From contig SVPH01000008.1 of the NCBI GenBank assembly GCA_015065965.1, positions 1 to 64,000 of the forward strand: DNA of 64,000 bases. Direction: 5' to 3'. A model generated the notes under the pieces. It was not told the origin of the DNA. It saw only the letters and a program-made list of their open reading frames with translations, and searched no databases. Both the position numbers and the translations under genes were made by a program. Numbering within the stretch: the stretch's first letter is position 1; every line of letters starts with the position of its first letter. Shown piece by piece: positions 1 to 64,000 of this stretch. This DNA comes from Oscillospiraceae bacterium. GTDB lineage: Bacteria; Bacillota; Clostridia; Oscillospirales; Acutalibacteraceae.

Positions 1-153
1 AATAACATAATAATCCCATTCTTTCAGGCGGATTTTATCAGCCTTCATATCCAGCGGATTATATTCCATAATCAGCTTTGTTGCCCAGCCGGGTTCGGTC
101 AGAACTCCGTCGGAATTCAATAATTTTTGTGGCTTTTCTATTCTGTGATTCAT
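1..153 (-). CDS. DUF2804 family protein, N-terminal part (runs off left edge)
   Basis: Only the first 51 codons lie in the window; the gene continues to the left. It opens with MNHRIEKPQKLLNSDG and contains RLKEWDYYVI, which resembles the N-terminus of DUF2804 proteins, a family of unknown function. The ATG is preceded by AAGGAAG. It starts 11 bases after the cdsA stop and is probably the last visible gene of the ftsH-cdsA run. The matching C-terminal part of a DUF2804 protein sits at the opposite edge of the window, so the two are either paralogues or one gene cut by the window boundary. Confidence 0.6.
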   Translation of the reverse strand, partial: MNHRIEKPQKLLNSDGVLTEPGWATKLIMEYNPLDMKADKIRLKEWDYYVI

Positions 154-164
154 TTTTTACTTCC

Positions 165-992
165 TTAAACAATTAAAAATAAGTAATAACAAACAGGCAC
201 TACAAAAAGTACACTGTCAAAGCGGTCAAGCACTCCGCCGTGACCGGGCAGGAAATTGCCGAAATCCTTGATTCTGCAGTCTCTTTTGATATATGAAAGA
301 AACAAATCTCCGAGCAAGCCAAAAATCGAACCCAAAAATCCGATAACAATAAAAGCAATCCAAGGCACATCGGTTTTGCAGAAATGAAGGATAATTCCGT
401 AAATGAGCATGCCGAGTATTCCGCCCGCAACTCCGCCGAATGCACCTTCAACGCTCTTTTTCGGGCTGATTGACGGAGCAAGCTTATGTTTGCCGAATTT
501 TGAGCCAATGAAATATGCTCCCGCATCGGCACACCAAGCCGAGATAAACGGAATCAAAACAAGATTTCTTCCGTTGTTAAGGTTCATCATCGGAACGAGA
601 AGTGAGATAAAAAACGGGAATACATATGCACCGAAAAAAGCTGCAAAAATACCGTTTGTACCGATTTTTTGCTTTGAAATTATTTCGGCAAAAAACAGAA
701 TAAACACAAAAACAAACATCATTGCGATGAAAGCATATACATCGGCATTGAAATATATAAACCAAGGTATTAGCATTGCCTGAATAATACAGAATGCCTG
801 CAACAGCCTGTTTTTAACAAGTCCCGTATTGCATACAAGTTCCTTCGCCATAAAGAAGCAGGCGATTGTTTCAAGAATTCCCGTTGCCCATACAGGTAAA
901 ACAAGAAGCACAACAAGGCAGACAGTTATCCACACTGCGGCAACAATAAGCCTTGTTCCGAGTGACTGAAATTCTGTTTTTTTCTTTCTCAT
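165..992 (-). CDS. cdsA: Phosphatidate cytidylyltransferase
   Basis: This 275-residue integral membrane enzyme makes CDP-diacylglycerol from phosphatidic acid and CTP, the branch-point step of bacterial phospholipid synthesis. It has about eight hydrophobic segments. The family signature lies near residues 233-260: a KR pair, then KDFG, LPGHGG and DRFDS, the conserved Mg-CTP binding region. Length is usual for CdsA. The start ATG follows GGTGAT four bases after the stop of the upstream membrane protein, suggesting translational coupling. In many Firmicutes cdsA lies with uppS, dxr and rseP; here it sits with ftsH and a type IV ABC permease-like gene instead. Confidence 0.93.
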   Translation of the reverse strand: MRKKKTEFQSLGTRLIVAAVWITVCLVVLLVLPVWATGILETIACFFMAKELVCNTGLVKNRLLQAFCIIQAMLIPWFIYFNADVYAFIAMMFVFVFILFFAEIISKQKIGTNGIFAAFFGAYVFPFFISLLVPMMNLNNGRNLVLIPFISAWCADAGAYFIGSKFGKHKLAPSISPKKSVEGAFGGVAGGILGMLIYGIILHFCKTDVPWIAFIVIGFLGSIFGLLGDLFLSYIKRDCRIKDFGNFLPGHGGVLDRFDSVLFVVPVCYYLFLIV

Positions 993-996
993 AATA

Positions 997-1641
997 TCAC
1001 CGTTCTATTTCATCAACATCTCTTGAATTTGCATAAATCTTTTTCATTCTCTCATCGGGAAAATTCTCATCAAGGAAAACTTCAATTCTGTTTAAAGGCT
1101 CTAAACCTTCTTTTCTTTCGTTCCATCGGAGTGCCGCAACAGCGGAAAGTCCCGCATCAAAAACAAAAAATGCTATGAATGCCCAGACGAAAACACCGCT
1201 TAATTTCATCGGAATAAAAGCGATTAATTTATCCGTCAGCGGCATTATGAGCTTAACCCAAGCGATTCCGAGTACACCCCAGAACAATGAATAAAGCAAG
1301 CAAACTCTGCCGTTGATGTTCAAGGGTAAATGGCTGTAATCCCAAGCAACGGAGCCGAAAACGATTTCCTGACCGAGCGAGCATATGTATTCCGCAACCG
1401 TGCCGACAAGGAAGGATATTATGAACACTTTCCACAAAGAAGAATCCGTAAATTTGCTCAAAACGGCAGTCAGCAAAACCCCACCCATTCCGTAAGCTAC
1501 ACTTAAAGGACCGTAAACCAATGATTTTCGGCTTTCGATATAGCCGTTTTTAATCAGACACCACAATGTTTCAACGGTAAATCCCACCACACAGCATACG
1601 AGAAAAATATATACATATTTATAAAAAACTTTCATTCTCAT
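997..1641 (-). CDS. Putative ABC-transporter type IV (CmpB-like) membrane protein
   Basis: The 214-residue protein resembles PF06541, annotated as putative ABC-transporter type IV and common in Clostridia. It has five to six hydrophobic segments in the first 150 residues with the typical TVETLWC, YGPLSVAYG and VAEYICS stretches, followed by a short charged C-terminus. Real transport activity is not established for this family, and no ATPase is adjacent. The ATG at 1641 follows AAGGACGG at good spacing; the gene lies 22 bases after ftsH and four bases before cdsA, so all three are probably cotranscribed. Confidence 0.75.
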   Translation of the reverse strand: MRMKVFYKYVYIFLVCCVVGFTVETLWCLIKNGYIESRKSLVYGPLSVAYGMGGVLLTAVLSKFTDSSLWKVFIISFLVGTVAEYICSLGQEIVFGSVAWDYSHLPLNINGRVCLLYSLFWGVLGIAWVKLIMPLTDKLIAFIPMKLSGVFVWAFIAFFVFDAGLSAVAALRWNERKEGLEPLNRIEVFLDENFPDERMKKIYANSRDVDEIER

Positions 1642-1663
1642 CGTTTCCGTCCTTTCTTAAAAA

Positions 1664-3475
1664 TCAGGCGTTCAGAATATTCATAAACTCTTCGCCCGTA
1701 ATGGTTTCTTTTTCGTAAAGATACTGTGCCAATTTGTCAAGTTTTTGCTTATTTTCGGTAAGTATTGCCATTGCCTTGTCATACTGCTTTTTGATAAGTG
1801 CAACAACCTGACGGTCGATTTCCGTCTGCGTTTCTGCCGAGCAGGCAAGCGAAGCATCGCCGCCGAGATACTGATTTGTAACCGTTTCAAGGGCGACCAT
1901 GCCGAATTCGTCGCTCATGCCGTAGCGGGTTATCATCGCTCTTGCAAGCCTTGTAGCCTGCTCGATGTCATTGGCTGCACCCGTTGACACCGAGCCGACC
2001 GCAAGCTGCTCTGCAGCCCTGCCGCCCGTATAGGTGGCAATTTTATTTTCAATCTCTTCCTTGCTCATTAAATAATGATTCCCTTCGTCAACCTGCATTG
2101 TATAACCCAATGCACCCGATGTTCTCGGAACTATCGTGATTTTCTGAACGGGTGCGGAATTTGTCTGCATTGCGGCAACAAGTGCATGACCGATTTCGTG
2201 ATATGCAACAATCATCTTTTCTTTGTCGGTCAGCAAAGAGTTTTTCTTCTGATAGCCTGCAATAACAACCTCTATGCTTTCTTCAAAATCCGCCTGCATA
2301 GCAGCCTTGCTTCCTCTGCGTACCGCACGCAAAGCAGCTTCATTAACAATATTTGAAAGCTCTGCACCCGACGCACCCGAAGCCATTCTTGCAATTGCTG
2401 AAAAATCAACATTCGGTCCCACACAGATTTTTTTTGCGTGAACTTTGAGAATTTCTTCTCTGCCTTTCAAATCGGGCAGCTCAACGGGAACCCGTCGGTC
2501 AAATCTGCCGGGTCGTGTCAAAGCAGGGTCAAGGGATTCGGGTCTGTTGGTTGCGGCAAGGATAATAACGCCCGTATTGCCCTCAAAGCCGTCCATTTCA
2601 GTCAGAAGCTGGTTGAGAGTCTGCTCTCTTTCATCGTTGCCGCCGATGTGATTATCACGCTTTTTGCCTATGGCATCAATCTCGTCAATAAACACGATAC
2701 ACGGTGCTTTTTCTTTTGCCTGCTTGAAGAGGTCACGCACCTTTGATGCACCCATACCAACAAACATTTCAACAAATTCCGAGCCCGAAATTGAGAAAAA
2801 CGGAACATTTGCTTCACCTGCAACAGCCTTTGCAAGCATTGTTTTACCCGTGCCCGGAGGTCCGACAAGCAGAATGCCTTTGGGCATTGAAGCACCGATT
2901 GCCTTATATTTATCGGGATTGTGAAGATAGTCAACAACCTCTGTCAGGTTTTCCTTTGCTTCATCTTCGCCTGCAACATCGCTGAATTTTATTCCGCTTG
3001 AGGATTTAACATATATCTTTGCGTTGCTCTTGCCCATATTGAACATCATGGAGTTGCCGCCGCCAGCTTTATCCGTGAATTTTTTCATCACAAGCTGACC
3101 GAGTCCGACCATGAGAGCCATAGGCAAAATCCAACTCAAAAGTATGCTGAGAATCGGCGACATTTCTTCTATTATTTCACCTGTGAAATCAACATTGTAT
3201 TTGATAAGACGCTCAGTGAGCATAGGATCATAAATGGTACCTGTTTCATATACATTCTCTTCGTTTTTATCGGTAAATAGGATTTTGTTATCCTGTATTT
3301 CAACTTTACCGATTTCACCGTTGACGGTCATCGAAATAAAAGTGCTGTAATCAACCTCTTTAACTCTCATATTGCTCAGAAGCGGCATAACAATCGCATT
3401 GAAAAGAATGATTACCGCAAGAAAAATGCCGTAATAGAACATCATCGGCTTTTTCGGTGTTTTAACTTCGTTCAT
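1664..3475 (-). CDS. ftsH: ATP-dependent zinc metalloprotease FtsH
   Basis: A 603-residue membrane-anchored AAA protease that degrades misfolded membrane proteins and unstable regulators. From the N-terminus: one transmembrane helix (about residues 13-33), a small external domain, a second helix near 112-132, Walker A GPPGTGKT, Walker [10 protein letters not shown], the second region of homology with RPGRFDRR, and the zinc-binding HEIGH of the M41 peptidase. All key residues are present. The ATG at 3475 is chosen because AAAGGGG precedes it; the frame is open 18 codons further upstream without a good ribosome binding site. The promoter region carries a phased TTCAAC array that is also present in front of a broken second copy near 9.0 kb. 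Confidence 0.95.
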
Positions 3476-3520
3476 AAAATACCCCTTTATCACTTTATGC
3501 CGTAAGTATAAAACACTTTC

Positions 3521-3558
3521 TTCAACCAAACTTCAACTGAAGTTCAACAATTGTTGAA
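3521..3558. promoter_or_regulatory. Helically phased TTCAAC repeat array upstream of ftsH
   Basis: TTCAAC occurs at 3521, 3532 and 3543, exactly 11 bases apart, and the inverse GTTGAA follows at 3553, giving the 16-base palindrome TTCAACAATTGTTGAA. One-turn spacing on one DNA face is what a regulator binding cooperatively would use. The same array with the same spacing is at 9049-9076 before the ftsH fragment. The ftsH -10 is probably TATACT, about 10 bases closer to the gene. The protein that would bind is unknown. Confidence 0.45.
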
Positions 3559-3594
3559 GTAACACACCATACTCTTCGATTTTGCGTTTTACTA

Positions 3595-3623
3595 TTGAGA
3601 AAACAGTTTCGGTAATGTATAAT
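3595..3623 (+). promoter_or_regulatory. Sigma-A type promoter, rightward
   Basis: TTGAGA at 3595-3600 and TATAAT at 3618-3623 are separated by 17 bases. It would start transcription near 3630, just ahead of the small open frame at 3646. The arrangement mirrors the MATE promoter near 9.1 kb, which also lies just beyond an ftsH upstream region. Confidence 0.5.
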
Positions 3624-3645
3624 GAAAACTCAAACAGTAAGAAAT

Positions 3646-3876
3646 ATGCCCGGCAGCGAAAGACCGCAGAAAAATCCCAATCAGCAAACTGAACCCGAAA
3701 CAACCGAATCTGATGAGGAAACAACAACTGTTCCGAACGCAGATGTTCAGACAACTCAACCGCAACCTCCCGAAATGAACGGAGAAATGCCAAACTTCAA
3801 CAGCGAATTTCCTGCACCTCCGCCAAACAATGTTAACTCTTTCGGCAACGCCAGTATGCTGTCGATGAGCAACTGA
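3646..3876 (+). CDS. Hypothetical Pro/Glu/Thr/Asn-rich small protein, possibly a gene remnant
   Basis: A 76-residue frame starting MPGSERPQ, low in hydrophobic residues and dominated by P, E, T, Q and N, with runs such as EETTTVP and PPEMNGEMPNF. No domain is recognisable. The composition recalls linker or tail regions of secreted carbohydrate-binding or CotH-like proteins of Clostridia, so it may be the surviving end of a larger gene. A good promoter lies 23 bases upstream, but no clear ribosome binding site is visible, and an ATG at 3622 overlaps the -10 box and cannot be used from that promoter. Confidence 0.3.
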   Translation: MPGSERPQKNPNQQTEPETTESDEETTTVPNADVQTTQPQPPEMNGEMPNFNSEFPAPPPNNVNSFGNASMLSMSN

Positions 3877-4017
3877 ACTTCAAAAAGGCTGTTGCATTTT
3901 GCACAGAACGAAAAGCAAAAGTAATAGAGAATTAAAAAAGATCAGATTATCAAAGACCCATTCTGTTGCTCACATTACAAAACCCATAGACTTAATCTCC
4001 ATATTTTCACATACTGT

Positions 4018-4047
4018 GAGGCAGGGAAAAACTCCCTGCCTCTTTGA
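4018..4047. terminator. Hairpin between convergent units
   Basis: A 10-base-pair perfect stem GAGGCAGGGA / TCCCTGCCTC with a 5-base loop, followed on the plus strand by TTTGATATT. It lies just past the stop of the minus-strand gene at 4050. Between 3877 and 4017 no gene or other feature could be recognised. Confidence 0.5.
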
Positions 4048-4049
4048 TA

Positions 4050-4466
4050 TTACTGTGCTTTTATCTGCCGGAATGTATCCTCCACCACTTCATCCATATC
4101 AAAAAACATTGTTCTGCTGTCCGCATCAAAATAACCGGTTACTTTATAACGCTGATCCGGTTTGCATTTTTCGGGTAGCATCGCTTTAATCGGTTCTACT
4201 AAATTTTTGTTTCCGGTGCTTAATGTATTGATTTGCTCAGCTCTCGGCTTTGAAAACGGAACAGGTTTACTTTCATTACTCTTACATGCACGAATAGCAA
4301 AAACTCTGTTTTCCGGAGAAATACAGTATTGCACATTTGCGGGATAATTCATATCCTCCAACACTTTCTTTGAAAAAGTGATTGTAGCACGATTAATATA
4401 CAAATCCGGAGTAGAGTTCACATTGATATCAATAAGTTCAAAGTTAATATTTTTAAAATCTTTCAT
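4050..4466 (-). CDS. Hypothetical protein downstream of serine recombinase
   Basis: A 138-residue soluble protein of unknown family. It has a mixed N-terminal half with NRATITFSKKVLEDM and a charged C-terminal half ending DMDEVVEDTFRQIKAQ. No catalytic motif or DNA-binding helix is obvious. It starts 24 bases after the stop of the large serine recombinase and is almost certainly in the same transcript (ATG preceded by AAAGGACAA). The pairing suggests an accessory role in recombination or element maintenance, but that is inference from context only. Confidence 0.6.
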   Translation of the reverse strand: MKDFKNINFELIDINVNSTPDLYINRATITFSKKVLEDMNYPANVQYCISPENRVFAIRACKSNESKPVPFSKPRAEQINTLSTGNKNLVEPIKAMLPEKCKPDQRYKVTGYFDADSRTMFFDMDEVVEDTFRQIKAQ

Positions 4467-4490
4467 AAATAAATTGTCCTTTCTTATTCT

Positions 4491-5696
4491 TTAAATTTCG
4501 TCCATTTCATTGATAGATTTAATAATGTTTAAAAACTGTTTACGCTCATCCGAAGTCCAAGCCGTATCAAGCAAAAAGTAGCCGCGAAGCACACCGGACT
4601 TAACCTTTGCCACAACAAACTTCTTTTCAAATGCTTTAGGCGGTTTTTTTCTATTCCACCTTCCTTCAGAAAGAAGCTTCTGAGTTTTATTCCAATCCTC
4701 TCGTTTTATAATAGCAGGATGGTTGTTTTCCCAATGCCATTGCGGCAGCACATCACGGTTTTTAATCGTTTTATGAGAAAGATAATCTTTGGAATATGTT
4801 TTTTGATACAACACATCACCACAATATTTTTCGTTTGAAAGAATGCTGCGAATAGTTCCGCTTTTCCAACACTCCATTCCTTTAGGTGAGCGTATTTTTT
4901 GTTCTGTGAGCGAGTCCGCAATCGCTTGCGGAGATGCTCCCTCAAGAAAACTATCGTAAATGTAACGAACAATTTCAGCTTCGGCAGGCTCTATTTTTAT
5001 TCTTCCCGAGTAATCACGGTAATATCCGATAGTGTTTTTCACTGTAAATTTATACAATCCCTCTTGCATCCGATAACGAATACCTTCTTTAATCGCAATG
5101 CTTTTCTGCTGACTTTCAAGTTCAGCAAGAGCAGAAAGAATTGAGATTATTAATTTATTTCCGCTATCGCTGGTATTGATACCTTCCGATTCAAAATTAA
5201 CAGCTACTGGTGGATTGAGGTTATCCAAAACACGCAAAGTGCTTAGTATATCAACAATGTTACGGCCAAATCGACTTATACTCTTGGTGAGAATCAAATC
5301 AATTTTTCCGGCTTTTGCATCCTCAATCATCTCCTGAAATCCAATTCGCTTATTCAGAGATGTGCCTGAAATGCCTTCATCTGTGTAGATTTTAACTAAA
5401 CTGTAATTCGGATTGCTCTCGATAACAGACTTAAAATGCTGTATCTGCATTTCAAAACTGCCTACCTGTGCTTCTTCTGCAGTACTGACACGGCAATAGG
5501 CAGCTACGCGGATTTGCGGAGAGTTTTCATAAGCATACAGTTTTTTCTCAGGCATTATAATTGTAACTTTGCGTTCACCGTTACGGTTTTTGGCAATCGT
5601 GTCTCTGATGCGTTTCTTTTCTTCTTCACGAAAAGTATTTTTTTCATTTTTCTGTCGTGCTTGCTCAATGCGTTCAGCATCTAATTTTTTCGCCAT
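4491..5696 (-). CDS. Large serine recombinase (resolvase/invertase family), no zinc ribbon
   Basis: A 401-residue site-specific recombinase. The N-terminal resolvase domain has the catalytic serine in AAYCRVST (Ser71), the SRFGRN arginine motif and the long E helix (LAELESQQKS). The recombinase domain follows (TIGYYRDY to EKYCGDVLYQK). Classical large serine integrases then carry a cysteine zinc ribbon and coiled coil; here there are no paired CXXC motifs and the chain ends in a short LRGYFLLDTAWTSDE module, so it is a short-form enzyme or a C-terminally reduced one. An unusual basic N-terminal extension of about 60 residues precedes the resolvase domain. The start codon directly abuts the stop of a 23-codon leader frame. 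Target sites could not be identified. Confidence 0.85.
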   Translation of the reverse strand: MAKKLDAERIEQARQKNEKNTFREEEKKRIRDTIAKNRNGERKVTIIMPEKKLYAYENSPQIRVAAYCRVSTAEEAQVGSFEMQIQHFKSVIESNPNYSLVKIYTDEGISGTSLNKRIGFQEMIEDAKAGKIDLILTKSISRFGRNIVDILSTLRVLDNLNPPVAVNFESEGINTSDSGNKLIISILSALAELESQQKSIAIKEGIRYRMQEGLYKFTVKNTIGYYRDYSGRIKIEPAEAEIVRYIYDSFLEGASPQAIADSLTEQKIRSPKGMECWKSGTIRSILSNEKYCGDVLYQKTYSKDYLSHKTIKNRDVLPQWHWENNHPAIIKREDWNKTQKLLSEGRWNRKKPPKAFEKKFVVAKVKSGVLRGYFLLDTAWTSDERKQFLNIIKSINEMDEI

Positions 5697-5768
5697 TTAT
5701 CCTGACCCATTGAGTGCGAGTTTTGTGATCAATAAACACGCACCTCCTTCTCTTATTTTTTGCACCAT
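5697..5768 (-). CDS. 23-residue leader peptide coupled to the recombinase
   Basis: A short frame beginning MVQKIREGG starts at an ATG with a near-perfect ribosome binding site (GGAGGTGATA directly before it). Its TAA is immediately followed by the recombinase ATG, which itself has only a weak AGGA-like site. A second GGAGGT lies inside the leader. This layout predicts translational coupling: ribosomes finishing the leader restart on the recombinase gene. The frame is too short for database-style recognition; whether the peptide matters or only the translation does cannot be told. Confidence 0.45.
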   Translation of the reverse strand: MVQKIREGGACLLITKLALNGSG

Positions 5769-5962
5769 TATCACCTCCAATCTGCCGAAAAATCTATATT
5801 AACCGCTGTTGGCTTGGAGAAAACAGCAGTTAACATAAAATATAATAATCACCTAAATTATTTGTTCAAGGAATTTTTAAAAACTTCACATTATGAAAGC
5901 TTTCATTCATGTTTGCTATTGTTTGGGGAGTTGATTAAATATAGCAAAATTTCAAAAGCGCC

Positions 5963-5991
5963 TTGACTGTGTCACGATACCGTGATACAAT
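5963..5991 (+). promoter_or_regulatory. Promoter with palindromic operator in the spacer
   Basis: TTGACT (5963-5968) and TACAAT (5986-5991) are 17 bases apart. The spacer holds TCACG-ATAC-CGTGA (5972-5985), a perfect 5-base inverted repeat, placed where a bound repressor would block RNA polymerase. It drives the DUF4160/DUF2442 pair, whose second protein ends in a helix-turn-helix-like segment, so autoregulation is a reasonable guess. From 5777 to 5962 no gene is seen. Confidence 0.6.
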
Positions 5992-6009
5992 AACCTTGAA
6001 AGGAATGAT

Positions 6010-6267
6010 ATGATGCCTGTATTATCAAGATTTTACGGAATAATAATAAGAATGTACTTTCAGCAGAGCGAGCATAATCCGCCGCATATTCACGCAATCT
6101 ACGGTGAACACGTCGCTGCTGTTGATATTCAGAACGGAAATGTGCTTGAAGGTTATCTGCCCGCCAAAGCTCTTGAAATGGTCAGAGAGTGGATTTCGAT
6201 TCACAAAGATGACTTAGCAAAAATTTGGGACACTCAGGAATTCAAGCAGCTTTCTCCGTTGGAATAA
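6010..6267 (+). CDS. DUF4160 domain protein
   Basis: An 85-residue protein matching the DUF4160 pattern: MPVLSRFYGI, then YFQQSEHNPPHIHAIYGEH with clustered histidines, and an E-rich amphipathic C-terminus. The start is ATGATG after GAAAGGA; either ATG could be used. It lies 12 bases before the DUF2442 gene. This pair is recurrent in bacterial genomes and has been suggested to behave like a toxin-antitoxin module, but function is not established. The expected partner and an operator-bearing promoter are both present here. Confidence 0.8.
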   Translation: MMPVLSRFYGIIIRMYFQQSEHNPPHIHAIYGEHVAAVDIQNGNVLEGYLPAKALEMVREWISIHKDDLAKIWDTQEFKQLSPLE

Positions 6268-6279
6268 GGAGGTATCTCT

Positions 6280-6714
6280 ATGTTTCACAAGGTTAAATCC
6301 GTTAGTGCTTTGCCCGAATTCAAACTCAGCGTTCAGTTTTCAGAAGGTGTAACAAAAATTTATGATGTCTCTCCCCTGTTTGACAAGTGGTCTATGTTTG
6401 CTCCGCTAAAAGATAACCCCGAATTGTTTTATACCGTTGAGGTTGATGTCGGCGGTTACGGAATTATCTGGGGTGACGAAGCGGACATTTCCTGCGATGA
6501 ACTGTGGGAAAACGGTGAAGTTATTGAAACACCCTTTGACGGGCTTATGTCATTCGGCGACGCAACAACTCTGTGGAGTCTTAACGAGAGCACTCTCCGC
6601 AAAGCTATTGCATACGGAAAGCTTGTAAACGGAGTTGATGTTTGTAAGTTCGGCAAGCAATGGGTTGTTTCAATGGCGGCGATGATAAGAGAATACGGCA
6701 ATCCGAAAATGTAA
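6280..6714 (+). CDS. DUF2442 protein with C-terminal helix-turn-helix-like segment
   Basis: A 144-residue protein. Residues 1-80 fit DUF2442 (KVKSVSALPEFKLSVQFSEG, YDVSPLF, GGYGIIWGDEADIS). The last 45 residues (NESTLRKAIAYGKLVNG to MIREYGNPKM) read like a small helix-turn-helix module that recognises DNA, making this the likely regulator of the operon. Start ATG follows AAGGAGGTATCTCT. The pair is closed by a strong terminator, so it is a compact two-gene unit. Its neighbours are a recombinase and gene fragments, in keeping with mobile or accessory origin. Confidence 0.75.
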   Translation: MFHKVKSVSALPEFKLSVQFSEGVTKIYDVSPLFDKWSMFAPLKDNPELFYTVEVDVGGYGIIWGDEADISCDELWENGEVIETPFDGLMSFGDATTLWSLNESTLRKAIAYGKLVNGVDVCKFGKQWVVSMAAMIREYGNPKM

Positions 6715-6728
6715 TAGGATACAAAGAA

Positions 6729-6756
6729 ACCCGGCATGCAATGCATGCCGGGTTTT
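6729..6756. terminator. Strong terminator after the DUF4160/DUF2442 unit
   Basis: An 11-base-pair GC-rich stem ACCCGGCATGC / GCATGCCGGGT with a 3-base loop followed by TTTT. It may also serve the opposing minus-strand gene, whose stop is about 100 bases away. Confidence 0.8.
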
Positions 6757-6852
6757 ATGTGATTTAAAGCAAGATTATAGTTGCGCACTTTTGTATATCA
6801 GGCTTGTTATTTATAATCTACATCAAGTTTTGTCATTTAGAAAACACTAAAA

Positions 6853-7071
6853 TTATTCGTTTATATTCTCTTTTTCAGCTTCCTGCTTTTTCTGTTCCGC
6901 CAGCCACTTTTCATATTCTTCACGCTGACGACGGGCATGAAACCTTCCGAGTGCAGCAGCCATTCTTTTTTTAGCTAATGCTTTTGCTTCTTCGTCATCT
7001 GTAATGTAGTCATCGTATACGCTTGCAACTATGCCATCAAAATGATATTCTGCAACTTTTATAACCCCCAC
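6853..7071 (-). CDS. Hypothetical small charged protein behind a structured leader
   Basis: If the GTG at 7071 is used, the product has 72 residues: a short beta-like start (VIKVAEYHFDGIVASVYDDY), then a strongly charged helical or coiled-coil region (KALAKKRMAAALGRFHARRQ) ending in EKENINE. I do not recognise the family. A GGGGAGGAG stretch lies directly before the GTG, so spacing is poor; the same frame stays open back to an ATG at 7221, through the terminator-like hairpin, and another ATG at 7134 follows AAAGGAG closely. The true start is therefore uncertain. It lies in the accessory stretch near the recombinase. Confidence 0.45.
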   Translation of the reverse strand: MGVIKVAEYHFDGIVASVYDDYITDDEEAKALAKKRMAAALGRFHARRQREEYEKWLAEQKKQEAEKENINE

Positions 7072-7095
7072 CTCCTCCCCAAAAGCTCTGCAAAT

Positions 7096-7123
7096 AAAAA
7101 AGTGCGCAGCCGAAGCTACGCAC
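7096..7123 (-). terminator. Terminator/attenuator hairpin with UUCG loop in leader
   Basis: On the minus strand GTGCGTAGC-TTCG-GCTGCGCAC (one G-U pair) is followed by six T. It is an ideal intrinsic terminator, about 25 bases before the small gene, inside its 5' leader. Read-through must be controlled or inefficient for that gene to be expressed. Confidence 0.7.
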
Positions 7124-7146
7124 AAAAAACGCATAACTCCTTTTGC

Positions 7147-7257
7147 TGCGACACAAACTTCCACTATCCTGTAAAGGTATGCGAAAACAGAGCATGCATT
7201 TTTATTAAAATAAAAATCCATACCTTTTACAGGAAATATTATTAAGTTCGTGTCGCA
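7147..7257 (-). ncRNA. Long structured 5' leader or small RNA
   Basis: The predicted RNA folds into one long stem. Outer arms 7244-7257 and 7147-7160 pair over 14 bases with one G-U; inner arms 7219-7233 and 7168-7181 pair over 14 bases with one bulged A; a loop region holds a further 9-base inverted repeat. A promoter lies so that the RNA would begin at the foot of the stem, and the UUCG terminator follows. The size to the terminator, about 160 bases, fits a small RNA or a riboswitch-like attenuator. An inverted-repeat element remnant is the main alternative. No known RNA family was recognised. Confidence 0.5.
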
Positions 7258-7262
7258 CGCTT

Positions 7263-7291
7263 AGTATATCACGGTTTGTATTGTTTTTCAA
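7263..7291 (-). promoter_or_regulatory. Sigma-A type promoter of the structured leader
   Basis: On the minus strand TTGAAA (7286-7291) and TATACT (7263-7268) are 17 bases apart. The expected start near 7256 coincides with the 5' foot of the long leader hairpin. Between this promoter and 7440 no gene is visible. Confidence 0.6.
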
Positions 7292-7439
7292 CATAAAAAA
7301 TTATCGTTTATAACTCAAGTTTGGAACTGCCAAAAAAGCTGTTTTTTGCAAGCAAAATTTGACGCTTTATTGACACAATTCAGTGTGTATGAATATGAAG
7401 TTTTTCTTGACTTTTTGGGTTATCGTATTTTTGAACAAA

Positions 7440-7480
7440 AGAAAAAGGAGAAAAGCATTTTCAACTTAGTGCTTTTCTCC
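7440..7480 (-). terminator. Terminator downstream of truncated M3 peptidase
   Basis: An 11-base-pair stem GGAGAAAAGCA / TGCTTTTCTCC with a 12-base loop; on the minus strand the 3' side runs into TTTTTC. It closes the M3 peptidase transcript about 40 bases after the premature stop. Confidence 0.65.
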
Positions 7481-7490
7481 TAAAAATATG

Positions 7491-7585
7491 TAATTTTCAT
7501 AATTGTCATCCTCATAAATCTTACTCGTGAGTTTCCATGCCCGTCGGATAGTCGGGCTCGGCGAATTTGAACATATAATCTGCGG
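7491..7585. repeat. Imperfect repeat, copy A (tail of M3 peptidase)
   Basis: About 90 bases covering the end of the M3 frame and the sequence after it resemble 21626-21720 at roughly 70% by eye, best across GTCATCCTCATAAATCTTA. In one frame both copies encode a similar tail (KIYEDDNYENY here, KIFKDDGYKNY there), suggesting this was once protein-coding and frameshifted relative to the peptidase frame. Confidence 0.45.
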
Positions 7586-8672
7586 CAAGTGCGTGACCGA
7601 ATTCGTGGGTGATAACATCGATATCTCCGCTTGTGCCGTTGAAATTTGCAAGGATAAACGGCTGCTTGTACTTTGTAAATGTGGTGCAGTAACCGCCGCC
7701 GAATTTGCCGTCACGGGCTTCAACATCAAAGGCTTCTGCATCAAGCATTCTCTGCATGAAGTCACCGATTTCGGGCTTCATATCGTGATACATTTTGAGT
7801 GCATTATCAAAGATTGCGGGTGTGTCTATGACGGGTCGGGGCATTTCACCCGTAACGCTGATTGCATCGTCATAGTACATAATTTTTTCAAGACCAAGAC
7901 GGTTGCGGATTCTCTCTTTCAATTCTGCAACAGCAGGCACAATATCGGTTTCAACGCTCTTGCGGAATGCGGCGACCATTTTTTCATCGTAGTCCACTCT
8001 GCCCATACGGTAATAGCCGAGCTCAACGAAGTTTTTGTAGCCGAGTTTACGGGCGATTTGTGTTCTGATTTTGACAAGACCGTCAAAGATTTCGTCGAAT
8101 GTATCGGCGTTGGCTTCCATTGTTTTGCCGATTGCCTCTGCGGCTTTTCTGCGGACATCACGGCTGTCATCTTCTAATTTACCCCTCAAAACGGAGAGGG
8201 GCATTTTTTCACCCTCAAACTCAAACGCAAGTTCGCCCATAAACTTTGAGTAGCGTGTGACGAGTGCGTTTTCAACCTGCAAATCCTCAATAACTTCTGG
8301 TGAAAAGGTTTTGAGCGACATCTCAAACCCCTTGAAAACTCTGGGATTTATCAGCTTTTCGGCTTCTGCTCTGTAGGGTGAGTCAAGCATCGCCTTTTTG
8401 TATTCATTCTCAATTTCAGAGAAAAGCGGCATTGCATTATCGTAATAATCCATCTCCGCATTGTAGAATTCATCCCTTGTGTTAAGCGTGAATCGGCAAT
8501 TTGCAAGTGATGCGGCGGTGTCAACATCTTCGCTGATTTTGTTATACTCATCCCTCGCCGCCTTCAAATCCTCTGCGGATTTTGCCGCCTTGATTTTTGC
8601 AATTATCTTTTCTGCCTGCTCTTTGAACTCCTCAACGGTAATTCGCTGATACGGCATCTCGGAAACTTTCAT
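7521..8672 (-). pseudogene. M3 family oligoendopeptidase, C-terminally truncated
   Basis: The 383 residues match the N-terminal two thirds of clostridial M3 oligoendopeptidases (usually about 560-600 residues): long helical N-terminus, then GGGYCTTFTKYKQPFILANF and the zinc motif HEFGH at about residue 354. The frame stops at METHE, right where the third zinc ligand region should begin, so the remaining catalytic and substrate-binding helices are missing. The ATG follows AGGGGAGATACT, and a TATACT -10 lies 32 bases upstream, so the stub may still be expressed. A diverged copy of the stop-region sequence occurs near 21.65 kb. It is probably inactive as a peptidase. Confidence 0.75.
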
Positions 8673-8769
8673 AGTATCTCCCCTTTTGCTAATGTTTAAC
8701 AGTTATAGTATACTATGGAACTGTGCAGAAATACAACAATAATTTTGCTGTTCGGTGAAAGTATGTAAG

Positions 8770-9003
8770 TCAAGTTTTATAGAAATTGCCATTTTTGTCG
8801 CTGAAAACAATCTGATTATCCTGAATTTCAACCTCGTTAATATTCAGTTCCGTTGTCATTCGGATAAAAGTGCCGTAATCAACCTCTTTAACTCTCATAT
8901 TGTTGAGAAACGGCATAACAATCGCATTGAAAAGAATAATTACCGCAAGAAAAATACCGTAATAGAACATCATCGGCTTTTTCGGTGTTTTAACTTCGTT
9001 CAT
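8770..9003 (-). pseudogene. FtsH N-terminal fragment (partial duplication)
   Basis: The frame encodes 77 residues that match the first 75 residues of the FtsH at 1664-3475 (same [18 protein letters not shown] start, membrane helix and early external domain) with scattered substitutions, then stops where the match ends. The AAA and peptidase domains are absent. The upstream 80 bases, including the ribosome binding site and TTCAAC array, are almost identical to those of ftsH. This is the remnant of a second ftsH or of a partial duplication; a short membrane protein could still be made. Confidence 0.85.
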
Positions 9004-9048
9004 AAAATACCCCTTTATCACTTTATGACGCAATTATAAAACACTTTC

Positions 9049-9076
9049 TTCAACCAAACTTCAACTGAAGTTCAAC
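9049..9076. promoter_or_regulatory. Second copy of the phased TTCAAC array
   Basis: TTCAAC at 9049, 9060 and 9071, again 11 bases apart, upstream of the ftsH fragment. The 16-base palindrome seen at the ftsH copy is degenerate by one base here. Confidence 0.4.
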
Positions 9077-9099
9077 AATTATTGAAAATTCCGACGGTC

Positions 9100-9128
9100 T
9101 TGAAATTAAGCCTTTATGGGTGTATAAT
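9100..9128 (+). promoter_or_regulatory. Promoter of the MATE transporter gene
   Basis: TTGAAA (9100-9105) and TATAAT (9123-9128) with a 17-base spacer, 30 bases before the start codon, which has TTAGGAGATAAAC directly upstream. Confidence 0.75.
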
Positions 9129-9157
9129 ACCGAAAGACTTTATTTTAGGAGATAAAC

Positions 9158-10522
9158 ATGGATAACAACAAAGAATTTTTAGGAACGGAGCCTGTCGGCA
9201 AACTGCTGTTCAAACTTGCCGTGCCTACGGTCATTGCCCAACTCGTAAATATGCTCTACAACATCGTTGACCGCATTTATATCGGTCACATTCCCGAAGA
9301 AGGCAGCCTTGCTCTGACGGGTGTCGGTGTTTGTATGCCGATAATTATGATTATTTCGGCTTTTGCGGCTCTTATCAGTTCAGGCGGTGCACCGAGAGCA
9401 TCAATAAACATGGGTAAGGGCGACAAAAAATCCGCAGAGAAAATTCTCGGTGGTTGCTTCACGCTTCAGATAATTATTTCAGCCGTTTTAACAGCGGTTT
9501 TGCTGATTTGGAACAGAGATTTGCTCCTTGCCTTCGGCGCAAGCGAAAACACAATCGGCTACGCAACAGATTATATGAACATCTATGCCGTCGGTACGGT
9601 GTTTGTTCAACTCACGCTCGGCATGGGTGCATTCATTAACGCTCAGGGCTTCACAAAAATCGGTATGATAACGGTGCTTATAGGCGCTGTCAGCAACATA
9701 ATCCTTGACCCGATATTTATATTTGCGTTTGATATGGGTGTCAAAGGAGCGGCGCTTGCAACAATTCTTTCGCAGGCAATTTCGTGCGTATGGGTAATTT
9801 CTTTCCTCTGCGGCAAGAAAACATATCTTAAACTAAAAATATCTGATATGAAGATTGATGCAAAACTTGTTCTTCCGTGCGTTGCGCTCGGACTTGCAAC
9901 TTTTATTATGCAGAGCAGTGAGAGTGTTATTTCCGTTTGTTTCAATTCTTCACTTCTCAAATACGGCGGAGATATTGCAGTCGGAGCAATGACAATTCTC
10001 ACAAGCGTTATGCAGTTTGCGATGCTGCCTATGCAGGGTATTGCTCAGGGTGCGCAGCCGATTTCAAGTTATAACTACGGTGCAGGAAATGTTGACAGAG
10101 TTAAAAAAACATTCAAACTGCTGCTTACTTGCTGTCTGACATATTCGGTTGTTTTGTGGGCGTTGATCATGATTTTTCCGCAAATCTTTGCAGGAATATT
10201 CACACCCGATGCTGCACTTATCGAATTCACGGCAAGAGCACTCCGTATCTACTGCGGAGCGATGTTCCTTTTCGGTATTCAGATTGCCTGCCAGATGACC
10301 TTTGTTTCAATCGGCAACGCACCTTGCTCAATCATCGTTGCGATTGTGCGTAAATTCGTTCTGCTTCTCCCGTTTATCTACATTATGCCAAATCTGGTTG
10401 CGGACAAAACAATGGGCGTTTACCTTGCCGAACCTGCCGCAGACGTTATCGCAGTAACTTTCACATCAATACTTTTTGCCGTTCAATTTAAAAAATCGCT
10501 GAAAAAACTTGAAGAAAAATAA
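9158..10522 (+). CDS. MATE family efflux transporter
   Basis: A 454-residue polytopic membrane protein of the multidrug and toxic compound extrusion family, which expels organic cations or drugs in exchange for Na+ or H+. Typical features are the N-terminal PVGKLLFKLAVPTVIAQLVNM stretch, NIVDRIYIGH, the GGAPRASINMGKGD loop, and the internally repeated second half with PISSYNYGAGN. About twelve hydrophobic helices are evident. Length is normal. It is monocistronic, with a good promoter and a terminator. Substrate cannot be read from sequence. Confidence 0.92.
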   Translation: MDNNKEFLGTEPVGKLLFKLAVPTVIAQLVNMLYNIVDRIYIGHIPEEGSLALTGVGVCMPIIMIISAFAALISSGGAPRASINMGKGDKKSAEKILGGCFTLQIIISAVLTAVLLIWNRDLLLAFGASENTIGYATDYMNIYAVGTVFVQLTLGMGAFINAQGFTKIGMITVLIGAVSNIILDPIFIFAFDMGVKGAALATILSQAISCVWVISFLCGKKTYLKLKISDMKIDAKLVLPCVALGLATFIMQSSESVISVCFNSSLLKYGGDIAVGAMTILTSVMQFAMLPMQGIAQGAQPISSYNYGAGNVDRVKKTFKLLLTCCLTYSVVLWALIMIFPQIFAGIFTPDAALIEFTARALRIYCGAMFLFGIQIACQMTFVSIGNAPCSIIVAIVRKFVLLLPFIYIMPNLVADKTMGVYLAEPAADVIAVTFTSILFAVQFKKSLKKLEEK

Positions 10523-10579
10523 ATTTATCTTTATTTGAATTTGTTAAAAATGAGGATAAGGGATAAATAAAGCAAATTA

Positions 10580-10619
10580 AACAGCAGGCAACAATTTTTG
10601 AATAATGTTGCCTGCTGTT
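10580..10619 (+). terminator. Terminator-like hairpin after the MATE gene
   Basis: A 14-base-pair perfect stem AACAGCAGGCAACA / TGTTGCCTGCTGTT with a 12-base loop. The downstream T run is short (CTTATG), so termination may be imperfect. Confidence 0.55.
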
Positions 10620-10710
10620 CTTATGTCATATACAACTGCACAGTGAAACATCGGCGATAAGCACTTATCAAAAAAACAAAACCGAATAAAAATATGGATT
10701 CTTCAAACAG

Positions 10711-10758
10711 TAGACTTTTTCATAAGTAAATGCTATAATTTTTATATGTAAAGCATTT
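10711..10758 (+). promoter_or_regulatory. Promoter of the heparinase-like gene with overlapping inverted repeat
   Basis: TATAAT at 10734-10739 with a weak TAGACT 17 bases upstream. The inverted repeat AAATGCT (10728-10734) / AGCATTT (10752-10758) spans the -10 box and transcription start, a typical repressor site. A weak -35 with an overlapping operator suggests regulated expression, for example by substrate. Confidence 0.45.
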
Positions 10759-10787
10759 ATTTCAAACTTATGAAGCGGCGGTGTTTT

Positions 10788-12770
10788 ATGAAAAAAAGAA
10801 CAAAAGCATTTTTCGGAATAATCATATCAGTTGTTTTGGTTATTGTTTTGGGGATTACCGATATTGTTCCGCATTTCGCGGTTATTCCGGATATGGTTAA
10901 AGTCGGAATTGATTATATTTCATTAAATAAAAACAAAAACTCCGTTTCAACGTCTGAACTGAACGGCAAAATTCAAGACATATGCAGCGTCGTTGAACAT
11001 CCTTTTGTTCTTGCTGACAAAAAATGTTTTGAATCTGTTCGAACTGAAATAAAAAACAACTCTTTTACAACATACACAAAAGGACTCTGCTTATCGGTAA
11101 GCGACAATGCCGATGCACTGCTTGACACAGACATTTATCCTGTTCTTGAATATGTTCTTGACGAAGAGGACAGCATTCTGCCTGTTTCAAGAGAAGTAAT
11201 CAACAGAATGATCATACTAGGCTATGCATATCAGGTAACCGGCGAAATAAAATATGCCGACAGAGCCTGGAAAGAACTGGAAAAAGTCTGTTCTTATAAC
11301 GATTGGTGCACCTCACATTTTCTGGCTACCGCCGAAATGGCTCTTGCAGTTTCAATCGGATATGACTGGTTTTATGATCATCTTACCGAAGAGCAAAAAT
11401 TACTTCTTTCAGAAAAGACTTGGGAATATGCCATTGAACCCGCACTTAACGATAACCATTGGTTCACATGGTCAAAGAACAATTGGAACAGTATATGTTA
11501 CAGCGGAATAGGCATTGCATGCATGACATTTGCGGATAAAAACCCTGAAAAGGCTGCGGAATTCCTTGCAAAGTGCTATGAAAACATGCCCATTGCATTT
11601 GAAAATTTCACTCCCGACGGTGTTTACGCAGAAGGTCCCGGATACTGTCAGTCAGGAATGAATTCCATTGTTTATTTCATTGCATCATCAAGAAATTACT
11701 TTGGCACGGATTTCGGAATGTCAGAAATACCAGGCTTTAAAGAATTAGGGTATTTCCCGGTTTACATAACAACTCCTGCCGGTATGTTTAACTTTGGCGA
11801 TAACAAATCCGAGCAATGCTTTTCGCCTGTTCTTCACTGGTATGCAACCGAATATAACATTCCCCTTTTAAGTATCTACCAGACAAATGATAGTCCCGAT
11901 AAATTCACGGTAAACACATCCGAACACACAGAAAGGAACGGAAGCGGAAAAGAAGATGCGCTTTCATCTCTTTGGTACAACAGAGATTTTGCTAATGCAG
12001 ATGTAAAAATCAGCGACGAACCGCTTTGCCGTTACCTGAAATCCGATGTCGGTCAATCACTTGTTGTTATGAGAAGTGATTATTTCGATAAAGATGCGTC
12101 TTTTGCAGGAATAAAAGGCGGATACAATTTTATAAATCACGGTGATCTTGACATAGGTACGTTTGTATTTGATGCACTGGGTGAGCGATGGGCTGAGGAA
12201 TTGGGACCCGGCAGTTATGATGCCCCAAACTATTTTCTCAACACTCCCGCAGGCGGAAGATGGAAAAATTACTGCAAACGCGCAGAAGGACAAAACACAC
12301 TTGTGATAAATCCGAACGCAACTCTGGATGACCAATATGTTCTTGCAGAATGCAATTTTACATTTTTTGAAGAAACCGACAACGGCAGCAAAGCCATACT
12401 TGATATGACTGATGCATACAGAATGAACGGTGCAACCGATGTTAAAAGAGAGTTTGAGTTTTATAACAACTCTTGCTTAAAAATAACTGACACTATTAAA
12501 TGCATTGTTCCGAGTGAAATTTATTGGTTTATGCACACAAAATCTAATATTAATATTTCAGATAACGGAAAAACAGCAATTCTCACCATTAACGAAAAAA
12601 AGATGAAAGTAACCCTTTTGGCTGACGGTGAATTTTCCGTAATGAAAGCCGAGGCTTTAAAAGGAAAATATGAGTATGATGGGGACTATTCGGATTTAAA
12701 GAAGTTGACAGTAAAACTCAACAATGTTAAAACAGCATTGATATCTGTTAACTTTGAACCTGTTGAATAA
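10788..12770 (+). CDS. Heparinase II/III family lyase-like protein, membrane anchored
   Basis: A 660-residue protein with an N-terminal hydrophobic segment (FFGIIISVVLVIVLGITDIV) that acts as an uncleaved anchor or signal, so the enzyme is extracellular. The middle is an alpha-toroid domain with NNWNSICYSGIG and DGVYAEGPGYCQSG, which holds the likely catalytic tyrosine. The C-terminal beta region has NHGDLDIGTF with the expected histidine and the typical RAEGQNTLVINP. Such proteins cleave uronic acid polysaccharides (heparin, alginate, related), but substrate is unclear. The second ATG is chosen because GCGGCGGTG precedes it; an ATG six codons upstream lacks a site. It is convergent with the catabolic operon. 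Confidence 0.8.
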   Translation: MKKRTKAFFGIIISVVLVIVLGITDIVPHFAVIPDMVKVGIDYISLNKNKNSVSTSELNGKIQDICSVVEHPFVLADKKCFESVRTEIKNNSFTTYTKGLCLSVSDNADALLDTDIYPVLEYVLDEEDSILPVSREVINRMIILGYAYQVTGEIKYADRAWKELEKVCSYNDWCTSHFLATAEMALAVSIGYDWFYDHLTEEQKLLLSEKTWEYAIEPALNDNHWFTWSKNNWNSICYSGIGIACMTFADKNPEKAAEFLAKCYENMPIAFENFTPDGVYAEGPGYCQSGMNSIVYFIASSRNYFGTDFGMSEIPGFKELGYFPVYITTPAGMFNFGDNKSEQCFSPVLHWYATEYNIPLLSIYQTNDSPDKFTVNTSEHTERNGSGKEDALSSLWYNRDFANADVKISDEPLCRYLKSDVGQSLVVMRSDYFDKDASFAGIKGGYNFINHGDLDIGTFVFDALGERWAEELGPGSYDAPNYFLNTPAGGRWKNYCKRAEGQNTLVINPNATLDDQYVLAECNFTFFEETDNGSKAILDMTDAYRMNGATDVKREFEFYNNSCLKITDTIKCIVPSEIYWFMHTKSNINISDNGKTAILTINEKKMKVTLLADGEFSVMKAEALKGKYEYDGDYSDLKKLTVKLNNVKTALISVNFEPVE

Positions 12771-12772
12771 GA

Positions 12773-12815
12773 AAAACCGTACACTATCAGTTAAATGATA
12801 ATGTACGGTTTTTTT
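12773..12815. terminator. Bidirectional terminator between convergent genes
   Basis: AAACCGTACA / TGTACGGTTT stem extended by an inner TATCA / TGATA pairing, with T runs on both sides. It separates the heparinase-like gene (plus) from the esterase at the end of the catabolic operon (minus). Confidence 0.8.
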
Positions 12816-13854
12816 ATTTGCTCAAAAAATCAAAGGATTTTTTCCCGTTTACGGAATGCTTGCCGTTAAAAATATCAATATGCAGTTTGTCCTCAGCATC
12901 AACCAAAGAATATATTCTTTTAATGTTTTTATGTGCGGATTTACTTGCTTCTATCGGAAAAAGTTTATCTTTAATTCCGGATTCTATCAGCAGTTCTCTC
13001 GGCGCAAGTGACGAAGCAAAATCATATATTTCACCGATTTCCAGAATTCCCGGAATATAATTATCCGGACAATGCCAAAGCGAAAGTATACTGTCACGGA
13101 AAGTATTGACATAACCGCTTATCACAATTTTTTTAAACCGTTCTTCTATAACGGAAGCATACAAAGCAGTAAGTCCTCCTCCTGAAATTCCCATACATGA
13201 TAATTTTTCATTGTTTACGCCCTTAATTTTCGAGAGAATTTCCGCACACGCAAGAGCCTGATAAACACGCATTGAAGCAACCGTCAGACCATAGGGCAAT
13301 AAATGATGCGAGAGTTCATCGCAGGAACTGATATAGAAAGGCTTGATTAAATCCTTTTGAAGTCTTGCTTCGCCAAACCCGAAGAGTTCGGGTGCAATAA
13401 CAACACAGCCGCGCTTTGCAAGTTCAACAGCAAAATTATTTTGATAATTATCAAAATAATTGAAATGCTTTTTGTTTCCTTTTTTTGATATGTTGAGAAT
13501 CTGCCTTACCCCATAGCCGTGACCGCAAAGAGCAACAACTCCGGGAACGGCTTTTGTTATGTTTGCAGGTGTAAGAATATAAAAAAGCATATTAAGGTTC
13601 TTACAGATTTCAGTTGAACATTTCTGCAAGGTATATTCGGGATAAACTAACGGTTCCCCAAGATAAACTATTTCAAAATCCGTTGTTTTTTGGGGAATTT
13701 TATCAAGCCCCAGCACAGCCTCAGTTTGCTCCTTTATTTTTTTGCCAACCTGTAATGCCGTTTGTGCATCAAGAACATTTTCATAAGGTTTTGAAGCAAT
13801 TTCGGCATAGACGCTATGCATAAATTTATCGGGGGAATATCTGCTTGTTTTCAT
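12814..13854 (-). CDS. Alpha/beta hydrolase, acetyl xylan esterase-like
   Basis: A 346-residue alpha/beta hydrolase of the large esterase type with a long N-terminal helical part. The nucleophile elbow is GISGGG (Ser about 225), the acid is probably Asp in ESGIKDKLFP, and the histidine is in NGKHSVNG. HGYGVRQ forms the oxyanion-hole region. No signal peptide, so it works in the cytoplasm, removing acyl groups from an imported sugar or glycoside. The ATG at 13854 follows AGGGGTG; a GTG two codons upstream has no site. It is the last gene of the seven-gene operon, 17 bases after the GH3 gene. Confidence 0.78.
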   Translation of the reverse strand: MKTSRYSPDKFMHSVYAEIASKPYENVLDAQTALQVGKKIKEQTEAVLGLDKIPQKTTDFEIVYLGEPLVYPEYTLQKCSTEICKNLNMLFYILTPANITKAVPGVVALCGHGYGVRQILNISKKGNKKHFNYFDNYQNNFAVELAKRGCVVIAPELFGFGEARLQKDLIKPFYISSCDELSHHLLPYGLTVASMRVYQALACAEILSKIKGVNNEKLSCMGISGGGLTALYASVIEERFKKIVISGYVNTFRDSILSLWHCPDNYIPGILEIGEIYDFASSLAPRELLIESGIKDKLFPIEASKSAHKNIKRIYSLVDAEDKLHIDIFNGKHSVNGKKSFDFLSK

Positions 13855-13870
13855 AAACACACCCCTGAAG

Positions 13871-15940
13871 TTAAAATTTTATTTCACCGATTTGTTTGGC
13901 GTTTTTGCTGCTTGTACCAATCAGAACACAATATGCTTCATCTGTCTTCCAATTGCCGTTTTCAGGGTCATAAAACTTAATTTCATCAACCGGTATTTCA
14001 ATTTTTAATGTTACCGATTCCCCTGCATTAACAGTAACGCGTTTAAAACCTTTGAGAAGTTTTACGGGTCTGTCTTCATTTTGATTTTTACTTGAGATAT
14101 ACACCTGAACAACCTCGTCGCCGCAGACGTCACCAATGTTTTTTGCCGTTGCGGTAACCGTTATTTTATTTTCTTCTTTTGCCGCCGAACAATCATAAAT
14201 CTCAAAATCAGTATAGGAAAGTCCGAAGCCGAAGGAATATTGCGGTTCAATTCCTTTTTTGTCAAAAAGAGTGTATCCGTGATAATATCCGTAATCAATC
14301 TCAAGTTTTTCATCCGATATATGCAAGAACTCAGGATAATCGGTATCATTATAAGCAATTGTAAACGGCAATTTACCGCCGGGATTAACATCACCGCTCA
14401 AAACATCCGCAAGAGCATTGCCGCCTTCAAGCCCGCTGTAGAATGAGAAAAGAATCGCATCAGCCATATCGGTCCATTCCTTTATCACATATGCGCTTCC
14501 GCCCATAATATTGACAACAAGTTTTTTGCCTGTTTTTGACAATGCTTTTATCATTTCAACATCTTCGGCAGGTATTCTTAAATCTGCTCTGTCACCGCCA
14601 GAACCTTTTGGCTTTTTCTTAATATTGCCGAGATTAACAAGGAACTCTCCTTCCTGAAGCCAGTCACTGCCGACACAAACAACTATGTATTCTGCGTTTT
14701 CCGCCGTTTCAAGTGCTTTTTTCGCATCGCAGCCGTTATAAACACAAACGTTTTTATCGCCGAAACGGTTTTTGATACCTTCGTAAGCAGTTACGGTGTA
14801 TGGACTGTAAACATTGCTGCTGCCGTGGTCACCGACATTAACTTTGTTTGCATATCTTCCCACAACTGCGATTTTTTTGCCGCCTGATATCGGCAATGTT
14901 TTGCCTTCATTTTTCAGTAAAACAGTTCCTTTTGCGGCAGCCTTTCTTGCAAGTTCTGTATGTTCTTTTGAAAGAACAACGGATTTAGGTTGCTTTTTAT
15001 AATAGGGCAGAGTTTTTATGAGAGCCTTAATTATTCTTCCTGCGCTGAGGTTAATATCATCCTCTGTCAATTCGCCTTTTTTCAGTTTATGATTAAGAAC
15101 AGCATAGCGGAAATAATAAGGCATTTCCATATCCATCCCTGATTTTACGCTTCTTACTGCATCATAAATACCGTAAAAGAAATCAGAAAGAGCAAAGCCC
15201 TCAAATCCCCACTTATCCCTTAAAATATCGGTAAGAAGTTCTTTACTTTCACAACAATATGTTCCGTTGACCTTATTATAAGCACCCATTACGGACATCG
15301 CTCCCGCATCAATACATTTCTTAAAATGCGGAAGATAAACCTCATGAAGAGTTCTTTCATCTGCTTTTGCATCAACTTTAAACCGCAAGTCCTCGATGCT
15401 GTTAAGCGCATAATGCTTAGGACAGGCTATGATTCCGTTTTCCTGCATGGCTTTCGTAAGAGCAACTCCCATTTTACCGAGCAAAAACGGATCTTCACCG
15501 TAAGTTTCCTGCGCTCTGCCCCACATCGGATTACGAAGAAGATTTATACAGACACCTGCATAAAGATTTGCGCCCAATGCGCTTGCCTCTTTAGCCATTG
15601 TTTTGCCTATTTCATATTCCAATTCATCATCAAATGTTGCACCCCGAAGCATGGAAACAGGGAAACAGGTACATTTGCCCATAACAATACCTCTCGGTCC
15701 GTCCGTAAAAAGCACAGGAGGAATACCGAGCCTTTTACAGCCGCCTGCAGGATAGGCTTCACCGTTATAATATCTGCCCTTTGTAAGTGTATTTTTTATT
15801 GTTACACCCATAGCGTGCCCTTGCATTAAACGAACTTTTTCTTTTAATGTCATTTCATCAAGAAGTTTTTCCGTAACCTCATCGAGAGTTTTTCTTACGG
15901 GATTTTTCTTATATATCTCCATTGCCTGATTAAAATTCAT
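13871..15940 (-). CDS. Glycoside hydrolase family 3 (beta-glucosidase-like)
   Basis: A 689-residue intracellular GH3 enzyme that removes beta-linked terminal sugars. The TIM-barrel domain has FTDGPRGI, the KHYALNS lysine-histidine pair and the nucleophile aspartate in ALSDFF (about residue 250). The alpha/beta sandwich follows (GTVLLKNEG, YSFGFGLSYTDFEI), and a fibronectin III-like C-terminus (GDEVVQVYIS, LLKGFKRV). All expected blocks are present; it lacks a signal peptide. Start ATG follows TAGGAGGCAATAAT. Within an operon of oxidoreductases it would free an aglycone or sugar for the downstream steps. Confidence 0.92.
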   Translation of the reverse strand: MNFNQAMEIYKKNPVRKTLDEVTEKLLDEMTLKEKVRLMQGHAMGVTIKNTLTKGRYYNGEAYPAGGCKRLGIPPVLFTDGPRGIVMGKCTCFPVSMLRGATFDDELEYEIGKTMAKEASALGANLYAGVCINLLRNPMWGRAQETYGEDPFLLGKMGVALTKAMQENGIIACPKHYALNSIEDLRFKVDAKADERTLHEVYLPHFKKCIDAGAMSVMGAYNKVNGTYCCESKELLTDILRDKWGFEGFALSDFFYGIYDAVRSVKSGMDMEMPYYFRYAVLNHKLKKGELTEDDINLSAGRIIKALIKTLPYYKKQPKSVVLSKEHTELARKAAAKGTVLLKNEGKTLPISGGKKIAVVGRYANKVNVGDHGSSNVYSPYTVTAYEGIKNRFGDKNVCVYNGCDAKKALETAENAEYIVVCVGSDWLQEGEFLVNLGNIKKKPKGSGGDRADLRIPAEDVEMIKALSKTGKKLVVNIMGGSAYVIKEWTDMADAILFSFYSGLEGGNALADVLSGDVNPGGKLPFTIAYNDTDYPEFLHISDEKLEIDYGYYHGYTLFDKKGIEPQYSFGFGLSYTDFEIYDCSAAKEENKITVTATAKNIGDVCGDEVVQVYISSKNQNEDRPVKLLKGFKRVTVNAGESVTLKIEIPVDEIKFYDPENGNWKTDEAYCVLIGTSSKNAKQIGEIKF

Positions 15941-15951
15941 ATTATTGCCTC

Positions 15952-16956
15952 CTATGCCATAGTTTTCAGCATTTCCTGCGTAACCTCATATTTTAAAGGC
16001 TGACCTGTTTTGTAGTTGACGAGTTGTTCAATCATATAGTCCGCCATTCGCGCTGTTTCATTGCCGAGACTGCCTGCAATATGGGGTGTTATTATTACAT
16101 TCGGGCACCAGAAAAGCGGACTGACATACGGAAACACTTCATTCTTCAACACATCAACAACTGCAGTTCTTGACGGGTGTGCAATCATACTTCTTGCAAG
16201 AGCAAACTCATCCACCTGATCTCCCCTGCCCGTATTAATAAATGTGCTGTGTTTTTTCATAAGCCTGAACAATTTTGCATTGAATATATTTTTCAGTTCT
16301 TTTTTATTTGCAAGGTGGTTGCTTATTACATCACAATCTTTAAAAATCGTTTCCAAACTGCAAAGAGTGACATTCAATTTTTCTGCCTTTTCTTGGCTTA
16401 CAAACGGGTCATAAGCCATAACTTCAACATCATATTCCTTAAGTTTTTCGGCAACTGATGAACCTATTGCGCCAAGACCGACAAGTCCGATTTTTGCACC
16501 GTATGCACCGACACAGTTCTGCGTATGCATAAAAGAATACGGCAGAAGCGTCTTATATCTTTTTGCGCCCTGAAAATAACCCTTTAATGCCAAAACAATT
16601 TGTGAAACGGCATATTCCGTTACAGGCACTCCGTTCGCGGCAAAAGCGCTGAACACCTTTATTCCGCAATTCAGAAAAGGCTCGGCAAAATACTGAACCG
16701 TACCCGCACTGTAAAAAAGAGCCTTTAAGTTAGGCATATATTCCTTTATCTCTTCTTCAGTGAATTTAATCATTCCCCACGTTGCAAACGCAACCTCACA
16801 CTGAGCAAGAAATTCTTTATGTTCATCTATATTGCTTTTATCAATTCTTTCAGAAACATCGCCGTATTCCCTTATTTTTTTTAGAACGTTTTCGGAATAT
16901 ACCTTTGAAAATTTGCTTTCGTTTTCACCGAATAATGCAATTTTTATTTTAACCAC
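15952..16956 (-). CDS. D-isomer specific 2-hydroxyacid dehydrogenase family protein
   Basis: A 334-residue NAD(P)-dependent oxidoreductase. The cofactor fold has GLVGLGAIGSSVAEKL, the catalytic arginine is in NTGRGDQV, and the histidine is in PNVIITPHIAGSLGNE. The family interconverts 2-keto acids and D-2-hydroxy acids, such as glyoxylate/hydroxypyruvate or phosphoglycerate-like compounds. The frame begins at a GTG just after the preceding gene's stop; GAGGTGG overlaps that GTG, so initiation is unusual and perhaps reinitiation. Its place in the operon suggests it handles a 2-keto or 2-hydroxy acid from the sugar moiety. Confidence 0.82.
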   Translation of the reverse strand: MVKIKIALFGENESKFSKVYSENVLKKIREYGDVSERIDKSNIDEHKEFLAQCEVAFATWGMIKFTEEEIKEYMPNLKALFYSAGTVQYFAEPFLNCGIKVFSAFAANGVPVTEYAVSQIVLALKGYFQGAKRYKTLLPYSFMHTQNCVGAYGAKIGLVGLGAIGSSVAEKLKEYDVEVMAYDPFVSQEKAEKLNVTLCSLETIFKDCDVISNHLANKKELKNIFNAKLFRLMKKHSTFINTGRGDQVDEFALARSMIAHPSRTAVVDVLKNEVFPYVSPLFWCPNVIITPHIAGSLGNETARMADYMIEQLVNYKTGQPLKYEVTQEMLKTMA

Positions 16957-16957
16957 C

Positions 16958-17701
16958 TCAATAACTTTTCAGTTTCTTGATATCTTTTAAAAAGTGCTTT
17001 TCTTTTGAGCCTTTTGTGAACTCAACAAGGATAACGCCGTCAAAATTCATTTCCGAAAGTTTTTTAAGAAGCCTGTCAAGATAATGCTTATCTTTCTTTC
17101 TGAATCTCTGTTCTCTTGCCAGATCACGGTAACTCACATGAACATTTTCTATACTATCAAAGGTCCTTTCAATTCTGTCAATATCATAATCAAATCTGAA
17201 ATACCTTGACTGAAAATATGTTTTGAAATTATCCTCTCTCAGTTCGCTTTTAATTTTCAAAAAAGCATCCGTGTTGTTGTTATATGTGTTATCGTGACAT
17301 TCCGGGCATACCAAAAGATTATATTTTTGCGCAACAGAGCAAATACTTTTTAAATCCTCAAGAATACGTATGTATTCCTCCTGAGTTGTTTTCTCGCTGT
17401 CTTTTTCTCCGAGCCACACCCTTACGGACGATGCGTTCATTATTTTTGCAATTCTGCATATTTCTTCCCATTTGCTTTTATCTGCACAGCCTACCCTGTA
17501 ATAACTTCCGTAAGAACAGATTTTTATGCCCTCATTGTCACAGACGGATTTAACTATACGGGCCTCTTCCGTATTTGTTACATGGATATCGCCGCCCCAT
17601 TCAATATAGTTAACACCTGCTTTTTTGGCGATTTCAACCACTTTGGCGGCGCTCATTTTTCTGAATGTAACGCTGCAAAGGCCGAGTTTAAAACTGTTCA
17701 T
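16958..17701 (-). CDS. Sugar phosphate isomerase/epimerase-like TIM barrel protein
   Basis: A 247-residue xylose isomerase-like TIM barrel (AP endonuclease 2 superfamily). Features are the N-terminal LGLCSVTFR strand, NYIEWGGDIHV, the metal-ligand-like glutamate and histidine in LLVCPECHDN, and the terminal GVILVEF with a further glutamate. Such proteins isomerise, epimerise or eliminate on sugars, and some relatives open keto-glycosides. The ATG at 17701 follows GAGGTGCAGA; longer starts have no site. It begins just after the FAD oxidoreductase stop and is translationally linked to it. Exact substrate unknown. Confidence 0.8.
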   Translation of the reverse strand: MNSFKLGLCSVTFRKMSAAKVVEIAKKAGVNYIEWGGDIHVTNTEEARIVKSVCDNEGIKICSYGSYYRVGCADKSKWEEICRIAKIMNASSVRVWLGEKDSEKTTQEEYIRILEDLKSICSVAQKYNLLVCPECHDNTYNNNTDAFLKIKSELREDNFKTYFQSRYFRFDYDIDRIERTFDSIENVHVSYRDLAREQRFRKKDKHYLDRLLKKLSEMNFDGVILVEFTKGSKEKHFLKDIKKLKSY

Positions 17702-17712
17702 TCTGCACCTCA

Positions 17713-19485
17713 TTATATACGGCTTAAGTATTTTTCAAATGGCTCGTCCGTTTTGGGAACAGGCTTTGTTTCAACAAAACTCACCTTTCCGTTATCGGTT
17801 ATTGTAAGATATTTTCGGTATTCGGAATTTTCCGGAACTGGTTCACCTTTTTCAAAGTAAACCGCTCCGCCGCGGCTGCCGGTTAAAGACATTTCGCTGA
17901 TTATTGTTTCAAGAAGTGCCTTTGCACTTATAAGCATATCCCTATCATAAAAATAATCGCCTAAAGATTTATGCCTTAAAGGATAGTTTGAAATCTTATC
18001 ATCAATTTCATCAAGCAAATCAACGCACTCTTCCTTACTGCGGAGAAACGCTGCACATCTGCTCATCTTTGCTTTAATATTTGAATAATCAATCTCGTTA
18101 TCAATTATAAAACCTTTATATTTTTCAAAGCAAAAGGCAGATGTCTCAAAGTCACAAGTAAGTGCTGCTTTTTCTTTGATATGCCTTGCACACAGCAATC
18201 CGCTAACCTGAGTGTCGTTAAGCGCCGTTCCGCCCGGACGAGCAAGCCCGAAAGTACCTGCGGCTTCGCCAATGACATAAAGACCTTCCACATCGGTTTC
18301 ACAATTATTATCGGTATAAACACCGCCGTTATTGTGTTGCGCACAAACAGCAATCCTCAGTTTTTCTTTTGAAATATCAATATTTTGATTTAAATAAACG
18401 TCAATCGCTTTTGGATTCAATTTCCTGAGTCTTTCAATCGGAGTGTTACCCGTTGCATTGTTCTTCTCCAGATATAACCTTGCTTCTTCATCAAGATTTT
18501 CAAAACAAAAACCGCTCGGATTTACTGTATAATCAAGACAGATTTTTCTGCCTTTTTTCATTTCATTGTGAACGGCTATATCAATCCTTGAAGACTTTTC
18601 CGCTCTGTCAAAACTGAACGGCCACTGATAACCTTTCAAAAAAATATTGTTACACATTTCTTCCGCAGTTTCAAAATAACAATTCAAAAAATCGTATTCA
18701 TTGCCGCTTTCATCAACACTCACAAACCTCGGAATAACCTGCATAAAACTGCCTGAAACATTCCATCTGAAATCAACAGATGCCATACCGTATTGCCACT
18801 GTGAAAAATTGCAAAGACGCACTCCCGATTCAATCAAAACGCCTGTCATGCCGTGCTGAGATTCAGGATAAACCGAATTCTCATAAATACAAGCCGGTGC
18901 ACCTGTGGCACAAATAATATTTTTAGCGTAGAAAACCTCAAAATTGTTTGTTTTGGTGTTTAATGCAGCAATGCCAATTGCTCTGCTGCCTTCTTTCAGG
19001 ATTTCAACAACCTGTCTGTTATCAAAGAGAGGCGTATCATTCTTATCAAGCACAACTTTTTCAAGTTTTTCAGTCATAACTTTTGAAGTTAAAGGACCTA
19101 TCGAAGTTGCTCTTACGGTATTGTCGTGGTCAGTTTTGTAACCCGGAAACCCTCCGAATTCGTCCTGAGGAAAACCCACGCCGTAATCACACAGCCTTAA
19201 AAAACACTTTACACTGTTAACCGATTGAAGATACATCTTCTCACCGTCGCAGCATCCTGCAGAAAAAATATCCTGCGCCATCTTATAAGGGCTGTCATGT
19301 GTGAATCCGTCCATAGACATTTTATAATACGTTTGCTTATCGCTGCCTGTGTTTCGTGATGTACCGCTTAGCCTGTTTTCTGCTATAATTGCAATATCGG
19401 TCACATTCTCTTTATAAAGCCAGTCGGCAACACTGTATGCAGCCGCTCCGCTTCCGATTATTATTGCGTCATATATTTTTCTCAT
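17713..19485 (-). CDS. FAD-dependent oxidoreductase, fumarate reductase/succinate dehydrogenase flavoprotein type
   Basis: A 590-residue soluble flavoprotein. The FAD-binding Rossmann motif is IIGSGAAAYSVADWL near the N-terminus; GTSRNTGSDKQTYYK is a subfamily block, and the C-terminal FAD motif is GLYVIGEAAGTFGLARPGGT. A capping domain lies between. There is no signal peptide, Tat motif or heme-binding motif. Family members add or remove hydrogen across C-C bonds in organic acids, steroids or polyphenols. The ATG at 19485 overlaps the SDR stop as ATGA. Together with the neighbouring old yellow enzyme and SDR it forms a reductive trio like that known for daidzein-to-equol conversion, though subfamilies differ. 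Confidence 0.82.
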   Translation of the reverse strand: MRKIYDAIIIGSGAAAYSVADWLYKENVTDIAIIAENRLSGTSRNTGSDKQTYYKMSMDGFTHDSPYKMAQDIFSAGCCDGEKMYLQSVNSVKCFLRLCDYGVGFPQDEFGGFPGYKTDHDNTVRATSIGPLTSKVMTEKLEKVVLDKNDTPLFDNRQVVEILKEGSRAIGIAALNTKTNNFEVFYAKNIICATGAPACIYENSVYPESQHGMTGVLIESGVRLCNFSQWQYGMASVDFRWNVSGSFMQVIPRFVSVDESGNEYDFLNCYFETAEEMCNNIFLKGYQWPFSFDRAEKSSRIDIAVHNEMKKGRKICLDYTVNPSGFCFENLDEEARLYLEKNNATGNTPIERLRKLNPKAIDVYLNQNIDISKEKLRIAVCAQHNNGGVYTDNNCETDVEGLYVIGEAAGTFGLARPGGTALNDTQVSGLLCARHIKEKAALTCDFETSAFCFEKYKGFIIDNEIDYSNIKAKMSRCAAFLRSKEECVDLLDEIDDKISNYPLRHKSLGDYFYDRDMLISAKALLETIISEMSLTGSRGGAVYFEKGEPVPENSEYRKYLTITDNGKVSFVETKPVPKTDEPFEKYLSRI

Positions 19486-20219
19486 AAGCATCTCACATTA
19501 AATCCGCCGTCACAGTCAATAACCGTACCGGTGCAAAAATCAAAATCGCCTTTTGCAATTGATGCAACACATTTTCCGATATCTTCAGGTTTACCCATTC
19601 TTTTAATTGGTGTAAGCCCTTCATTTATCATATTTTCATATTTTTCTTTAACCTTCGCAGTCATATCCGTTTCAATGATGCCCGGTCTTATCTCGATAAC
19701 ACTTATACCGTATTCCGCAAGACGAGCCGCATAGAGTTTGGTAATCATTGAAATACCGGCTTTGGAGATACAGTATTCACCTCTGTTCAGTGAGGCTGTA
19801 TATGCGGACATCGACGAAATATTTACAATTCTTGATTTACCGTTTTCTTTAAGCAACGGAACAAATTTCTGCGTAACAAAAAAAGTTCCTTTTAAATTTA
19901 TATCCGTTACATAATCAAAATCTTCAGGCATTAATTCCAGAATATCTTTTCTCTCTTTCGGAGCAATGCCTGCATTATTGACAAGCAAAGAAATTTTGCC
20001 GAATTTTTCCTTAACATAAAAAACAAGTTTTTCAATATCATTGATATTGGAAATATCGCAAGGAACAAAGTACACTCTGTCACAATATTCATTTTTTAAT
20101 CTTTTAATCTCTGTGCCTTCGTTTCTTGCAGAAAGGACAACGGTAAAACCGTTTTTCAAAAGTTCTTTGGCTATTCCAAGACCTATTCCTCTGCTTCCGC
20201 CTGTTATTACTGCAGTCAT
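19482..20219 (-). CDS. Short-chain dehydrogenase/reductase (SDR)
   Basis: A 245-residue classical SDR. The NAD(P)-binding motif is ITGGSRGIGLG, NNAG is at about residue 88, and the catalytic set is the serine in NISSMSAY with YCISK. The C-terminal region ends FCTGTVIDCDGGF as usual. It would oxidise a hydroxyl or reduce a ketone. ArgSer after the second strand (SARNEG) suggests NADP preference, which is inference. The start follows AAGGAGCGGATAAA, 12 bases after the old yellow enzyme gene. Confidence 0.9.
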   Translation of the reverse strand: MTAVITGGSRGIGLGIAKELLKNGFTVVLSARNEGTEIKRLKNEYCDRVYFVPCDISNINDIEKLVFYVKEKFGKISLLVNNAGIAPKERKDILELMPEDFDYVTDINLKGTFFVTQKFVPLLKENGKSRIVNISSMSAYTASLNRGEYCISKAGISMITKLYAARLAEYGISVIEIRPGIIETDMTAKVKEKYENMINEGLTPIKRMGKPEDIGKCVASIAKGDFDFCTGTVIDCDGGFNVRCL

Positions 20220-20231
20220 TTTATCCGCTCC

Positions 20232-21452
20232 TTATTTACACGAAACAAATTTTTGATAATAGGGCATATACACCTCTGAGTCCCTTATCGGACAGCCTGC
20301 AACCGTTCCGGCACGCATAAGTTGAGAACACTTACTGCATTTGAGGCAAAGTTTGCTTTTATTCAACACACCGTATTTAAGATAATCTTTGTAAAAACCA
20401 GGATAAGCAAAGGTCATCCTTCCGAATCCGGCAAAATCCGCAACTCCTTCATTAATAATTTTTTCCGCATGTTTCATTGCGTTTTCGCCAGGATATGTTA
20501 AACCTGAAGCAATAAAATAAACATCCTCAAACTCAGCCTTCAGTTCTTTGGTAACATCGTAAATTCTTTTAATTCCGATTTCACCGTCTTCAGGTGCATT
20601 TATACACGGACGGTTGATATGCGGGATCAGGTAGGGATTTCCCAACGTAAGATTTATCAGTCTTATCCCTTTTTCATAAAGAGATTTTATGATTAATTTT
20701 GTTTCGGACAGGTCAATATTATTATTTTCATCCACACCGTAACCGTAAGGATACGGAAAACAGTCGCAGGCATTAAGCCTGGTTGTAACAAACATATCTT
20801 CACTTATCGCTTTTTTTGCTGCATCAATGCATTCAAAATAAAGCCTTGTTCTGTTTTCAAGACTGCCGCCGTAAATTCCTTCACGCTCTTTTGCACTCAA
20901 AAACTCATTGAACAGATATCCGTGGCAGCACTTAACATCAATTCCGTCAAATCCGACTTCTTGTGCAAGTTTTGCTGCCTCATAATATTTTTTCGGCAGA
21001 GTTTTGCAATAATCATCCGAAGCAATTACATACGGCTGATTTTCTTTGCCGATTTCCCAATGAGAATTGCGGTAGGCAACTATAGGTTTGGGAGTACCGT
21101 CAGGCTTGCTGAATCTTCCGCTGTGTGTAAGTTGAACAATTATTATCGGTTCAAACCCTGTTTTCTCTAACGCAGTTTTTTTAATATCATCAACAACAGA
21201 TTTAAATGACTCCTTTGTATTTTCGTTCAGAAACAACTGCCTTGGATTTGCTCTGCCTTCAGCCGAAACAGCAGTCGCTTCAAACCATATTATTCCTGCT
21301 CCGCTCTCGGCAAACCTCATATATCTTCTGCGGGTAAGTTCATCAACCGCTCCGTCAAAAGTGCCGTCACACCCTTCCATAGGATGAAATACAATTCGGT
21401 TTTTTATTGTTTTGTTATGTATTGTTAACGGAGATTCCAAAACAGTTTTCAT
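20232..21452 (-). CDS. NADH:flavin oxidoreductase, old yellow enzyme family with Cys cluster
   Basis: A 406-residue FMN TIM-barrel enzyme. It has the N-terminal NRIVFHPMEG, the flavin/substrate block VQLTHSGRFS, GFDGIDVKCCHGYLFNEFLS and the typical YGGSLENRTR. Close to the C-terminus CLKCSKCSQLMRAGTVAGC supplies four cysteines like the 4Fe-4S ligand set of 2,4-dienoyl-CoA reductase and BaiCD/daidzein reductase types, but the FAD/NAD domain of those larger proteins is missing. It probably reduces an activated C=C bond. First gene of the seven-gene operon; ATG follows AGAGGAGTGC, with a consensus promoter 36 bases upstream. Confidence 0.88.
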   Translation of the reverse strand: MKTVLESPLTIHNKTIKNRIVFHPMEGCDGTFDGAVDELTRRRYMRFAESGAGIIWFEATAVSAEGRANPRQLFLNENTKESFKSVVDDIKKTALEKTGFEPIIIVQLTHSGRFSKPDGTPKPIVAYRNSHWEIGKENQPYVIASDDYCKTLPKKYYEAAKLAQEVGFDGIDVKCCHGYLFNEFLSAKEREGIYGGSLENRTRLYFECIDAAKKAISEDMFVTTRLNACDCFPYPYGYGVDENNNIDLSETKLIIKSLYEKGIRLINLTLGNPYLIPHINRPCINAPEDGEIGIKRIYDVTKELKAEFEDVYFIASGLTYPGENAMKHAEKIINEGVADFAGFGRMTFAYPGFYKDYLKYGVLNKSKLCLKCSKCSQLMRAGTVAGCPIRDSEVYMPYYQKFVSCK

Positions 21453-21487
21453 AAAAGCACTCCTCTTGACATCGGTTTCATATGTAA

Positions 21488-21516
21488 ATTATAACAGATA
21501 AATATTTCATAGGCAA
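21488..21516 (-). promoter_or_regulatory. Promoter of the seven-gene catabolic operon
   Basis: On the minus strand TTGCCT (21511-21516) and TATAAT (21488-21493) are exactly 17 bases apart, reading toward the old yellow enzyme gene. No clear operator palindrome was seen beside it, and no regulator gene is adjacent. Confidence 0.65.
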
Positions 21517-21625
21517 CATTTTTATTATAACAGAATTCAGATATATGACATTCAGATTTACTTCTCTCAAATCACCGTAAAAAAGAGAAAACAATTTAAA
21601 TTCAGTTCTTTTTCTGAAAACAAAT

Positions 21626-21720
21626 AATTTTTATAACCGTCATCCTTAAAAATCTTATATAAGGAGTTTTCATTCCCGTAGAATAAGTCGGATTCGAAAA
21701 ATCCACAAATAATTTATTAA
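21626..21720. repeat. Imperfect repeat, copy B (relic matching the M3 peptidase tail)
   Basis: A roughly 90-base stretch resembles 7491-7585. On the minus strand it carries a decayed version of the M3 tail (FSNPTYSTGM here, FAEPDYPTGM there) and the same following tail. The peptidase body is absent. It lies in the 350-base gap between the operon promoter and the GH36 promoter, which otherwise holds no gene. Confidence 0.45.
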
Positions 21721-21743
21721 GGGAGTATCACTAAAGAATACGG

Positions 21744-21771
21744 TTGTAATTTCCATAAAAAATGATATAAT
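21744..21771 (+). promoter_or_regulatory. Promoter of the GH36 gene
   Basis: TTGTAA (21744-21749) and TATAAT (21766-21771), spacer 16 bases, with GGGCGGTGATTAATT directly before the ATG as ribosome binding site. Confidence 0.6.
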
Positions 21772-21804
21772 GAAAATCACAGTATATTTGGGCGGTGATT
21801 AATT

Positions 21805-24264
21805 ATGAAAAAAAATAAAAGTATCATCGAAAGTGCTGTCACCACGGTGTTTCTGGGACTGATGATTTATGCAGCATACTCTCTGTGGTACATATTCTAC
21901 GGAAAAGAAAGCGGTTCAGACATTCATCTGTATACCGTTCTTGCAGGTTCGGCTCTGGGTTGGTTCTTACTCCTCTTCACTCAGACCATATTTAAAAATG
22001 CAGGTTGGATAAAAAAACTTGTTGCGTTTTTAGCCGGTAATGCTTTGTTTCAAGGCTTGATTTGGGGCATCAACGCAAAAATCAACCCGGATTGTATGAA
22101 TAACGATGATGTTGTTATTAATACTTTTACCGTTACCTTCGTTTTATCCGCAATTCTCCTTCTTATCACTTATATTTTAAGAGTAAAAAACAAACATAAA
22201 ATATTAAACATTATTTTAGCGATTGTTTATTTTGTTATTTCATGCGGTGGATTATGTGTGATTAACGAGGAAAACATCAAGGCGCTTTCATACAAAAAGG
22301 ATATTCACTTTGACACCATGAACGCAGATGAAATGAACATCACCGATTCAGAAAAAACTCTTTGCGAAGAATGGTTTGAAGATAATTTCTTTGCTGAAAA
22401 CTGTGAATACCCCTTTACTTTCAAAGTTGACGGGGAAGAATTCAATCCTGCCGACTGGGAAAAAAGTTTTGAATATACTCCGGATATTTACTCCGGAAAC
22501 GTTTATAAAGGCGGCAAAACAGAATATCTTGTTCTGTCAAACGAATCAAAAGGTCTTAGTGTAACGGTTGAATTAACCCATTTTGCAGATAATGCAACAT
22601 GCCAATGGACTGTTTACATCAAAAATACAGGAACAACCGATTCCGAAATTATAAGCGATTTCTATGCGCTTGATTCATCTTTTGCAACCGGTAAAGCAGA
22701 CCTTTATTATTCAATGGGAAGCGACACTGCCGCAAGCGACTTTTCGCTTATTAAAAAGGATTTATCCTTTATTGAAAAAAAGTTTTCAGGCGCTGACGGC
22801 AAACCTACCGAAACATATCTGCCCTATTTTAATATCAGCGGAGAAAATCACGGCATGATTCTCGGCATCGGCTGGACCGGTCAGTGGGCAGCAGGTTTAT
22901 CTGAATCAAACGGAGCAACGGATATATCCGTTAAACAGGAACATTTTGAAGCATACCTGCTTGCAGGCGAAGAGGTCCGTTCACCGCTTGTTTCAATCAG
23001 TTTTTATGAAAACACTAATCCCCTTAAGGGCTTTAACCTTTTCAGAAAGTGGATTATGGACAGCGTATATCCCGAAAATGTAACTCAAAACAGTTACACT
23101 GTTATGGAAATTGCAGGCCCTATGTCAACAAAAACTTCCGATGAGATCATTGAAATTCTTGACGGCATTGATGACTCTGTTTATGCTCAGACCGATGCTT
23201 TCTGGATGGATGCCGGCTGGTATAAATATAACTCGGGCTGGCACGACGGTGTCGGCAACTGGACGGTTGACACATCAAGATATGATAACGGTATATCAGA
23301 ATTATCGGGATATGCCGCTAAGAAAGGCCTCGGCCATGTTCTTTGGTATGAACCAGAAAGAGTTTATCCCGGCACAGAGTTCCATAATATCGGTTCTCAG
23401 CATGAAGAATGGCTGATATACGGCGACAGCGATAACATCATGTGGAATCTTGCAAATGAAGATGCCTTTAAATTTTATTGCGAATATCTGCTCAATTCAA
23501 TGAAGGAAAACGGTATTACTGTTTACCGTCAGGATTTCAACTTTGCACCTATGGAATATTGGCAGAGGGCTGATAATGAATTCTACGGCGGAAGAACAGG
23601 CATATGCGAAAATCATTATATAACAAATCTTTACAGATATCTTGATTATCTTTGTGAAAATATTGAAGGACTTATAATCGACAACTGCGCTTCGGGCGGT
23701 AAGAGGCTCGACCTTGAAATGACCTATCGCAGCATTGCTTTTTGGAGAAGCGATTATAACTGTTCACTTCATACGGATTTCTTTGAGGCAACGCAATCAC
23801 ATACATACGGAATTTCATTCTGGCTTCCTATAACAGGTGCTAATCTTTACATGTTGGACGAATATTCAGCAAGAAGCGCTATAATGCCCTTGATGCTCAT
23901 GGATTTTTACTCAAACACTCACGCCGATTTCAGTTTCCATAAAGAGCAGCGAGAAATGATGGCAGGCAACTACTATCCTCTCGATTTCGGAAGTTTTGAC
24001 AAGGATAAGATGCATGCAATGCAGTATTCGTCCTATGATGCACTTTCAGGAACCGCACTCATATACAAAAGAGCGGATGTTAAAGACAGCGAATATACCG
24101 TTAAATTAAACGGACTTGTTCCGTCTGCAGCCTACAGTGTTTATGACACAGACTATCCTGAAACGGTTTATAACCTCACCGGCGAAGAACTTATGAACAG
24201 CGGTATAACACTTAATCTTCCTGAAGGTGAAAAAGCAATTATACTTATGTATAACGCTCAATAA
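21805..24264 (+). CDS. GH36 alpha-galactosidase-like enzyme with five-helix membrane anchor
   Basis: An 819-residue protein. Residues 1-155 contain five hydrophobic helices (about 12-31, 43-61, 68-87, 105-124, 132-152), which leaves the rest outside the cell if the N-terminus is inside. The remainder is a GH36/GH-D enzyme: beta-sandwich domain, then barrel motifs WMDAGWY (about 466), GVGNWTVD, LWYEPERV, the nucleophile aspartate in VYRQDFNF (about 575), CASGGKRLDLE and the acid/base aspartate in WRSDYN (about 650). GH36 enzymes are usually soluble; a polytopic anchor is unusual. Alpha-galactosidase or alpha-N-acetylgalactosaminidase activity is likely but the sugar is not certain. It is divergent from the catabolic operon. 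Confidence 0.87.
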   Translation: MKKNKSIIESAVTTVFLGLMIYAAYSLWYIFYGKESGSDIHLYTVLAGSALGWFLLLFTQTIFKNAGWIKKLVAFLAGNALFQGLIWGINAKINPDCMNNDDVVINTFTVTFVLSAILLLITYILRVKNKHKILNIILAIVYFVISCGGLCVINEENIKALSYKKDIHFDTMNADEMNITDSEKTLCEEWFEDNFFAENCEYPFTFKVDGEEFNPADWEKSFEYTPDIYSGNVYKGGKTEYLVLSNESKGLSVTVELTHFADNATCQWTVYIKNTGTTDSEIISDFYALDSSFATGKADLYYSMGSDTAASDFSLIKKDLSFIEKKFSGADGKPTETYLPYFNISGENHGMILGIGWTGQWAAGLSESNGATDISVKQEHFEAYLLAGEEVRSPLVSISFYENTNPLKGFNLFRKWIMDSVYPENVTQNSYTVMEIAGPMSTKTSDEIIEILDGIDDSVYAQTDAFWMDAGWYKYNSGWHDGVGNWTVDTSRYDNGISELSGYAAKKGLGHVLWYEPERVYPGTEFHNIGSQHEEWLIYGDSDNIMWNLANEDAFKFYCEYLLNSMKENGITVYRQDFNFAPMEYWQRADNEFYGGRTGICENHYITNLYRYLDYLCENIEGLIIDNCASGGKRLDLEMTYRSIAFWRSDYNCSLHTDFFEATQSHTYGISFWLPITGANLYMLDEYSARSAIMPLMLMDFYSNTHADFSFHKEQREMMAGNYYPLDFGSFDKDKMHAMQYSSYDALSGTALIYKRADVKDSEYTVKLNGLVPSAAYSVYDTDYPETVYNLTGEELMNSGITLNLPEGEKAIILMYNAQ

Positions 24265-24273
24265 ACAAAAACC

Positions 24274-24304
24274 AAACCCGGAGTGCCGTGCACTCCGGGT
24301 TTTC
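24274..24304. terminator. Bidirectional terminator after GH36
   Basis: Perfect 12-base stem AACCCGGAGTGC / GCACTCCGGGTT with a CGT loop, A-rich before and T-rich after. It separates GH36 from the opposing tyrS operon. Confidence 0.85.
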
Positions 24305-24326
24305 ATCTTAAGGCAAATTGTTTTTA

Positions 24327-25280
24327 TTAAAAATATTTTGCAGCAAAATCAGTCACTGTGTTCCAATAAAGTTCATTATCCGCAAACGCGGCGTTTGCAT
24401 GGAATGAACCCGGAACTGTAAGCATCTGCTTATCAGATGCCGCACAACTGTCATAAAGCGGCTGCATCATGTGATATGGAACAAAATCATCATCCGCTCC
24501 GTGAATAAACAGGGTCGGTGTTTTTGAACGTTTAACCGCATCTATGGGAGCACACTGCTTAAAATCAAAATTCTTACGGCGTTTTGAAGCAGCATTTGCG
24601 GAATAAAGAACCGGAAAAGCAGGCAGATGAAACATCTGTTTTGCCTGATATTTATATTCATCCCAGCAACTTGTATATCCGCAGTCTGCAATTGCACACA
24701 CAACATTTGCCGGTATTTCCTCACCGGTTACAAGCATCGTTGTTGCGCTGCCCATCGAAACACCGTGCATAAGTATTTTAGCATCGGGATTGAGATTTAC
24801 AATATAGTTTATCCAATCCACAATCACAAGTTTGTCATAATATCCCATTGAGCAATATCTGACGGTATCGGAATCATGCCCTACCATATGAGGAAGTATA
24901 ACATTATAGCCCGTTGCATGGTATTTCCACGCATAGTGTGACATTACTGCCGTATCAGCAGAGTAACCGTGAATAACAACAGCCCATTTATCACTCTGAC
25001 TTTCAGCAGGAATAAAATCTGCTCGCATATCTCTGCCAATTCTTGAATAAATCGTAAGAATTTCGGGTTCAATGTCTTTATACCATTTTAATCCGTCCTG
25101 ATAAGTTTCGCATTCAGCCCAGAATTTCTCTTCTTCCTCGTTGCGGAAGAATTTCATTTTGGCAAATCGGCGCTGAAGATCCATATTAAGAACACTGTGA
25201 TACATAACTTCACCTGCCGCAAGAGCAACAGCACTGGCACCAAGAGCAGTACCTATAACCGCCTTAACCGATTTCTTCAT
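24327..25280 (-). CDS. Alpha/beta hydrolase with N-terminal membrane anchor
   Basis: A 317-residue serine hydrolase of the S33/hydrolase-4 type. A hydrophobic N-terminus (AVIGTALGASAVALAAGEV) anchors or exports it. VIHGYSAD is the oxyanion region, the nucleophile is in HGVSMGSA, the acid is in HGADDDFVP and the histidine in PGSFHANA. This architecture is common in Firmicutes and has no defined substrate. It starts after AAGGAGTGAGG, 19 bases past the HAD phosphatase, and is the third gene behind the tyrosine T-box. Confidence 0.8.
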   Translation of the reverse strand: MKKSVKAVIGTALGASAVALAAGEVMYHSVLNMDLQRRFAKMKFFRNEEEEKFWAECETYQDGLKWYKDIEPEILTIYSRIGRDMRADFIPAESQSDKWAVVIHGYSADTAVMSHYAWKYHATGYNVILPHMVGHDSDTVRYCSMGYYDKLVIVDWINYIVNLNPDAKILMHGVSMGSATTMLVTGEEIPANVVCAIADCGYTSCWDEYKYQAKQMFHLPAFPVLYSANAASKRRKNFDFKQCAPIDAVKRSKTPTLFIHGADDDFVPYHMMQPLYDSCAASDKQMLTVPGSFHANAAFADNELYWNTVTDFAAKYF

Positions 25281-25299
25281 AAATCCTCACTCCTTATTT

Positions 25300-26079
25300 T
25301 TACAGTAAGAACTTTTCTATCGCTTTGGCAACGCCGCAGTTACGGTTTGTATCGGTAACATAATCGGCAATGTCAAGAATGCTCTGCTGTGAATTAGCCA
25401 TTGCAACGCCGATACCGGCAAACTTAATCATATCCATATCATTATTGCTGTCACCGATTGCGATAGTGTTTTCTTTTTTTATTCCCGTCAGTTCAAGCAC
25501 TTTTTCAATGCCTTTAGCCTTATTAAGTCCTTTAACAACGCAGTCTGCATACCGCTCAAACTGAAAAACGGTTATTTTGTCTTTGAATTTTTCAATAAAA
25601 TCTTTCGGCGCTTCAACACCCATTGCAACAACCTGAATTTCATCGTTTCCGCAGATTTTTTCCATATCCGCAACGCTTGTAACGGCTATCTGGTAATCCG
25701 CACGCGCTCTGTCAGAGTTTTCAATCATATATATGTTTTTTAACCCTTCAAACATACACCAATACTCGGTATTGCTGAGAAAATATTCTGCCAGCCTGCA
25801 ACATAAATTCTTTGACATATACCGGCTGAAAACAGTTTTGCCGTTCATTGAAATCATTGCGCCGCTGCCCGCTATGATGCCGTCAAATTTTTCAATCTGT
25901 TCCATAAGAACGGGCGGAATATTACCCCATGAACGGCCCGTATTGATAAATACCAAATGACCCTTTTCCCTTGCGGCGTTCAGTGCATCAATATTTCTCT
26001 GCGGAATAATAAAACTATCCGCAAGCAAAGTGCCGTCAATATCAAGAAAAACCGCGTATCTGTCTTCAGATTTAATCAT
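25300..26079 (-). CDS. HAD superfamily phosphatase, Cof type
   Basis: A 259-residue Cof-like HAD hydrolase. The aspartate pair is in FLDIDGTLL (residues 12-20), motif II is in INTGRS, the lysine in CVVKGLNKAKG and motif IV in GDSNNDMDMI. A C2-type cap domain fills the middle. These enzymes dephosphorylate sugar phosphates, flavin precursors or pyridoxal phosphate; substrate cannot be assigned. It begins two bases after tyrS and so is expected to respond to the tyrosine T-box. Confidence 0.88.
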   Translation of the reverse strand: MIKSEDRYAVFLDIDGTLLADSFIIPQRNIDALNAAREKGHLVFINTGRSWGNIPPVLMEQIEKFDGIIAGSGAMISMNGKTVFSRYMSKNLCCRLAEYFLSNTEYWCMFEGLKNIYMIENSDRARADYQIAVTSVADMEKICGNDEIQVVAMGVEAPKDFIEKFKDKITVFQFERYADCVVKGLNKAKGIEKVLELTGIKKENTIAIGDSNNDMDMIKFAGIGVAMANSQQSILDIADYVTDTNRNCGVAKAIEKFLL

Positions 26080-26081
26080 TT

Positions 26082-27305
26082 TTATGCCTCGATTTTATGG
26101 AAAATTTTCTTACCCTTCTTAACAACAATGGGCTTTTCTTTGAGAGCAGCCTGAGTGAAACTCATTGTGAAATCCGTAACCTTTGCATCGTCAACGGATA
26201 TGCCGCCCTGCTGAACAAGTCTTCTGCCCTCACCTCTTGACTTTGTAATTTCAGCCTTCATGAGGATATCAAGGATATCAATTGAACCGTCTGTAAAATC
26301 AGCATCGGAAAGAGCGGTTGAAGGCATGTTGTCAAGGTCTGCTGCGCCGCTGAAAATTGCCTTTGCTGCAGCCTGAGCCTTCGCTGCTTCTTCTTCACCG
26401 TGAACAAGTTTTGTAAGTTCAAAAGCAAGGATTTCCTTTGCTGTGTTAAGTTGGCTGCCTTCCCATGAATCCATTGCATCAATCTCTTCAAGCGGAAGGA
26501 AAGTAAGCATACGGATGCATTTGAGAACATCGTCATCGGCAACATTGCGCCAATACTGATAGAACTCATAGGGCGATGTCTTTTCAGGATCAAGCCAAAC
26601 TGCACCTGATGCTGTTTTACCCATCTTCTTGCCCTCTGAGTTGAGCAGAAGAGTAATAGTCATTGCATAAGCATCCTTGCCGAGTTTTTTACGGATAAGT
26701 TCCGTGCCGCCAAGCATGTTTGACCACTGGTCATCGCCGCCGAACTGCATGTTACAGCCGTATTCCTTGAAAAGATGATAGAAGTCATAACTCTGCATTA
26801 TCATATAGTTGAACTCAAGGAAACTGAGTCCTTTTTCCATTCTCTGCTTATAGCACTCTGCACGGAGCATGTTGTTAACCGAGAAGCAAGCACCGACTTC
26901 ACGCAGAACATCAACATAGTTGAGATCAAGAAGCCAATCAGCGTTGTTAATCATCATCGCTTTGCCCTCGCCGAACTCAATGAAACGGCTCATCTGCTTT
27001 TTGAAGCATTCAACATTGTGTTCAATCGTTTCTTTAGTAAGCACCTGACGAAGGTCGCTTCTGCCTGAAGGATCGCCGATCATGCCTGTACCGCCGCCGA
27101 GAAGGGCAATTGGTCTGTTGCCTGCCATCTGAAGGCGTTTCATAAGGCAAAGAGCCATAAAGTGACCTACATGGAGGCTGTCTGCCGTGGGGTCAAAGCC
27201 GATATAAAAAACTGCTTTGCCGTTGTTGATAAGATCTCTGATTTCCTTTTCATCTGTTACCTGTGCAATAAGACCTCTTGCAACAAGTTCTTCATAAATC
27301 TGCAT
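26082..27305 (-). CDS. tyrS: Tyrosyl-tRNA synthetase
   Basis: A 407-residue class I aminoacyl-tRNA synthetase that charges tRNA-Tyr. The HIGH signature appears as HVGH in [11 protein letters not shown], followed by [13 protein letters not shown]; the KMSKS loop is KMGKT. A C-terminal S4-like RNA-binding part is present ([10 protein letters not shown]). The start MQIYEEL at 27305 is preferred: AAAGGA lies nine bases before it, whereas the ATG three codons upstream touches that site. Expression is controlled by the T-box leader directly upstream, with a HAD phosphatase and a hydrolase cotranscribed. Confidence 0.96.
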
Positions 27306-27329
27306 ATTAAACATTCCTTTCGGTATTAT

Positions 27330-27605
27330 TTATAAAATAAAAATAACCCTCTGCCATTGCTGACAGAGGGCGAATTATCGCGGTACCACCTCTAATTTGA
27401 GCCTGCCTCACGGCAAACTCCTCTGCGGGTTTATATAAAACCCTTACGCTTTAACGGGCGCACCCGGCTTTTGCCTACTGCAATTTTCAGCAAAGCGGCT
27501 CAGGGATGTATTTCACACGCTTTCCGTTATCCCCTTTCACCTGCCGGAGACTCTCTGAAACAGAAATTACGGTTACTCCTTCCCGTCACTGCCATTAAAT
27601 ATATA
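27330..27605 (-). promoter_or_regulatory. T-box riboswitch, tyrosine specific
   Basis: The leader contains the T-box sequence AGAGGTGGTACCGCG (27379-27393), which pairs with the tRNA acceptor end, and a terminator CCCTCTGTC / GGCAGAGGG followed by TTATTTTTATTTT (27330-27370). Upstream lies a long Stem I; in GTGAAATACATCCC the triplet TAC at 27508-27510 sits in the usual specifier position and is a tyrosine codon. Uncharged tRNA-Tyr binding would favour the antiterminator and turn on tyrS. Confidence 0.93.
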
Positions 27606-27609
27606 ATAC

Positions 27610-27638
27610 ATTATAAAAATAAAATCACTCTTTGTCAA
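27610..27638 (-). promoter_or_regulatory. Consensus promoter of the tyrS T-box operon
   Basis: On the minus strand TTGACA (27633-27638) and TATAAT (27610-27615) with a 17-base spacer, both perfect consensus. The -35 box overlaps the last codons of the SGNH hydrolase gene. Confidence 0.85.
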
Positions 27639-28347
27639 GTGCTTTAAGCCATTCTTCGGCAATAAGCATATGACCTGCCACGGTAGGATGCGTTCCGTCC
27701 CATATCAAATATTCAACACGGGATTTTTCGGCTTCTTCTTTAAACCTGTCATACAAAGGAACAAACACACAGCCGTTTTCTTCAGCAACCGCTCTTGCTG
27801 CAATACGGATTTTCTCCGTTGCCTCTTTGCGGTATTCTATGTGATTAACATCGGTTTCAGGGCCGAAAGAAGGTACACTTTCCTCGCATTCAGGATGTGG
27901 AATCCGCCTGTTATTATAAACATCCGCAGGTATATTAAAATAGAACGGCTCACAAACAATAATCTTTATATTGCCGAGTTTTTCTTTTGTCAAAGCAATT
28001 GCGTCTTCAAGATTCTTTCTGTATCTCTCAACCGTTTCGTCAACGGTAATGCCTTCAAGATAGCCTGAGTGACCGTCATTAACACCTGCAAGGATGCTCA
28101 GAACGGTAGGCTTGTTATCAATTACATCTTCCTGCCATTTTTCAAGCAACTGACCCATTCTATAACCTGAATAACCCTTGTTGACGAATTTCGGCATCGT
28201 ATCCGAATTATCAAGCGCAAGTTTTGCAGAAACAATAAACTGATAGCCGTGACCCATGATATGGTTTAAATCCATGCGTTTGACTCTGTTTCCGTCGGTT
28301 ATTGAATCGCCTGAAAACAGAACTATATCTTTATCGGTAAGTTTCAA
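27625..28347 (-). CDS. SGNH/GDSL family hydrolase
   Basis: A 240-residue esterase-type protein. Block I is LFSGDSITDG with the nucleophile serine, block III is AGVNDGHSG with the asparagine, and block V is DGTHPTVAG with the aspartate and histidine. No signal peptide, so it is cytoplasmic; typical substrates are acetylated sugars or acyl esters. The TTG at 28347 is the best start because GAGGTGAC sits eight bases ahead, overlapping the stop of the upstream isomerase gene. It is the last gene of the long spoIIIA-recN run. Confidence 0.85.
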   Translation of the reverse strand: MKLTDKDIVLFSGDSITDGNRVKRMDLNHIMGHGYQFIVSAKLALDNSDTMPKFVNKGYSGYRMGQLLEKWQEDVIDNKPTVLSILAGVNDGHSGYLEGITVDETVERYRKNLEDAIALTKEKLGNIKIIVCEPFYFNIPADVYNNRRIPHPECEESVPSFGPETDVNHIEYRKEATEKIRIAARAVAEENGCVFVPLYDRFKEEAEKSRVEYLIWDGTHPTVAGHMLIAEEWLKALDKE

Positions 28348-28357
28348 CGCAGTCACC

Positions 28358-29131
28358 TCATCTGAGAATTTTGAGCACTTCGTATGCCGCGGCTGCGTCT
28401 TCGGGGAAATCAATCACATCTGCTTCAACAGAGCAATGCTCAACTCCGATTGCCTTCAAAGGCGCTATAAAATCATACTGGCTGAATTCATCACCTGCTT
28501 TTGGATAAATGCGTTTGCAGTCAAGCGGAGGTGCAGGATTGGGATTGGATGTATGCGCATGGATAATCCAGCCCTTATACTTGAGAAGTTTGTCCATTTC
28601 TTCATTCTGATAGAACATATGGGCAACATCAGCAAGCACTTTTACATATGGTGAATCAACTTTTTTTGCGATTTCAACGCCATCATCAATCGTATTGATT
28701 GCGTTGCATTCCTGAGGTCTGAGAGGTTCAATGGCAACGGGCAAATTATACTTTTCCGCCTGAGGAACAACATAATTTTTGAGAAAATCAACTATTTCCG
28801 CTCTGCCTTCTTCAATGCTCATTCCTTCAGGAATTCTTCTTGCACCGGATGAACCGAAAACAAGATATTTAAGGCCGAGATAAGATGCGTTTTTGAAAAG
28901 CCTTTCAAGATACTCAGTTATCTTTTCACCATCTTTTTCTTCACCGACAACACGCAAACCGATAAAACAGTTTGCCGCAACAACTGGCAAACCTGTTGCT
29001 TTCATTGCATCAAGATCCTCAACGGTTTTTGAGGCTATCTGCTGACAGTGACTCTCGGCATAATCATAGCCGAGCGATTTGATAAGTTTCATTTTTTCTA
29101 TATCTGTTCCAACACATACTCCGATTTTCAC
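28358..29131 (-). CDS. Sugar phosphate isomerase/epimerase family protein
   Basis: A 257-residue xylose isomerase-like TIM barrel. Landmarks are KIGVCVGTD at the start, LVFGSSGARRIPEG, the probable metal ligands in VAIEPLRPQECN and DVAHMFYQNE, and the final HCSVEADVID glutamate. The family isomerises or epimerises sugars and sugar phosphates or inosose compounds. It uses a GTG start with AAGGAGGATG in front, a site formed by the last codons of recN. Cotranscription with an SGNH esterase suggests sugar-ester metabolism. Distinct from the isomerase at 17.0 kb. Confidence 0.8.
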   Translation of the reverse strand: MKIGVCVGTDIEKMKLIKSLGYDYAESHCQQIASKTVEDLDAMKATGLPVVAANCFIGLRVVGEEKDGEKITEYLERLFKNASYLGLKYLVFGSSGARRIPEGMSIEEGRAEIVDFLKNYVVPQAEKYNLPVAIEPLRPQECNAINTIDDGVEIAKKVDSPYVKVLADVAHMFYQNEEMDKLLKYKGWIIHAHTSNPNPAPPLDCKRIYPKAGDEFSQYDFIAPLKAIGVEHCSVEADVIDFPEDAAAAYEVLKILR

Positions 29132-29133
29132 CT

Positions 29134-30798
29134 TTACATCCTCCTTGCGTTGGTTAACATCTCTTTTGCTGTTTCAAGTTGCAAAGCGGTAACACTGCCG
29201 CCTGCGGTTATCCTTGCAATTTCGGCGGCTCTGCCGTCAAAATCAAGTGTATCAATTTTGGTGTATGTTTTATTTTTATCAACGGATTTTTCTATTTTCA
29301 TGTGCCTGTCTGCCTGAGCGGCAATACGGGCAAGATGAGTAACGCAGATAACCTGCCTGCCCTTAGAAACCTGATGAAGTTTGAGCGCAATTTTCTCGGC
29401 AGCCGAACCGCTGACACCAGTATCAATCTCATCAAAAATAAGCGTTGCAATTTCATCTTTATCAGAAAGAACATTTTTGATTGCAAGCATAATTCTTGAA
29501 AGTTCACCGCCCGATGCAATCTTTGCAATTGGTCTGGGCTCCTGACCGGGGTTTGCACTGATAAGAAACTCTATTGCATCCGCACCTCTTGATGTAAGTG
29601 CGGTTTGCTTGCGGTCAACAACAAATGTTACTTTAGGCATATCAAGAAATTCAAGTTCCGCCTTAACGCTTTTTTCAAAATCTCTTGCCGCTTTCATACG
29701 GCTGTCGGTAAGTTTGGCAGACAGAACTTTTATTTCATCCGAAAGAGCATAAAGTTTTTCTTCAAGTTCGGATATTCTCTCGTCAGAAATCTCAATTTCG
29801 TTTCTTTCGGCAACTGCCTTTTCGAGCGTTGCAAGAATCTCGGTTTCCGTAGCACCGTATTTCATGGAAAGACGGTAAAGAAAATCGAGCCTTTCATTGA
29901 TTTGCGAGAGCCTTTCGGGGCTGTAATCAAAGCCTTCGGTAAGCGAGCGTATTTCAGCGGTAAAATCTGCAAGTTCATATGCAATGCCTCTGACCCCTTT
30001 GGCGCAGCCTTCCGCATTCTGAAAATATTTTGAAGCAGTTTCAAGTTCGTGGGCGCAATCTTCGATACCCGAGAGAATTCCGTTCTCCGCCTTAAGCGCT
30101 GAATACGCCTTTTCAAGCGATTTTATAACCTTTCCGCTGTGTTGCAGAAGTTCTTTTTCTTTGGAAAGTTCTTCTCTTTCTCCCTCACGGACATTCGCCT
30201 GCTCAATTTCATTTATCTGAAAATTGAGATAATCAAGCCTTGCCGCCTTTTCATCCCTGCTGTCATAAAGCGATTCAAGTTCTTTTTTAACAGCAACAAG
30301 ATTTGAGAAAACCTGCTTATATTTGCTGCGCAAATCGAAATTTTCCGCAAGCAAATCGATAAATCCGCAGTGCTTATCGGGCGAAAGAAGTGCCTGACTG
30401 TCGTGCTGACCGTGAATATTTATAAGACCCGAACCTATTTCTTTAAGGGCGGAAACCGTTGCAGGGCAGCCGTTTATACGGCAAGCATTTTTGCCTGCAG
30501 AATTTATCGAACGGCTGAGCACAAGAGTTTTATCAGGCATTTTTTCAATACCCATTTCATCAAGAACACGCTCGGTTTCATCACTGATATCAGCAAACGA
30601 AGCATACACTCTTGCGCTCTCTGCACCCGAACGTATAAGTTCCCTTGACGTACGCTCACCAAGCACAGCGTTAATCGCATCAATAACAATGGATTTACCT
30701 GCGCCCGTTTCACCCGTCATAACATTAAGCCCTGAGTCAAATTCAATCTCAGCACTCTCAATAACGGCAATATTCTCGATTTTTAAATCGATAAGCAT
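29134..30798 (-). CDS. recN: DNA repair protein RecN
   Basis: A 554-residue SMC-like ATPase that acts early in double-strand break repair. Walker A is GETGAGKSIVIDAI near residue 30, a long coiled coil occupies about 150-350, the ABC signature is ASGGELSRIMLAIK, and Walker B is TLIFDEIDTGVSG. The DHQP-like IHGQHDSQ motif is present. Length is normal. It follows argR closely, the order usual for Clostridia and Bacillus. Confidence 0.96.
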   Translation of the reverse strand: MLIDLKIENIAVIESAEIEFDSGLNVMTGETGAGKSIVIDAINAVLGERTSRELIRSGAESARVYASFADISDETERVLDEMGIEKMPDKTLVLSRSINSAGKNACRINGCPATVSALKEIGSGLINIHGQHDSQALLSPDKHCGFIDLLAENFDLRSKYKQVFSNLVAVKKELESLYDSRDEKAARLDYLNFQINEIEQANVREGEREELSKEKELLQHSGKVIKSLEKAYSALKAENGILSGIEDCAHELETASKYFQNAEGCAKGVRGIAYELADFTAEIRSLTEGFDYSPERLSQINERLDFLYRLSMKYGATETEILATLEKAVAERNEIEISDERISELEEKLYALSDEIKVLSAKLTDSRMKAARDFEKSVKAELEFLDMPKVTFVVDRKQTALTSRGADAIEFLISANPGQEPRPIAKIASGGELSRIMLAIKNVLSDKDEIATLIFDEIDTGVSGSAAEKIALKLHQVSKGRQVICVTHLARIAAQADRHMKIEKSVDKNKTYTKIDTLDFDGRAAEIARITAGGSVTALQLETAKEMLTNARRM

Positions 30799-30824
30799 AA
30801 CTAAAAATCTTTCCTTTCAGGAAT

Positions 30825-31274
30825 TCAGTCAACAAGTTCGGCAATTGCATCTTTCATGCTGCCTGCAAGTTCCGGAGTTCTGCAAAGTGCAAAAATGGTG
30901 TCATCACCGGCAAGAGTGCCTACAAGACCCTCCCAGTGCATTGAATCAAGTGCCGCACACGCAGCCTGAGCCATGCCGGTATAGCAGCGGATAACAACTG
31001 TATTACCTGCATAGTCGGCAGAAATTACGGAATGGCTGAAAATACTTCTGTATTTGCCGAGAAGTTCGCCTGAGTCACCGTTATCAACCGCATAGCGGCT
31101 TCTGCCCATCTCATCAACTTTTTTGATGAGCCTTAAATCCTTGATATCTCTTGAAATAGTTGCCTGAGTTGTGTCAAAGCCCTCGCTTTTAAGCATTTCG
31201 AGAAGGTCTGTCTGAGTTGAGAGGCAATGCTGTTCAATAAGTCTGATTATAGCCTCATGTCTTTTCTTTTTCAC
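30825..31274 (-). CDS. argR: Arginine repressor ArgR
   Basis: A 149-residue transcription regulator. The N-terminal winged helix has KRHEAIIRLIEQ and TQATISRDIKDL (recognition helix); the C-terminal hexamerisation and arginine-binding domain has VGTLAGDDTIFALCR with the GDDT aspartates. It normally represses arginine synthesis genes; in Firmicutes an argR next to recN is the standard arrangement. Start is GTG after AAGGAGTGTAAATT. Confidence 0.95.
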   Translation of the reverse strand: MKKKRHEAIIRLIEQHCLSTQTDLLEMLKSEGFDTTQATISRDIKDLRLIKKVDEMGRSRYAVDNGDSGELLGKYRSIFSHSVISADYAGNTVVIRCYTGMAQAACAALDSMHWEGLVGTLAGDDTIFALCRTPELAGSMKDAIAELVD

Positions 31275-31293
31275 AATTTACACTCCTTAAGTT

Positions 31294-32142
31294 TTATCTT
31301 CTTTGCGCGAGTTTCTTATATAAAATGTCGATAAAATTATCCGACTTTATTCTGATAAAGTTTGCCGTGAATTCCGCTCTTGATATTTCTGCATGACAGC
31401 CTTTCTCAATCGTGACAGGCTGAACGCCGTCTGCGGAAATGCAAAGAGTCTGTTCTTCCGCAGAGTTAACCGTCAGTACCGCATCGGGTCTGAAAATCAG
31501 CGAGCGGTCAACAAGCGAATGAGGACACAGCGGTGTTAAAAGAATACTTTCAAGTTCAGGGTCAACAACAGGGCCTCCTGCCGAAAGAGAGTAAGCCGTT
31601 GAACCCGTCGGAGTTGAAATCAGCACACCGTCACACAGATAACTGTTAAAACGGCTGGAATTGAGTGAAACATCAATCGCCGTCATTCTCTGCTTTTCTT
31701 CATTTGTGATAAGGCAGTCATTGACGCAATAGTCGCTGTCAATAACTTCACTGCCCTTCATTATTTTTGTTTTAAGCATAAGGCGTTTATCAAGAGAATA
31801 ATCACCCTCTATAAGCCTTGAAAGCAGGTGAAGTTCGTTATCTTCAAGCCCTGCCATAAAAGCAAGCCTTCCTGCATTAACGCCGAGAATCGGTTTATGT
31901 CTGACTGCAGCAAGTTTAGCGGCATGGATAATTGAACCGTCGCCGCCAACCGCAATAACGGCATCACATCCGTCAAGAGCATCTTCTTCAGGCAAGAATT
32001 TTGCTCCGGTAAATTCAAATTCCGATTTATGTTCGGCGGAAAAGCAGAATTCTGCACCGAGTTTTTTTAAACTGCTGCAAATTCCTGCCGTGACCCCTGC
32101 AGCCTCGGAACGGGTAAGATTGGGAACAAGAGTAATTTTCAT
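31294..32142 (-). CDS. nadK: NAD kinase
   Basis: A 282-residue enzyme that phosphorylates NAD to NADP. The catalytic GGDGSIIHAAK motif is near residue 60, NAGRLAFMAG forms the next block, and the NAD-binding CDGVLISTPTGSTAYSLSAGGP is complete. The start ATG follows AGAGGGTAAAATTT. It lies between tlyA and argR as in most Clostridia. Confidence 0.95.
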   Translation of the reverse strand: MKITLVPNLTRSEAAGVTAGICSSLKKLGAEFCFSAEHKSEFEFTGAKFLPEEDALDGCDAVIAVGGDGSIIHAAKLAAVRHKPILGVNAGRLAFMAGLEDNELHLLSRLIEGDYSLDKRLMLKTKIMKGSEVIDSDYCVNDCLITNEEKQRMTAIDVSLNSSRFNSYLCDGVLISTPTGSTAYSLSAGGPVVDPELESILLTPLCPHSLVDRSLIFRPDAVLTVNSAEEQTLCISADGVQPVTIEKGCHAEISRAEFTANFIRIKSDNFIDILYKKLAQRR

Positions 32143-32156
32143 AAATTTTACCCTCT

Positions 32157-32966
32157 TTATTTATCCAGATTTTCGTGCGAACGCTCAACAAGTTCCGAAA
32201 CAGAACCTTCCCAGAGCATTTCGCCGTTATCGGTTTTTTCAATATACATAAGGTACTCAATGTTGCCCTCAGGCCCTTTGATCGGTGAAAAATCAACGCC
32301 AAGAACTTTGAAGCCGTTTTCAGATGCAAACAACGTTATGTTCTCAACAACATTTTCGTGAACACTCTTATCTCTGACAACGCCCTTTTTTCCTATGTTC
32401 TCTTTACCTGCTTCAAACTGCGGTTTTATAAGGCAAACCGACCTTCCGCCGTTTTTAAGCAAAGTGTGCATAACAGGCAAAATAAGTTTAAGGGAAATAA
32501 AAGATACATCAACAGATGCAAAATCAACTTCATCAGGCACCTGCTCCCTTGTGACATATCTGAAATTTGTTCTTTCAAGATTAACAACTCTTTCATCACA
32601 GCGGAGTTTCCATGCAAGTTGACCGTAACCCACATCAATTGCATAAACCTTTTTTGCTCCGTTTGTGAGCATACAGTCTGTAAAACCTCCTGTTGAAGCG
32701 CCGATATCCATACACACGCAATCAGAAAGGTCAAGCCCGAAACTTCTGACAGCCTTATCGAGTTTAAGACCGCCTCTGCTGACAAAAGGATTAACCGCAC
32801 CCCTGACTTCAATCACATCGGTTTCTTTTATATTCACGCCGCCCTTGAGCGCTTTCTGACCGTTGAGATAAACGCTGCCTGCCATTATCATTGCTTTTGC
32901 CTTTTCTCTTGTTTCAGCAAAGCCTCTCTCATAAACGGCGACATCAAGCCGTAATTTTTCGCTCAT
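32157..32966 (-). CDS. tlyA: TlyA family rRNA 2'-O-methyltransferase
   Basis: A 269-residue protein. The N-terminal S4 RNA-binding domain (LDVAVYERGFAETREKAKA, GSVYLNG) is followed by an FtsJ-type methyltransferase with the SAM motif DIGASTGGFTDC and the K-D-K-E set including KPQFEAG. In mycobacteria TlyA methylates 16S and 23S rRNA and affects capreomycin sensitivity; in other bacteria it is also described as hemolysin-like. The start overlaps the dxs stop as ATGA. Confidence 0.93.
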   Translation of the reverse strand: MSEKLRLDVAVYERGFAETREKAKAMIMAGSVYLNGQKALKGGVNIKETDVIEVRGAVNPFVSRGGLKLDKAVRSFGLDLSDCVCMDIGASTGGFTDCMLTNGAKKVYAIDVGYGQLAWKLRCDERVVNLERTNFRYVTREQVPDEVDFASVDVSFISLKLILPVMHTLLKNGGRSVCLIKPQFEAGKENIGKKGVVRDKSVHENVVENITLFASENGFKVLGVDFSPIKGPEGNIEYLMYIEKTDNGEMLWEGSVSELVERSHENLDK

Positions 32967-34831
32967 CGCATAACCTCATTCAATATCTTTTGGCTCATTT
33001 TTTCTGCACTCAGAGAATATTTTTCCATAAGTTTCGGAACGCTTGCGTGGCTCACGAACTCATCTTCAACTGCAGTTAATGAAAATTTTCCCTGATAACC
33101 GTTTTCAAGCAAACGGGCAGCAAGTGCTTCGCCTGTACCGCCCGAACGCATACCCTCTTCAAAAAAGAAAATGCTTTTACATTTTGATGCTTCTTCTGAA
33201 ACACCCTGCGGCATTGGCTTAATTTTATGGATTTTGATAATTTTTACATTAAGACCTTTTTCGTAAAGCATATGAATCGCTTTGACAGCATTAAAATAAA
33301 GCCTGCCGTAAGTGACAATTGCAATATCGGCATCTGCATTACCGATAACTTCATAATCCGCACCGCTTGTATTATTGAAATCACCTACATCAGGCATACT
33401 GCCCCTCGGATAGCGGATAACAACAAGGTTTTCGTCCTTATAAAATGCGTTATACATTGCTTTGGAAAGTTCATTATAAGTTGACGGCGAATAGACGGTT
33501 GTGTTAGGCAGACTTTGAGTCAGCGACACATCAAAAAGACCCTGATGAGTTTCTCCGTCCTCACCGACAAATCCCGCTCTGTCAACCGCTATAACCATTT
33601 TTTTGCGTTGAAGCGCACCGTCATGGATCAGTTGGTCGGAACACCTTTGAAGAAAAGTTGAATAAACCGCAAAAACAGGAATCATTCCGCCTGCAGATAA
33701 ACCGCTTGCAAAAGTTACCGCATGCTCCTCCGCAATGCCTACATCATAAAAGCGTTCAGAGTAATTCTTGGAAAATTCTTCAAGCCCCGTGCCCAAAGCC
33801 ATTGCTGCGGTTATGGCACAGATACGCCTGTCCTTTGATGCAAATTCGCCAAGTGTTTTGCCGAAGTGTACCGAAAAACTGTCACCGGACGAAAGCGGCT
33901 CACCTGTATTAATATCGAATTTGGAAATACCGTGGAACTTTTCGGGTGCAGTTTCCGCAAAATCATATCCCCTGCCCTTTACGGTATTGATATGGATTAC
34001 AACTGGTACGGAAACCATCTTTGCGCTGTTCATTGCTTCGCAAAGACTGCTGATGTTATGGCCGTCAATGGGACCGATATATTTGAATCCCAAATCCTCA
34101 AAAAACGAACTGGAATAGATAATATTCTTAAGTGTTGTTTTGAGTTTGAATATATGGTTTGACAAAGACTTGCCGACAAGCGGAATACGTCTGAGCGTTT
34201 TCTCCGTACCTGCCTTAAATCGGTAATATTCGGGCTTTGCACGCACAGCAGCAAGATATCTCGCCATAGCACCGACATTCTCAGAAATAGACATCTCATT
34301 ATCATTCAGAATAACAATGAGCCTTGTTTTTGTTGAGCCTGCGTGATTCAGCGCTTCATAAACCATTCCGTTGCCGAAAGAACCGTCACCTATAACTGCA
34401 ACAGCATAGTTCTTTGATCCTTTTACTGCATTAGCAGCGGCAATACCTGCCGCCTGAGAGACAGAAACACCTGCATGACCTTCATAAAAACTGTCATGCT
34501 CGCTTTCATCGGGACGGACAAAGCCCGATACACCGCCTTCGGTTCTCAGTGTTGAAAAAGAAGGATATCTGCCCGTGAGCAACTTATGAGCATAAGCCTG
34601 GTGACCAACATCCCAAACAATTTTGTCATCAGGTGAATTGAAAGATTTATGAAGAGCAACGGTCAACTCAACCGTGCCGAGATTTGACGCAAGGTGACCG
34701 CCTGTTGATGCAACTGTATCAACAAGTGTTTTGCGTATTTCCGAACACAGATTTTCAAGTTCAGTTTCGCTCAGATTTTTAATATCCGAGGGATTATTTA
34801 TATTTTCAAGTATTGAAACTTCATTGTTCAT
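32963..34831 (-). CDS. dxs: 1-deoxy-D-xylulose-5-phosphate synthase
   Basis: A 622-residue thiamine diphosphate enzyme that condenses pyruvate and glyceraldehyde 3-phosphate, the first step of the MEP isoprenoid pathway. Visible are DVGHQAYAHKLLTGR, the thiamine diphosphate and Mg binding GDGSFGNGMVYEALNHAG, the transketolase-like catalytic block with VGIAEEHAVTFASGL, and the C-terminal domain. It overlaps tlyA and follows ispA by two bases, so isoprenoid and RNA methylation genes are cotranscribed. Confidence 0.96.
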   Translation of the reverse strand: MNNEVSILENINNPSDIKNLSETELENLCSEIRKTLVDTVASTGGHLASNLGTVELTVALHKSFNSPDDKIVWDVGHQAYAHKLLTGRYPSFSTLRTEGGVSGFVRPDESEHDSFYEGHAGVSVSQAAGIAAANAVKGSKNYAVAVIGDGSFGNGMVYEALNHAGSTKTRLIVILNDNEMSISENVGAMARYLAAVRAKPEYYRFKAGTEKTLRRIPLVGKSLSNHIFKLKTTLKNIIYSSSFFEDLGFKYIGPIDGHNISSLCEAMNSAKMVSVPVVIHINTVKGRGYDFAETAPEKFHGISKFDINTGEPLSSGDSFSVHFGKTLGEFASKDRRICAITAAMALGTGLEEFSKNYSERFYDVGIAEEHAVTFASGLSAGGMIPVFAVYSTFLQRCSDQLIHDGALQRKKMVIAVDRAGFVGEDGETHQGLFDVSLTQSLPNTTVYSPSTYNELSKAMYNAFYKDENLVVIRYPRGSMPDVGDFNNTSGADYEVIGNADADIAIVTYGRLYFNAVKAIHMLYEKGLNVKIIKIHKIKPMPQGVSEEASKCKSIFFFEEGMRSGGTGEALAARLLENGYQGKFSLTAVEDEFVSHASVPKLMEKYSLSAEKMSQKILNEVMR

Positions 34832-34833
34832 AA

Positions 34834-35733
34834 TTAATTTTTTCTTTCGGATAGCCTGTCCGCAAGCACCGAAAGGAATTCTCCTTCACTGCCGAAAATA
34901 TCAAGTGCAGCCTTTGCCTGTTCAGTCAATTCATGGGCATAACATGCCGATTCATCAAGACCGAGAAGTGTAACAAAGGTAGACTTGCCGTTTTCACTGT
35001 CACTTCCTATAGGTTTACCGAGAGTTGCTTCATCGCTTGTTACATCAAGCATATCGTCAACAATCTGGAATGCAAGCCCGATATTTTCACAATATTTTTC
35101 CGCCGCTTTAATTTGAGTTTCACTTGCCCCTGCCGCAATACATCCCATAACTGCGGCAACTTTTATAAGTTTGCCTGTTTTCAGACTTTCGGTCTGCATG
35201 ATTTCATCAAGCGTTGCCGCCTTCTCTTCATTGGCAAGGTCCATAACCTGACCGCCTATCATGCCAGATGCACCTGCCGCTTTTGCAAGTTCAAGCGCAG
35301 CCATCGCTTTTTTACCTGCATCAATATCAGCCGAAAGAACTGTTTCAAAAGCGAGTGTCAGAAGTCCGTCGCCTGCAAGAAGAGCATTTGCCTCACCGTA
35401 AACTTTATGGCTTGACGGTTTGCCTCTGCGCATATCGTCATTATCCATACAGGGCAAATCATCATGGATAAGCGAATAGGTATGAATCATCTCAACGCCT
35501 ATCGCAAAAGGAATTGCTGATTTGTAATCTCCGCCGCATACACGGCAGAATTCCAAGGTGAGCATCGGTCTTATGCGCTTGCCGCCGTTGCCGAGAGAAT
35601 ATCCCATGGCATCAAGCATAACATCAAGGCCGTATGATTCCCTGCCCTCAAACGCAGAAGAAGATACATAATGGGCCGCCGCCTCATTTATTTTGCTGAC
35701 ATAATCTCTGCAGATTTTATCAAAATCAATCAT
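34834..35733 (-). CDS. ispA: Farnesyl diphosphate synthase (polyprenyl synthetase)
   Basis: A 299-residue all-helical prenyltransferase. The first aspartate-rich motif is HDDLPCMDNDDMRRGK and the second is QIVDDMLDV; GKRIRPML binds diphosphate. It makes geranyl and farnesyl diphosphate from IPP and DMAPP. Start ATG overlaps the end of xseB by eight bases, indicating coupling. Confidence 0.94.
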   Translation of the reverse strand: MIDFDKICRDYVSKINEAAAHYVSSSAFEGRESYGLDVMLDAMGYSLGNGGKRIRPMLTLEFCRVCGGDYKSAIPFAIGVEMIHTYSLIHDDLPCMDNDDMRRGKPSSHKVYGEANALLAGDGLLTLAFETVLSADIDAGKKAMAALELAKAAGASGMIGGQVMDLANEEKAATLDEIMQTESLKTGKLIKVAAVMGCIAAGASETQIKAAEKYCENIGLAFQIVDDMLDVTSDEATLGKPIGSDSENGKSTFVTLLGLDESACYAHELTEQAKAALDIFGSEGEFLSVLADRLSERKN

Positions 35734-35929
35734 CGTTTTTCGCCTTTCCTGCCGAAAGTTCCGTTATTTTAAGTTGAGCCGCATCAAGCATTTTCGAGCA
35801 TTTAGCCGCAAGTGCAGTGCCCTCCTCATAAAGTTTCATCATTTCTTCCAAAGGAAGATTGCCGTTTTCAAGTTTATCCGTTATCTCTTCAAGCCTTGCA
35901 ACGGCTTTTTCATAATTTATCTTTTCCAT
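35726..35929 (-). CDS. xseB: Exodeoxyribonuclease VII small subunit
   Basis: A 67-residue helical protein with the family pattern NYEKAVARLEEITDKLENGNLPLEE and YEEGTALAAKCSKML. Several copies bind one XseA to make ExoVII, which degrades single-stranded DNA. The ATG at 35929 is chosen since residues before it are not conserved in the family; GAGG lies about ten bases ahead. It starts two bases after xseA. Confidence 0.93.
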   Translation of the reverse strand: MEKINYEKAVARLEEITDKLENGNLPLEEMMKLYEEGTALAAKCSKMLDAAQLKITELSAGKAKNDD

Positions 35930-35931
35930 TT

Positions 35932-37140
35932 TCAGCAACCTCTTATTTCCGTTACTTCGCATTCGATATCACCGTTACTGAGCCTGAGGTTAATCGAATC
36001 TCCCTTTTTTATGGTGTTTACATCTGATATTATTTTGCCGTTTTTACTTGCCACGCCATAACCCCTTGCAAGAATTTTGAGCGGACTCATGGCATCAATT
36101 TTTGCACAGAGAGACGAGAAATTCTTTGTTTTAAGTGACATTTCGCGGCTTACGGAAGCATCCATAGCCATAACTGCTCTGTCACATCTGACACGGAGGT
36201 TATCAATATAATTCTGAGGGCTTAGCCTCTGAAGTGCCGCCTTGCGCAGTTCAACCGTCGCCCTCTCACTGCCTATCTTATCATATATTGCAGAACCGAT
36301 TCGCCTTGAAAATGCTGAAAGCATTTCACGCTGCTGAAAACAGTCCGGCACTGCAAGTTCCGCCGCCGCCGAGGGTGTAGGCGCTCTTAAATCCGCAACA
36401 AAATCGCAGATCGTAAAATCGGTTTCATGCCCTACGGCAGAAATCACGGGAATATCGCTCGCCGCAACCGCTCTTGCAACAATTTCTTCATTGAAAGCCC
36501 ATAGTTCTTCAACCGAGCCGCCGCCTCTGCCTACAATAAGCACATCCGCCGCATTTTCGGCATTAAAAAGTTCAATCGCCGCTTTTATCTGAGGTGCAGC
36601 ATATTCGCCTTGAACGGCAACGGGACAAAGAACAATCTCCGCCAAAGGGAATCGGCGTGAAATAACATTTATTATATCTCTGACCGCCGCACCGGTAGGT
36701 GATGTTACAACACCGACTCTCTGCGGATAAGCGGGAATTGCTTTTTTTCTGTCAGAATCAAAAAGACCTTCTTTTGCAAGTTTAGCCTTAAGTTGCTCAA
36801 AAGCAAGACTCAGAGCACCTGTACCGTCAGGCTGCATGTCATCAATATAGAGTTGGTACTGACCGTCTCTTTCAAAAACAGCAACCCTGCCTCTGACAAT
36901 AACACTCATTGCATTTTCAGGCATAAATTTAAGACGCATATTGGCGGATTTGAACATAACCGCCTTTATTGATGAAAATTCATCTTTGATTGTCATATAA
37001 AAATGACCTGTTTTGTAGTGGTTTGTAAAATTTGAAATTTCACCCTGAACAAAAACAGTTTGCAGGTTCATATCCTGCTCAATTATCGACTTAACATATC
37101 GGTTAAGTTGGCTGACGCTTAATACAACACCGTTACTCAT
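35932..37140 (-). CDS. xseA: Exodeoxyribonuclease VII large subunit
   Basis: A 402-residue nuclease subunit. The N-terminal OB fold (SVSQLNRYVKSI, VQGEISNFTNHYKTGH) binds DNA; the nuclease region has VGVVTSPTGAAVRDI, IVGRGGGSVEELWAFN and ISAVGHETDFTICDF with the conserved GHETD; a helical C-terminus ends in ILARGYGVASKNGKI. The start at 37140 has an ideal GAGGAGGCGGCTA and overlaps the preceding gene by eight bases. Confidence 0.95.
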   Translation of the reverse strand: MSNGVVLSVSQLNRYVKSIIEQDMNLQTVFVQGEISNFTNHYKTGHFYMTIKDEFSSIKAVMFKSANMRLKFMPENAMSVIVRGRVAVFERDGQYQLYIDDMQPDGTGALSLAFEQLKAKLAKEGLFDSDRKKAIPAYPQRVGVVTSPTGAAVRDIINVISRRFPLAEIVLCPVAVQGEYAAPQIKAAIELFNAENAADVLIVGRGGGSVEELWAFNEEIVARAVAASDIPVISAVGHETDFTICDFVADLRAPTPSAAAELAVPDCFQQREMLSAFSRRIGSAIYDKIGSERATVELRKAALQRLSPQNYIDNLRVRCDRAVMAMDASVSREMSLKTKNFSSLCAKIDAMSPLKILARGYGVASKNGKIISDVNTIKKGDSINLRLSNGDIECEVTEIRGC

Positions 37141-38065
37141 TAGCCGCCTCCTCAGCGAGAATTGCCACACCTGCCGCATTGTCGCACGAAAATTCGGGCT
37201 GCGCAAAACTTGCACCGAATCTGCTCTGAATTCTGCTGCGTATAATGGAATTCGACATTACTCCGCCTGCAAAAAGCAAAGGAAGATTACCGTATCTATC
37301 AAGAGCATATTCTGTCATTTTCTCAAGCGTTTTGCAGATAAAATCAAGGCAATACCTTGCAACATTCTCTTTTGCTTCACCGTTTTCAAGCATTTTTTTG
37401 CACTGATTTTCAACACCGGAAAGGCTGCAGTTTCCGCCTTTCACACATATTTTCGGGTTATACTTTTCAGTGCTTTTCAGCGCAAGTGCTTCAAGTTCCT
37501 TACCGCAAGGGAAAGACAAACCCATCATTACTCCGACCCTGTCAACAGCCTGTCCGCAATTGAGGTCAAGAGTTTCACCTATTATTTCAACGCTAAAAGC
37601 CCTCTCACTATCCGGAGAAACAAGCAGCATCTCGCTCGTACCTCCGGAAACATGAAAGGCAATAAATTTTTCCTTTATTAAATTCATTTTGCCGCTTGAA
37701 TAAAGCGCTGCGGCAATATGGCCCGACTGATGAGAAAAGCCGTAAACCGGCTTTCTCATTGCGGCACCGATGCACTTTGCGGCATTCACACCGACAAGGA
37801 AGCAAGGCATATATGAACCCTCTGCATCTCTCGGCTTTTCAGAAACTCCGATTGCATCAATCTCTCCGCCGTATTCATCAAAAAGTTCCTGCATAAGCGG
37901 ATAAAGCCTTGCCGTGTGGTGAAACACCGCATCACTCTGGCGCAGACCTCTTTCACCGTTTTTAACAGGCAAAAGGAGTTTCTTTTGAATAATCTCGCCT
38001 GTTTTGCTGTCATAAACACAGACAGAGGTTGTATAGTTGCTTGTGTCTATTCCGAGAGTACGCAT
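37133..38065 (-). CDS. TsaD/Kae1-like ASKHA protein (paralogue of tRNA t6A enzyme)
   Basis: A 310-residue protein with the TsaD fold: GIDTSNYTTSVCVYD at the start, the metal-site pattern in YGFSHQSGH, FHVSGGTSEM, and LLFAGGVMSNS near the end. True TsaD is about 335-340 residues with a stricter HXXXH and extra blocks; this shorter, diverged form sits between nusB and xseA in a recurring clostridial order. It is therefore probably a paralogue rather than the essential t6A enzyme, with function unproven. Its start overlaps the nusB stop. Confidence 0.8.
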   Translation of the reverse strand: MRTLGIDTSNYTTSVCVYDSKTGEIIQKKLLLPVKNGERGLRQSDAVFHHTARLYPLMQELFDEYGGEIDAIGVSEKPRDAEGSYMPCFLVGVNAAKCIGAAMRKPVYGFSHQSGHIAAALYSSGKMNLIKEKFIAFHVSGGTSEMLLVSPDSERAFSVEIIGETLDLNCGQAVDRVGVMMGLSFPCGKELEALALKSTEKYNPKICVKGGNCSLSGVENQCKKMLENGEAKENVARYCLDFICKTLEKMTEYALDRYGNLPLLFAGGVMSNSIIRSRIQSRFGASFAQPEFSCDNAAGVAILAEEAANE

Positions 38066-38463
38066 TATTCCGCTTCCTTTGAGACCGAGCCGAGAATGCC
38101 GTTAACAAAAACCGAATCATCCTTTGCGGCATATTTTTTGCAAAGTTCAACAGCCTCGTTAATTGATACACCAACTGGAATATCATCAAAATATTTAATT
38201 TCACAGATTGCAAGCCTGAGAACGGCAAGCGCTACCTTTGAAATTCTGTTTATCTTCCAACCGTGAGAATATTTTTCAATAACGATATCAATATCGTCAA
38301 CATTCTCGCATGTTTTCAGTAAAAGTTCTCTTATAAACTCGCTGCCTGTTATAACTTCATTTTCAACAGCAAAATCATAGAGTTCTTCCGCAGCAGTCTC
38401 CTGATTAAATAATTTTTCAAAAAGCAGAATAAAAGCCTGCTCTCTCTCTTCACGTCTTGTCAA
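38065..38463 (-). CDS. nusB: Transcription antitermination protein NusB
   Basis: A 132-residue helical protein with the family start TRREEREQAFILLFE and the C-terminal ISKVALAVLRLAICEI and SINEAVELCKKY AA-type blocks ending in FVNGILGSV. It binds boxA RNA with NusE and supports rRNA transcription. Start is TTG after CGGAGGAATTATT. It has its own promoter, separating it from spoIIIAH, and leads the nusB-recN housekeeping run. Confidence 0.95.
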   Translation of the reverse strand: MTRREEREQAFILLFEKLFNQETAAEELYDFAVENEVITGSEFIRELLLKTCENVDDIDIVIEKYSHGWKINRISKVALAVLRLAICEIKYFDDIPVGVSINEAVELCKKYAAKDDSVFVNGILGSVSKEAE

Positions 38464-38504
38464 AATAATTCCTCCGTAAAGGGCTTGTGCCCGTTTATAC
38501 AGAG

Positions 38505-38533
38505 ATTATACCATCATTTGTTTAATTATACAA
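38505..38533 (-). promoter_or_regulatory. Internal sigma-A promoter for the nusB-recN run
   Basis: On the minus strand TTGTAT (38528-38533) and TATAAT (38505-38510), spacer 17 bases. It gives vegetative expression to housekeeping genes that otherwise lie downstream of a sporulation operon. The short leader also holds a GGGC-ACAA-GCCC hairpin. Confidence 0.7.
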
Positions 38534-38552
38534 TATATTTTAAAAATATTTA

Positions 38553-39131
38553 TTAATAATTCATTTCGGTAATGGAAATTTTATCAACTGAATAACCCGT
38601 CTGCTCTACTGCAATCTCTTTGATTTTTATAACTGACACATCATCAACGGAACCGTTTTCAACCACAATCTCAGCGTTGCCGCCGTTTAAAATAACAAGA
38701 TTCTCGCAGCCGACTTTTGCGGTAATAAGATTCTCTATATCGCTTTCAAGTGATATTGCCTGTGCAAGTTCACCGAGCATGCGCGTTGCCTCTGCAACGG
38801 TTTCGGATGACGACGAACTGTCTTTTATAACATCGTTCAGCGATTCCGCGGCTTCGTCATGCGCTGTCTGGCGGCGAAGTTTTGCACTTGCAAAGTATTC
38901 GTTTGCCTGAGCCTGTGCAACTGCATCCTCAAGCGTAGCATCACCTGAAATAACATAACGGGCATCGCCGAGATTTGCGCCCTCCTGCACCTGAGGCTGA
39001 GTTGTTGTGACCGCAGCATTTACCCCTGCCGACTCAATTTCGGGTCGGGTATAATACCAATTCACAAACACCGCCGCTGAAAGAGCGATGATAAGAGTTG
39101 CAAGCAAAAGTTGTCTTTTTTTGATAATCAT
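38553..39131 (-). CDS. spoIIIAH: Stage III sporulation protein AH
   Basis: A 192-residue mother-cell membrane protein: one N-terminal helix (LLLATLIIALSAAVFVNWYY), a low-complexity Thr/Gln linker, and a YscJ/FliF-like C-terminal domain (NLITAKVGCENLVILNGGNAE). It forms the channel with SpoIIQ between mother cell and forespore. The ATG follows GGAGGAAACAACA. SpoIIQ itself is not obvious in the window, although an M23 membrane protein is encoded at 51.2 kb. Confidence 0.92.
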   Translation of the reverse strand: MIIKKRQLLLATLIIALSAAVFVNWYYTRPEIESAGVNAAVTTTQPQVQEGANLGDARYVISGDATLEDAVAQAQANEYFASAKLRRQTAHDEAAESLNDVIKDSSSSSETVAEATRMLGELAQAISLESDIENLITAKVGCENLVILNGGNAEIVVENGSVDDVSVIKIKEIAVEQTGYSVDKISITEMNY

Positions 39132-39179
39132 TGTTGTTTCCTCCAAATACAAATTGTAAATTTATGCAAAACGAATGTA

Positions 39180-39770
39180 TTAATTCATTTTTGCCACGCT
39201 TACTCTTGCGCTGCTGATATCAAGCAAAGCCGTTACCGTTTCTATTATCTGCAAACGAACCGTTTCGCTGCCCGCACCCTTGCAGACAACAGCAACTCCC
39301 CGCACTTTAGGCTCGGCTATGCGCACCACAATGCCCTCCTGCCCCGACGAGCCGTCAACAATAACATAGTCATCCTTGCGTTCAAAACTGTTATCCCCGT
39401 CAGAACCTATGCTTTCGCCGTAGTCAAAATCGCTGAGATAGACCTCCTCACTGCCGCTTTCAAGAGTTACCATAACCTTAGTTTCTCCTGCGCCGTCAAT
39501 GACCGAAATTATTGAAACAAGGCGGTTTTCAAGTTCTTTTTCATACTCGCGTGTATCAACCGCTGCATCGGTTGTTGTTACTTCCGCTAAAACCGATTCA
39601 TTCTCAACGGTCAATTCACTGAGCATAAGTGCTGCAACGCCTGCGATGAGCAGTAAAACGATCGCCAGAAGTTTGGGGTTCAACTTCGTTTTATCAGATA
39701 TTCGGTTGAATGCATTTTTTAGTGTTTCTGCAGTTTTTTTCACATTAAAATACCGTTCCTTACTCCGCAT
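39180..39770 (-). CDS. spoIIIAG: Stage III sporulation protein AG
   Basis: A 196-residue single-span membrane protein. After a basic N-terminus comes LLAIVLLLIAGVAALMLSEL, then a domain with KVMVTLESGSEEVYL, GIVVRIAEPKVRGVAVVCKGAG and TVTALLDISSARVSV, the SpoIIIAG ring-building pattern. It forms an oligomeric ring in the feeding-tube complex. The start may be the ATG at 39770, overlapping spoIIIAF, or the GTG at 39743 with AAGGAA 13 bases before it. Confidence 0.92.
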   Translation of the reverse strand: MRSKERYFNVKKTAETLKNAFNRISDKTKLNPKLLAIVLLLIAGVAALMLSELTVENESVLAEVTTTDAAVDTREYEKELENRLVSIISVIDGAGETKVMVTLESGSEEVYLSDFDYGESIGSDGDNSFERKDDYVIVDGSSGQEGIVVRIAEPKVRGVAVVCKGAGSETVRLQIIETVTALLDISSARVSVAKMN

Positions 39771-40230
39771 AGACCGTTACGGGCACTCCGAGTTCATCTT
39801 CAATCAACGCAGAAAAATCCGACTGTTTCTCGCAATATTCCGCTTCAATTGTCACCGCAATGCCATGTATAATTATGCATCCATCTGTATTAATATCCGC
39901 ATCTATGCATATTTCGTTCACCTTTATTCCCAAATTATCGGCTGTTGCAAGAATCTGTATTTCCGCCGCATCACAGCATGCAGAAACAGCATACTCTTGC
40001 AAATTCTCTGCACTGTCATGTTCATCAAAATCAAAACCCGACATCGCTTTAAAAGAAAAATCCGAGTCTGCAAAACCTGCAAGCGGTGAACAAATTGCTG
40101 CAACAACAAATATGCCGACAACCGCTCTTACCGTTTTATCCATAGACCCTCTCGGAGATATTACCATAACAAAAGTTCCTGCTGCTGCCGCAACAATCAA
40201 ACTCAATGACCACTGCCTTAATGCGTCCAT
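39760..40230 (-). CDS. spoIIIAF: Stage III sporulation protein AF
   Basis: A 156-residue protein with two N-terminal membrane helices (LSLIVAAAAGTFVMVISPRG, AVVGIFVVAAICSPLAG) and a small alpha/beta domain. SLIVAAAAGTFV and SPRGSMDKTVR fit SpoIIIAF. The ATG at 40230 follows GGGAGGATAAGAATAAA; a longer frame upstream overlaps spoIIIAE without a site. Essential for engulfed forespore development in Bacillus. Confidence 0.9.
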   Translation of the reverse strand: MDALRQWSLSLIVAAAAGTFVMVISPRGSMDKTVRAVVGIFVVAAICSPLAGFADSDFSFKAMSGFDFDEHDSAENLQEYAVSACCDAAEIQILATADNLGIKVNEICIDADINTDGCIIIHGIAVTIEAEYCEKQSDFSALIEDELGVPVTVYAE

Positions 40231-40237
40231 TTTATTC

Positions 40238-41371
40238 TTATCCTCCCGATTTAACGGATACAACCAAACCCGATGAAATAATAAATACCGCCATGCAGAG
40301 AATAAGAATTACATTTGTCATTGAAAAAATATAAGCAACCGTTCTGAGAATTTCAGAACAAACTCTGCAGTCAAGCAATTCGCTGACAGAACAAGCAAGA
40401 CGCATTGCAAACACCCACATAGCAAGGTTAATTACAACGGGTACTCCAATTACAAAAAATACGATTACGGCATAAATCCCTATTGTACTTTTAAGAAGCG
40501 AAAGACTTGCTGAAACAGTTGTGTAGGCTTCACCCAGCGCACCGCCAACCACAGGCACAAACGAAGACGCCATTCTTACCCCTTTGACAACAAAGCTGTC
40601 AGCAGAAGAAGCAAGCACGCTTTTAAGAGAAAGAAAACCCGTAAAAAGTCCTGTTGCACAAGTCAACACAGTAGTCATTGTTTTTCGCATGAGTTCACTT
40701 ATTGCCGAGAGTCTCAATGTAGGCAGCATTGCGCCGGTTATCCCCAAAGCACCTGATATTCCTATTAACGGCAAGGCAAAATTACTTGCAATGGATTCAA
40801 TAAATTCTGCCGCTGCAAAAGCCGCACCTTTAAACGTAAGAGCAAGAGCAGGATTCCCGCTTGCGGTTACAACTCCTGCAAGAACCGGAATAAGTGCTTT
40901 TTCAAAATCTGCACACACACCTATTGCGGATACTGCAGCACGCACACTTTCAATCGCCGGCACAAAAATGCCGATAACAGTTATGCATCCGCAAATAAGA
41001 TTCATAACCGATTTACTCTTTTCGTCATCAGGAAAAAAGCCTGAACAAACGCTTACAAGCAAAACAATCCCGGTTGCTTTAAGCGTTGCCTTAAGCGGCT
41101 CGTTCACACCGTTTTTAAAAATATCCCATAATAATTTAAGAACTGTTTTCGGCGAAATATCAAGAATTTTCTCAAACTCAATTTCACTGCAGCCGAGTTT
41201 ATCAAGATATGTTTTTGTATCATCGGAAAGTTGCTCCGAAAGTTCATCGGCACCGCTTGCTTCAAGAGAATCTTCATAATATTGGTCTATGTTAACGCTG
41301 TATGCTGCTGTTGATAAAGCAAACGGTAAAGCCATAAACAGAAGCATACATACGAATTTTTTCAAAATCAT
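40238..41371 (-). CDS. spoIIIAE: Stage III sporulation protein AE
   Basis: A 377-residue polytopic protein with a cleavable or anchoring N-terminus (FVCMLLFMALPFALSTAAYS), an external segment ending YLDKLGCSEIEFEKIL, and about eight membrane helices, including SVCSGFFPDDEKS and VPVVGGALGEAYTTVSAS, typical of SpoIIIAE. Its start overlaps spoIIIAD as ATGA. Confidence 0.94.
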   Translation of the reverse strand: MILKKFVCMLLFMALPFALSTAAYSVNIDQYYEDSLEASGADELSEQLSDDTKTYLDKLGCSEIEFEKILDISPKTVLKLLWDIFKNGVNEPLKATLKATGIVLLVSVCSGFFPDDEKSKSVMNLICGCITVIGIFVPAIESVRAAVSAIGVCADFEKALIPVLAGVVTASGNPALALTFKGAAFAAAEFIESIASNFALPLIGISGALGITGAMLPTLRLSAISELMRKTMTTVLTCATGLFTGFLSLKSVLASSADSFVVKGVRMASSFVPVVGGALGEAYTTVSASLSLLKSTIGIYAVIVFFVIGVPVVINLAMWVFAMRLACSVSELLDCRVCSEILRTVAYIFSMTNVILILCMAVFIISSGLVVSVKSGG

Positions 41372-41757
41372 CCGTTTATCAATCCTATCGCAAGTTGTGC
41401 AACACTTTTAAGCATAGGCAAAGCAAGCGCAATCGCCCCGACTCTGCCTGCGAGTTCAACCGCCGCCGCTATTGAAGAGCACGAATTATCGTAGCATATA
41501 TCCGCCGCAAACTGAGTTACAACACATATACCCAGCGCCCTCATAAGCATTGACACGTTCTCCTTTTCAATTCCCGCAAGGTTCATCATTTTGTCAACGC
41601 TTTCCGTAACTCCGAGCAAGTTGTCTGCAACCGAAACGAGCACAACCGCTGCGCCGCCGAGAACAACAAGAGGCGCTATTTCAGGTTTTATGTGACGGAT
41701 AAGTGCATAAAGCAATGCGGTCATTATGCCGAGAAAGGCAATTTTTATAATATTCAT
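41368..41757 (-). CDS. spoIIIAD: Stage III sporulation protein AD
   Basis: A 129-residue membrane protein with four hydrophobic segments and SpoIIIAC/AD family blocks (HIKPEIAPLVVLGGAAVVL, LGICVVTQFAADICYD, VELAGRVGAIALALPML). Lies one base after spoIIIAC and overlaps spoIIIAE. Confidence 0.95.
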   Translation of the reverse strand: MNIIKIAFLGIMTALLYALIRHIKPEIAPLVVLGGAAVVLVSVADNLLGVTESVDKMMNLAGIEKENVSMLMRALGICVVTQFAADICYDNSCSSIAAAVELAGRVGAIALALPMLKSVAQLAIGLING

Positions 41758-41758
41758 A

Positions 41759-41953
41759 TCAGAAATTCATTATGTCATCAACTGTATCGAGCAAACTTGT
41801 AAACTGCGGAATAAGCATCATAAGAACCACAACTATGCCTGCAAGAATCGTTATAAGAGCATAATCATCCCTGCCTGCACGTGCGAGAATTGAATTCAGA
41901 ATTGCCACAACAATACCTACTGCCGCAATTTTGATAACTATTGAAATATCCAT
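41759..41953 (-). CDS. spoIIIAC: Stage III sporulation protein AC
   Basis: A 64-residue two-helix membrane protein, the usual size, with the SpoIIIAC pattern IVVAILNSILARAGRDDYA and FTSLLDTVDDIMNF. Start chosen at 41953 because GAGGTGTACCTT precedes it; the next upstream ATG is not conserved. Confidence 0.95.
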   Translation of the reverse strand: MDISIVIKIAAVGIVVAILNSILARAGRDDYALITILAGIVVVLMMLIPQFTSLLDTVDDIMNF

Positions 41954-41963
41954 AAGGTACACC

Positions 41964-42476
41964 TCAAACTATGATAATTGCCGCCGAAATACCAAGCATC
42001 AACCCCAAGGCAGGGTAAAGATTTGAATATTTTTTTCTGTTTTCTTCACACTGCACAAGTTCTTTTTCAAAAATCTGTTTATAATATTCACAACAGCCGA
42101 GTTGGCTTTCTATATCTGTTGCTCCGATATCAAATCCCATTTGAATAAGATATTTGCATCTGTCGCCGAGCAGCGAACAAAGTTCCGCATCGCTTTCAAC
42201 AGCCTTTTTCCATGCTTTCGGAAACGCCTCGCCCGATTCCATGCTGCACCTGCACTGCACAACAAACTTAAGGTTCTTCAATTTATCGGTTTCACTCAGA
42301 ACTCTAAGCAAATCCGAAACGGGCATGCATGCAAAGCGTAACTGAGTTTCTATAACGGAAAGCATCAGCAGAATATCACTTATAATCTTTACTTTCTGTT
42401 CGTGACGTCCCGCAAAATATATTCCGCCCAAAGCAAATCCCGAACAAATCAAAATTACCGCAGCCGCCTTAAACAA
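41964..42476 (-). CDS. spoIIIAB: Stage III sporulation protein AB
   Basis: A 170-residue protein with a first helix (AAAVILICSGFALGGIYFA) and a final helix (YPALGLMLGISAAIIIV) around a cytoplasmic helical middle (MLSVIETQLRFACMPVSDL), as in other SpoIIIAB (about 170 residues). The TTG at 42476 gives the family length and has AGGTGAT six bases ahead, within the last codons of spoIIIAA. A longer frame upstream has a non-conserved N-terminus. Confidence 0.9.
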   Translation of the reverse strand: MFKAAAVILICSGFALGGIYFAGRHEQKVKIISDILLMLSVIETQLRFACMPVSDLLRVLSETDKLKNLKFVVQCRCSMESGEAFPKAWKKAVESDAELCSLLGDRCKYLIQMGFDIGATDIESQLGCCEYYKQIFEKELVQCEENRKKYSNLYPALGLMLGISAAIIIV

Positions 42477-43416
42477 GAATATCACCTGCCGCAAATGTTT
42501 TTTCGGTTTTGCCCACTTGTTTTGATGAGAGAAGAATAACTTTTGAGAATGCACCTGTTCTGAGAAGGCTTTGAATAACCGGCTTTGTTCTTAGTTCTCG
42601 TTCGTCTTTTGCGTGAATGCTCAAAGCAAAACAAACACCGCTGTTGACCCCTGCTTCAATCGCAGCAGCCTCATCGGAGGTTGCAATTTCATCGCAAACA
42701 ATTATATCCGGTGAAAACGAACGCAAGCCTATCATTATACCCTCCGCTTTCGGATACGATGTTAAAATATCACTGTTTATACCCATATCATTCTGTTCAA
42801 CACCTGAAACACTGGCTGCAATTTCTCCTCTTTCGTCGCACACAAAAGTTTTATAGAATCTGCCTTTATCTGCGCCGGAAAGGCAACGCACAAGGTCACG
42901 CAAAACAGTTGTTTTTCCGCTTGACGGAGGACCTGCAATTATAACGGACTGCAAGCCGTCTGAAAATTCATTTTTATAAATTTCATTTGCAGCACCCTTT
43001 ATCTCACGCGCTATGCGCAGATTTATAGCACAAACGTCACGCACTGCCGTAACTTTGCCGTTTTCAGAAACTGCAGTGCCTGCAACACCTGCCCTGTGGC
43101 CGCCGGATACCGTTATGTAACCGTTGGTAATTGCATCCCTGAAACTGTGAACAGAATAACCGCAAAGCCGCCTGAAAACATCTTCTATCTCTATTTCATC
43201 CGTTTGCAAAACCAATCCGGAATAAATCTGAGTAAGCATACCCGACTGAGAAACAAATTCCGCTCCTCTTTCTGTAATAACCGTAACGGCTCTCCTGCTT
43301 CTCAATCGTATTTCGCGTATTTTTTCTTTTTCACTGTCAGGCAGGGAAATAAAAACATCTTTAAGCCTCGGCGACAAACTCTGCACTGCAAGATTAAATC
43401 GTTTTATGTTATCCAT
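42469..43416 (-). CDS. spoIIIAA: Stage III sporulation protein AA (secretion-type ATPase)
   Basis: A 315-residue ATPase resembling type II/IV secretion motors. Walker A is AGPPSSGKTTVLRDLVR, Walker B-like PDIIVCDEIATSDEAAAIEAG, and ISGGHRAGVAGT precedes the core. It energises the mother-cell to forespore channel. The ATG at 43416 follows ACGGAAAAGC; a TTG at 43449 directly touches AAAGGAC and is less likely. A possible sigma-E-like -10 (CATATATT, 43465-43472) lies upstream, consistent with mother-cell expression, but no matching -35 is clear. Confidence 0.94.
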   Translation of the reverse strand: MDNIKRFNLAVQSLSPRLKDVFISLPDSEKEKIREIRLRSRRAVTVITERGAEFVSQSGMLTQIYSGLVLQTDEIEIEDVFRRLCGYSVHSFRDAITNGYITVSGGHRAGVAGTAVSENGKVTAVRDVCAINLRIAREIKGAANEIYKNEFSDGLQSVIIAGPPSSGKTTVLRDLVRCLSGADKGRFYKTFVCDERGEIAASVSGVEQNDMGINSDILTSYPKAEGIMIGLRSFSPDIIVCDEIATSDEAAAIEAGVNSGVCFALSIHAKDERELRTKPVIQSLLRTGAFSKVILLSSKQVGKTEKTFAAGDILV

Positions 43417-43515
43417 TGCTTTTCCGTCCGTTTCGTTTGTAGAGTTCAAGTCCTTTCAGTCTAAAATATATGTGCCCTTGTCCGAAAGTAGAACATATCT
43501 TTACAGTTTGTTCAC

Positions 43516-43544
43516 TTGAAATAAACATGATGTTATGTTATATT
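43516..43544 (+). promoter_or_regulatory. Promoter of the YfhO-like gene
   Basis: TTGAAA (43516-43521) and TATATT (43539-43544), spacer 17 bases, 40 bases before the start codon. It is divergent from spoIIIAA with about 70 bases between them. Confidence 0.55.
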
Positions 43545-43583
43545 AATTATATTATGGCAAAAACTTGTTTTGGAGGAAAAATT

Positions 43584-46502
43584 ATGACTAGGCTTGATAA
43601 AAAGCAATCAATATTCAAGCGTATCTTTTCAAATAATGCATACTGTTGGCTTGCATGCGGTTGCACAATCGGCGTTATGATGCTTGTTTACTATTGCTAT
43701 GACCTTTTTCCGTTTGGAGAAACCACAATTCTGAGAATGGATCTTTACCATCAGTACGGACCTCTGTTTGCCGAACTTTATGACAGAGTTACCAACCTTA
43801 AATCTTTCCTTTACTCATGGCAAACAGGTTTGGGTTCACCGTTCCTCGGCAACTTTTTCAACTATCTTTCCAGCCCGAGCATGATTATCATGCTCTTACT
43901 CGGCCATGAAAACATGCCCGAAGCAATCGCAGGAATGATTATTGCCAAAGCCGCACTCTCTGCTGCTACATTCACTTATTATCTTAAAAAATCACAAAAC
44001 AGGCACGACTACACAACAGCCGCTTTCGGACTTCTTTATGCAGTTTGCGGATATTTCATTGCATATTACTGGAATGTAATGTGGATTGACGCAATGGTAT
44101 ATTTTCCGCTCGTAATACTCGGCATTGAAAACATCATAAACCGCAGGAATGCCAGAGTTTACATTGCTTTCCTTGCGCTTACACTCCTTTCAAGTTATTA
44201 TATGGGATTTATGACCTGTATTTTCTCGGTTATATATTTCCTTGTTTACTATTTCGGCACACAAAACGAATCAATCGACCCGAGAACACCTTATACTCTC
44301 AGCGAAAACGGCTCAAAAGTTTACTCATTAAAGAACAAAATCAAAGGCAGCATTTTCCTCAGAAGCGGCTTTACTTTTGCTTTTGCAAGCATTGCGGCTG
44401 CAGGTCTTGTTGCCGTTGCACTTATCCCCACTTACTTCATACTCAAAAACTGCTCGGCAACATCGGGCACATTCCCCCAAAATTACGAATCATACTTTTC
44501 TATTTTTGATTTTCTTGCAAATCACCTTGCCAGCGTTGACCCGACCATACGCAGCAGCGGCGAAGATGTGCTGCCCAATGTTTACTGCGGCATTGCAACA
44601 ATCATCCTCGTTCCGCTTTATCTTTTCACAAAATCCGTACCTCTAAAAGAAAAGGTTGCCTATGTAGGTCTGCTCGGACTTTTATATTTCAGTTTCAACA
44701 TCAACATTCTCAACTATATATGGCACGGTTTCCATTACCCCAACGACCTGCCCTACCGCTGGTCATTCATGTATTCATTCATACTGCTTATCCTTGCATA
44801 CAAAGCATTCACGAGACTTCACGAATTCACAGGCAGGCAGATTCTCGGCGCAGGCGTAAGCGTTCTCGGCGTAATCATTCTCATTCAGGAAATCGGCTCA
44901 AAGAATGTTGAAGAAATTACAGTTCTCATCAGCATTATTTTTGTTGTTACCTATTGCCTTGTTTTTGCGCTTATGAAGGACAAAAGATATCAGCAGTCAA
45001 CCGTTGCGGTACTCCTGCTCTGCTGCGTTATAGGTGAAGTTGCATGCGCAAACACAGACCGCTACAGCATGGATCAGCCCAAATCAAATTACACCGGTGA
45101 TTACAGCGATTTCCGTGAACTCAAGGCAGAACTTGACGAGCACGCAGGCAACGACATGTACCGCATGGATCTGACTTACAACAGAGCAAGAATGGACCCT
45201 GCATGGTACGGTTACAACGGCGTTTCAACCTTTACCTCGATGGCATATGAAAAGGTTGCAAACACGCAGAGTGACCTCGGCGTTTACGGCAACTATATCA
45301 ACAGTTACACCTATTATCTTCAGACCCCCGTTTACAATATGATGCACTCGCTCAAATATGTTGTTAACAACGATACCGATGTAACGGTTGAAAACGATTA
45401 TTACAGTGAACTTATGACGCGCGGCAAATTCACCGCATTCGAAAACAACTATTATCTTCCCATCGGATTCGGCGTTAACAGCGAACTTAAAGATTGGTAT
45501 TCAGATCTCACGAACCCGTTCACCGTTCAGAATGACTGGTTTGAATATTCAACAGGTGTTTCCGATGTTTTCGGTATGATGAATATTGACGAAGTTCAGT
45601 ATTACAATATGGATGAAATTACATCGGGTCTTGAAACGGGCGATATCTATTACACCAAAACAGGTGAAGGCGACGGCGAACTGACATTTATCCTTAAAAC
45701 GGAAGAAACCAGACACTGCTATCTCTATGTCAATTCAAGAGATTTTGACGATATCACAATCATAAAAGACGGCGACGAATTCACGCAGTCAACCGATGAA
45801 CCATATATTTATGATCTGGGTATTATTAATCCGGATGAAAACGTAAAAGTTAAAATTGTTATTGCGGATTCGGATTACGGCTATATTGATTTCTACCCTT
45901 ATTATGTGGACAATGAGGCGCTCAACAAGGGATACGAAATTCTCAAGAGCCGTCAACTCAATATTACTTCTTTTGAAGAAACAAAAATTGAAGGCACAGT
46001 ATCGCTTGAAAATGACTGCCTCTTCTTTACTTCTATTCCCTTTGACTCAGGTTGGACTGTAAAGGTTGACGGCGTTGAAATTGCAAAAGAAGATTATGTT
46101 TCGCTCAACGAAGCATATCTCTGCTTCAATATTGCAGCAGGTGAACACAGTGTTGAACTGAGTTTTATGCCTGACGGACTTGTTCTCGGCACATGTGTAT
46201 CGGTATTCACTGTTATCGCTCTTATCGCAGCGGCAATATTCTTCTCAAAGCAGAGAAAGAAAATGGCGCTCATCCCTGTTTTTGTTCCCGAAGTTCCCGT
46301 TGTTGAGGAAGAACCCGTAAGCATTGACCTTGGCATTGACGAACAGGCAGAATCCGAAAACACAGAGGAAATTTCCGTAGAGGAAACTGCCGAAGATGTA
46401 CCTTCAACCGAAGAACCGAGTGAAGAAAACTCAGTTGAAGAACCTGCAGAAGAATCATCCGAAATCAATTCCGAAGAATCATCTGAAGATGAAGAACAAT
46501 AA
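43584..46502 (+). CDS. YfhO family membrane protein
   Basis: A 972-residue protein of the YfhO family (GT-C fold glycosyltransferase-like, linked in Firmicutes to lipoteichoic acid or other polymer glycosylation). It shows about twelve membrane helices in the first 500 residues with the family block TTILRMDLYHQYGP and SFLYSWQTGLGSPF, then a large extracellular domain, a last helix (CVSVFTVIALIAAAIFF) and an acidic cytoplasmic tail of about 70 residues rich in Glu, Ser, Pro. The ATG at 43584 has GGAGGAAAAATT in front; upstream codons are not family-like. Confidence 0.88.
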   Translation: MTRLDKKQSIFKRIFSNNAYCWLACGCTIGVMMLVYYCYDLFPFGETTILRMDLYHQYGPLFAELYDRVTNLKSFLYSWQTGLGSPFLGNFFNYLSSPSMIIMLLLGHENMPEAIAGMIIAKAALSAATFTYYLKKSQNRHDYTTAAFGLLYAVCGYFIAYYWNVMWIDAMVYFPLVILGIENIINRRNARVYIAFLALTLLSSYYMGFMTCIFSVIYFLVYYFGTQNESIDPRTPYTLSENGSKVYSLKNKIKGSIFLRSGFTFAFASIAAAGLVAVALIPTYFILKNCSATSGTFPQNYESYFSIFDFLANHLASVDPTIRSSGEDVLPNVYCGIATIILVPLYLFTKSVPLKEKVAYVGLLGLLYFSFNINILNYIWHGFHYPNDLPYRWSFMYSFILLILAYKAFTRLHEFTGRQILGAGVSVLGVIILIQEIGSKNVEEITVLISIIFVVTYCLVFALMKDKRYQQSTVAVLLLCCVIGEVACANTDRYSMDQPKSNYTGDYSDFRELKAELDEHAGNDMYRMDLTYNRARMDPAWYGYNGVSTFTSMAYEKVANTQSDLGVYGNYINSYTYYLQTPVYNMMHSLKYVVNNDTDVTVENDYYSELMTRGKFTAFENNYYLPIGFGVNSELKDWYSDLTNPFTVQNDWFEYSTGVSDVFGMMNIDEVQYYNMDEITSGLETGDIYYTKTGEGDGELTFILKTEETRHCYLYVNSRDFDDITIIKDGDEFTQSTDEPYIYDLGIINPDENVKVKIVIADSDYGYIDFYPYYVDNEALNKGYEILKSRQLNITSFEETKIEGTVSLENDCLFFTSIPFDSGWTVKVDGVEIAKEDYVSLNEAYLCFNIAAGEHSVELSFMPDGLVLGTCVSVFTVIALIAAAIFFSKQRKKMALIPVFVPEVPVVEEEPVSIDLGIDEQAESENTEEISVEETAEDVPSTEEPSEENSVEEPAEESSEINSEESSEDEEQ

Positions 46503-46519
46503 GCGTTAATTTACACAAA

Positions 46520-46549
46520 AATCCCCGCTATGCATGCGGGGATTTCTTC
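46520..46549 (+). terminator. Terminator after the YfhO-like gene
   Basis: Perfect 10-base stem AAATCCCCGC / GCGGGGATTT with a 7-base loop followed by CTTC. Confidence 0.65.
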
Positions 46550-46560
46550 ATATTTAGGTA

Positions 46561-46589
46561 TTGTTAGATAGATGATTATAGATTATAAT
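46561..46589 (+). promoter_or_regulatory. Promoter of the ygjV-like gene
   Basis: TTGTTA (46561-46566) and TATAAT (46584-46589), spacer 17 bases, just after the preceding terminator. Confidence 0.55.
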
Positions 46590-46620
46590 ATCATACAAAA
46601 TAAAACGCATGAGGTTATTT

Positions 46621-47166
46621 ATGGATTTTATAAAAGACTATCTTTCAGGTAAAGACACAACGTTTATCATATCGCAATGCATCGGTTTTGTTGCTGCCGC
46701 ACTCCTGCTTTTATCATTTCAACAGCGTACACACAGGCGCATAATTGCCATGCAGGCTTGCTCGGGTTTTTTGTTCGCTCTTCAATATTTTATGCTCGGA
46801 GCATACGAAGGCATGGTAGGCAATCTTGTCGGCTTTGTAAGAAGCCTTACCTACTATTTCAGAGGCAAATCAAAAATTGTTGACCACATTGCATGCCCGA
46901 TTGTTTTTGCAATTCTTGCAGGTCTCGGCGGTATGCTCACATATTCAAGTCCTGTTTCTCTTCTGCCCATGGCTGCAATGATTATTTCATCATTCGTTAT
47001 ATGGAGCCCCAAAACTCAGCAACTCAGAGCGTTGACAATTCCAACATCACTGATGTGGCTTGTTTATAACATAATCTGTTCATCATATTCAGGAATTGTA
47101 ACCGAAGTGCTCAACCAAATCTCAATTTACATCGGTCTTATCAGATTCAGAAAAAAGAAACAATAA
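46621..47166 (+). CDS. YgjV family inner membrane protein
   Basis: A 181-residue membrane protein with five to six helices and the YgjV pattern: IISQCIGFVAAALLLLSFQQ, QACSGFLFALQYFMLGAYEG, GNLVGFVRSLTYYF and the late SLMWLVYNIICSSYSGI. Function of the family is not known. The ATG at 46621 follows GAGGTTATTT; the ATG four codons earlier has no site. Monocistronic and convergent with the Card1-like nuclease. Confidence 0.85.
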   Translation: MDFIKDYLSGKDTTFIISQCIGFVAAALLLLSFQQRTHRRIIAMQACSGFLFALQYFMLGAYEGMVGNLVGFVRSLTYYFRGKSKIVDHIACPIVFAILAGLGGMLTYSSPVSLLPMAAMIISSFVIWSPKTQQLRALTIPTSLMWLVYNIICSSYSGIVTEVLNQISIYIGLIRFRKKKQ

Positions 47167-47173
47167 AACGCAC

Positions 47174-47205
47174 AACGGGCGGCCTCATAACTGAGACCGC
47201 CCGTT
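47174..47205. terminator. Bidirectional terminator
   Basis: AACGGGCGGCCTCA / TGAGACCGCCCGTT stem with one mismatch and a TAAC loop, lying between convergent genes. Confidence 0.65.
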
Positions 47206-47211
47206 AAATTA

Positions 47212-48456
47212 TCAACTTTTCCAGAAATTGCTGATTTTTCTTTCGAGTTTTTCTTCACTCATTTCATCAACGTTTTCAACAACAGTTATGCCCATATCTG
47301 CCGCTCTTGCCCTGATATATTCACCCCTGAATCCCATTTCATCAAGTTCAGATGCAACAAGAACTTTCCTTACAAACTTACCGCCGAAACGCTGAGCAAC
47401 AACAGAGAGTTTATAAAGTTCGTCCGTATCAACCAAGCCATTTTTGCATGAAATGAAAACAGGCACCATACCTTTCATGAGTATAACATCCATTTCATTT
47501 TCAACATCGGGTTTGCCGTCTGTCTGCACAACGCCGTCCCAATCAATATAAACTCCGCATTTTACATCATTATAAACCGCATTTGAATTTTCATCGCTGA
47601 GTTCAATTGCTGTAACGGAAATTATAAGTTCCAGAAGTTGCCCTGCCTTTGTAAGGCATTTCATTATCTGCTCATTCTTAAATTTAAAGCCAAAGCGTTC
47701 TCTGCTCATACTCAGATTTTCAATTACTCCTGCTTTTTCAAGCGCAGTGAAAATCTCCCGTTCAAACACAACCTTACTCTTCTTTGCGGCAAACAGATTT
47801 TTTGCCCGCTCAACATCAACCGAAAGGCTGAGCGCTTCTTTGTTAAGATATACCGAGCAAAGCATTGAAACCGTGTTTATCTGAGCATTCCAAAGGCTCG
47901 CATTCTTTTGGCATACAGCCCACATTGAATGAACATCACGCCTGAATTCCTTATCAAAACTCCAATTATATGTTGCGTTTGTCTTTTCGTTATCATAAAT
48001 AACTCTGCCGCCGTAAACAGCAATATTTTCTTCAACGCTGAGTTGCATAGGGCGTGATGCACAAAGCGAACCGTCAGCATCACAGTCAATCATCGTGCCG
48101 TTATTTATATTAAAGCGGTGCAGTTTTATGCGGTCTGCATATTTTTCATAAACCGCTCCGACTGCAACAAGATAAAGTTCATCTCCGCCGCTGAGATCTA
48201 TTACACAATCATCATTTTCCTCTATAATATTTTCAAGCGTTTCAATTATTACGGTAAGATTATTCCTGTTTACACCTTTCGGAATAAACTCAACTTTCAG
48301 TCCCCTGCTTTCGGCAACAGACTGATATATCTTTATACTTTTGTTTATTTGCTTTATATTACTGCCTATAAACACCACTTTTTCAGGTACACAAAGCAAT
48401 GTGCTGACTACATTTTCAACAGCAGAGTCCCTGTCAAAAAATTCTATTACTGTCAT
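47212..48456 (-). CDS. Card1-like endonuclease (CARF-like plus PD-(D/E)XK), no CRISPR nearby
   Basis: A 414-residue protein resembling the Card1/Can2 group (formerly DUF1887). The N-terminal third is Rossmann-like, with VVFIGSN and a ligand-loop-like DLSGGDELYLVAVGAVYE where CARF domains have a TGGT-type loop. A winged-helix-like middle follows. The C-terminal nuclease shows GQLLE, the ENEMDVIL acid pair and PVFISCKNG lysine of a PD-(D/E)XK site, with the trailing KLSVVAQRFGGKFV helix. Card1 enzymes are switched on by cyclic oligoadenylate in type III CRISPR immunity, but no cas gene or array is present here. It overlaps ispE by 23 bases and has GAGGTAAATAAAG before its ATG. Confidence 0.8.
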   Translation of the reverse strand: MTVIEFFDRDSAVENVVSTLLCVPEKVVFIGSNIKQINKSIKIYQSVAESRGLKVEFIPKGVNRNNLTVIIETLENIIEENDDCVIDLSGGDELYLVAVGAVYEKYADRIKLHRFNINNGTMIDCDADGSLCASRPMQLSVEENIAVYGGRVIYDNEKTNATYNWSFDKEFRRDVHSMWAVCQKNASLWNAQINTVSMLCSVYLNKEALSLSVDVERAKNLFAAKKSKVVFEREIFTALEKAGVIENLSMSRERFGFKFKNEQIMKCLTKAGQLLELIISVTAIELSDENSNAVYNDVKCGVYIDWDGVVQTDGKPDVENEMDVILMKGMVPVFISCKNGLVDTDELYKLSVVAQRFGGKFVRKVLVASELDEMGFRGEYIRARAADMGITVVENVDEMSEEKLERKISNFWKS

Positions 48457-49324
48457 CTTTATTTACCTCTGTTGCTCCGTATGAAACAGGCGTAGTTACA
48501 AAAACATTCGGGCAGACATTTTTAATTTCATTCGCGCAGTTTTCGGCATCCTCTTTCTTCTCAAACACTGCAAAAACCGTTGGTCCGCTGCCGCTCATCT
48601 GGCAAAGAGAAGCGCCGTTTTTACGCATAATACGTTTAAACTCTACTCTTTCGGGCACTTCAATAACCTGCTCAAAAACATTGCCTGCATATTTGCAGAT
48701 TGATTCAAAATCACCCTTTTCGCATGCATCAAGCATCCTCATGCTGTCCGGTCTGTAAAGATATGTATTATCTGCCGCCGCATACGCCTCTGCAGTTGAA
48801 ACACCAGCCTCAGGCTTTGCAAGCACAATGTAGCACGCCTTAAGAGGTTTAAGTGCAGAGAGAACACCGCCTGTATTCTGAGAAAGGCAAGTTCCGCCGA
48901 CGATGCAGAAAGGAACATCACTGCCGATTGAAAGACCGATTTCGCACAACTGTACCTGAGAATAGTCTGTTTTCAGCAGCGCATTAAGACCCACTATAAC
49001 AGCCGCAGCATCCGCACTGCCGCCTGCAAGCCCTGCCGCAAACGGAATTCTCTTTTCAATATGAATTTTTACACTCGGTTCAACACCGGCAGCATCGCAA
49101 AACTTTTTTGCCGCTTTATATGCAATGTTTTTTTCGTCTGTAGGAAGTCTGCTGTCAGAACAAGTGAGGAATATCCCCTTTTCATTGCTTTCTTCAATCG
49201 TTACTTCATCACAAAGATCAACGGACTGCATAACCATAAAAAGGCTGTGATATCCGTTATCGAGTTTACCTATAATATCCAGAAAAAGATTGATTTTTGC
49301 AGGTGCATCAACAGTTATTTTCAT
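48434..49324 (-). CDS. ispE: 4-diphosphocytidyl-2-C-methyl-D-erythritol kinase
   Basis: A 296-residue GHMP kinase of the MEP isoprenoid pathway. APAKINLFLDI is the N-terminal motif, PFAAGLAGGSADAAAV the ATP loop, and MSGSGPTVFAVFE the third motif. ATG follows GAGGAGGCATAATA. It complements dxs and ispA encoded 14 kb away, so much of isoprenoid precursor synthesis is in this window. Confidence 0.95.
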   Translation of the reverse strand: MKITVDAPAKINLFLDIIGKLDNGYHSLFMVMQSVDLCDEVTIEESNEKGIFLTCSDSRLPTDEKNIAYKAAKKFCDAAGVEPSVKIHIEKRIPFAAGLAGGSADAAAVIVGLNALLKTDYSQVQLCEIGLSIGSDVPFCIVGGTCLSQNTGGVLSALKPLKACYIVLAKPEAGVSTAEAYAAADNTYLYRPDSMRMLDACEKGDFESICKYAGNVFEQVIEVPERVEFKRIMRKNGASLCQMSGSGPTVFAVFEKKEDAENCANEIKNVCPNVFVTTPVSYGATEVNKDDSNRIF

Positions 49325-49338
49325 TATTATGCCTCCTC

Positions 49339-50157
49339 TTATTCAATCGGAATGAGGGTTGGTGTTCTGTCCTGATAGAGTGCAACTTTATCAAAGCCGC
49401 ATTTAAGCGCAAGTTCGTATCCTTTATCAATTCCTGCTCCTAAATGCTCAGCGTAATGAGCATCCGAACCTATTGTAATAAGTTTGCCGCCGAGTTCTTT
49501 ATATCGCCTTACGATGCTTTCATCGGGCGATGTAACGCCGATTGGCTGTCTGAGACCCGCAGTGTTGATTTCAAGCGATTTTTTGTTCTTTATAAGGGCA
49601 AGCAGAATTTCATCAATTATCTCCGAAAACTTTGACATATCAACACTCTTGCCGTATTTGCCAACAATATATCTGAGAGGATATGTAAGATGAGCAAGGG
49701 TATCAAACCTTGCCCACTGTGCAAGTTTGAGTTCCCACTCAAAGTATTCCTCAAGCAGTTTCATATAATCAATGCTTTCATCATTGAAATCCATATAATA
49801 AAAGTCCTGAATTTCGGGCAGATTATGTATTGCGCCGATCACAAAATCATACTTCATGGTATCAAGCAGTTTTTCAGAGAGTTCTTTGTTATAAACAGCC
49901 TGACCGAGTTCCGCTCCGATGCACACTATGAGTTTGCCGCTGAATGCAGAACGAGCCTTTGCTATTTCAAAAAAGGACTGGATTGCCGTTCTGTCAAAAC
50001 GGTCTTTGTAAAATGCATCCATTTCAAGATGGTCAGTGAAAGCAACCGCTCTGATTCCTTTCATATATGCTGTTTCTGCAAGATACATTGTTGAATGATT
50101 GCCATCAAACGAATTATCGGTGTGAGTATGAAGATCAACAATATTTTTAAAAATCAT
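49339..50157 (-). CDS. PHP domain protein, histidinol-phosphatase (HisJ-type) family
   Basis: A 272-residue metal-dependent phosphoesterase. It has the PHP motifs DLHTHTDNSFDG, AFTDHLE, IGAELGQ, GAIHNLPE with a histidine and the late TIGSDAHYAEHLG. Such enzymes may complete histidine synthesis or act on other phosphoesters; no his genes are adjacent. Start follows AGGGGTGATACAAA. Fifteen bases separate it from ispE, so they are probably one operon. Confidence 0.85.
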   Translation of the reverse strand: MIFKNIVDLHTHTDNSFDGNHSTMYLAETAYMKGIRAVAFTDHLEMDAFYKDRFDRTAIQSFFEIAKARSAFSGKLIVCIGAELGQAVYNKELSEKLLDTMKYDFVIGAIHNLPEIQDFYYMDFNDESIDYMKLLEEYFEWELKLAQWARFDTLAHLTYPLRYIVGKYGKSVDMSKFSEIIDEILLALIKNKKSLEINTAGLRQPIGVTSPDESIVRRYKELGGKLITIGSDAHYAEHLGAGIDKGYELALKCGFDKVALYQDRTPTLIPIE

Positions 50158-50234
50158 TTTGTATCACCCCTCGGAATCTATGGTTTTATAATACCACATT
50201 TTCAGCAATTGCAACAGTAAATTTCAAAAAAATA

Positions 50235-50263
50235 TTGTTAACAATCATAAAATATGTTAAAAT
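50235..50263 (+). promoter_or_regulatory. Promoter of rfbD
   Basis: TTGTTA (50235-50240) and TAAAAT (50258-50263), spacer 17 bases, in the 130-base divergent gap with the PHP gene. Confidence 0.45.
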
Positions 50264-50289
50264 ATAAAAAAACTTAAGGGAAGTTTATT

Positions 50290-51132
50290 ATGAAAATAAT
50301 CGTTACGGGTGCAAAAGGTCAACTTGGCTCAGATGTAGTTTTACAATTAAAAAACACAGGTATTGAAGCCATATGTGCCGACTTGCCTGAACTTGATATT
50401 ACTGATGCTGCAGCAGTTGAACAGTTCATTGCCGAAAGCGGTGCGGACAGCGTTATTCACTGCGCCGCATACACAAACGTTGATACTGCTGAAAGCGAGA
50501 CCGAAATATGCCGCAAAATCAATGTTGACGGCACACTCAATCTTGCCCGTTCATGCGAAAAACACGGGCTGAAATTACTTTATATCAGCACCGACTATGT
50601 TTTCAGCGGAGACGGATGCGATGCATTTGAAACAGACAGTCCCAATTTTCCTTGCAACTTTTACGGTCAAAGCAAACTTGAAGGCGAAAATGCCGCTCTT
50701 AAAAACTGCTCAAGATGCTTTGTTGTCAGGATTTCATGGGTATTCGGCGAAAACGGCAAAAACTTTGTTAAAACAATGCTCAGACTTGCCAAAGAACGCA
50801 GTGAAATCAGCGTTGTATGCGACCAAATCGGTTCTCCCACATACACAAAAGACCTCGCAATATTGCTGTGCAACATGATTAAAACAGAAAAATACGGCAT
50901 TTACCACGCAACGAATGAAAATTATTGCAGTTGGGCAGAGTTTGCCGCCGCAATAATGGAGTGTTCCGGCAGTGAAGCCAAAATAATCCCAATCAAAAGT
51001 TCAGAATACAAATCCGTTGCAAAAAGACCCGCCAATTCCCGTCTTTCAAAAAAATCACTTGACGAAAACGGATTTGACCGCTTACCTCCGTGGCAGGATG
51101 CATTGAAAAGATTTCTCAATAATATTAACTGA
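50290..51132 (+). CDS. rfbD: dTDP-4-dehydrorhamnose reductase
   Basis: A 280-residue extended SDR enzyme, last step of dTDP-L-rhamnose synthesis. It has VTGAKGQLGSDV (NADPH binding), HCAAYTNVDTAE, the YISTDYVFSG block, and the catalytic YGQSKLEGE. The rfbA, B and C genes are not adjacent, so it stands alone. Start follows TAAGGGAAGTTT. Confidence 0.92.
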   Translation: MKIIVTGAKGQLGSDVVLQLKNTGIEAICADLPELDITDAAAVEQFIAESGADSVIHCAAYTNVDTAESETEICRKINVDGTLNLARSCEKHGLKLLYISTDYVFSGDGCDAFETDSPNFPCNFYGQSKLEGENAALKNCSRCFVVRISWVFGENGKNFVKTMLRLAKERSEISVVCDQIGSPTYTKDLAILLCNMIKTEKYGIYHATNENYCSWAEFAAAIMECSGSEAKIIPIKSSEYKSVAKRPANSRLSKKSLDENGFDRLPPWQDALKRFLNNIN

Positions 51133-51141
51133 ATATAAATT

Positions 51142-51187
51142 ATCGGCGTATTTCGAATTTATACTTGTAAATATGCCGATTTTCTAT
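51142..51187 (+). terminator. rfbD terminator overlapping the next promoter
   Basis: ATCGGCGTATTT pairs with AAATATGCCGAT (one G-T) around a 16-base loop and runs into TTTCTATT. The same bases contain the -35 and spacer of the next promoter. Confidence 0.5.
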
Positions 51188-51193
51188 TATAAT
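51165..51193 (+). promoter_or_regulatory. Promoter of the M23 peptidase gene
   Basis: TTGTAA (51165-51170) and TATAAT (51188-51193) with a 17-base spacer. Confidence 0.6.
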
Positions 51194-51228
51194 AGTATGG
51201 ATAATTTTAAAAATCGGAGCGTTTGTTA

Positions 51229-53463
51229 ATGGATAACGAAAACAAAAAAGTTAATAACGCTGAAAATACAAGCGGCGAAAATTCTGCTGCTCTGAACGAA
51301 ATTCTTGACGGTTTTTATGACCTTTCGCGCCTTTATGACACTCCTGTAAAGGAAAAGAAAGAGCCTAAACCGAAAAACCGCGAAGAAGAACTCAGGCAAA
51401 AAGACGAAAAGCGCCGTGCGCTTGAAATGCAGGCAATAAAGGAAGATATTGAGCGAAGATATTCACTGCAACTTGAAACCGCGCAGAACAACGCCGCTCC
51501 GCCTGCCGCAAAAAAGAAGCGTCCAGTTTCTCATGCAAACCTTATGCCTGAAATTGATGAACGCGAAACTGTCAAAGAAGAACTCGACCGAATTGATAAA
51601 ATAATCAACGGCGATGAAAAAACACAAAATACCGATGAAGACAAACCTGCAAAAAGAAAATTCAAAAAAGTAAAAAAGCAAAATACAAAACGCACAAAAG
51701 AATCTGTTACAGATTTTGATATAGACGAAACGAATTTTATCTATTCAATATTCTATAATTTCGGCAATACAATTTACAAGGTTCTTGCAGCCGTATTTAC
51801 AGCAATTTTCGGGTTAATCAAAAGACCGTTTATCTATCTTTTCAGTTCTCTTTCAAAAGCAACAGAAAGCACCAAACGCAAAGCGGTAAAGACAGCACAG
51901 TCAACCTTAAAAGAAGCAAATCATTTCAGAAAAGAAATAAAACGCGCAGGCAAGTCAATAAAACGTGCATTTAAAAGGCCAAAAACCCTGCCGCGTGTAT
52001 TAATCAATTATATCAGGCAAGCATTCTCGCGTCACAGCGGGCTTTTAAAAACCGCCGCAAACACATTGCTGCCTGTCGGTGCATTTCTGCTTTTCCTTAT
52101 AACTTATAACTATTGGAACAGTGTTACTTTTGCGCTGGAAGTTATTTACAACGATCAGAGTATCGGGTATATCAGCAATGAATCGGTATATCTTGAAGCA
52201 AAAGATCTTGTCAAGGACAGATTAAGCAGCAGTGCATATTCCTCAAAAAAATCAGAAACAGTAGAGGAAACTGCAGCAGCGGCATCCGCATCAAATCTCA
52301 GTGCCAGATATAATCTCAGCCTTGTTTCAATTGACCAACTTAACGATGCGCAGGCGATATCCGATAAAATGATTGAAAACTCCGTCGATAATCTTACTCA
52401 CGCCTGCGGAGTTTATATTGACGGTGAATTTATCTGCGCAGTAAAAAACGAGGCAGACGCAAAAACCGTTTTCTATGACATTCTCGCACCATATGAAGCC
52501 GATGCAGATAAAAACGGCTATGTTGTAGGTTTTGCGGAAAACATTGATTACGTTCAGGGACTTTACCGTGACGATAACAGTGTAATGTGGGATGCAACCG
52601 AACTATCAGCAGTTCTCACAGGCAGCACAAAGCCCAAGGAAACCTACACGGTCACAAAAGAAGGCGAAACAATCAAGACGGTTGTTGAAAACACAGGTGT
52701 AAGCGAAGATTCTCTAAAATCACTTAACCTTACCGTTGACTGGGAAAACCTACAGCCCGGCGATGAAATCATCACCGAGGGCGGAGAAAAACTCATCAGC
52801 ATCAGAAAAATCGTTACTTCAACAACTGTAAGAGATATTGAGTTTGAAACTGTTAAAAGACGAGATGCAACCAAATACAGCGGTTACAGACAGGTTCTTC
52901 AGAAAGGTATTAACGGCAGCGAAAGAGTTACAAAAACTCAGATTTACATTGACGGTGTACCTCTTGAACCTGAATATTCATACGAAACAATAACCGAACC
53001 TGTTGACGAAATTGTTGCAATCGGCACAAAAACCACCTATGGCGGTGTTTATATCGGAACAGCATCCGATTCCGGCTTCCTTTGGCCTGCTCCGAGTTGC
53101 CATCGAGTAAGTTCACCGTATGGTTGGCGAAGCAGCGGCTGGCACAACGGCATTGACCTTGTAAAAGCAGGCGGCGGTGCTTCCGGTACACCCGTTATTG
53201 CATCAAAGAGCGGCACGGTTGAAGTTGTTCAGCGAAGTAATTCGGGCTACGGCAACATGGTACTCATCAACCACGGCAACGGTTACAAAACAAGATATGC
53301 TCATATGATAAAGGGCTCTATCACCGTTTCGGTAGGCGATTATGTTGAAGCAGGTCAGACTATCGGCAAAGTAGGTTCAACAGGCAACTCAACAGGTCCG
53401 CACCTTCATTTTGAAGTTATCTACCGCGGCGAAACTCAGAACCCCAAAAATTATATCTACTAA
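51229..53463 (+). CDS. Membrane-anchored M23 peptidase with LysM-like and G5 domains
   Basis: A 744-residue protein. Residues 1-270 are cytoplasmic, highly charged and partly coiled coil (Lys/Glu-rich); a single helix lies at about 277-297 (LLPVGAFLLFLITYNYW). The outside part has a conserved region, a LysM-like stretch (about 472-527, TVTKEGETIKTVVENTG, LQPGDEIIT), a G5 domain (about 537-602) and a C-terminal M23 endopeptidase with SPYGWRSSGWHNGIDL, a late YAHM and HLHFE, which holds all zinc ligands. It would cut peptidoglycan peptide bridges. The extensive cytoplasmic region is unusual and may connect to division or sporulation machinery. ATG at 51229 follows CGGAGCG. Confidence 0.9.
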   Translation: MDNENKKVNNAENTSGENSAALNEILDGFYDLSRLYDTPVKEKKEPKPKNREEELRQKDEKRRALEMQAIKEDIERRYSLQLETAQNNAAPPAAKKKRPVSHANLMPEIDERETVKEELDRIDKIINGDEKTQNTDEDKPAKRKFKKVKKQNTKRTKESVTDFDIDETNFIYSIFYNFGNTIYKVLAAVFTAIFGLIKRPFIYLFSSLSKATESTKRKAVKTAQSTLKEANHFRKEIKRAGKSIKRAFKRPKTLPRVLINYIRQAFSRHSGLLKTAANTLLPVGAFLLFLITYNYWNSVTFALEVIYNDQSIGYISNESVYLEAKDLVKDRLSSSAYSSKKSETVEETAAAASASNLSARYNLSLVSIDQLNDAQAISDKMIENSVDNLTHACGVYIDGEFICAVKNEADAKTVFYDILAPYEADADKNGYVVGFAENIDYVQGLYRDDNSVMWDATELSAVLTGSTKPKETYTVTKEGETIKTVVENTGVSEDSLKSLNLTVDWENLQPGDEIITEGGEKLISIRKIVTSTTVRDIEFETVKRRDATKYSGYRQVLQKGINGSERVTKTQIYIDGVPLEPEYSYETITEPVDEIVAIGTKTTYGGVYIGTASDSGFLWPAPSCHRVSSPYGWRSSGWHNGIDLVKAGGGASGTPVIASKSGTVEVVQRSNSGYGNMVLINHGNGYKTRYAHMIKGSITVSVGDYVEAGQTIGKVGSTGNSTGPHLHFEVIYRGETQNPKNYIY

Positions 53464-53467
53464 ATCC

Positions 53468-53501
53468 AAAGCCACTGCAGAACAATCTGCGGTGGCTTTT
53501 T
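53468..53501 (+). terminator. Terminator after the M23 gene
   Basis: AAAGCCACTGCAG / CTGCGGTGGCTTT stem with one wobble pair, loop AACAAT, followed by TT. Confidence 0.75.
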
Positions 53502-53562
53502 GAATTATATCCGTTTTATGGGTACATAATACTAATACAACCTATTAACGGAGGAATGAAAA

Positions 53563-54927
53563 ATGGTCAAAAAATTGATTTCTGTTTTTGCAGCAATACT
53601 GCTTGCTTCAGGCGTGTTTACAGGCTGCAACCGCAATACTGCCAACAACGGAACAAGCAATGGCGGCTCTGCTGAAACTGTCAAAGAAATCCGATACCTA
53701 AACTTCAAGCCTGAAATTGCTGAGGTTTATGACAGAATTTCACAGGCATACGAAAAAGAAACAGGCATAAGACTTGTTGTTGAAACTGCCGCTTCGGGCA
53801 CTTATGAATCCACACTCACAGCACGAATGGCGACCGATAATGCACCAACTATTTTTCAGGTTAACGGACCTATCGGCTATTCTTCGTGGGCGGATTATTG
53901 CGCAGATCTTTCCGATACAGAACTTTATCAGCATCTTAACGATAAATCACTTGCAATTACTGCAGACGGTGCGGTTTACGGCATTCCGTATGTTGTTGAA
54001 GGCTACGGAATAATCTACAACAAAAAAATCACGGATGCATATTTTGCTTTACCTGAGAAAAAAACCGATATCTCATCAACCGATGAAATCAAAAACTTTG
54101 CAACGCTCAAAGTCGTTGTTGAAGATATGCAGGCAAACAAAGACAAACTCGGTATAAACGGTGTTTTTGCCGCAACATCGCTCAAATCAGGCGAGGACTG
54201 GAGATGGCAGACTCATCTTATGAACATTCCGATAACTCTCGAGTTCAGAGATAAAAACATTGACCTGACAGGCGAAGATTACAAATCAATTGAATTTAAA
54301 TATTCCGAAAATTTCAAAAATATCTTTGACCTTTATATAAATAATTCAACAACAGATAAAAAACAACTCGGCACGGTTGACGTCACCTCATCAATGGCAG
54401 AATTTGCTCTGGGTAAATGCGCCATGGTACAAAATGGCAACTGGGGAGCATCGCAGATTCTCGGCGTTACAGGTAACACCGTTGCGGCAGATGACATCAA
54501 GTTTTTGCCGATTTATATGGGAATTGAAGGTGAAGAAAACACCGGTATTTGCATCGGCACTGAAAACTTCATCTGCATTAACTCCAAAGCAAGCGAAGCA
54601 GAGCAAAAGGCTGCAGCCGACTTCCTCTACTGGCTTTTCAGTTCCGAAACAGGCAAAAAATTTGTAACCGACGAACTCGGCTTTATCGCTCCGTTTGACA
54701 CTTTTGCCGAAGGTGATGAGCCCAATGATCCGCTTGCAAGAGAAATCACCAGATATATGAATATGGAAGGAATCGCAAATATCCCATGGAATTTTACCGT
54801 TTTCCCAAGCCCTAACTATAAAGATATGCTTGGCACTGCCCTGTTGAAATATGCTCAAGGTACGGCTACATGGGACGAAGTTAAAAAGACCGCCGTTGAC
54901 GAATGGAAAAACGAATTCGGGATATAA
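53563..54927 (+). CDS. Sugar ABC transporter, extracellular solute-binding lipoprotein
   Basis: A 454-residue family 1 solute-binding protein. The signal peptide VKKLISVFAAILLASGVFTGC ends in a lipobox with Cys as the anchor. The mature part has the usual two-lobe pattern: ARMATDNAPTIFQVNGP, IPYVVEGYGIIYNKK, CAMVQNGNWGASQI and ADFLYWLFSSETGKKFV. It captures oligosaccharides for the two permeases downstream. Ligand is unknown; the facing GH38 and esterase genes hint at mannose-containing or acetylated glycans. Start follows ACGGAGGAATGAAAA. Confidence 0.92.
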   Translation: MVKKLISVFAAILLASGVFTGCNRNTANNGTSNGGSAETVKEIRYLNFKPEIAEVYDRISQAYEKETGIRLVVETAASGTYESTLTARMATDNAPTIFQVNGPIGYSSWADYCADLSDTELYQHLNDKSLAITADGAVYGIPYVVEGYGIIYNKKITDAYFALPEKKTDISSTDEIKNFATLKVVVEDMQANKDKLGINGVFAATSLKSGEDWRWQTHLMNIPITLEFRDKNIDLTGEDYKSIEFKYSENFKNIFDLYINNSTTDKKQLGTVDVTSSMAEFALGKCAMVQNGNWGASQILGVTGNTVAADDIKFLPIYMGIEGEENTGICIGTENFICINSKASEAEQKAAADFLYWLFSSETGKKFVTDELGFIAPFDTFAEGDEPNDPLAREITRYMNMEGIANIPWNFTVFPSPNYKDMLGTALLKYAQGTATWDEVKKTAVDEWKNEFGI

Positions 54928-54938
54928 TTGAGTAGTAG

Positions 54939-54965
54939 GGGCGACCCGTTAAGGTCGCCCTTTTT
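54939..54965 (+). terminator. Intra-operon terminator after the binding protein gene
   Basis: GGGCGACC / GGTCGCCC stem with a 6-base loop and five T, 26 bases before the first permease ATG. It would give much more binding protein than permease, a common arrangement in CUT1 operons. Confidence 0.8.
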
Positions 54966-54990
54966 CACTCAAACCCTTGGAGTTGATTTT

Positions 54991-55845
54991 ATGCAAAAAA
55001 CGCTCAAAAAATATTTTCCCGTATTCCTTCTGCCAACACTGATTTCATTTGCAATATCGTTTATAATTCCGTTCGTTATGGGCGTTTACCTTTCATTCAC
55101 GGAATTCAAAACAGTTAATGACAGTAAATGGGTTGGTCTTGAAAACTACATCAGAATATTTACAAGCGACAAAACATTTATGAACTCACTGTGGCTGACA
55201 GTTAAATTCACAGTTGTTTCTGTTATAACAATCAATATCATCGCTTTTGCGATTGCTCTGCTGCTTACAAAAGGGCTTAAAGGAACAAACCTTTTCAGAA
55301 CAGTATTTTTCATGCCAAACCTTATAGGCGGTATTGTGCTCGGTCATATATGGAGCCTTATCATAAACGGTGTTCTCGGCTATTTCGGCGTCGATATCAC
55401 ATACAAGCCCGAATACGGTTTTTGGGGTCTTGTTATACTGATGAACTGGCAATTGATAGGTTATATGATGATAATTTATATTGCAGGCATTCAAAACATT
55501 CCCGACTATCTGCACGAAGCCGCTGCAATCGACGGCGCATCACCCGTTCAGACTCTCTTTCATATTACAATCCCCATGGTCATGCCTTCGGTTACAATTT
55601 GCACATTTTTAACACTCACAAATTCTTTTAAACTGTTTGATCAGAACCTTGCCCTTAACGGAAAATCATCTGACACTGCACTGCTTGCTCTGGATATATT
55701 CAAAACTTTCTATGACCATACCGGGCTTAAACTTGCGCAGTGGCACGGAACAGGTCAGGCAAAAGCGGTTATATTCTTTATTATTGTTGCGATTATCGCC
55801 TTCATTCAACTCCGCGCAACAAATCAAAAGGAGGTTGAGCATTAA
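54991..55845 (+). CDS. Sugar ABC transporter permease, MalF type
   Basis: A 284-residue permease with six helices. The EAA loop reads EAAAIDGASPVQTLFHITIPMV, which contacts the ATPase. N-terminal PVFLLPTLISFAISF and FTEFKTVNDSKWVGLENY are typical. The ATG at 54991 follows TTGGAG; the frame is open further upstream through the terminator but lacks a site. It pairs with the MalG-type permease whose start overlaps its stop. Confidence 0.9.
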   Translation: MQKTLKKYFPVFLLPTLISFAISFIIPFVMGVYLSFTEFKTVNDSKWVGLENYIRIFTSDKTFMNSLWLTVKFTVVSVITINIIAFAIALLLTKGLKGTNLFRTVFFMPNLIGGIVLGHIWSLIINGVLGYFGVDITYKPEYGFWGLVILMNWQLIGYMMIIYIAGIQNIPDYLHEAAAIDGASPVQTLFHITIPMVMPSVTICTFLTLTNSFKLFDQNLALNGKSSDTALLALDIFKTFYDHTGLKLAQWHGTGQAKAVIFFIIVAIIAFIQLRATNQKEVEH

Positions 55846-56687
55846 TGAGGTCAAAGCGTAATATAATAAACTGTTTGATTTATGTATTGCTTTTTCTTTT
55901 GGCGGTTATTTTCCTTGCGCCGATTTTTATAATTCTGCTCAACTCCGTAAAAAGCAATTTTTACATTTCTGAATCCCCTTTTACTTTTCCTACTGACGAA
56001 ACATTTACCGGTATCCAAAATTTCATAAAAGGCTTTACTCAATCCGATTTTGCTAAGGCATTTTTTAATTCGGCATTCATAACCGTTTTTTCGGTTGCAG
56101 GCATTGTTCTTCTCACCTCAATGACTGCATGGTATATCATAAGAATAAAAAACAAATTCACCAAAATAATATATTATCTTTTTGTTTTCAGCATGATTGT
56201 ACCTTTCCAGATGGTAATGTATACAATGACTTATTATGCTTTTGAACTTAACCTCAATAACCGTTTGGGTATAATTCTTATTTATCTTGGTTTTGGCGCA
56301 GGACTATCTGTTTTTATGTTCAGCGGATTTATAAAAAGCATACCTACAGAAATCGAAGAAGCCGCAACCATTGACGGCTGCAGCCCCATAAAAACCTTTT
56401 TTCTTATTGTATTCCCTATCCTTAAACCGACGGCGATAACAGTTGCCATTCTTAATGCAATGTGGATATGGAACGATTATCTGCTGCCCTATCTTGTTCT
56501 CGGTTCAGGTGAAAACAGAACTCTGCCCGTTGCCGTTCAGATGGCTCTGACAGGCGGCTACGGAAACAAAGATATGGGTGCACTCATGGCAATGCTTGTG
56601 CTGGCAATTCTGCCGATTATCATATTCTATCTTTTCTGCCAGAAATATATTATCAAAGGCGTTGTGGCAGGCGCTGTTAAGGGGTAA
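55845..56687 (+). CDS. Sugar ABC transporter permease, MalG type
   Basis: A 280-residue permease with six helices and the EAA loop EEAATIDGCSPIKTFFLIVFPIL. N-terminal helix VLLFLLAVIFLAPIFIILLN and LLPYLVLGSGENRTLPVAVQ fit CUT1 permeases. Start follows AAGGAGGTTGAGCATTA, overlapping the MalF-type stop by one base. Confidence 0.92.
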   Translation: MRSKRNIINCLIYVLLFLLAVIFLAPIFIILLNSVKSNFYISESPFTFPTDETFTGIQNFIKGFTQSDFAKAFFNSAFITVFSVAGIVLLTSMTAWYIIRIKNKFTKIIYYLFVFSMIVPFQMVMYTMTYYAFELNLNNRLGIILIYLGFGAGLSVFMFSGFIKSIPTEIEEAATIDGCSPIKTFFLIVFPILKPTAITVAILNAMWIWNDYLLPYLVLGSGENRTLPVAVQMALTGGYGNKDMGALMAMLVLAILPIIIFYLFCQKYIIKGVVAGAVKG

Positions 56688-56690
56688 ACA

Positions 56691-57785
56691 ATGGCAAAAA
56701 TTAAATTCAACAATATTGTAAAATCCTTTGATAACGGAAAATTCACGGTTATACCCAATCTTTCTTTTGAAATTGAAGACAAGGAATTTGTTGTGCTTGT
56801 GGGGCCCAGCGGCTGCGGAAAATCAACAACACTCAGAATGATTGCCGGACTTGAGGACATTACAGCAGGCGAACTTTATATAGATGAGAAAAAAGTTAAC
56901 GATATCCCGCCGAAAGACAGGGATATAGCCATGGTTTTTCAGAGTTACGCCCTGTATCCTCACATGACGGTATATAAAAACATGGCATTTGCACTTAAAC
57001 TCAAAAAAATGCCGAAAGAAGAAATTGACAAAAAGGTAAAATGGGCTGCAAAAATCCTTGATATTGAGCCTTATCTTGACAGAAAACCGCGGGCACTTTC
57101 AGGCGGTCAGCGGCAGAGAGTTGCGCTTGGCAGAGCAATGGTCAGAAATCCGAAAGTTTTTTTGCTTGATGAACCGCTCTCAAATCTTGATGCAAAACTG
57201 AGAACTGAGATGCGCAGTCAAATAACCTCTCTGCACAAAAGGCTGCAAACAACTTTTGTTTATGTAACACATGATCAAACCGAAGCCATGACAATGGCAG
57301 ACCGAATTGTTGTTATGGATAAAGGTGTTATACAGCAATTTGATACGCCGCAAAAACTCTACAATGAACCTGCAAACATGTTTGTTGCAGGCTTTATCGG
57401 TTCACCTCAGATGAATTTTATCAATGCAGCCGTGGCAGATGATAAGGGCATAAAAATAAGGTTTTCGGGATATGAATTCGATGCACCGAAAACTAAAATT
57501 GAACCTCTGAAAAATTATATCGGCAAAGAAATAGTCCTTGGTATACGCCCCGAACATTTTACTGCAGGCAATAAAGATAAAAACACATGTGAGATGACTG
57601 TTAAAACAGAAATTGCGGAAATGACCGGCAGTGAAACAAATATCTATTTTGACCTCAGCGGAAAACGATGCATTGCACGCATAAATACTGAAAAGAAAAT
57701 CGCTGACGGTGATTGTGTAAAACTACTTTTCAGCAACGAATCGGCTTATTTTTTTGATAAAGAAACAACTCAGGTCATCGGATAA
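56691..57785 (+). CDS. Sugar ABC transporter ATP-binding protein, MalK/MsmK type
   Basis: A 364-residue ATPase. Walker A is VGPSGCGKSTT, the Q loop is VFQSYALYPHM, the signature ALSGGQRQRVALGRA, Walker B FLLDEPLSNLDA, and the switch histidine is in VYVTHDQTEA. The C-terminal regulatory TOBE-like domain has EIVLGIRPEHF. CUT1 transporters of Firmicutes often borrow a shared MsmK; here the ATPase is encoded in the operon. Confidence 0.94.
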   Translation: MAKIKFNNIVKSFDNGKFTVIPNLSFEIEDKEFVVLVGPSGCGKSTTLRMIAGLEDITAGELYIDEKKVNDIPPKDRDIAMVFQSYALYPHMTVYKNMAFALKLKKMPKEEIDKKVKWAAKILDIEPYLDRKPRALSGGQRQRVALGRAMVRNPKVFLLDEPLSNLDAKLRTEMRSQITSLHKRLQTTFVYVTHDQTEAMTMADRIVVMDKGVIQQFDTPQKLYNEPANMFVAGFIGSPQMNFINAAVADDKGIKIRFSGYEFDAPKTKIEPLKNYIGKEIVLGIRPEHFTAGNKDKNTCEMTVKTEIAEMTGSETNIYFDLSGKRCIARINTEKKIADGDCVKLLFSNESAYFFDKETTQVIG

Positions 57786-57829
57786 AAAAACACTCTCCGC
57801 AACCCGGAATAAGGCAACGGAGGGTGTTT
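57784..57829. terminator. Terminator between convergent genes
   Basis: AAACACTCTCCG / CGGAGGGTGTTT, 12 pairs with one G-T, 18-base loop. The minus strand runs into seven T, so it best serves the esterase gene from the right; for the ABC operon it is weaker. Confidence 0.65.
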
Positions 57830-57853
57830 AAACATAACATAGTGCTGAAATTG

Positions 57854-58585
57854 TCAGACTTCAAATCTTTTACAAAGCCAATTCATGCAAAGATCGACCC
57901 AGCATTTGAGATGTGCATTATATTCTTCCTCTGCTTTGGAGTATACGGTATGGTCAGCAAGAGAATATCCGTGGTATCCCTTTTCAAAAATATGAATTTC
58001 AAAAGGCACTCCTGCTTCTTCAAGCGCTGCGGCATAAGCGATTGAGTTCTTTATTGGAACTACACCGTCCTCACGGACAGCAGCAATGAAGGTTGCGGGA
58101 GTTTTTTCATCAACTTCCTTTTCAAGTGACGGAACGGGAAATGCAAGAATTTTGCCGATTGATTCAAGTATGCAAGGATAAATAAGAATGCTTGCATTCG
58201 GGCGGATTTTACCCATTGTTGATAATGCTGCGCAGAGATGACCGCCTGCGGAGAAACCGATTGCTGCAATTTTCTCTTTATTGACACCCCACTCGGCAGC
58301 ATTGTCATGAATGATCTCCATTGCCTCCTCAGCATCTGCAAAAGGCATTGAGAAGTCCTTATCTTTTCCGATTGAATAACGCAGCACAAACGCAGCGTAA
58401 CCCTTCGCCGCAAAGGCAAGAGCAACGGGTTCAGCCTCTCTGTCCGAACAAAAACTGTATCCTCCGCCGGGAATAACAAGCACACCCGGGCGCACCGCCA
58501 TTCTGGGCATTTCTTTTGATGCATCGGGCAGATATACGTTCAGCGTTACACCTTCATTTTTTAATTTCAATTCAAAAATTTTCAT
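57854..58585 (-). CDS. Alpha/beta hydrolase, acetylesterase-like
   Basis: A 243-residue cytoplasmic esterase of the type found in polysaccharide utilisation loci. VIPGGGYSF is the oxyanion segment with HGGG-like glycines, nucleophile elbow GFSAGGH, acid in REDGVVP and histidine in GYHGYS. It would remove acetyl groups from imported sugars. Start follows GAGGTAAGAA. It is downstream of GH38 but separated by a terminator hairpin. Confidence 0.85.
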   Translation of the reverse strand: MKIFELKLKNEGVTLNVYLPDASKEMPRMAVRPGVLVIPGGGYSFCSDREAEPVALAFAAKGYAAFVLRYSIGKDKDFSMPFADAEEAMEIIHDNAAEWGVNKEKIAAIGFSAGGHLCAALSTMGKIRPNASILIYPCILESIGKILAFPVPSLEKEVDEKTPATFIAAVREDGVVPIKNSIAYAAALEEAGVPFEIHIFEKGYHGYSLADHTVYSKAEEEYNAHLKCWVDLCMNWLCKRFEV

Positions 58586-58603
58586 TTCTTACCTCAATCC
58601 AAA

Positions 58604-58626
58604 TCGGGCGGCTTTATGCCGCCCGA
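58604..58626 (-). terminator. Terminator after GH38
   Basis: Perfect 9-base GC-rich stem TCGGGCGGC / GCCGCCCGA with a 5-base loop; only short T stretches follow, so read-through to the esterase is possible. Confidence 0.6.
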
Positions 58627-58632
58627 AATATT

Positions 58633-61600
58633 TTAGTAACTGATTTTAAGAGTCTTGATTTCAAAAGGTTTAAACACAAGTTCAGTTGAATCAAGTTCGC
58701 TCTGAACTTCTTCAAGCATATTTGTGATTTCAACCTTCTTTGCGCCTGCGAAGAACTCAACAGGGCAGGTTGTGTATGTACCTTCTGCTTCATAAAGACG
58801 GGCAATAAATGCCTTTTCACCGTCTTCACAGGGCTTGATAACCTCAACAATTACGTTATCAGCCTTGGGAAGAACAAGTGCTGTTGCCTCAAAATCACCC
58901 TTACCTGCAACAACGGGAACATTAAGTTCATATGCAGGCTTGATTACTGTATCGGCAGAGAAACCGCCAACATGGGGAAGGAATGAATAAACCGTTCTGT
59001 GAAGTCCCAGATCACCGTTATAGTCGGGTCTTGTGCCGCCTTTGTGGAGTGAAAGACGCATATTGCCGCCCTCAACACTGATTGCATACTTGCTGTCATT
59101 GAGAATTGCAACACCGCAACGGGTTTCCGAAAGGTCCGTATACTTATGGTTAACAACCTCAAACTTAGCCTTTTCAACCGAATTGTTGCGTGTGGTAGGT
59201 CTGAGAACATTACCGTACTGAATTTCAAAACGTGCAAAATCATTCTGAACTGAAGTATCAAACGCTGTTTTAAGGAAGCGGTGATTATCCTGCCAATCCA
59301 TAAGAGTATCAAAGCGGATTTCAGCACTGTCTGCAAAATAAATAACATCCTGAGTAACGGTTGATTTCTTTGAAACGCTGTATTTGCTTCTGATAACAAC
59401 CGCTGCCGCACCCTGTGAAACAACCTCACGGCTGATAAGAGCGGAGTGGTCAGCATACTTACATTCAAGGTCAGCATCAATATCCCAGTTATCCCATGAA
59501 GTGGGAAGGTCCTCAGCAATAATAAATGTGTTAAGAGGATATTCGCCACCGCAAAGTTCTCTGTTCATTCTCTTATCAAAGAATGATGAAATATAACCCT
59601 TGGCATCAAACGTAATATCAGCAAAAGGAGTTGACATCTTGTTGCCGTCAACTTTGATTTCACTCTCTGAAGATGCAGCACCTTTCACAAGGTTAATCTT
59701 AACGGTTGAGAAAGCAGGAACCGTAATTCCGCTGATGATAAGGATGTTTTTACCGTCAAGGTTTGTATATGCCTGCTGCTTGCAGTCGCAATCAGCAACA
59801 AGACCGGCTTCACACTCAAGGAAAATGGGGTCACATCTGTCAAATGAAAGGGTGTTTGTAACTGTTACAACTTCGCCTTCGCCTCTGACAGCCTGAGAAG
59901 TGAGTTCCTTTGCAGTTTCGATAACCCAGCCTGTTTCTTCAAGTGAAAGAATATGAGCATCAGGGATACAAGTACCGGGAAGAATATCGTGGAACTGGTT
60001 TATGAGAAGTTTTTCATAAAGAGGATGAGTTTTTTCGTCAGTTGCAGCAACGCCTGCTTTGATTGCACCGTCAACGGTGAAATATTCAAGGTCACGAAGA
60101 GCAAGTTCTGCCTTTCTGTTATTTCTCTTTATGTTATGCTGGTTTGTGAGAGTACCTCTGTGAAGTTCAAGATAAAGTTCGCCAACATATGTGTTGGGGT
60201 TCTTAACTGTTGCTTCAAGATCTTTCATGAAATCGCCAACGAACACATGCTCCGACTTACAACAGCCGTTCAAATCAGCAACACGTCTTGTTTCTTCAAT
60301 CATTTCAAACTGCGGTCCGCCGCCGCCGTCACCGTAACCGTAAGCAAGAAGACGCTTGTTTGTAACATTTCTTTCTTTTATCGAAGAACCGTTGGGGTCT
60401 GTTGTTATATTATAAATATCCTCGGGTGCAGGCCACAAATGGGTTTTATTGAAATGGGTAAATACCTTTGTGCCGTCAATTCCCTGCCAATAGAAAGCAT
60501 CATAGGGGAACACATTTGTATCGTTCCAGTCAATCTTTGTTGTGCAGAAATAATCAACCGAGCAGCCTTTCATAATCTGAGGAATTGCTGCGCTGTAACC
60601 GAATGTATCGGGAAGCCAGAAGCAGTTTGAAGTATAGTTAAAATACTTTCTTGTGAATCTCTGACCCCAGAGGAACTGACGAATCATTGATTCGCCTGAA
60701 GTTATGTTACAGTCGCACTCAACCCATACGCCGCCGTTTGGCTCATATCTGCCTTCTGCAACGCTCTTCTGAATTCTCTTGAAAAGTGAGGGATAATGCT
60801 TAAGAAGCATATCCGAGTGGCATGCCGAACTCTGAACGAACTTGTATTCGGGATACTGCTCCATAAGTGAGAGTTGGTTCGAATATGTTCTTGCACACTT
60901 TTTGATTGTTTCGGGAACAGGCCAGAGCCATGCGGTATCCATATGTGAGTGACCTATAAGACCTACACGGGGTGCTTCGGGACCTGTCTTCACTGCGAGC
61001 ACTTCCTTGAGGAAAGGATGCGCAGCCTTGAGTGCTGCTCTGAAACTTTCATCATCGGTATCATCATATGAATAGAGAAGGCGCTTGTGAGCCTCATAAA
61101 GTCCGTTAACAACTTCTCCCCTGCGGAAAGATGATTCATCAAGAACCATTGCAAGTTCATTAACAGCCATTAAATCAAAATAGAAATCATTGATATCGTA
61201 ATCTTTCAAGCAGATATCTATGCCGTTAAAGGTGTAGTTATAGTCAAGAAGAGGATTATTTTCAAGAGGACCGCAGCCCTTGTGAGGATGACCTGCATAA
61301 ACTTCAAGTGCAATTTCAATCTTTTCGCCCGCTTTTGCGTTCTTTTTAAGAAGATCGCAATAATGGTTACCGTGACCTGTGAAAACGATTTTTGTTGCAA
61401 ATGTGCCGTAAGGTTCGCCGTTAACCCAAAGAAGAGTTTCATAGCCCTGTGTGTGAGGTCTGATAAAAATGTCCTTACCGTCAAGTTCTTCCGGAACAAT
61501 AAACTCTGTCTTGAACCAGCAGAAAGACCTTGCTGCACCCCAGACCCAACCCTTTTCAACGGGAGCAAAAAGAGAATCATCGGGAATCTCATAGAGCCTT

Positions 61601-61725
61601 TCGGGTGTCTGATAAGCAGATACACCGCAGGTCTCGGCTACCTTTGTGAAAAGCAGCGGATCAAGCAGTTTCTCAAACCTGTCGAGTTTACCCAGCATAC
61701 GCTGAATCTGTTTTTCTGTAAGCAT
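58633..61725 (-). CDS. Alpha-mannosidase, glycoside hydrolase family 38
   Basis: A 1030-residue cytoplasmic enzyme. The N-terminal part holds a jelly-roll-like domain; the catalytic domain starts with GLIGHSHMDTAWLWPVPE (zinc ligands His and Asp, about 258-270) and has the nucleophile aspartate in FWLPDTFGYS (about 371); long beta-sandwich domains with KSTVTQDVIYF and LHKGGTRPDYNGDLG finish it. GH38 cleaves alpha-mannosides, including those from N-glycans or yeast mannan. Start follows AAAGGATG. It lies opposite the sugar ABC operon, so mannose-containing oligosaccharides are the likely cargo (inference). Confidence 0.95.
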   Translation of the reverse strand: MLTEKQIQRMLGKLDRFEKLLDPLLFTKVAETCGVSAYQTPERLYEIPDDSLFAPVEKGWVWGAARSFCWFKTEFIVPEELDGKDIFIRPHTQGYETLLWVNGEPYGTFATKIVFTGHGNHYCDLLKKNAKAGEKIEIALEVYAGHPHKGCGPLENNPLLDYNYTFNGIDICLKDYDINDFYFDLMAVNELAMVLDESSFRRGEVVNGLYEAHKRLLYSYDDTDDESFRAALKAAHPFLKEVLAVKTGPEAPRVGLIGHSHMDTAWLWPVPETIKKCARTYSNQLSLMEQYPEYKFVQSSACHSDMLLKHYPSLFKRIQKSVAEGRYEPNGGVWVECDCNITSGESMIRQFLWGQRFTRKYFNYTSNCFWLPDTFGYSAAIPQIMKGCSVDYFCTTKIDWNDTNVFPYDAFYWQGIDGTKVFTHFNKTHLWPAPEDIYNITTDPNGSSIKERNVTNKRLLAYGYGDGGGGPQFEMIEETRRVADLNGCCKSEHVFVGDFMKDLEATVKNPNTYVGELYLELHRGTLTNQHNIKRNNRKAELALRDLEYFTVDGAIKAGVAATDEKTHPLYEKLLINQFHDILPGTCIPDAHILSLEETGWVIETAKELTSQAVRGEGEVVTVTNTLSFDRCDPIFLECEAGLVADCDCKQQAYTNLDGKNILIISGITVPAFSTVKINLVKGAASSESEIKVDGNKMSTPFADITFDAKGYISSFFDKRMNRELCGGEYPLNTFIIAEDLPTSWDNWDIDADLECKYADHSALISREVVSQGAAAVVIRSKYSVSKKSTVTQDVIYFADSAEIRFDTLMDWQDNHRFLKTAFDTSVQNDFARFEIQYGNVLRPTTRNNSVEKAKFEVVNHKYTDLSETRCGVAILNDSKYAISVEGGNMRLSLHKGGTRPDYNGDLGLHRTVYSFLPHVGGFSADTVIKPAYELNVPVVAGKGDFEATALVLPKADNVIVEVIKPCEDGEKAFIARLYEAEGTYTTCPVEFFAGAKKVEITNMLEEVQSELDSTELVFKPFEIKTLKISY

Positions 61726-61752
61726 AAATAATACATCCTTTCCATAGGAATT

Positions 61753-62424
61753 TTATTTGGGTTTATTCATCGGACAGACTTTCATACATATGCCGCAAAC
61801 AGCACCTCTGCCTATCTTCTGAAATTTTGTTTTCATATATTGGCTGCATGCCTCGGGGTCAAAAATCTCTTCCCTCGGTGTACCGGGTGTCCAATCTCCG
61901 CCCTTGATTGCATGGGCAGGACACGCTTTAACGCAAATATCACAGCCCGAGCACACGCTTTCTGCAAGTTTGTTGTCACATTCAAACGGACAATCCGTAA
62001 AAAGCGTGCCAAGGCGCACAAAACTGCCGTATTCGTTATGAAGAAAAAGAGAATTTCTGCCTATTGAGCCAAGCCCGGCAAGACATGCGCCTTTCTTATG
62101 AGAATAACGAGCCATATAATTCCAGCCATCTTTATTAATGCTTTGCGAAGCGGCAACGGTTATATACTTATAACCCTTGCGCTGCAGAAACATGCCTGCC
62201 TGCAGAAGCATTGAATCAATAAACGCATTGACATTGCGGTAATGGTTGAAATAAGTGTGCGTCGGTTCATCTTCAATTTCGTCAATTATGCTGTCTGAAA
62301 GGCGTGCAACGATGCTGACACCGTAAGGCAAGCATTCTTCGCCGTCCTCAACTTTAAAAAAGCCGACATCCGCAACGCCCTTTTCAAGCAAAAATTCTTT
62401 CAGTTCCTGCTGAATGCCCATCAT
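61753..62424 (-). CDS. QueG-like 4Fe-4S protein (epoxyqueuosine reductase related)
   Basis: A 223-residue protein with two ferredoxin-type clusters: CSGCDICVKACPAHAI, then CGICMKVCPMN, plus an earlier cysteine in CPFEC. The N-terminal part with GCLAGLGSIGRNS-like residues (ACLAGLGSIGRNSLF) resembles QueG but the protein is much shorter (QueG is about 380) and lacks its HEAT region. It is likely a cobalamin- or flavin-dependent reductase relative of unknown target. The ATG overlaps the prmA stop as ATGA. Confidence 0.75.
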   Translation of the reverse strand: MMGIQQELKEFLLEKGVADVGFFKVEDGEECLPYGVSIVARLSDSIIDEIEDEPTHTYFNHYRNVNAFIDSMLLQAGMFLQRKGYKYITVAASQSINKDGWNYMARYSHKKGACLAGLGSIGRNSLFLHNEYGSFVRLGTLFTDCPFECDNKLAESVCSGCDICVKACPAHAIKGGDWTPGTPREEIFDPEACSQYMKTKFQKIGRGAVCGICMKVCPMNKPK

Positions 62425-63347
62425 TTCGCCACCTTCGTTTCAAAGCAAAGCCAGCCGCCGCTCTCATGGCGTGCAATAACTTCAAGGCCGTTTGCAGCAA
62501 AAGCAGCAAGGACATCATTCTCTCTCGGCTCAATAATGCCCGAGGTAATGAAAACCGCATCGGGATTCATATAATTCTTAACATCTTCGCAAAGACCGAT
62601 GATGATATCCGCAACTATATTGGCGGCGATAATATCATATTTACCGGTAACCTTATCTGTTGTTGAACCCTGAAGAACAGTAAATTCAGGCTCATCAAAG
62701 CCGTTGGTTTTTCCGTTTTCTTTAGCAGTTTTTACAGCAAGTGCATCAATATCGACACCCACCGCACTGTCTGCGCCGAGAAGCAGACATGCAACGGAAA
62801 GAATACCGCTGCCGCAACCGATATCAAGCACGGTTTTGCCTTTGTTGGCATACTTTTCAAGAGTTTCAAGGCAGAGTCTTGTTGTGTCATGAGTACCGGA
62901 ACCGAACGCAAGACCCGGTTCAAGATGAAGTACGGCACGGTTGCCTGCATCAAACTCCTGCTCCCATATGGGGCGAATAAGAAGCCTTTCGCCTACGGGC
63001 ATAGGCTTGAAATACTTCTTCCAGTTATTTTCCCAATCGGCATTTTTGCACACTGCTTCATCAATTTCGCTCTTAATTCCTTCAGCGGCAAGCCTTTCGG
63101 TAAGGAAAGAAACAGCCTCTGCCGGATTCTCTTCAGGTGAAATATAGATATGTACAATGCCTTTGGTTCTGTCCTTTGCGAGCAAGTCTTCATCAATCAG
63201 GTCAATCCTTGCAATCTCCCATGCTTCCTGCTCAAGGGTACGGTAATCCTCAATATAAATGCCGTAAGGCACTGCCATATGAGCGATATCCCCTGCCCTG
63301 TCAACATCATCTGCGTTGACTGTTATTTTAATTTCGGTCCAATCCAT
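62421..63347 (-). CDS. prmA: Ribosomal protein L11 methyltransferase
   Basis: A 308-residue SAM-dependent methyltransferase that trimethylates ribosomal protein L11. The N-terminal domain recognises L11; the catalytic part has LEPGLAFGSGTHDTTRLCLE, SAM motif VLDIGCGSGILSVA and IIAANIVADII (NPPY-like). Start at 63347 follows GGAGATAAAA. Confidence 0.94.
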   Translation of the reverse strand: MDWTEIKITVNADDVDRAGDIAHMAVPYGIYIEDYRTLEQEAWEIARIDLIDEDLLAKDRTKGIVHIYISPEENPAEAVSFLTERLAAEGIKSEIDEAVCKNADWENNWKKYFKPMPVGERLLIRPIWEQEFDAGNRAVLHLEPGLAFGSGTHDTTRLCLETLEKYANKGKTVLDIGCGSGILSVACLLLGADSAVGVDIDALAVKTAKENGKTNGFDEPEFTVLQGSTTDKVTGKYDIIAANIVADIIIGLCEDVKNYMNPDAVFITSGIIEPRENDVLAAFAANGLEVIARHESGGWLCFETKVAK

Positions 63348-63359
63348 TTTTATCTCCAA

Positions 63360-64000
63360 TTAATATTTATTGTGAACATCTTCAGCAAAGCAAAGGCAGT
63401 CCTTAACCTCAATAACCGTTCCGTCATCAAGAACAGCCTTGCCGTTCATCCTGCCGAAAACCTGATGTTGGTCCGTGATGATAAATTTTATATCTATCTT
63501 TGCCGCTCTGTCAAGAATGGGAGTAAACTCCATTTCAAATCTGCCGTCACTTGAAGTGAATGTCCACGGGTCCATATATCCGCTCTTGGGAATATTGAAA
63601 ATTATGTCATCGAGTTTATGGCACTTGCCGTCATAGAAAAGCATGTTTTCACTTGCTGCTGAAGTATCACCGAAGCCGTAGCCGATATTGAAGCCGAACG
63701 CATGGCCGTCAATATCCATATTGCCCGAACCCCAATACCATGTATTATCATAAGTCCAGACACCTCTGCCCCAGTCAAGAGTGCCAAAATCCGTTGCGGG
63801 GTCAAAAACATAATCTTTTCCGTCAAAAGTTGCCTTGCCGCTCGCTCTCATGCAGTTGATTTTCTGATTATAATAGAAAGCGGTTTTCTTTTCTTTCCAC
63901 GGAGTTGCAATAACCATTGTATCCATGGGAGGCTGTTCAAGGGTTATATCGCATGAAAAATCTTTACCGTCGCAGAACTTTTTGAAGTTGCAGACGATTC
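63360..64000 (-). CDS. DUF2804 family protein, C-terminal part (runs off right edge)
   Basis: The last 213 codons of a minus-strand gene whose start lies beyond the window. It has the DUF2804 pattern: NFKKFCDGKDFSCDITLEQP, KINCMRASGKATF, DWGRGVWTYDNTWYWGSGNM and FGFNIGYGFGD. Function is unknown; the fold may resemble lipocalin-like or carbohydrate-binding sandwiches. It lies 12 bases upstream of prmA. The N-terminal 51 residues at the left edge would join it with a gap of roughly 65 residues if both belonged to one gene. Confidence 0.8.
   Translation of the reverse strand, partial: IVCNFKKFCDGKDFSCDITLEQPPMDTMVIATPWKEKKTAFYYNQKINCMRASGKATFDGKDYVFDPATDFGTLDWGRGVWTYDNTWYWGSGNMDIDGHAFGFNIGYGFGDTSAASENMLFYDGKCHKLDDIIFNIPKSGYMDPWTFTSSDGRFEMEFTPILDRAAKIDIKFIITDQHQVFGRMNGKAVLDDGTVIEVKDCLCFAEDVHNKY

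Follow-up and report, generated by a model that had tools for sequence, protein, structure and literature searches.

An OYE–SDR–FrdA-like flavoprotein core conserved beyond a seven-gene Oscillospiraceae operon, and its possible role in sugar-acid catabolism

The closest described system to the gene set considered here is the equol operon, encoding the daidzein, dihydrodaidzein and tetrahydrodaidzein reductases, and according to PMC4381290 the Slackia equol genes encode an NADH:flavin oxidoreductase, an SDR and a protein resembling succinate dehydrogenase. Daidzein reductase is a protein of 644 aa with two GXGXXG motifs and a CX2CX3CX12C cysteine pattern (PMC12784375). In that review tetrahydrodaidzein reductase is said to operate independently of NAD(P)H, whereas PMC4381290 states that the activity of strain Julong 732 needs NADH. 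By analogy, an NAD(P)H-free tetrahydrodaidzein reductase would be a useful parallel for a FrdA-like enzyme that has no partner. The other systems relevant for comparison are the Uxa/Uxu and KduI/KduD routes, which exit via 2-keto-3-deoxygluconate (KDG) kinase and KDPG aldolase.

The window, by which we mean the whole stretch of 64,000 nucleotides analysed, contains an operon of seven genes (12814..21452, minus strand) in the order OYE, SDR, FrdA-like flavoprotein, TIM barrel, 2-hydroxyacid dehydrogenase, GH3 and alpha/beta-hydrolase. All seven lie on the minus strand with intergenic gaps of -10 to +12 nt, confirming the overlapping or touching arrangement reported in the preliminary description. 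The features are as follows:

20232..21452, minus strand, OYE-family FMN enzyme, 406 aa
19482..20219, minus strand, SDR, 245 aa
17713..19491, minus strand, FrdA/NadB-type flavoprotein, 592 aa
16958..17713, minus strand, xylose-isomerase-like TIM barrel
15952..16956, minus strand, D-2-hydroxyacid dehydrogenase
13871..15940, minus strand, GH3 glycosidase
12814..13860, minus strand, alpha/beta-hydrolase (Abhydrolase_7), putative esterase
10770..12770, plus strand, heparinase II/III-like lyase related to PL35 chondroitinase, bordering the operon
21488..21551, minus strand, two weakly supported promoter-like sites ahead of the operon

The preliminary description had equated the OYE, the SDR and the fumarate-reductase-type flavoprotein with the equol trio, and this holds at the level of superfamilies, the same three being likewise clustered in the equol operon (PMC4381290, PMC12784375). 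The third equol enzyme is fumarate-reductase/succinate-dehydrogenase-like and the window flavoprotein has the FrdA-type fold, a likeness at superfamily level only; the window SDR matches the features of the equol SDR (about 246 aa, TGXXXGXG, YXXXK), a weak likeness, as these are common to most SDRs. The OYE is different. It passes the Pfam cut-off for PF00724 (114 vs 27 bits), but at 406 aa it is two thirds as long as daidzein reductase, has no GXGXXG motif, lacks the second half for NAD(P)H/FAD and ends in cysteines of another spacing, CX2CX2CX11C; on this architecture membership in the equol system was rejected. In addition, the distant copies of the three genes, unlike the equol operon, have sugar-acid neighbours.

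The catalytic positions of the OYE also depart from those of ordinary OYEs, having Glu26 and Lys174 where those have Cys and His. With the YqjM/TOYE class the protein shares the barrel and the second catalytic His, whereas Cys26 is replaced by Glu26, the first His by Lys174, and the four-Cys tail is added. Glu26, Lys174 and His177 are invariant, Lys174 being present in 65/65 aligned OYE rows. As a candidate BaiCD the protein was rejected with an NCBIfam score of 96.7 against a cut-off of 825 bits, likewise as a bilirubin reductase (long form) with 79.3 against 750 bits, and it lies far below the cut-off of the mycofactocin OYE model. The window OYE is a member of a distinct OYE subfamily.

Similarly, the flavoprotein, with the signature motifs GTSRNTGSDKQTYYK, QHNNGG and RPGGxALN, represents a distinct FrdA-like family. 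Structurally it matches the Complex II flavoprotein fold over its whole length, and it scores only 100 bits with NCBIfam nadB (cut-off 452.75) and 63.9 bits with sdhA_frdA (cut-off 567.3). It differs from FrdA and L-aspartate oxidase in having 18% identity and in the absence of an Fe-S partner subunit (FrdB) from the window operon; in the alignment, the position of FrdA His355 is taken by Gln385, with His386 directly behind it. Together with the FrdA-type fold, Arg418 of the flavoprotein (79/79 aligned rows) and Lys174 of the OYE suggest active sites that may suit a carboxylate substrate. The SDR, with the motifs TGGSRGIG and Tyr149/Lys153, scores 302 bits with NF009386, above its cut-off of 250; this family carries the name 3-ketoacyl-ACP reductase. 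With the KduD model the SDR reaches only 146 bits (cut-off 339).

Among the accessory proteins, the TIM barrel has AsbF, a probable 3-dehydroshikimate dehydratase, as its closest solved structure among the fold families compared, and the 2-hydroxyacid dehydrogenase has Arg244/Glu273/His292 in 32/32 aligned rows, with a gap in one further row. The best NCBIfam model for the GH3 protein gives 390 bits against a cut-off of 1300, too low to assign a specificity. The bordering lyase is related to PL35 chondroitinase with E 4.5e-59; its N-terminus appears hydrophobic by eye. Relatives of this lyase are found no more than 6 kb from the flavoprotein in 6/16 close and 1/64 far loci (best 80 of 188), and another heparinase-like gene (cluster c5, so called from a Pfam scan of one member) lies within 2 kb in 22 of these 80. 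The CAZy numbers for the heparinase and PcRGLX families and the label CE8 are provisional.

How far this arrangement extends was assessed by a genome scan with six peptide patterns from the window flavoprotein, which yielded 188 confirmed loci, the best 80 being kept. Within 3 kb of the flavoprotein an SDR is found in 71/80 and an OYE in 63/80 of these loci, the TIM barrel in 38/80, the 2-hydroxyacid dehydrogenase in 28/80, GH3 in 11/80 and the hydrolase in 10/80, the loci counted not being independent lineages. The conserved unit is therefore OYE, SDR and flavoprotein, narrower than the operon. With regard to the scattering of the genes in relatives, which the preliminary description had raised against itself, these core three stay together, whereas GH3, hydrolase, TIM barrel and dehydrogenase vary, and in none of the best 80 of 188 loci do all seven genes lie within 8 kb. 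Seventeen of the 80 have no OYE within 6 kb, but three of them have one within 10 kb (66/80); several OYE-less loci are truncated by a contig end, and L094, L100, L102 and L107 have none although their flanks reach, or almost reach, 10 kb in either direction. An SDR is missing within 6 kb in nine of the 80. By comparison, 169 kb of control DNA gave no OYE match and three SDR matches, at only 28–30%. The identity distances of the three core proteins correlate pairwise with r 0.92–0.95, a figure that still includes shared descent.

Carriers of the flavoprotein include Clostridia, Lokiarchaeota, KSB1, Acidobacteriota, Bacteroidetes, Elusimicrobiota and a Sphaerochaetaceae bacterium, and their record titles include herbivore hindgut, sediment and a termite symbiont. 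In the window's family 62/300 genomes have the flavoprotein at E 1e-30 (own genome counted), and in the phylum 44/398 match at E 1e-80, 22 of them at E <1e-200 (own genome counted) and 22 only at 3e-97 to 2e-84, the latter being a sister family. It occurs in 8/17 genomes of the genus of L100 and in 1/296 Bacteroidota genomes, the one being the starting genome itself; the viral contigs searched contained none.

For the neighbours of distant copies, 104 loci (88 far and 16 close) were compared, excluding L164, L165, L170 and L173–L176 (sister-family, duplicate or near-duplicate) and the short-flank loci L001–L035 and L116–L145, and counts in the far loci were set beside those in 20 control stretches picked by hand from genomes that carry the flavoprotein (257 kb in total, some stretches of 1.5–6 kb only). 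KDG-kinase-like genes (at least 80 bits) occur in 6/88 far loci, directly after the flavoprotein in L075, L107 and L146 (the L146 copy not being intact in the ORF list), after the KDPG aldolase in L150 and L156, and about 7 kb away in L098. The aldolase part of the KDPG-aldolase query is matched in 4/88, namely L075, L150, L156 and L098, in the last again at some distance from the flavoprotein; the curated models were applied to L075 and L098 only. That KDG genes flank only a minority of the far loci speaks against KDG as the product. In L153 and L154 the match to the KdgA query covers its C-terminal extension, outside the aldolase part, and these two loci were not counted. The gene order is OYE-SDR-FAD-KdgK-KdgA in L075 and OYE-Gfo/Idh-Gfo/Idh-dehydrogenase (DHDH)-SDR-FAD-KdgA-KdgK in L150; L156 has no SDR within the stretch read. 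Neither KdgK nor KdgA lies beside the flavoprotein in the 16 close loci or in the window operon.

Other neighbours in the far loci are IlvD/Edd (3/88), TRAP (9/88), LacI (13/88) and cupin (7/88) genes, and none of these, nor KdgK or KdgA, occurs in the 20 control stretches (257 kb). UxaC is not enriched near the flavoprotein (1/88 far vs 1/20 controls), and UxuA is absent from both sets (0/88, 0/20). For example, L153 and L157 have IlvD/Edd and alcohol dehydrogenases beside the copy, L094, L100 and L171 have TRAP, LacI and cupin, and L149 has GH28-type genes, UxaC and a UxaA-type dehydratase at the same locus. The neighbourhood of the distant copies in this way suggests what the role of the core may be. 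The CoA-linked copies do not fit a simple route to KDG: CoA-transferase and enoyl-CoA hydratase genes lie beside those in L100, L110 and L148, and L172 has a CoA-transferase and also, as judged by eye, a hydratase joined to the flavoprotein frame.

At the level of whole genomes of the same family, KdgA is found in 14/15 flavoprotein-positive vs 5/12 negative genomes (one-sided p 0.006; within the genus 3/3 vs 0/2), UxaC in 14/15 vs 7/12 (p 0.043) and UxuA, over its cut-off, in 12/15 vs 5/12 (p 0.049), the negative genomes having been taken from the top of the list and not drawn at random. Since the flavoprotein is associated with each of these three genes, the pattern points to sugar-acid use in general and does not prove any one step, and the association of KdgA may reflect no more than genomes well stocked with sugar-acid genes. 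On another contig of the window genome UxuA and KdgA (Pfam) adjoin and are followed by a KDG-kinase-like gene (by eye). UxaC is also present, ruling out the core as a simple replacement for UxaC and UxuA in this genome, where it is consequently not needed for plain glucuronate. A PF04962 match on contig C50 of the same genome, considered as KduI, is by eye IolB, beside IolE- and IolD-like genes, so that genome counts of PF04962 are no measure of KduI. The genomes G521 (99% complete) and G702, in which core genes lie beside KdgA and KdgK, have no match to UxaC, UxuA, PF20629 or PF04962, and KDG should therefore arise there either from the pathway of the core or from a dehydratase, for example of the IlvD/Edd or enolase type, outside the families searched.

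We tentatively read the operon as one of sugar-acid catabolism built on the OYE–SDR–FrdA-like core, and consider it quite possible that a carboxylated sugar is freed and then converted to KDG. The PL35-like lyase, GH3 and the hydrolase would free this sugar, which may be a hexuronate or an aldonate, or such a sugar in unsaturated or substituted form, from polymers of plant or host origin; the flavoprotein might catalyse alpha,beta-(de)hydrogenation beside the carboxylate group, hydroxyl and keto groups could be interconverted by the SDR and the 2-hydroxyacid dehydrogenase, the OYE could reduce a conjugated C=C or reductively remove a hydroxyl, and the TIM barrel could isomerise or dehydrate, the KDG so formed passing to KDG kinase and then KDPG aldolase. 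This scheme draws on the layout, the conserved core, the folds of flavoprotein and TIM barrel, the adjacency of KDG genes in some other genomes and the KdgA/KDG-kinase-like pair of the genome itself; the substrate, the direction and the order of the steps are inferred. It would share with the Uxa/Uxu and KduI/KduD routes the exit via KDG kinase and KDPG aldolase in some core-carrying genomes, and the lyase and pectin genes near the core in others, but the isomerase and dehydratase families of those routes are absent from the core, in which flavoenzymes take part. A bolder and rather improbable form of the same scheme makes flavoprotein and OYE mutual redox partners, because each is without its usual one, FrdB in the one case and the NADPH/FAD half in the other: the flavoprotein would oxidise the sugar acid to its 2-keto form and the electrons, via the four-Cys cluster of the OYE, would serve to eliminate the adjacent hydroxyl group, so that the sugar acid would in sum be dehydrated to KDG with no known sugar-acid dehydratase involved.

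The main rival, which we regard as unlikely, has the operon breaking down a hydroaromatic acid or cyclitol, for instance quinate or shikimate. The hydrolase would cleave esters of the chlorogenate type, the TIM barrel would take water from a keto-cyclitol and the flavoprotein would act on the ring beside the carboxylate; the AsbF-like barrel and the CoA-linked copies make this rival a serious one. There is rather little probability, in our view, that the core handles only lyase-made unsaturated uronates (DHU/DEH type) as an alternative to KduI/KduD, as might be supposed from the adjoining PL35-like lyase, the heparinase-like genes within 2 kb in 22 of the best 80 of 188 loci, the PL2-type gene that neighbours the L154 copy, the PcRGLX-type gene close to the sister flavoprotein of L165, and an SDR that could serve for a KduD-type step. 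The known two-step route, however, has no place for an OYE or a flavoprotein, the SDR falls well short of the KduD model, and the genes identified among the part scanned at L149 include no lyase.

A pathway of deglycosylation and deacylation followed by successive reductions of a compound resembling an isoflavone or a bile acid appears more doubtful still. The three superfamilies are indeed those of the Slackia equol genes, which are clustered in a similar manner (PMC4381290), and the core is found in genomes titled as herbivore hindgut, but the OYE is without the daidzein reductase architecture and far below the BaiCD, bilirubin and mycofactocin cut-offs, and other carriers are titled sediment or termite symbiont and have sugar-acid neighbours. 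Of the plant compound or unusual keto sugar proposed in the preliminary description, the unusual sugar accordingly gains and the polyphenol loses, given the architecture and catalytic positions of the OYE and distant neighbours that include KDG kinase, KDPG aldolase, IlvD/Edd, TRAP, LacI and pectin genes.

A three-enzyme redox set thus co-varies across many phyla, and in the titles and abstract openings of part of the matching literature we found no description of such an OYE–SDR–flavoprotein cluster or of its substrate. The core is an uncharacterised set common to Lokiarchaeota, gut Clostridia and bacteria of other phyla; most likely it channels an unusual sugar acid towards central metabolism and does not act on plant compounds of the isoflavone kind. 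Were the redox partnership of flavoprotein and OYE true, it would constitute a new redox-coupled route to the Entner-Doudoroff end, extending from gut Clostridia to Lokiarchaeota. If the core makes KDG, it would open one more way for acidic sugars to reach central metabolism, in herbivore hindguts as well as in other habitats, and a function could be assigned to many genes at present named only flavin oxidoreductase, SDR or fumarate reductase.

Gene clusters like those in which the core flavoprotein occurs are also found, at two loci, around a sister family of flavoproteins with 30-31% identity to the nearest core flavoprotein:
L164:7983-9815, sister-family flavoprotein
L165:7905-9695, sister-family flavoprotein
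The former is surrounded by genes for an OYE, an alcohol dehydrogenase, an SDR, a cupin, LacI, TRAP and an IlvD/Edd-like protein, the latter by a PcRGLX-type protein, and these clusters are of the same kind as those of the core flavoprotein, as if the sister protein stood in for it.

A small protein encoded near the core at two loci matches (45%) the C-terminal extension of a KDPG aldolase at a third, and is possibly an additional part of the pathway:
L153:350-709, 120-aa protein
L154:2097-2459, 120-aa protein
L075:13030-13986, KDPG aldolase with C-terminal extension

Other genes of the window and its genome, assigned by eye except for the Melibiase match, are:
4491-5696 (-), serine recombinase, possibly the remnant of a mobile element
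21805-24264 (+), GH36-like protein (Melibiase match, 73 bits)
53563-57785 (+), sugar ABC transporter set
58633-61725 (-), large GH38-like protein
L179:6937-10520 (own genome), IolE-IolD-IolB inositol set
The GH36-like gene is divergent from the seven-gene operon, and its product has, by eye, a hydrophobic N-terminus; the transporter set and the GH38-like gene are both located at the window's far end.

As to the substrate, a galactosyl sugar or sugar acid is hinted at, because the gene row of L156 is headed by an enzyme of the lacto-N-biose-phosphorylase family:
L156:2330-4513, lacto-N-biose-phosphorylase family enzyme (TIGR02336, 1004 bits)
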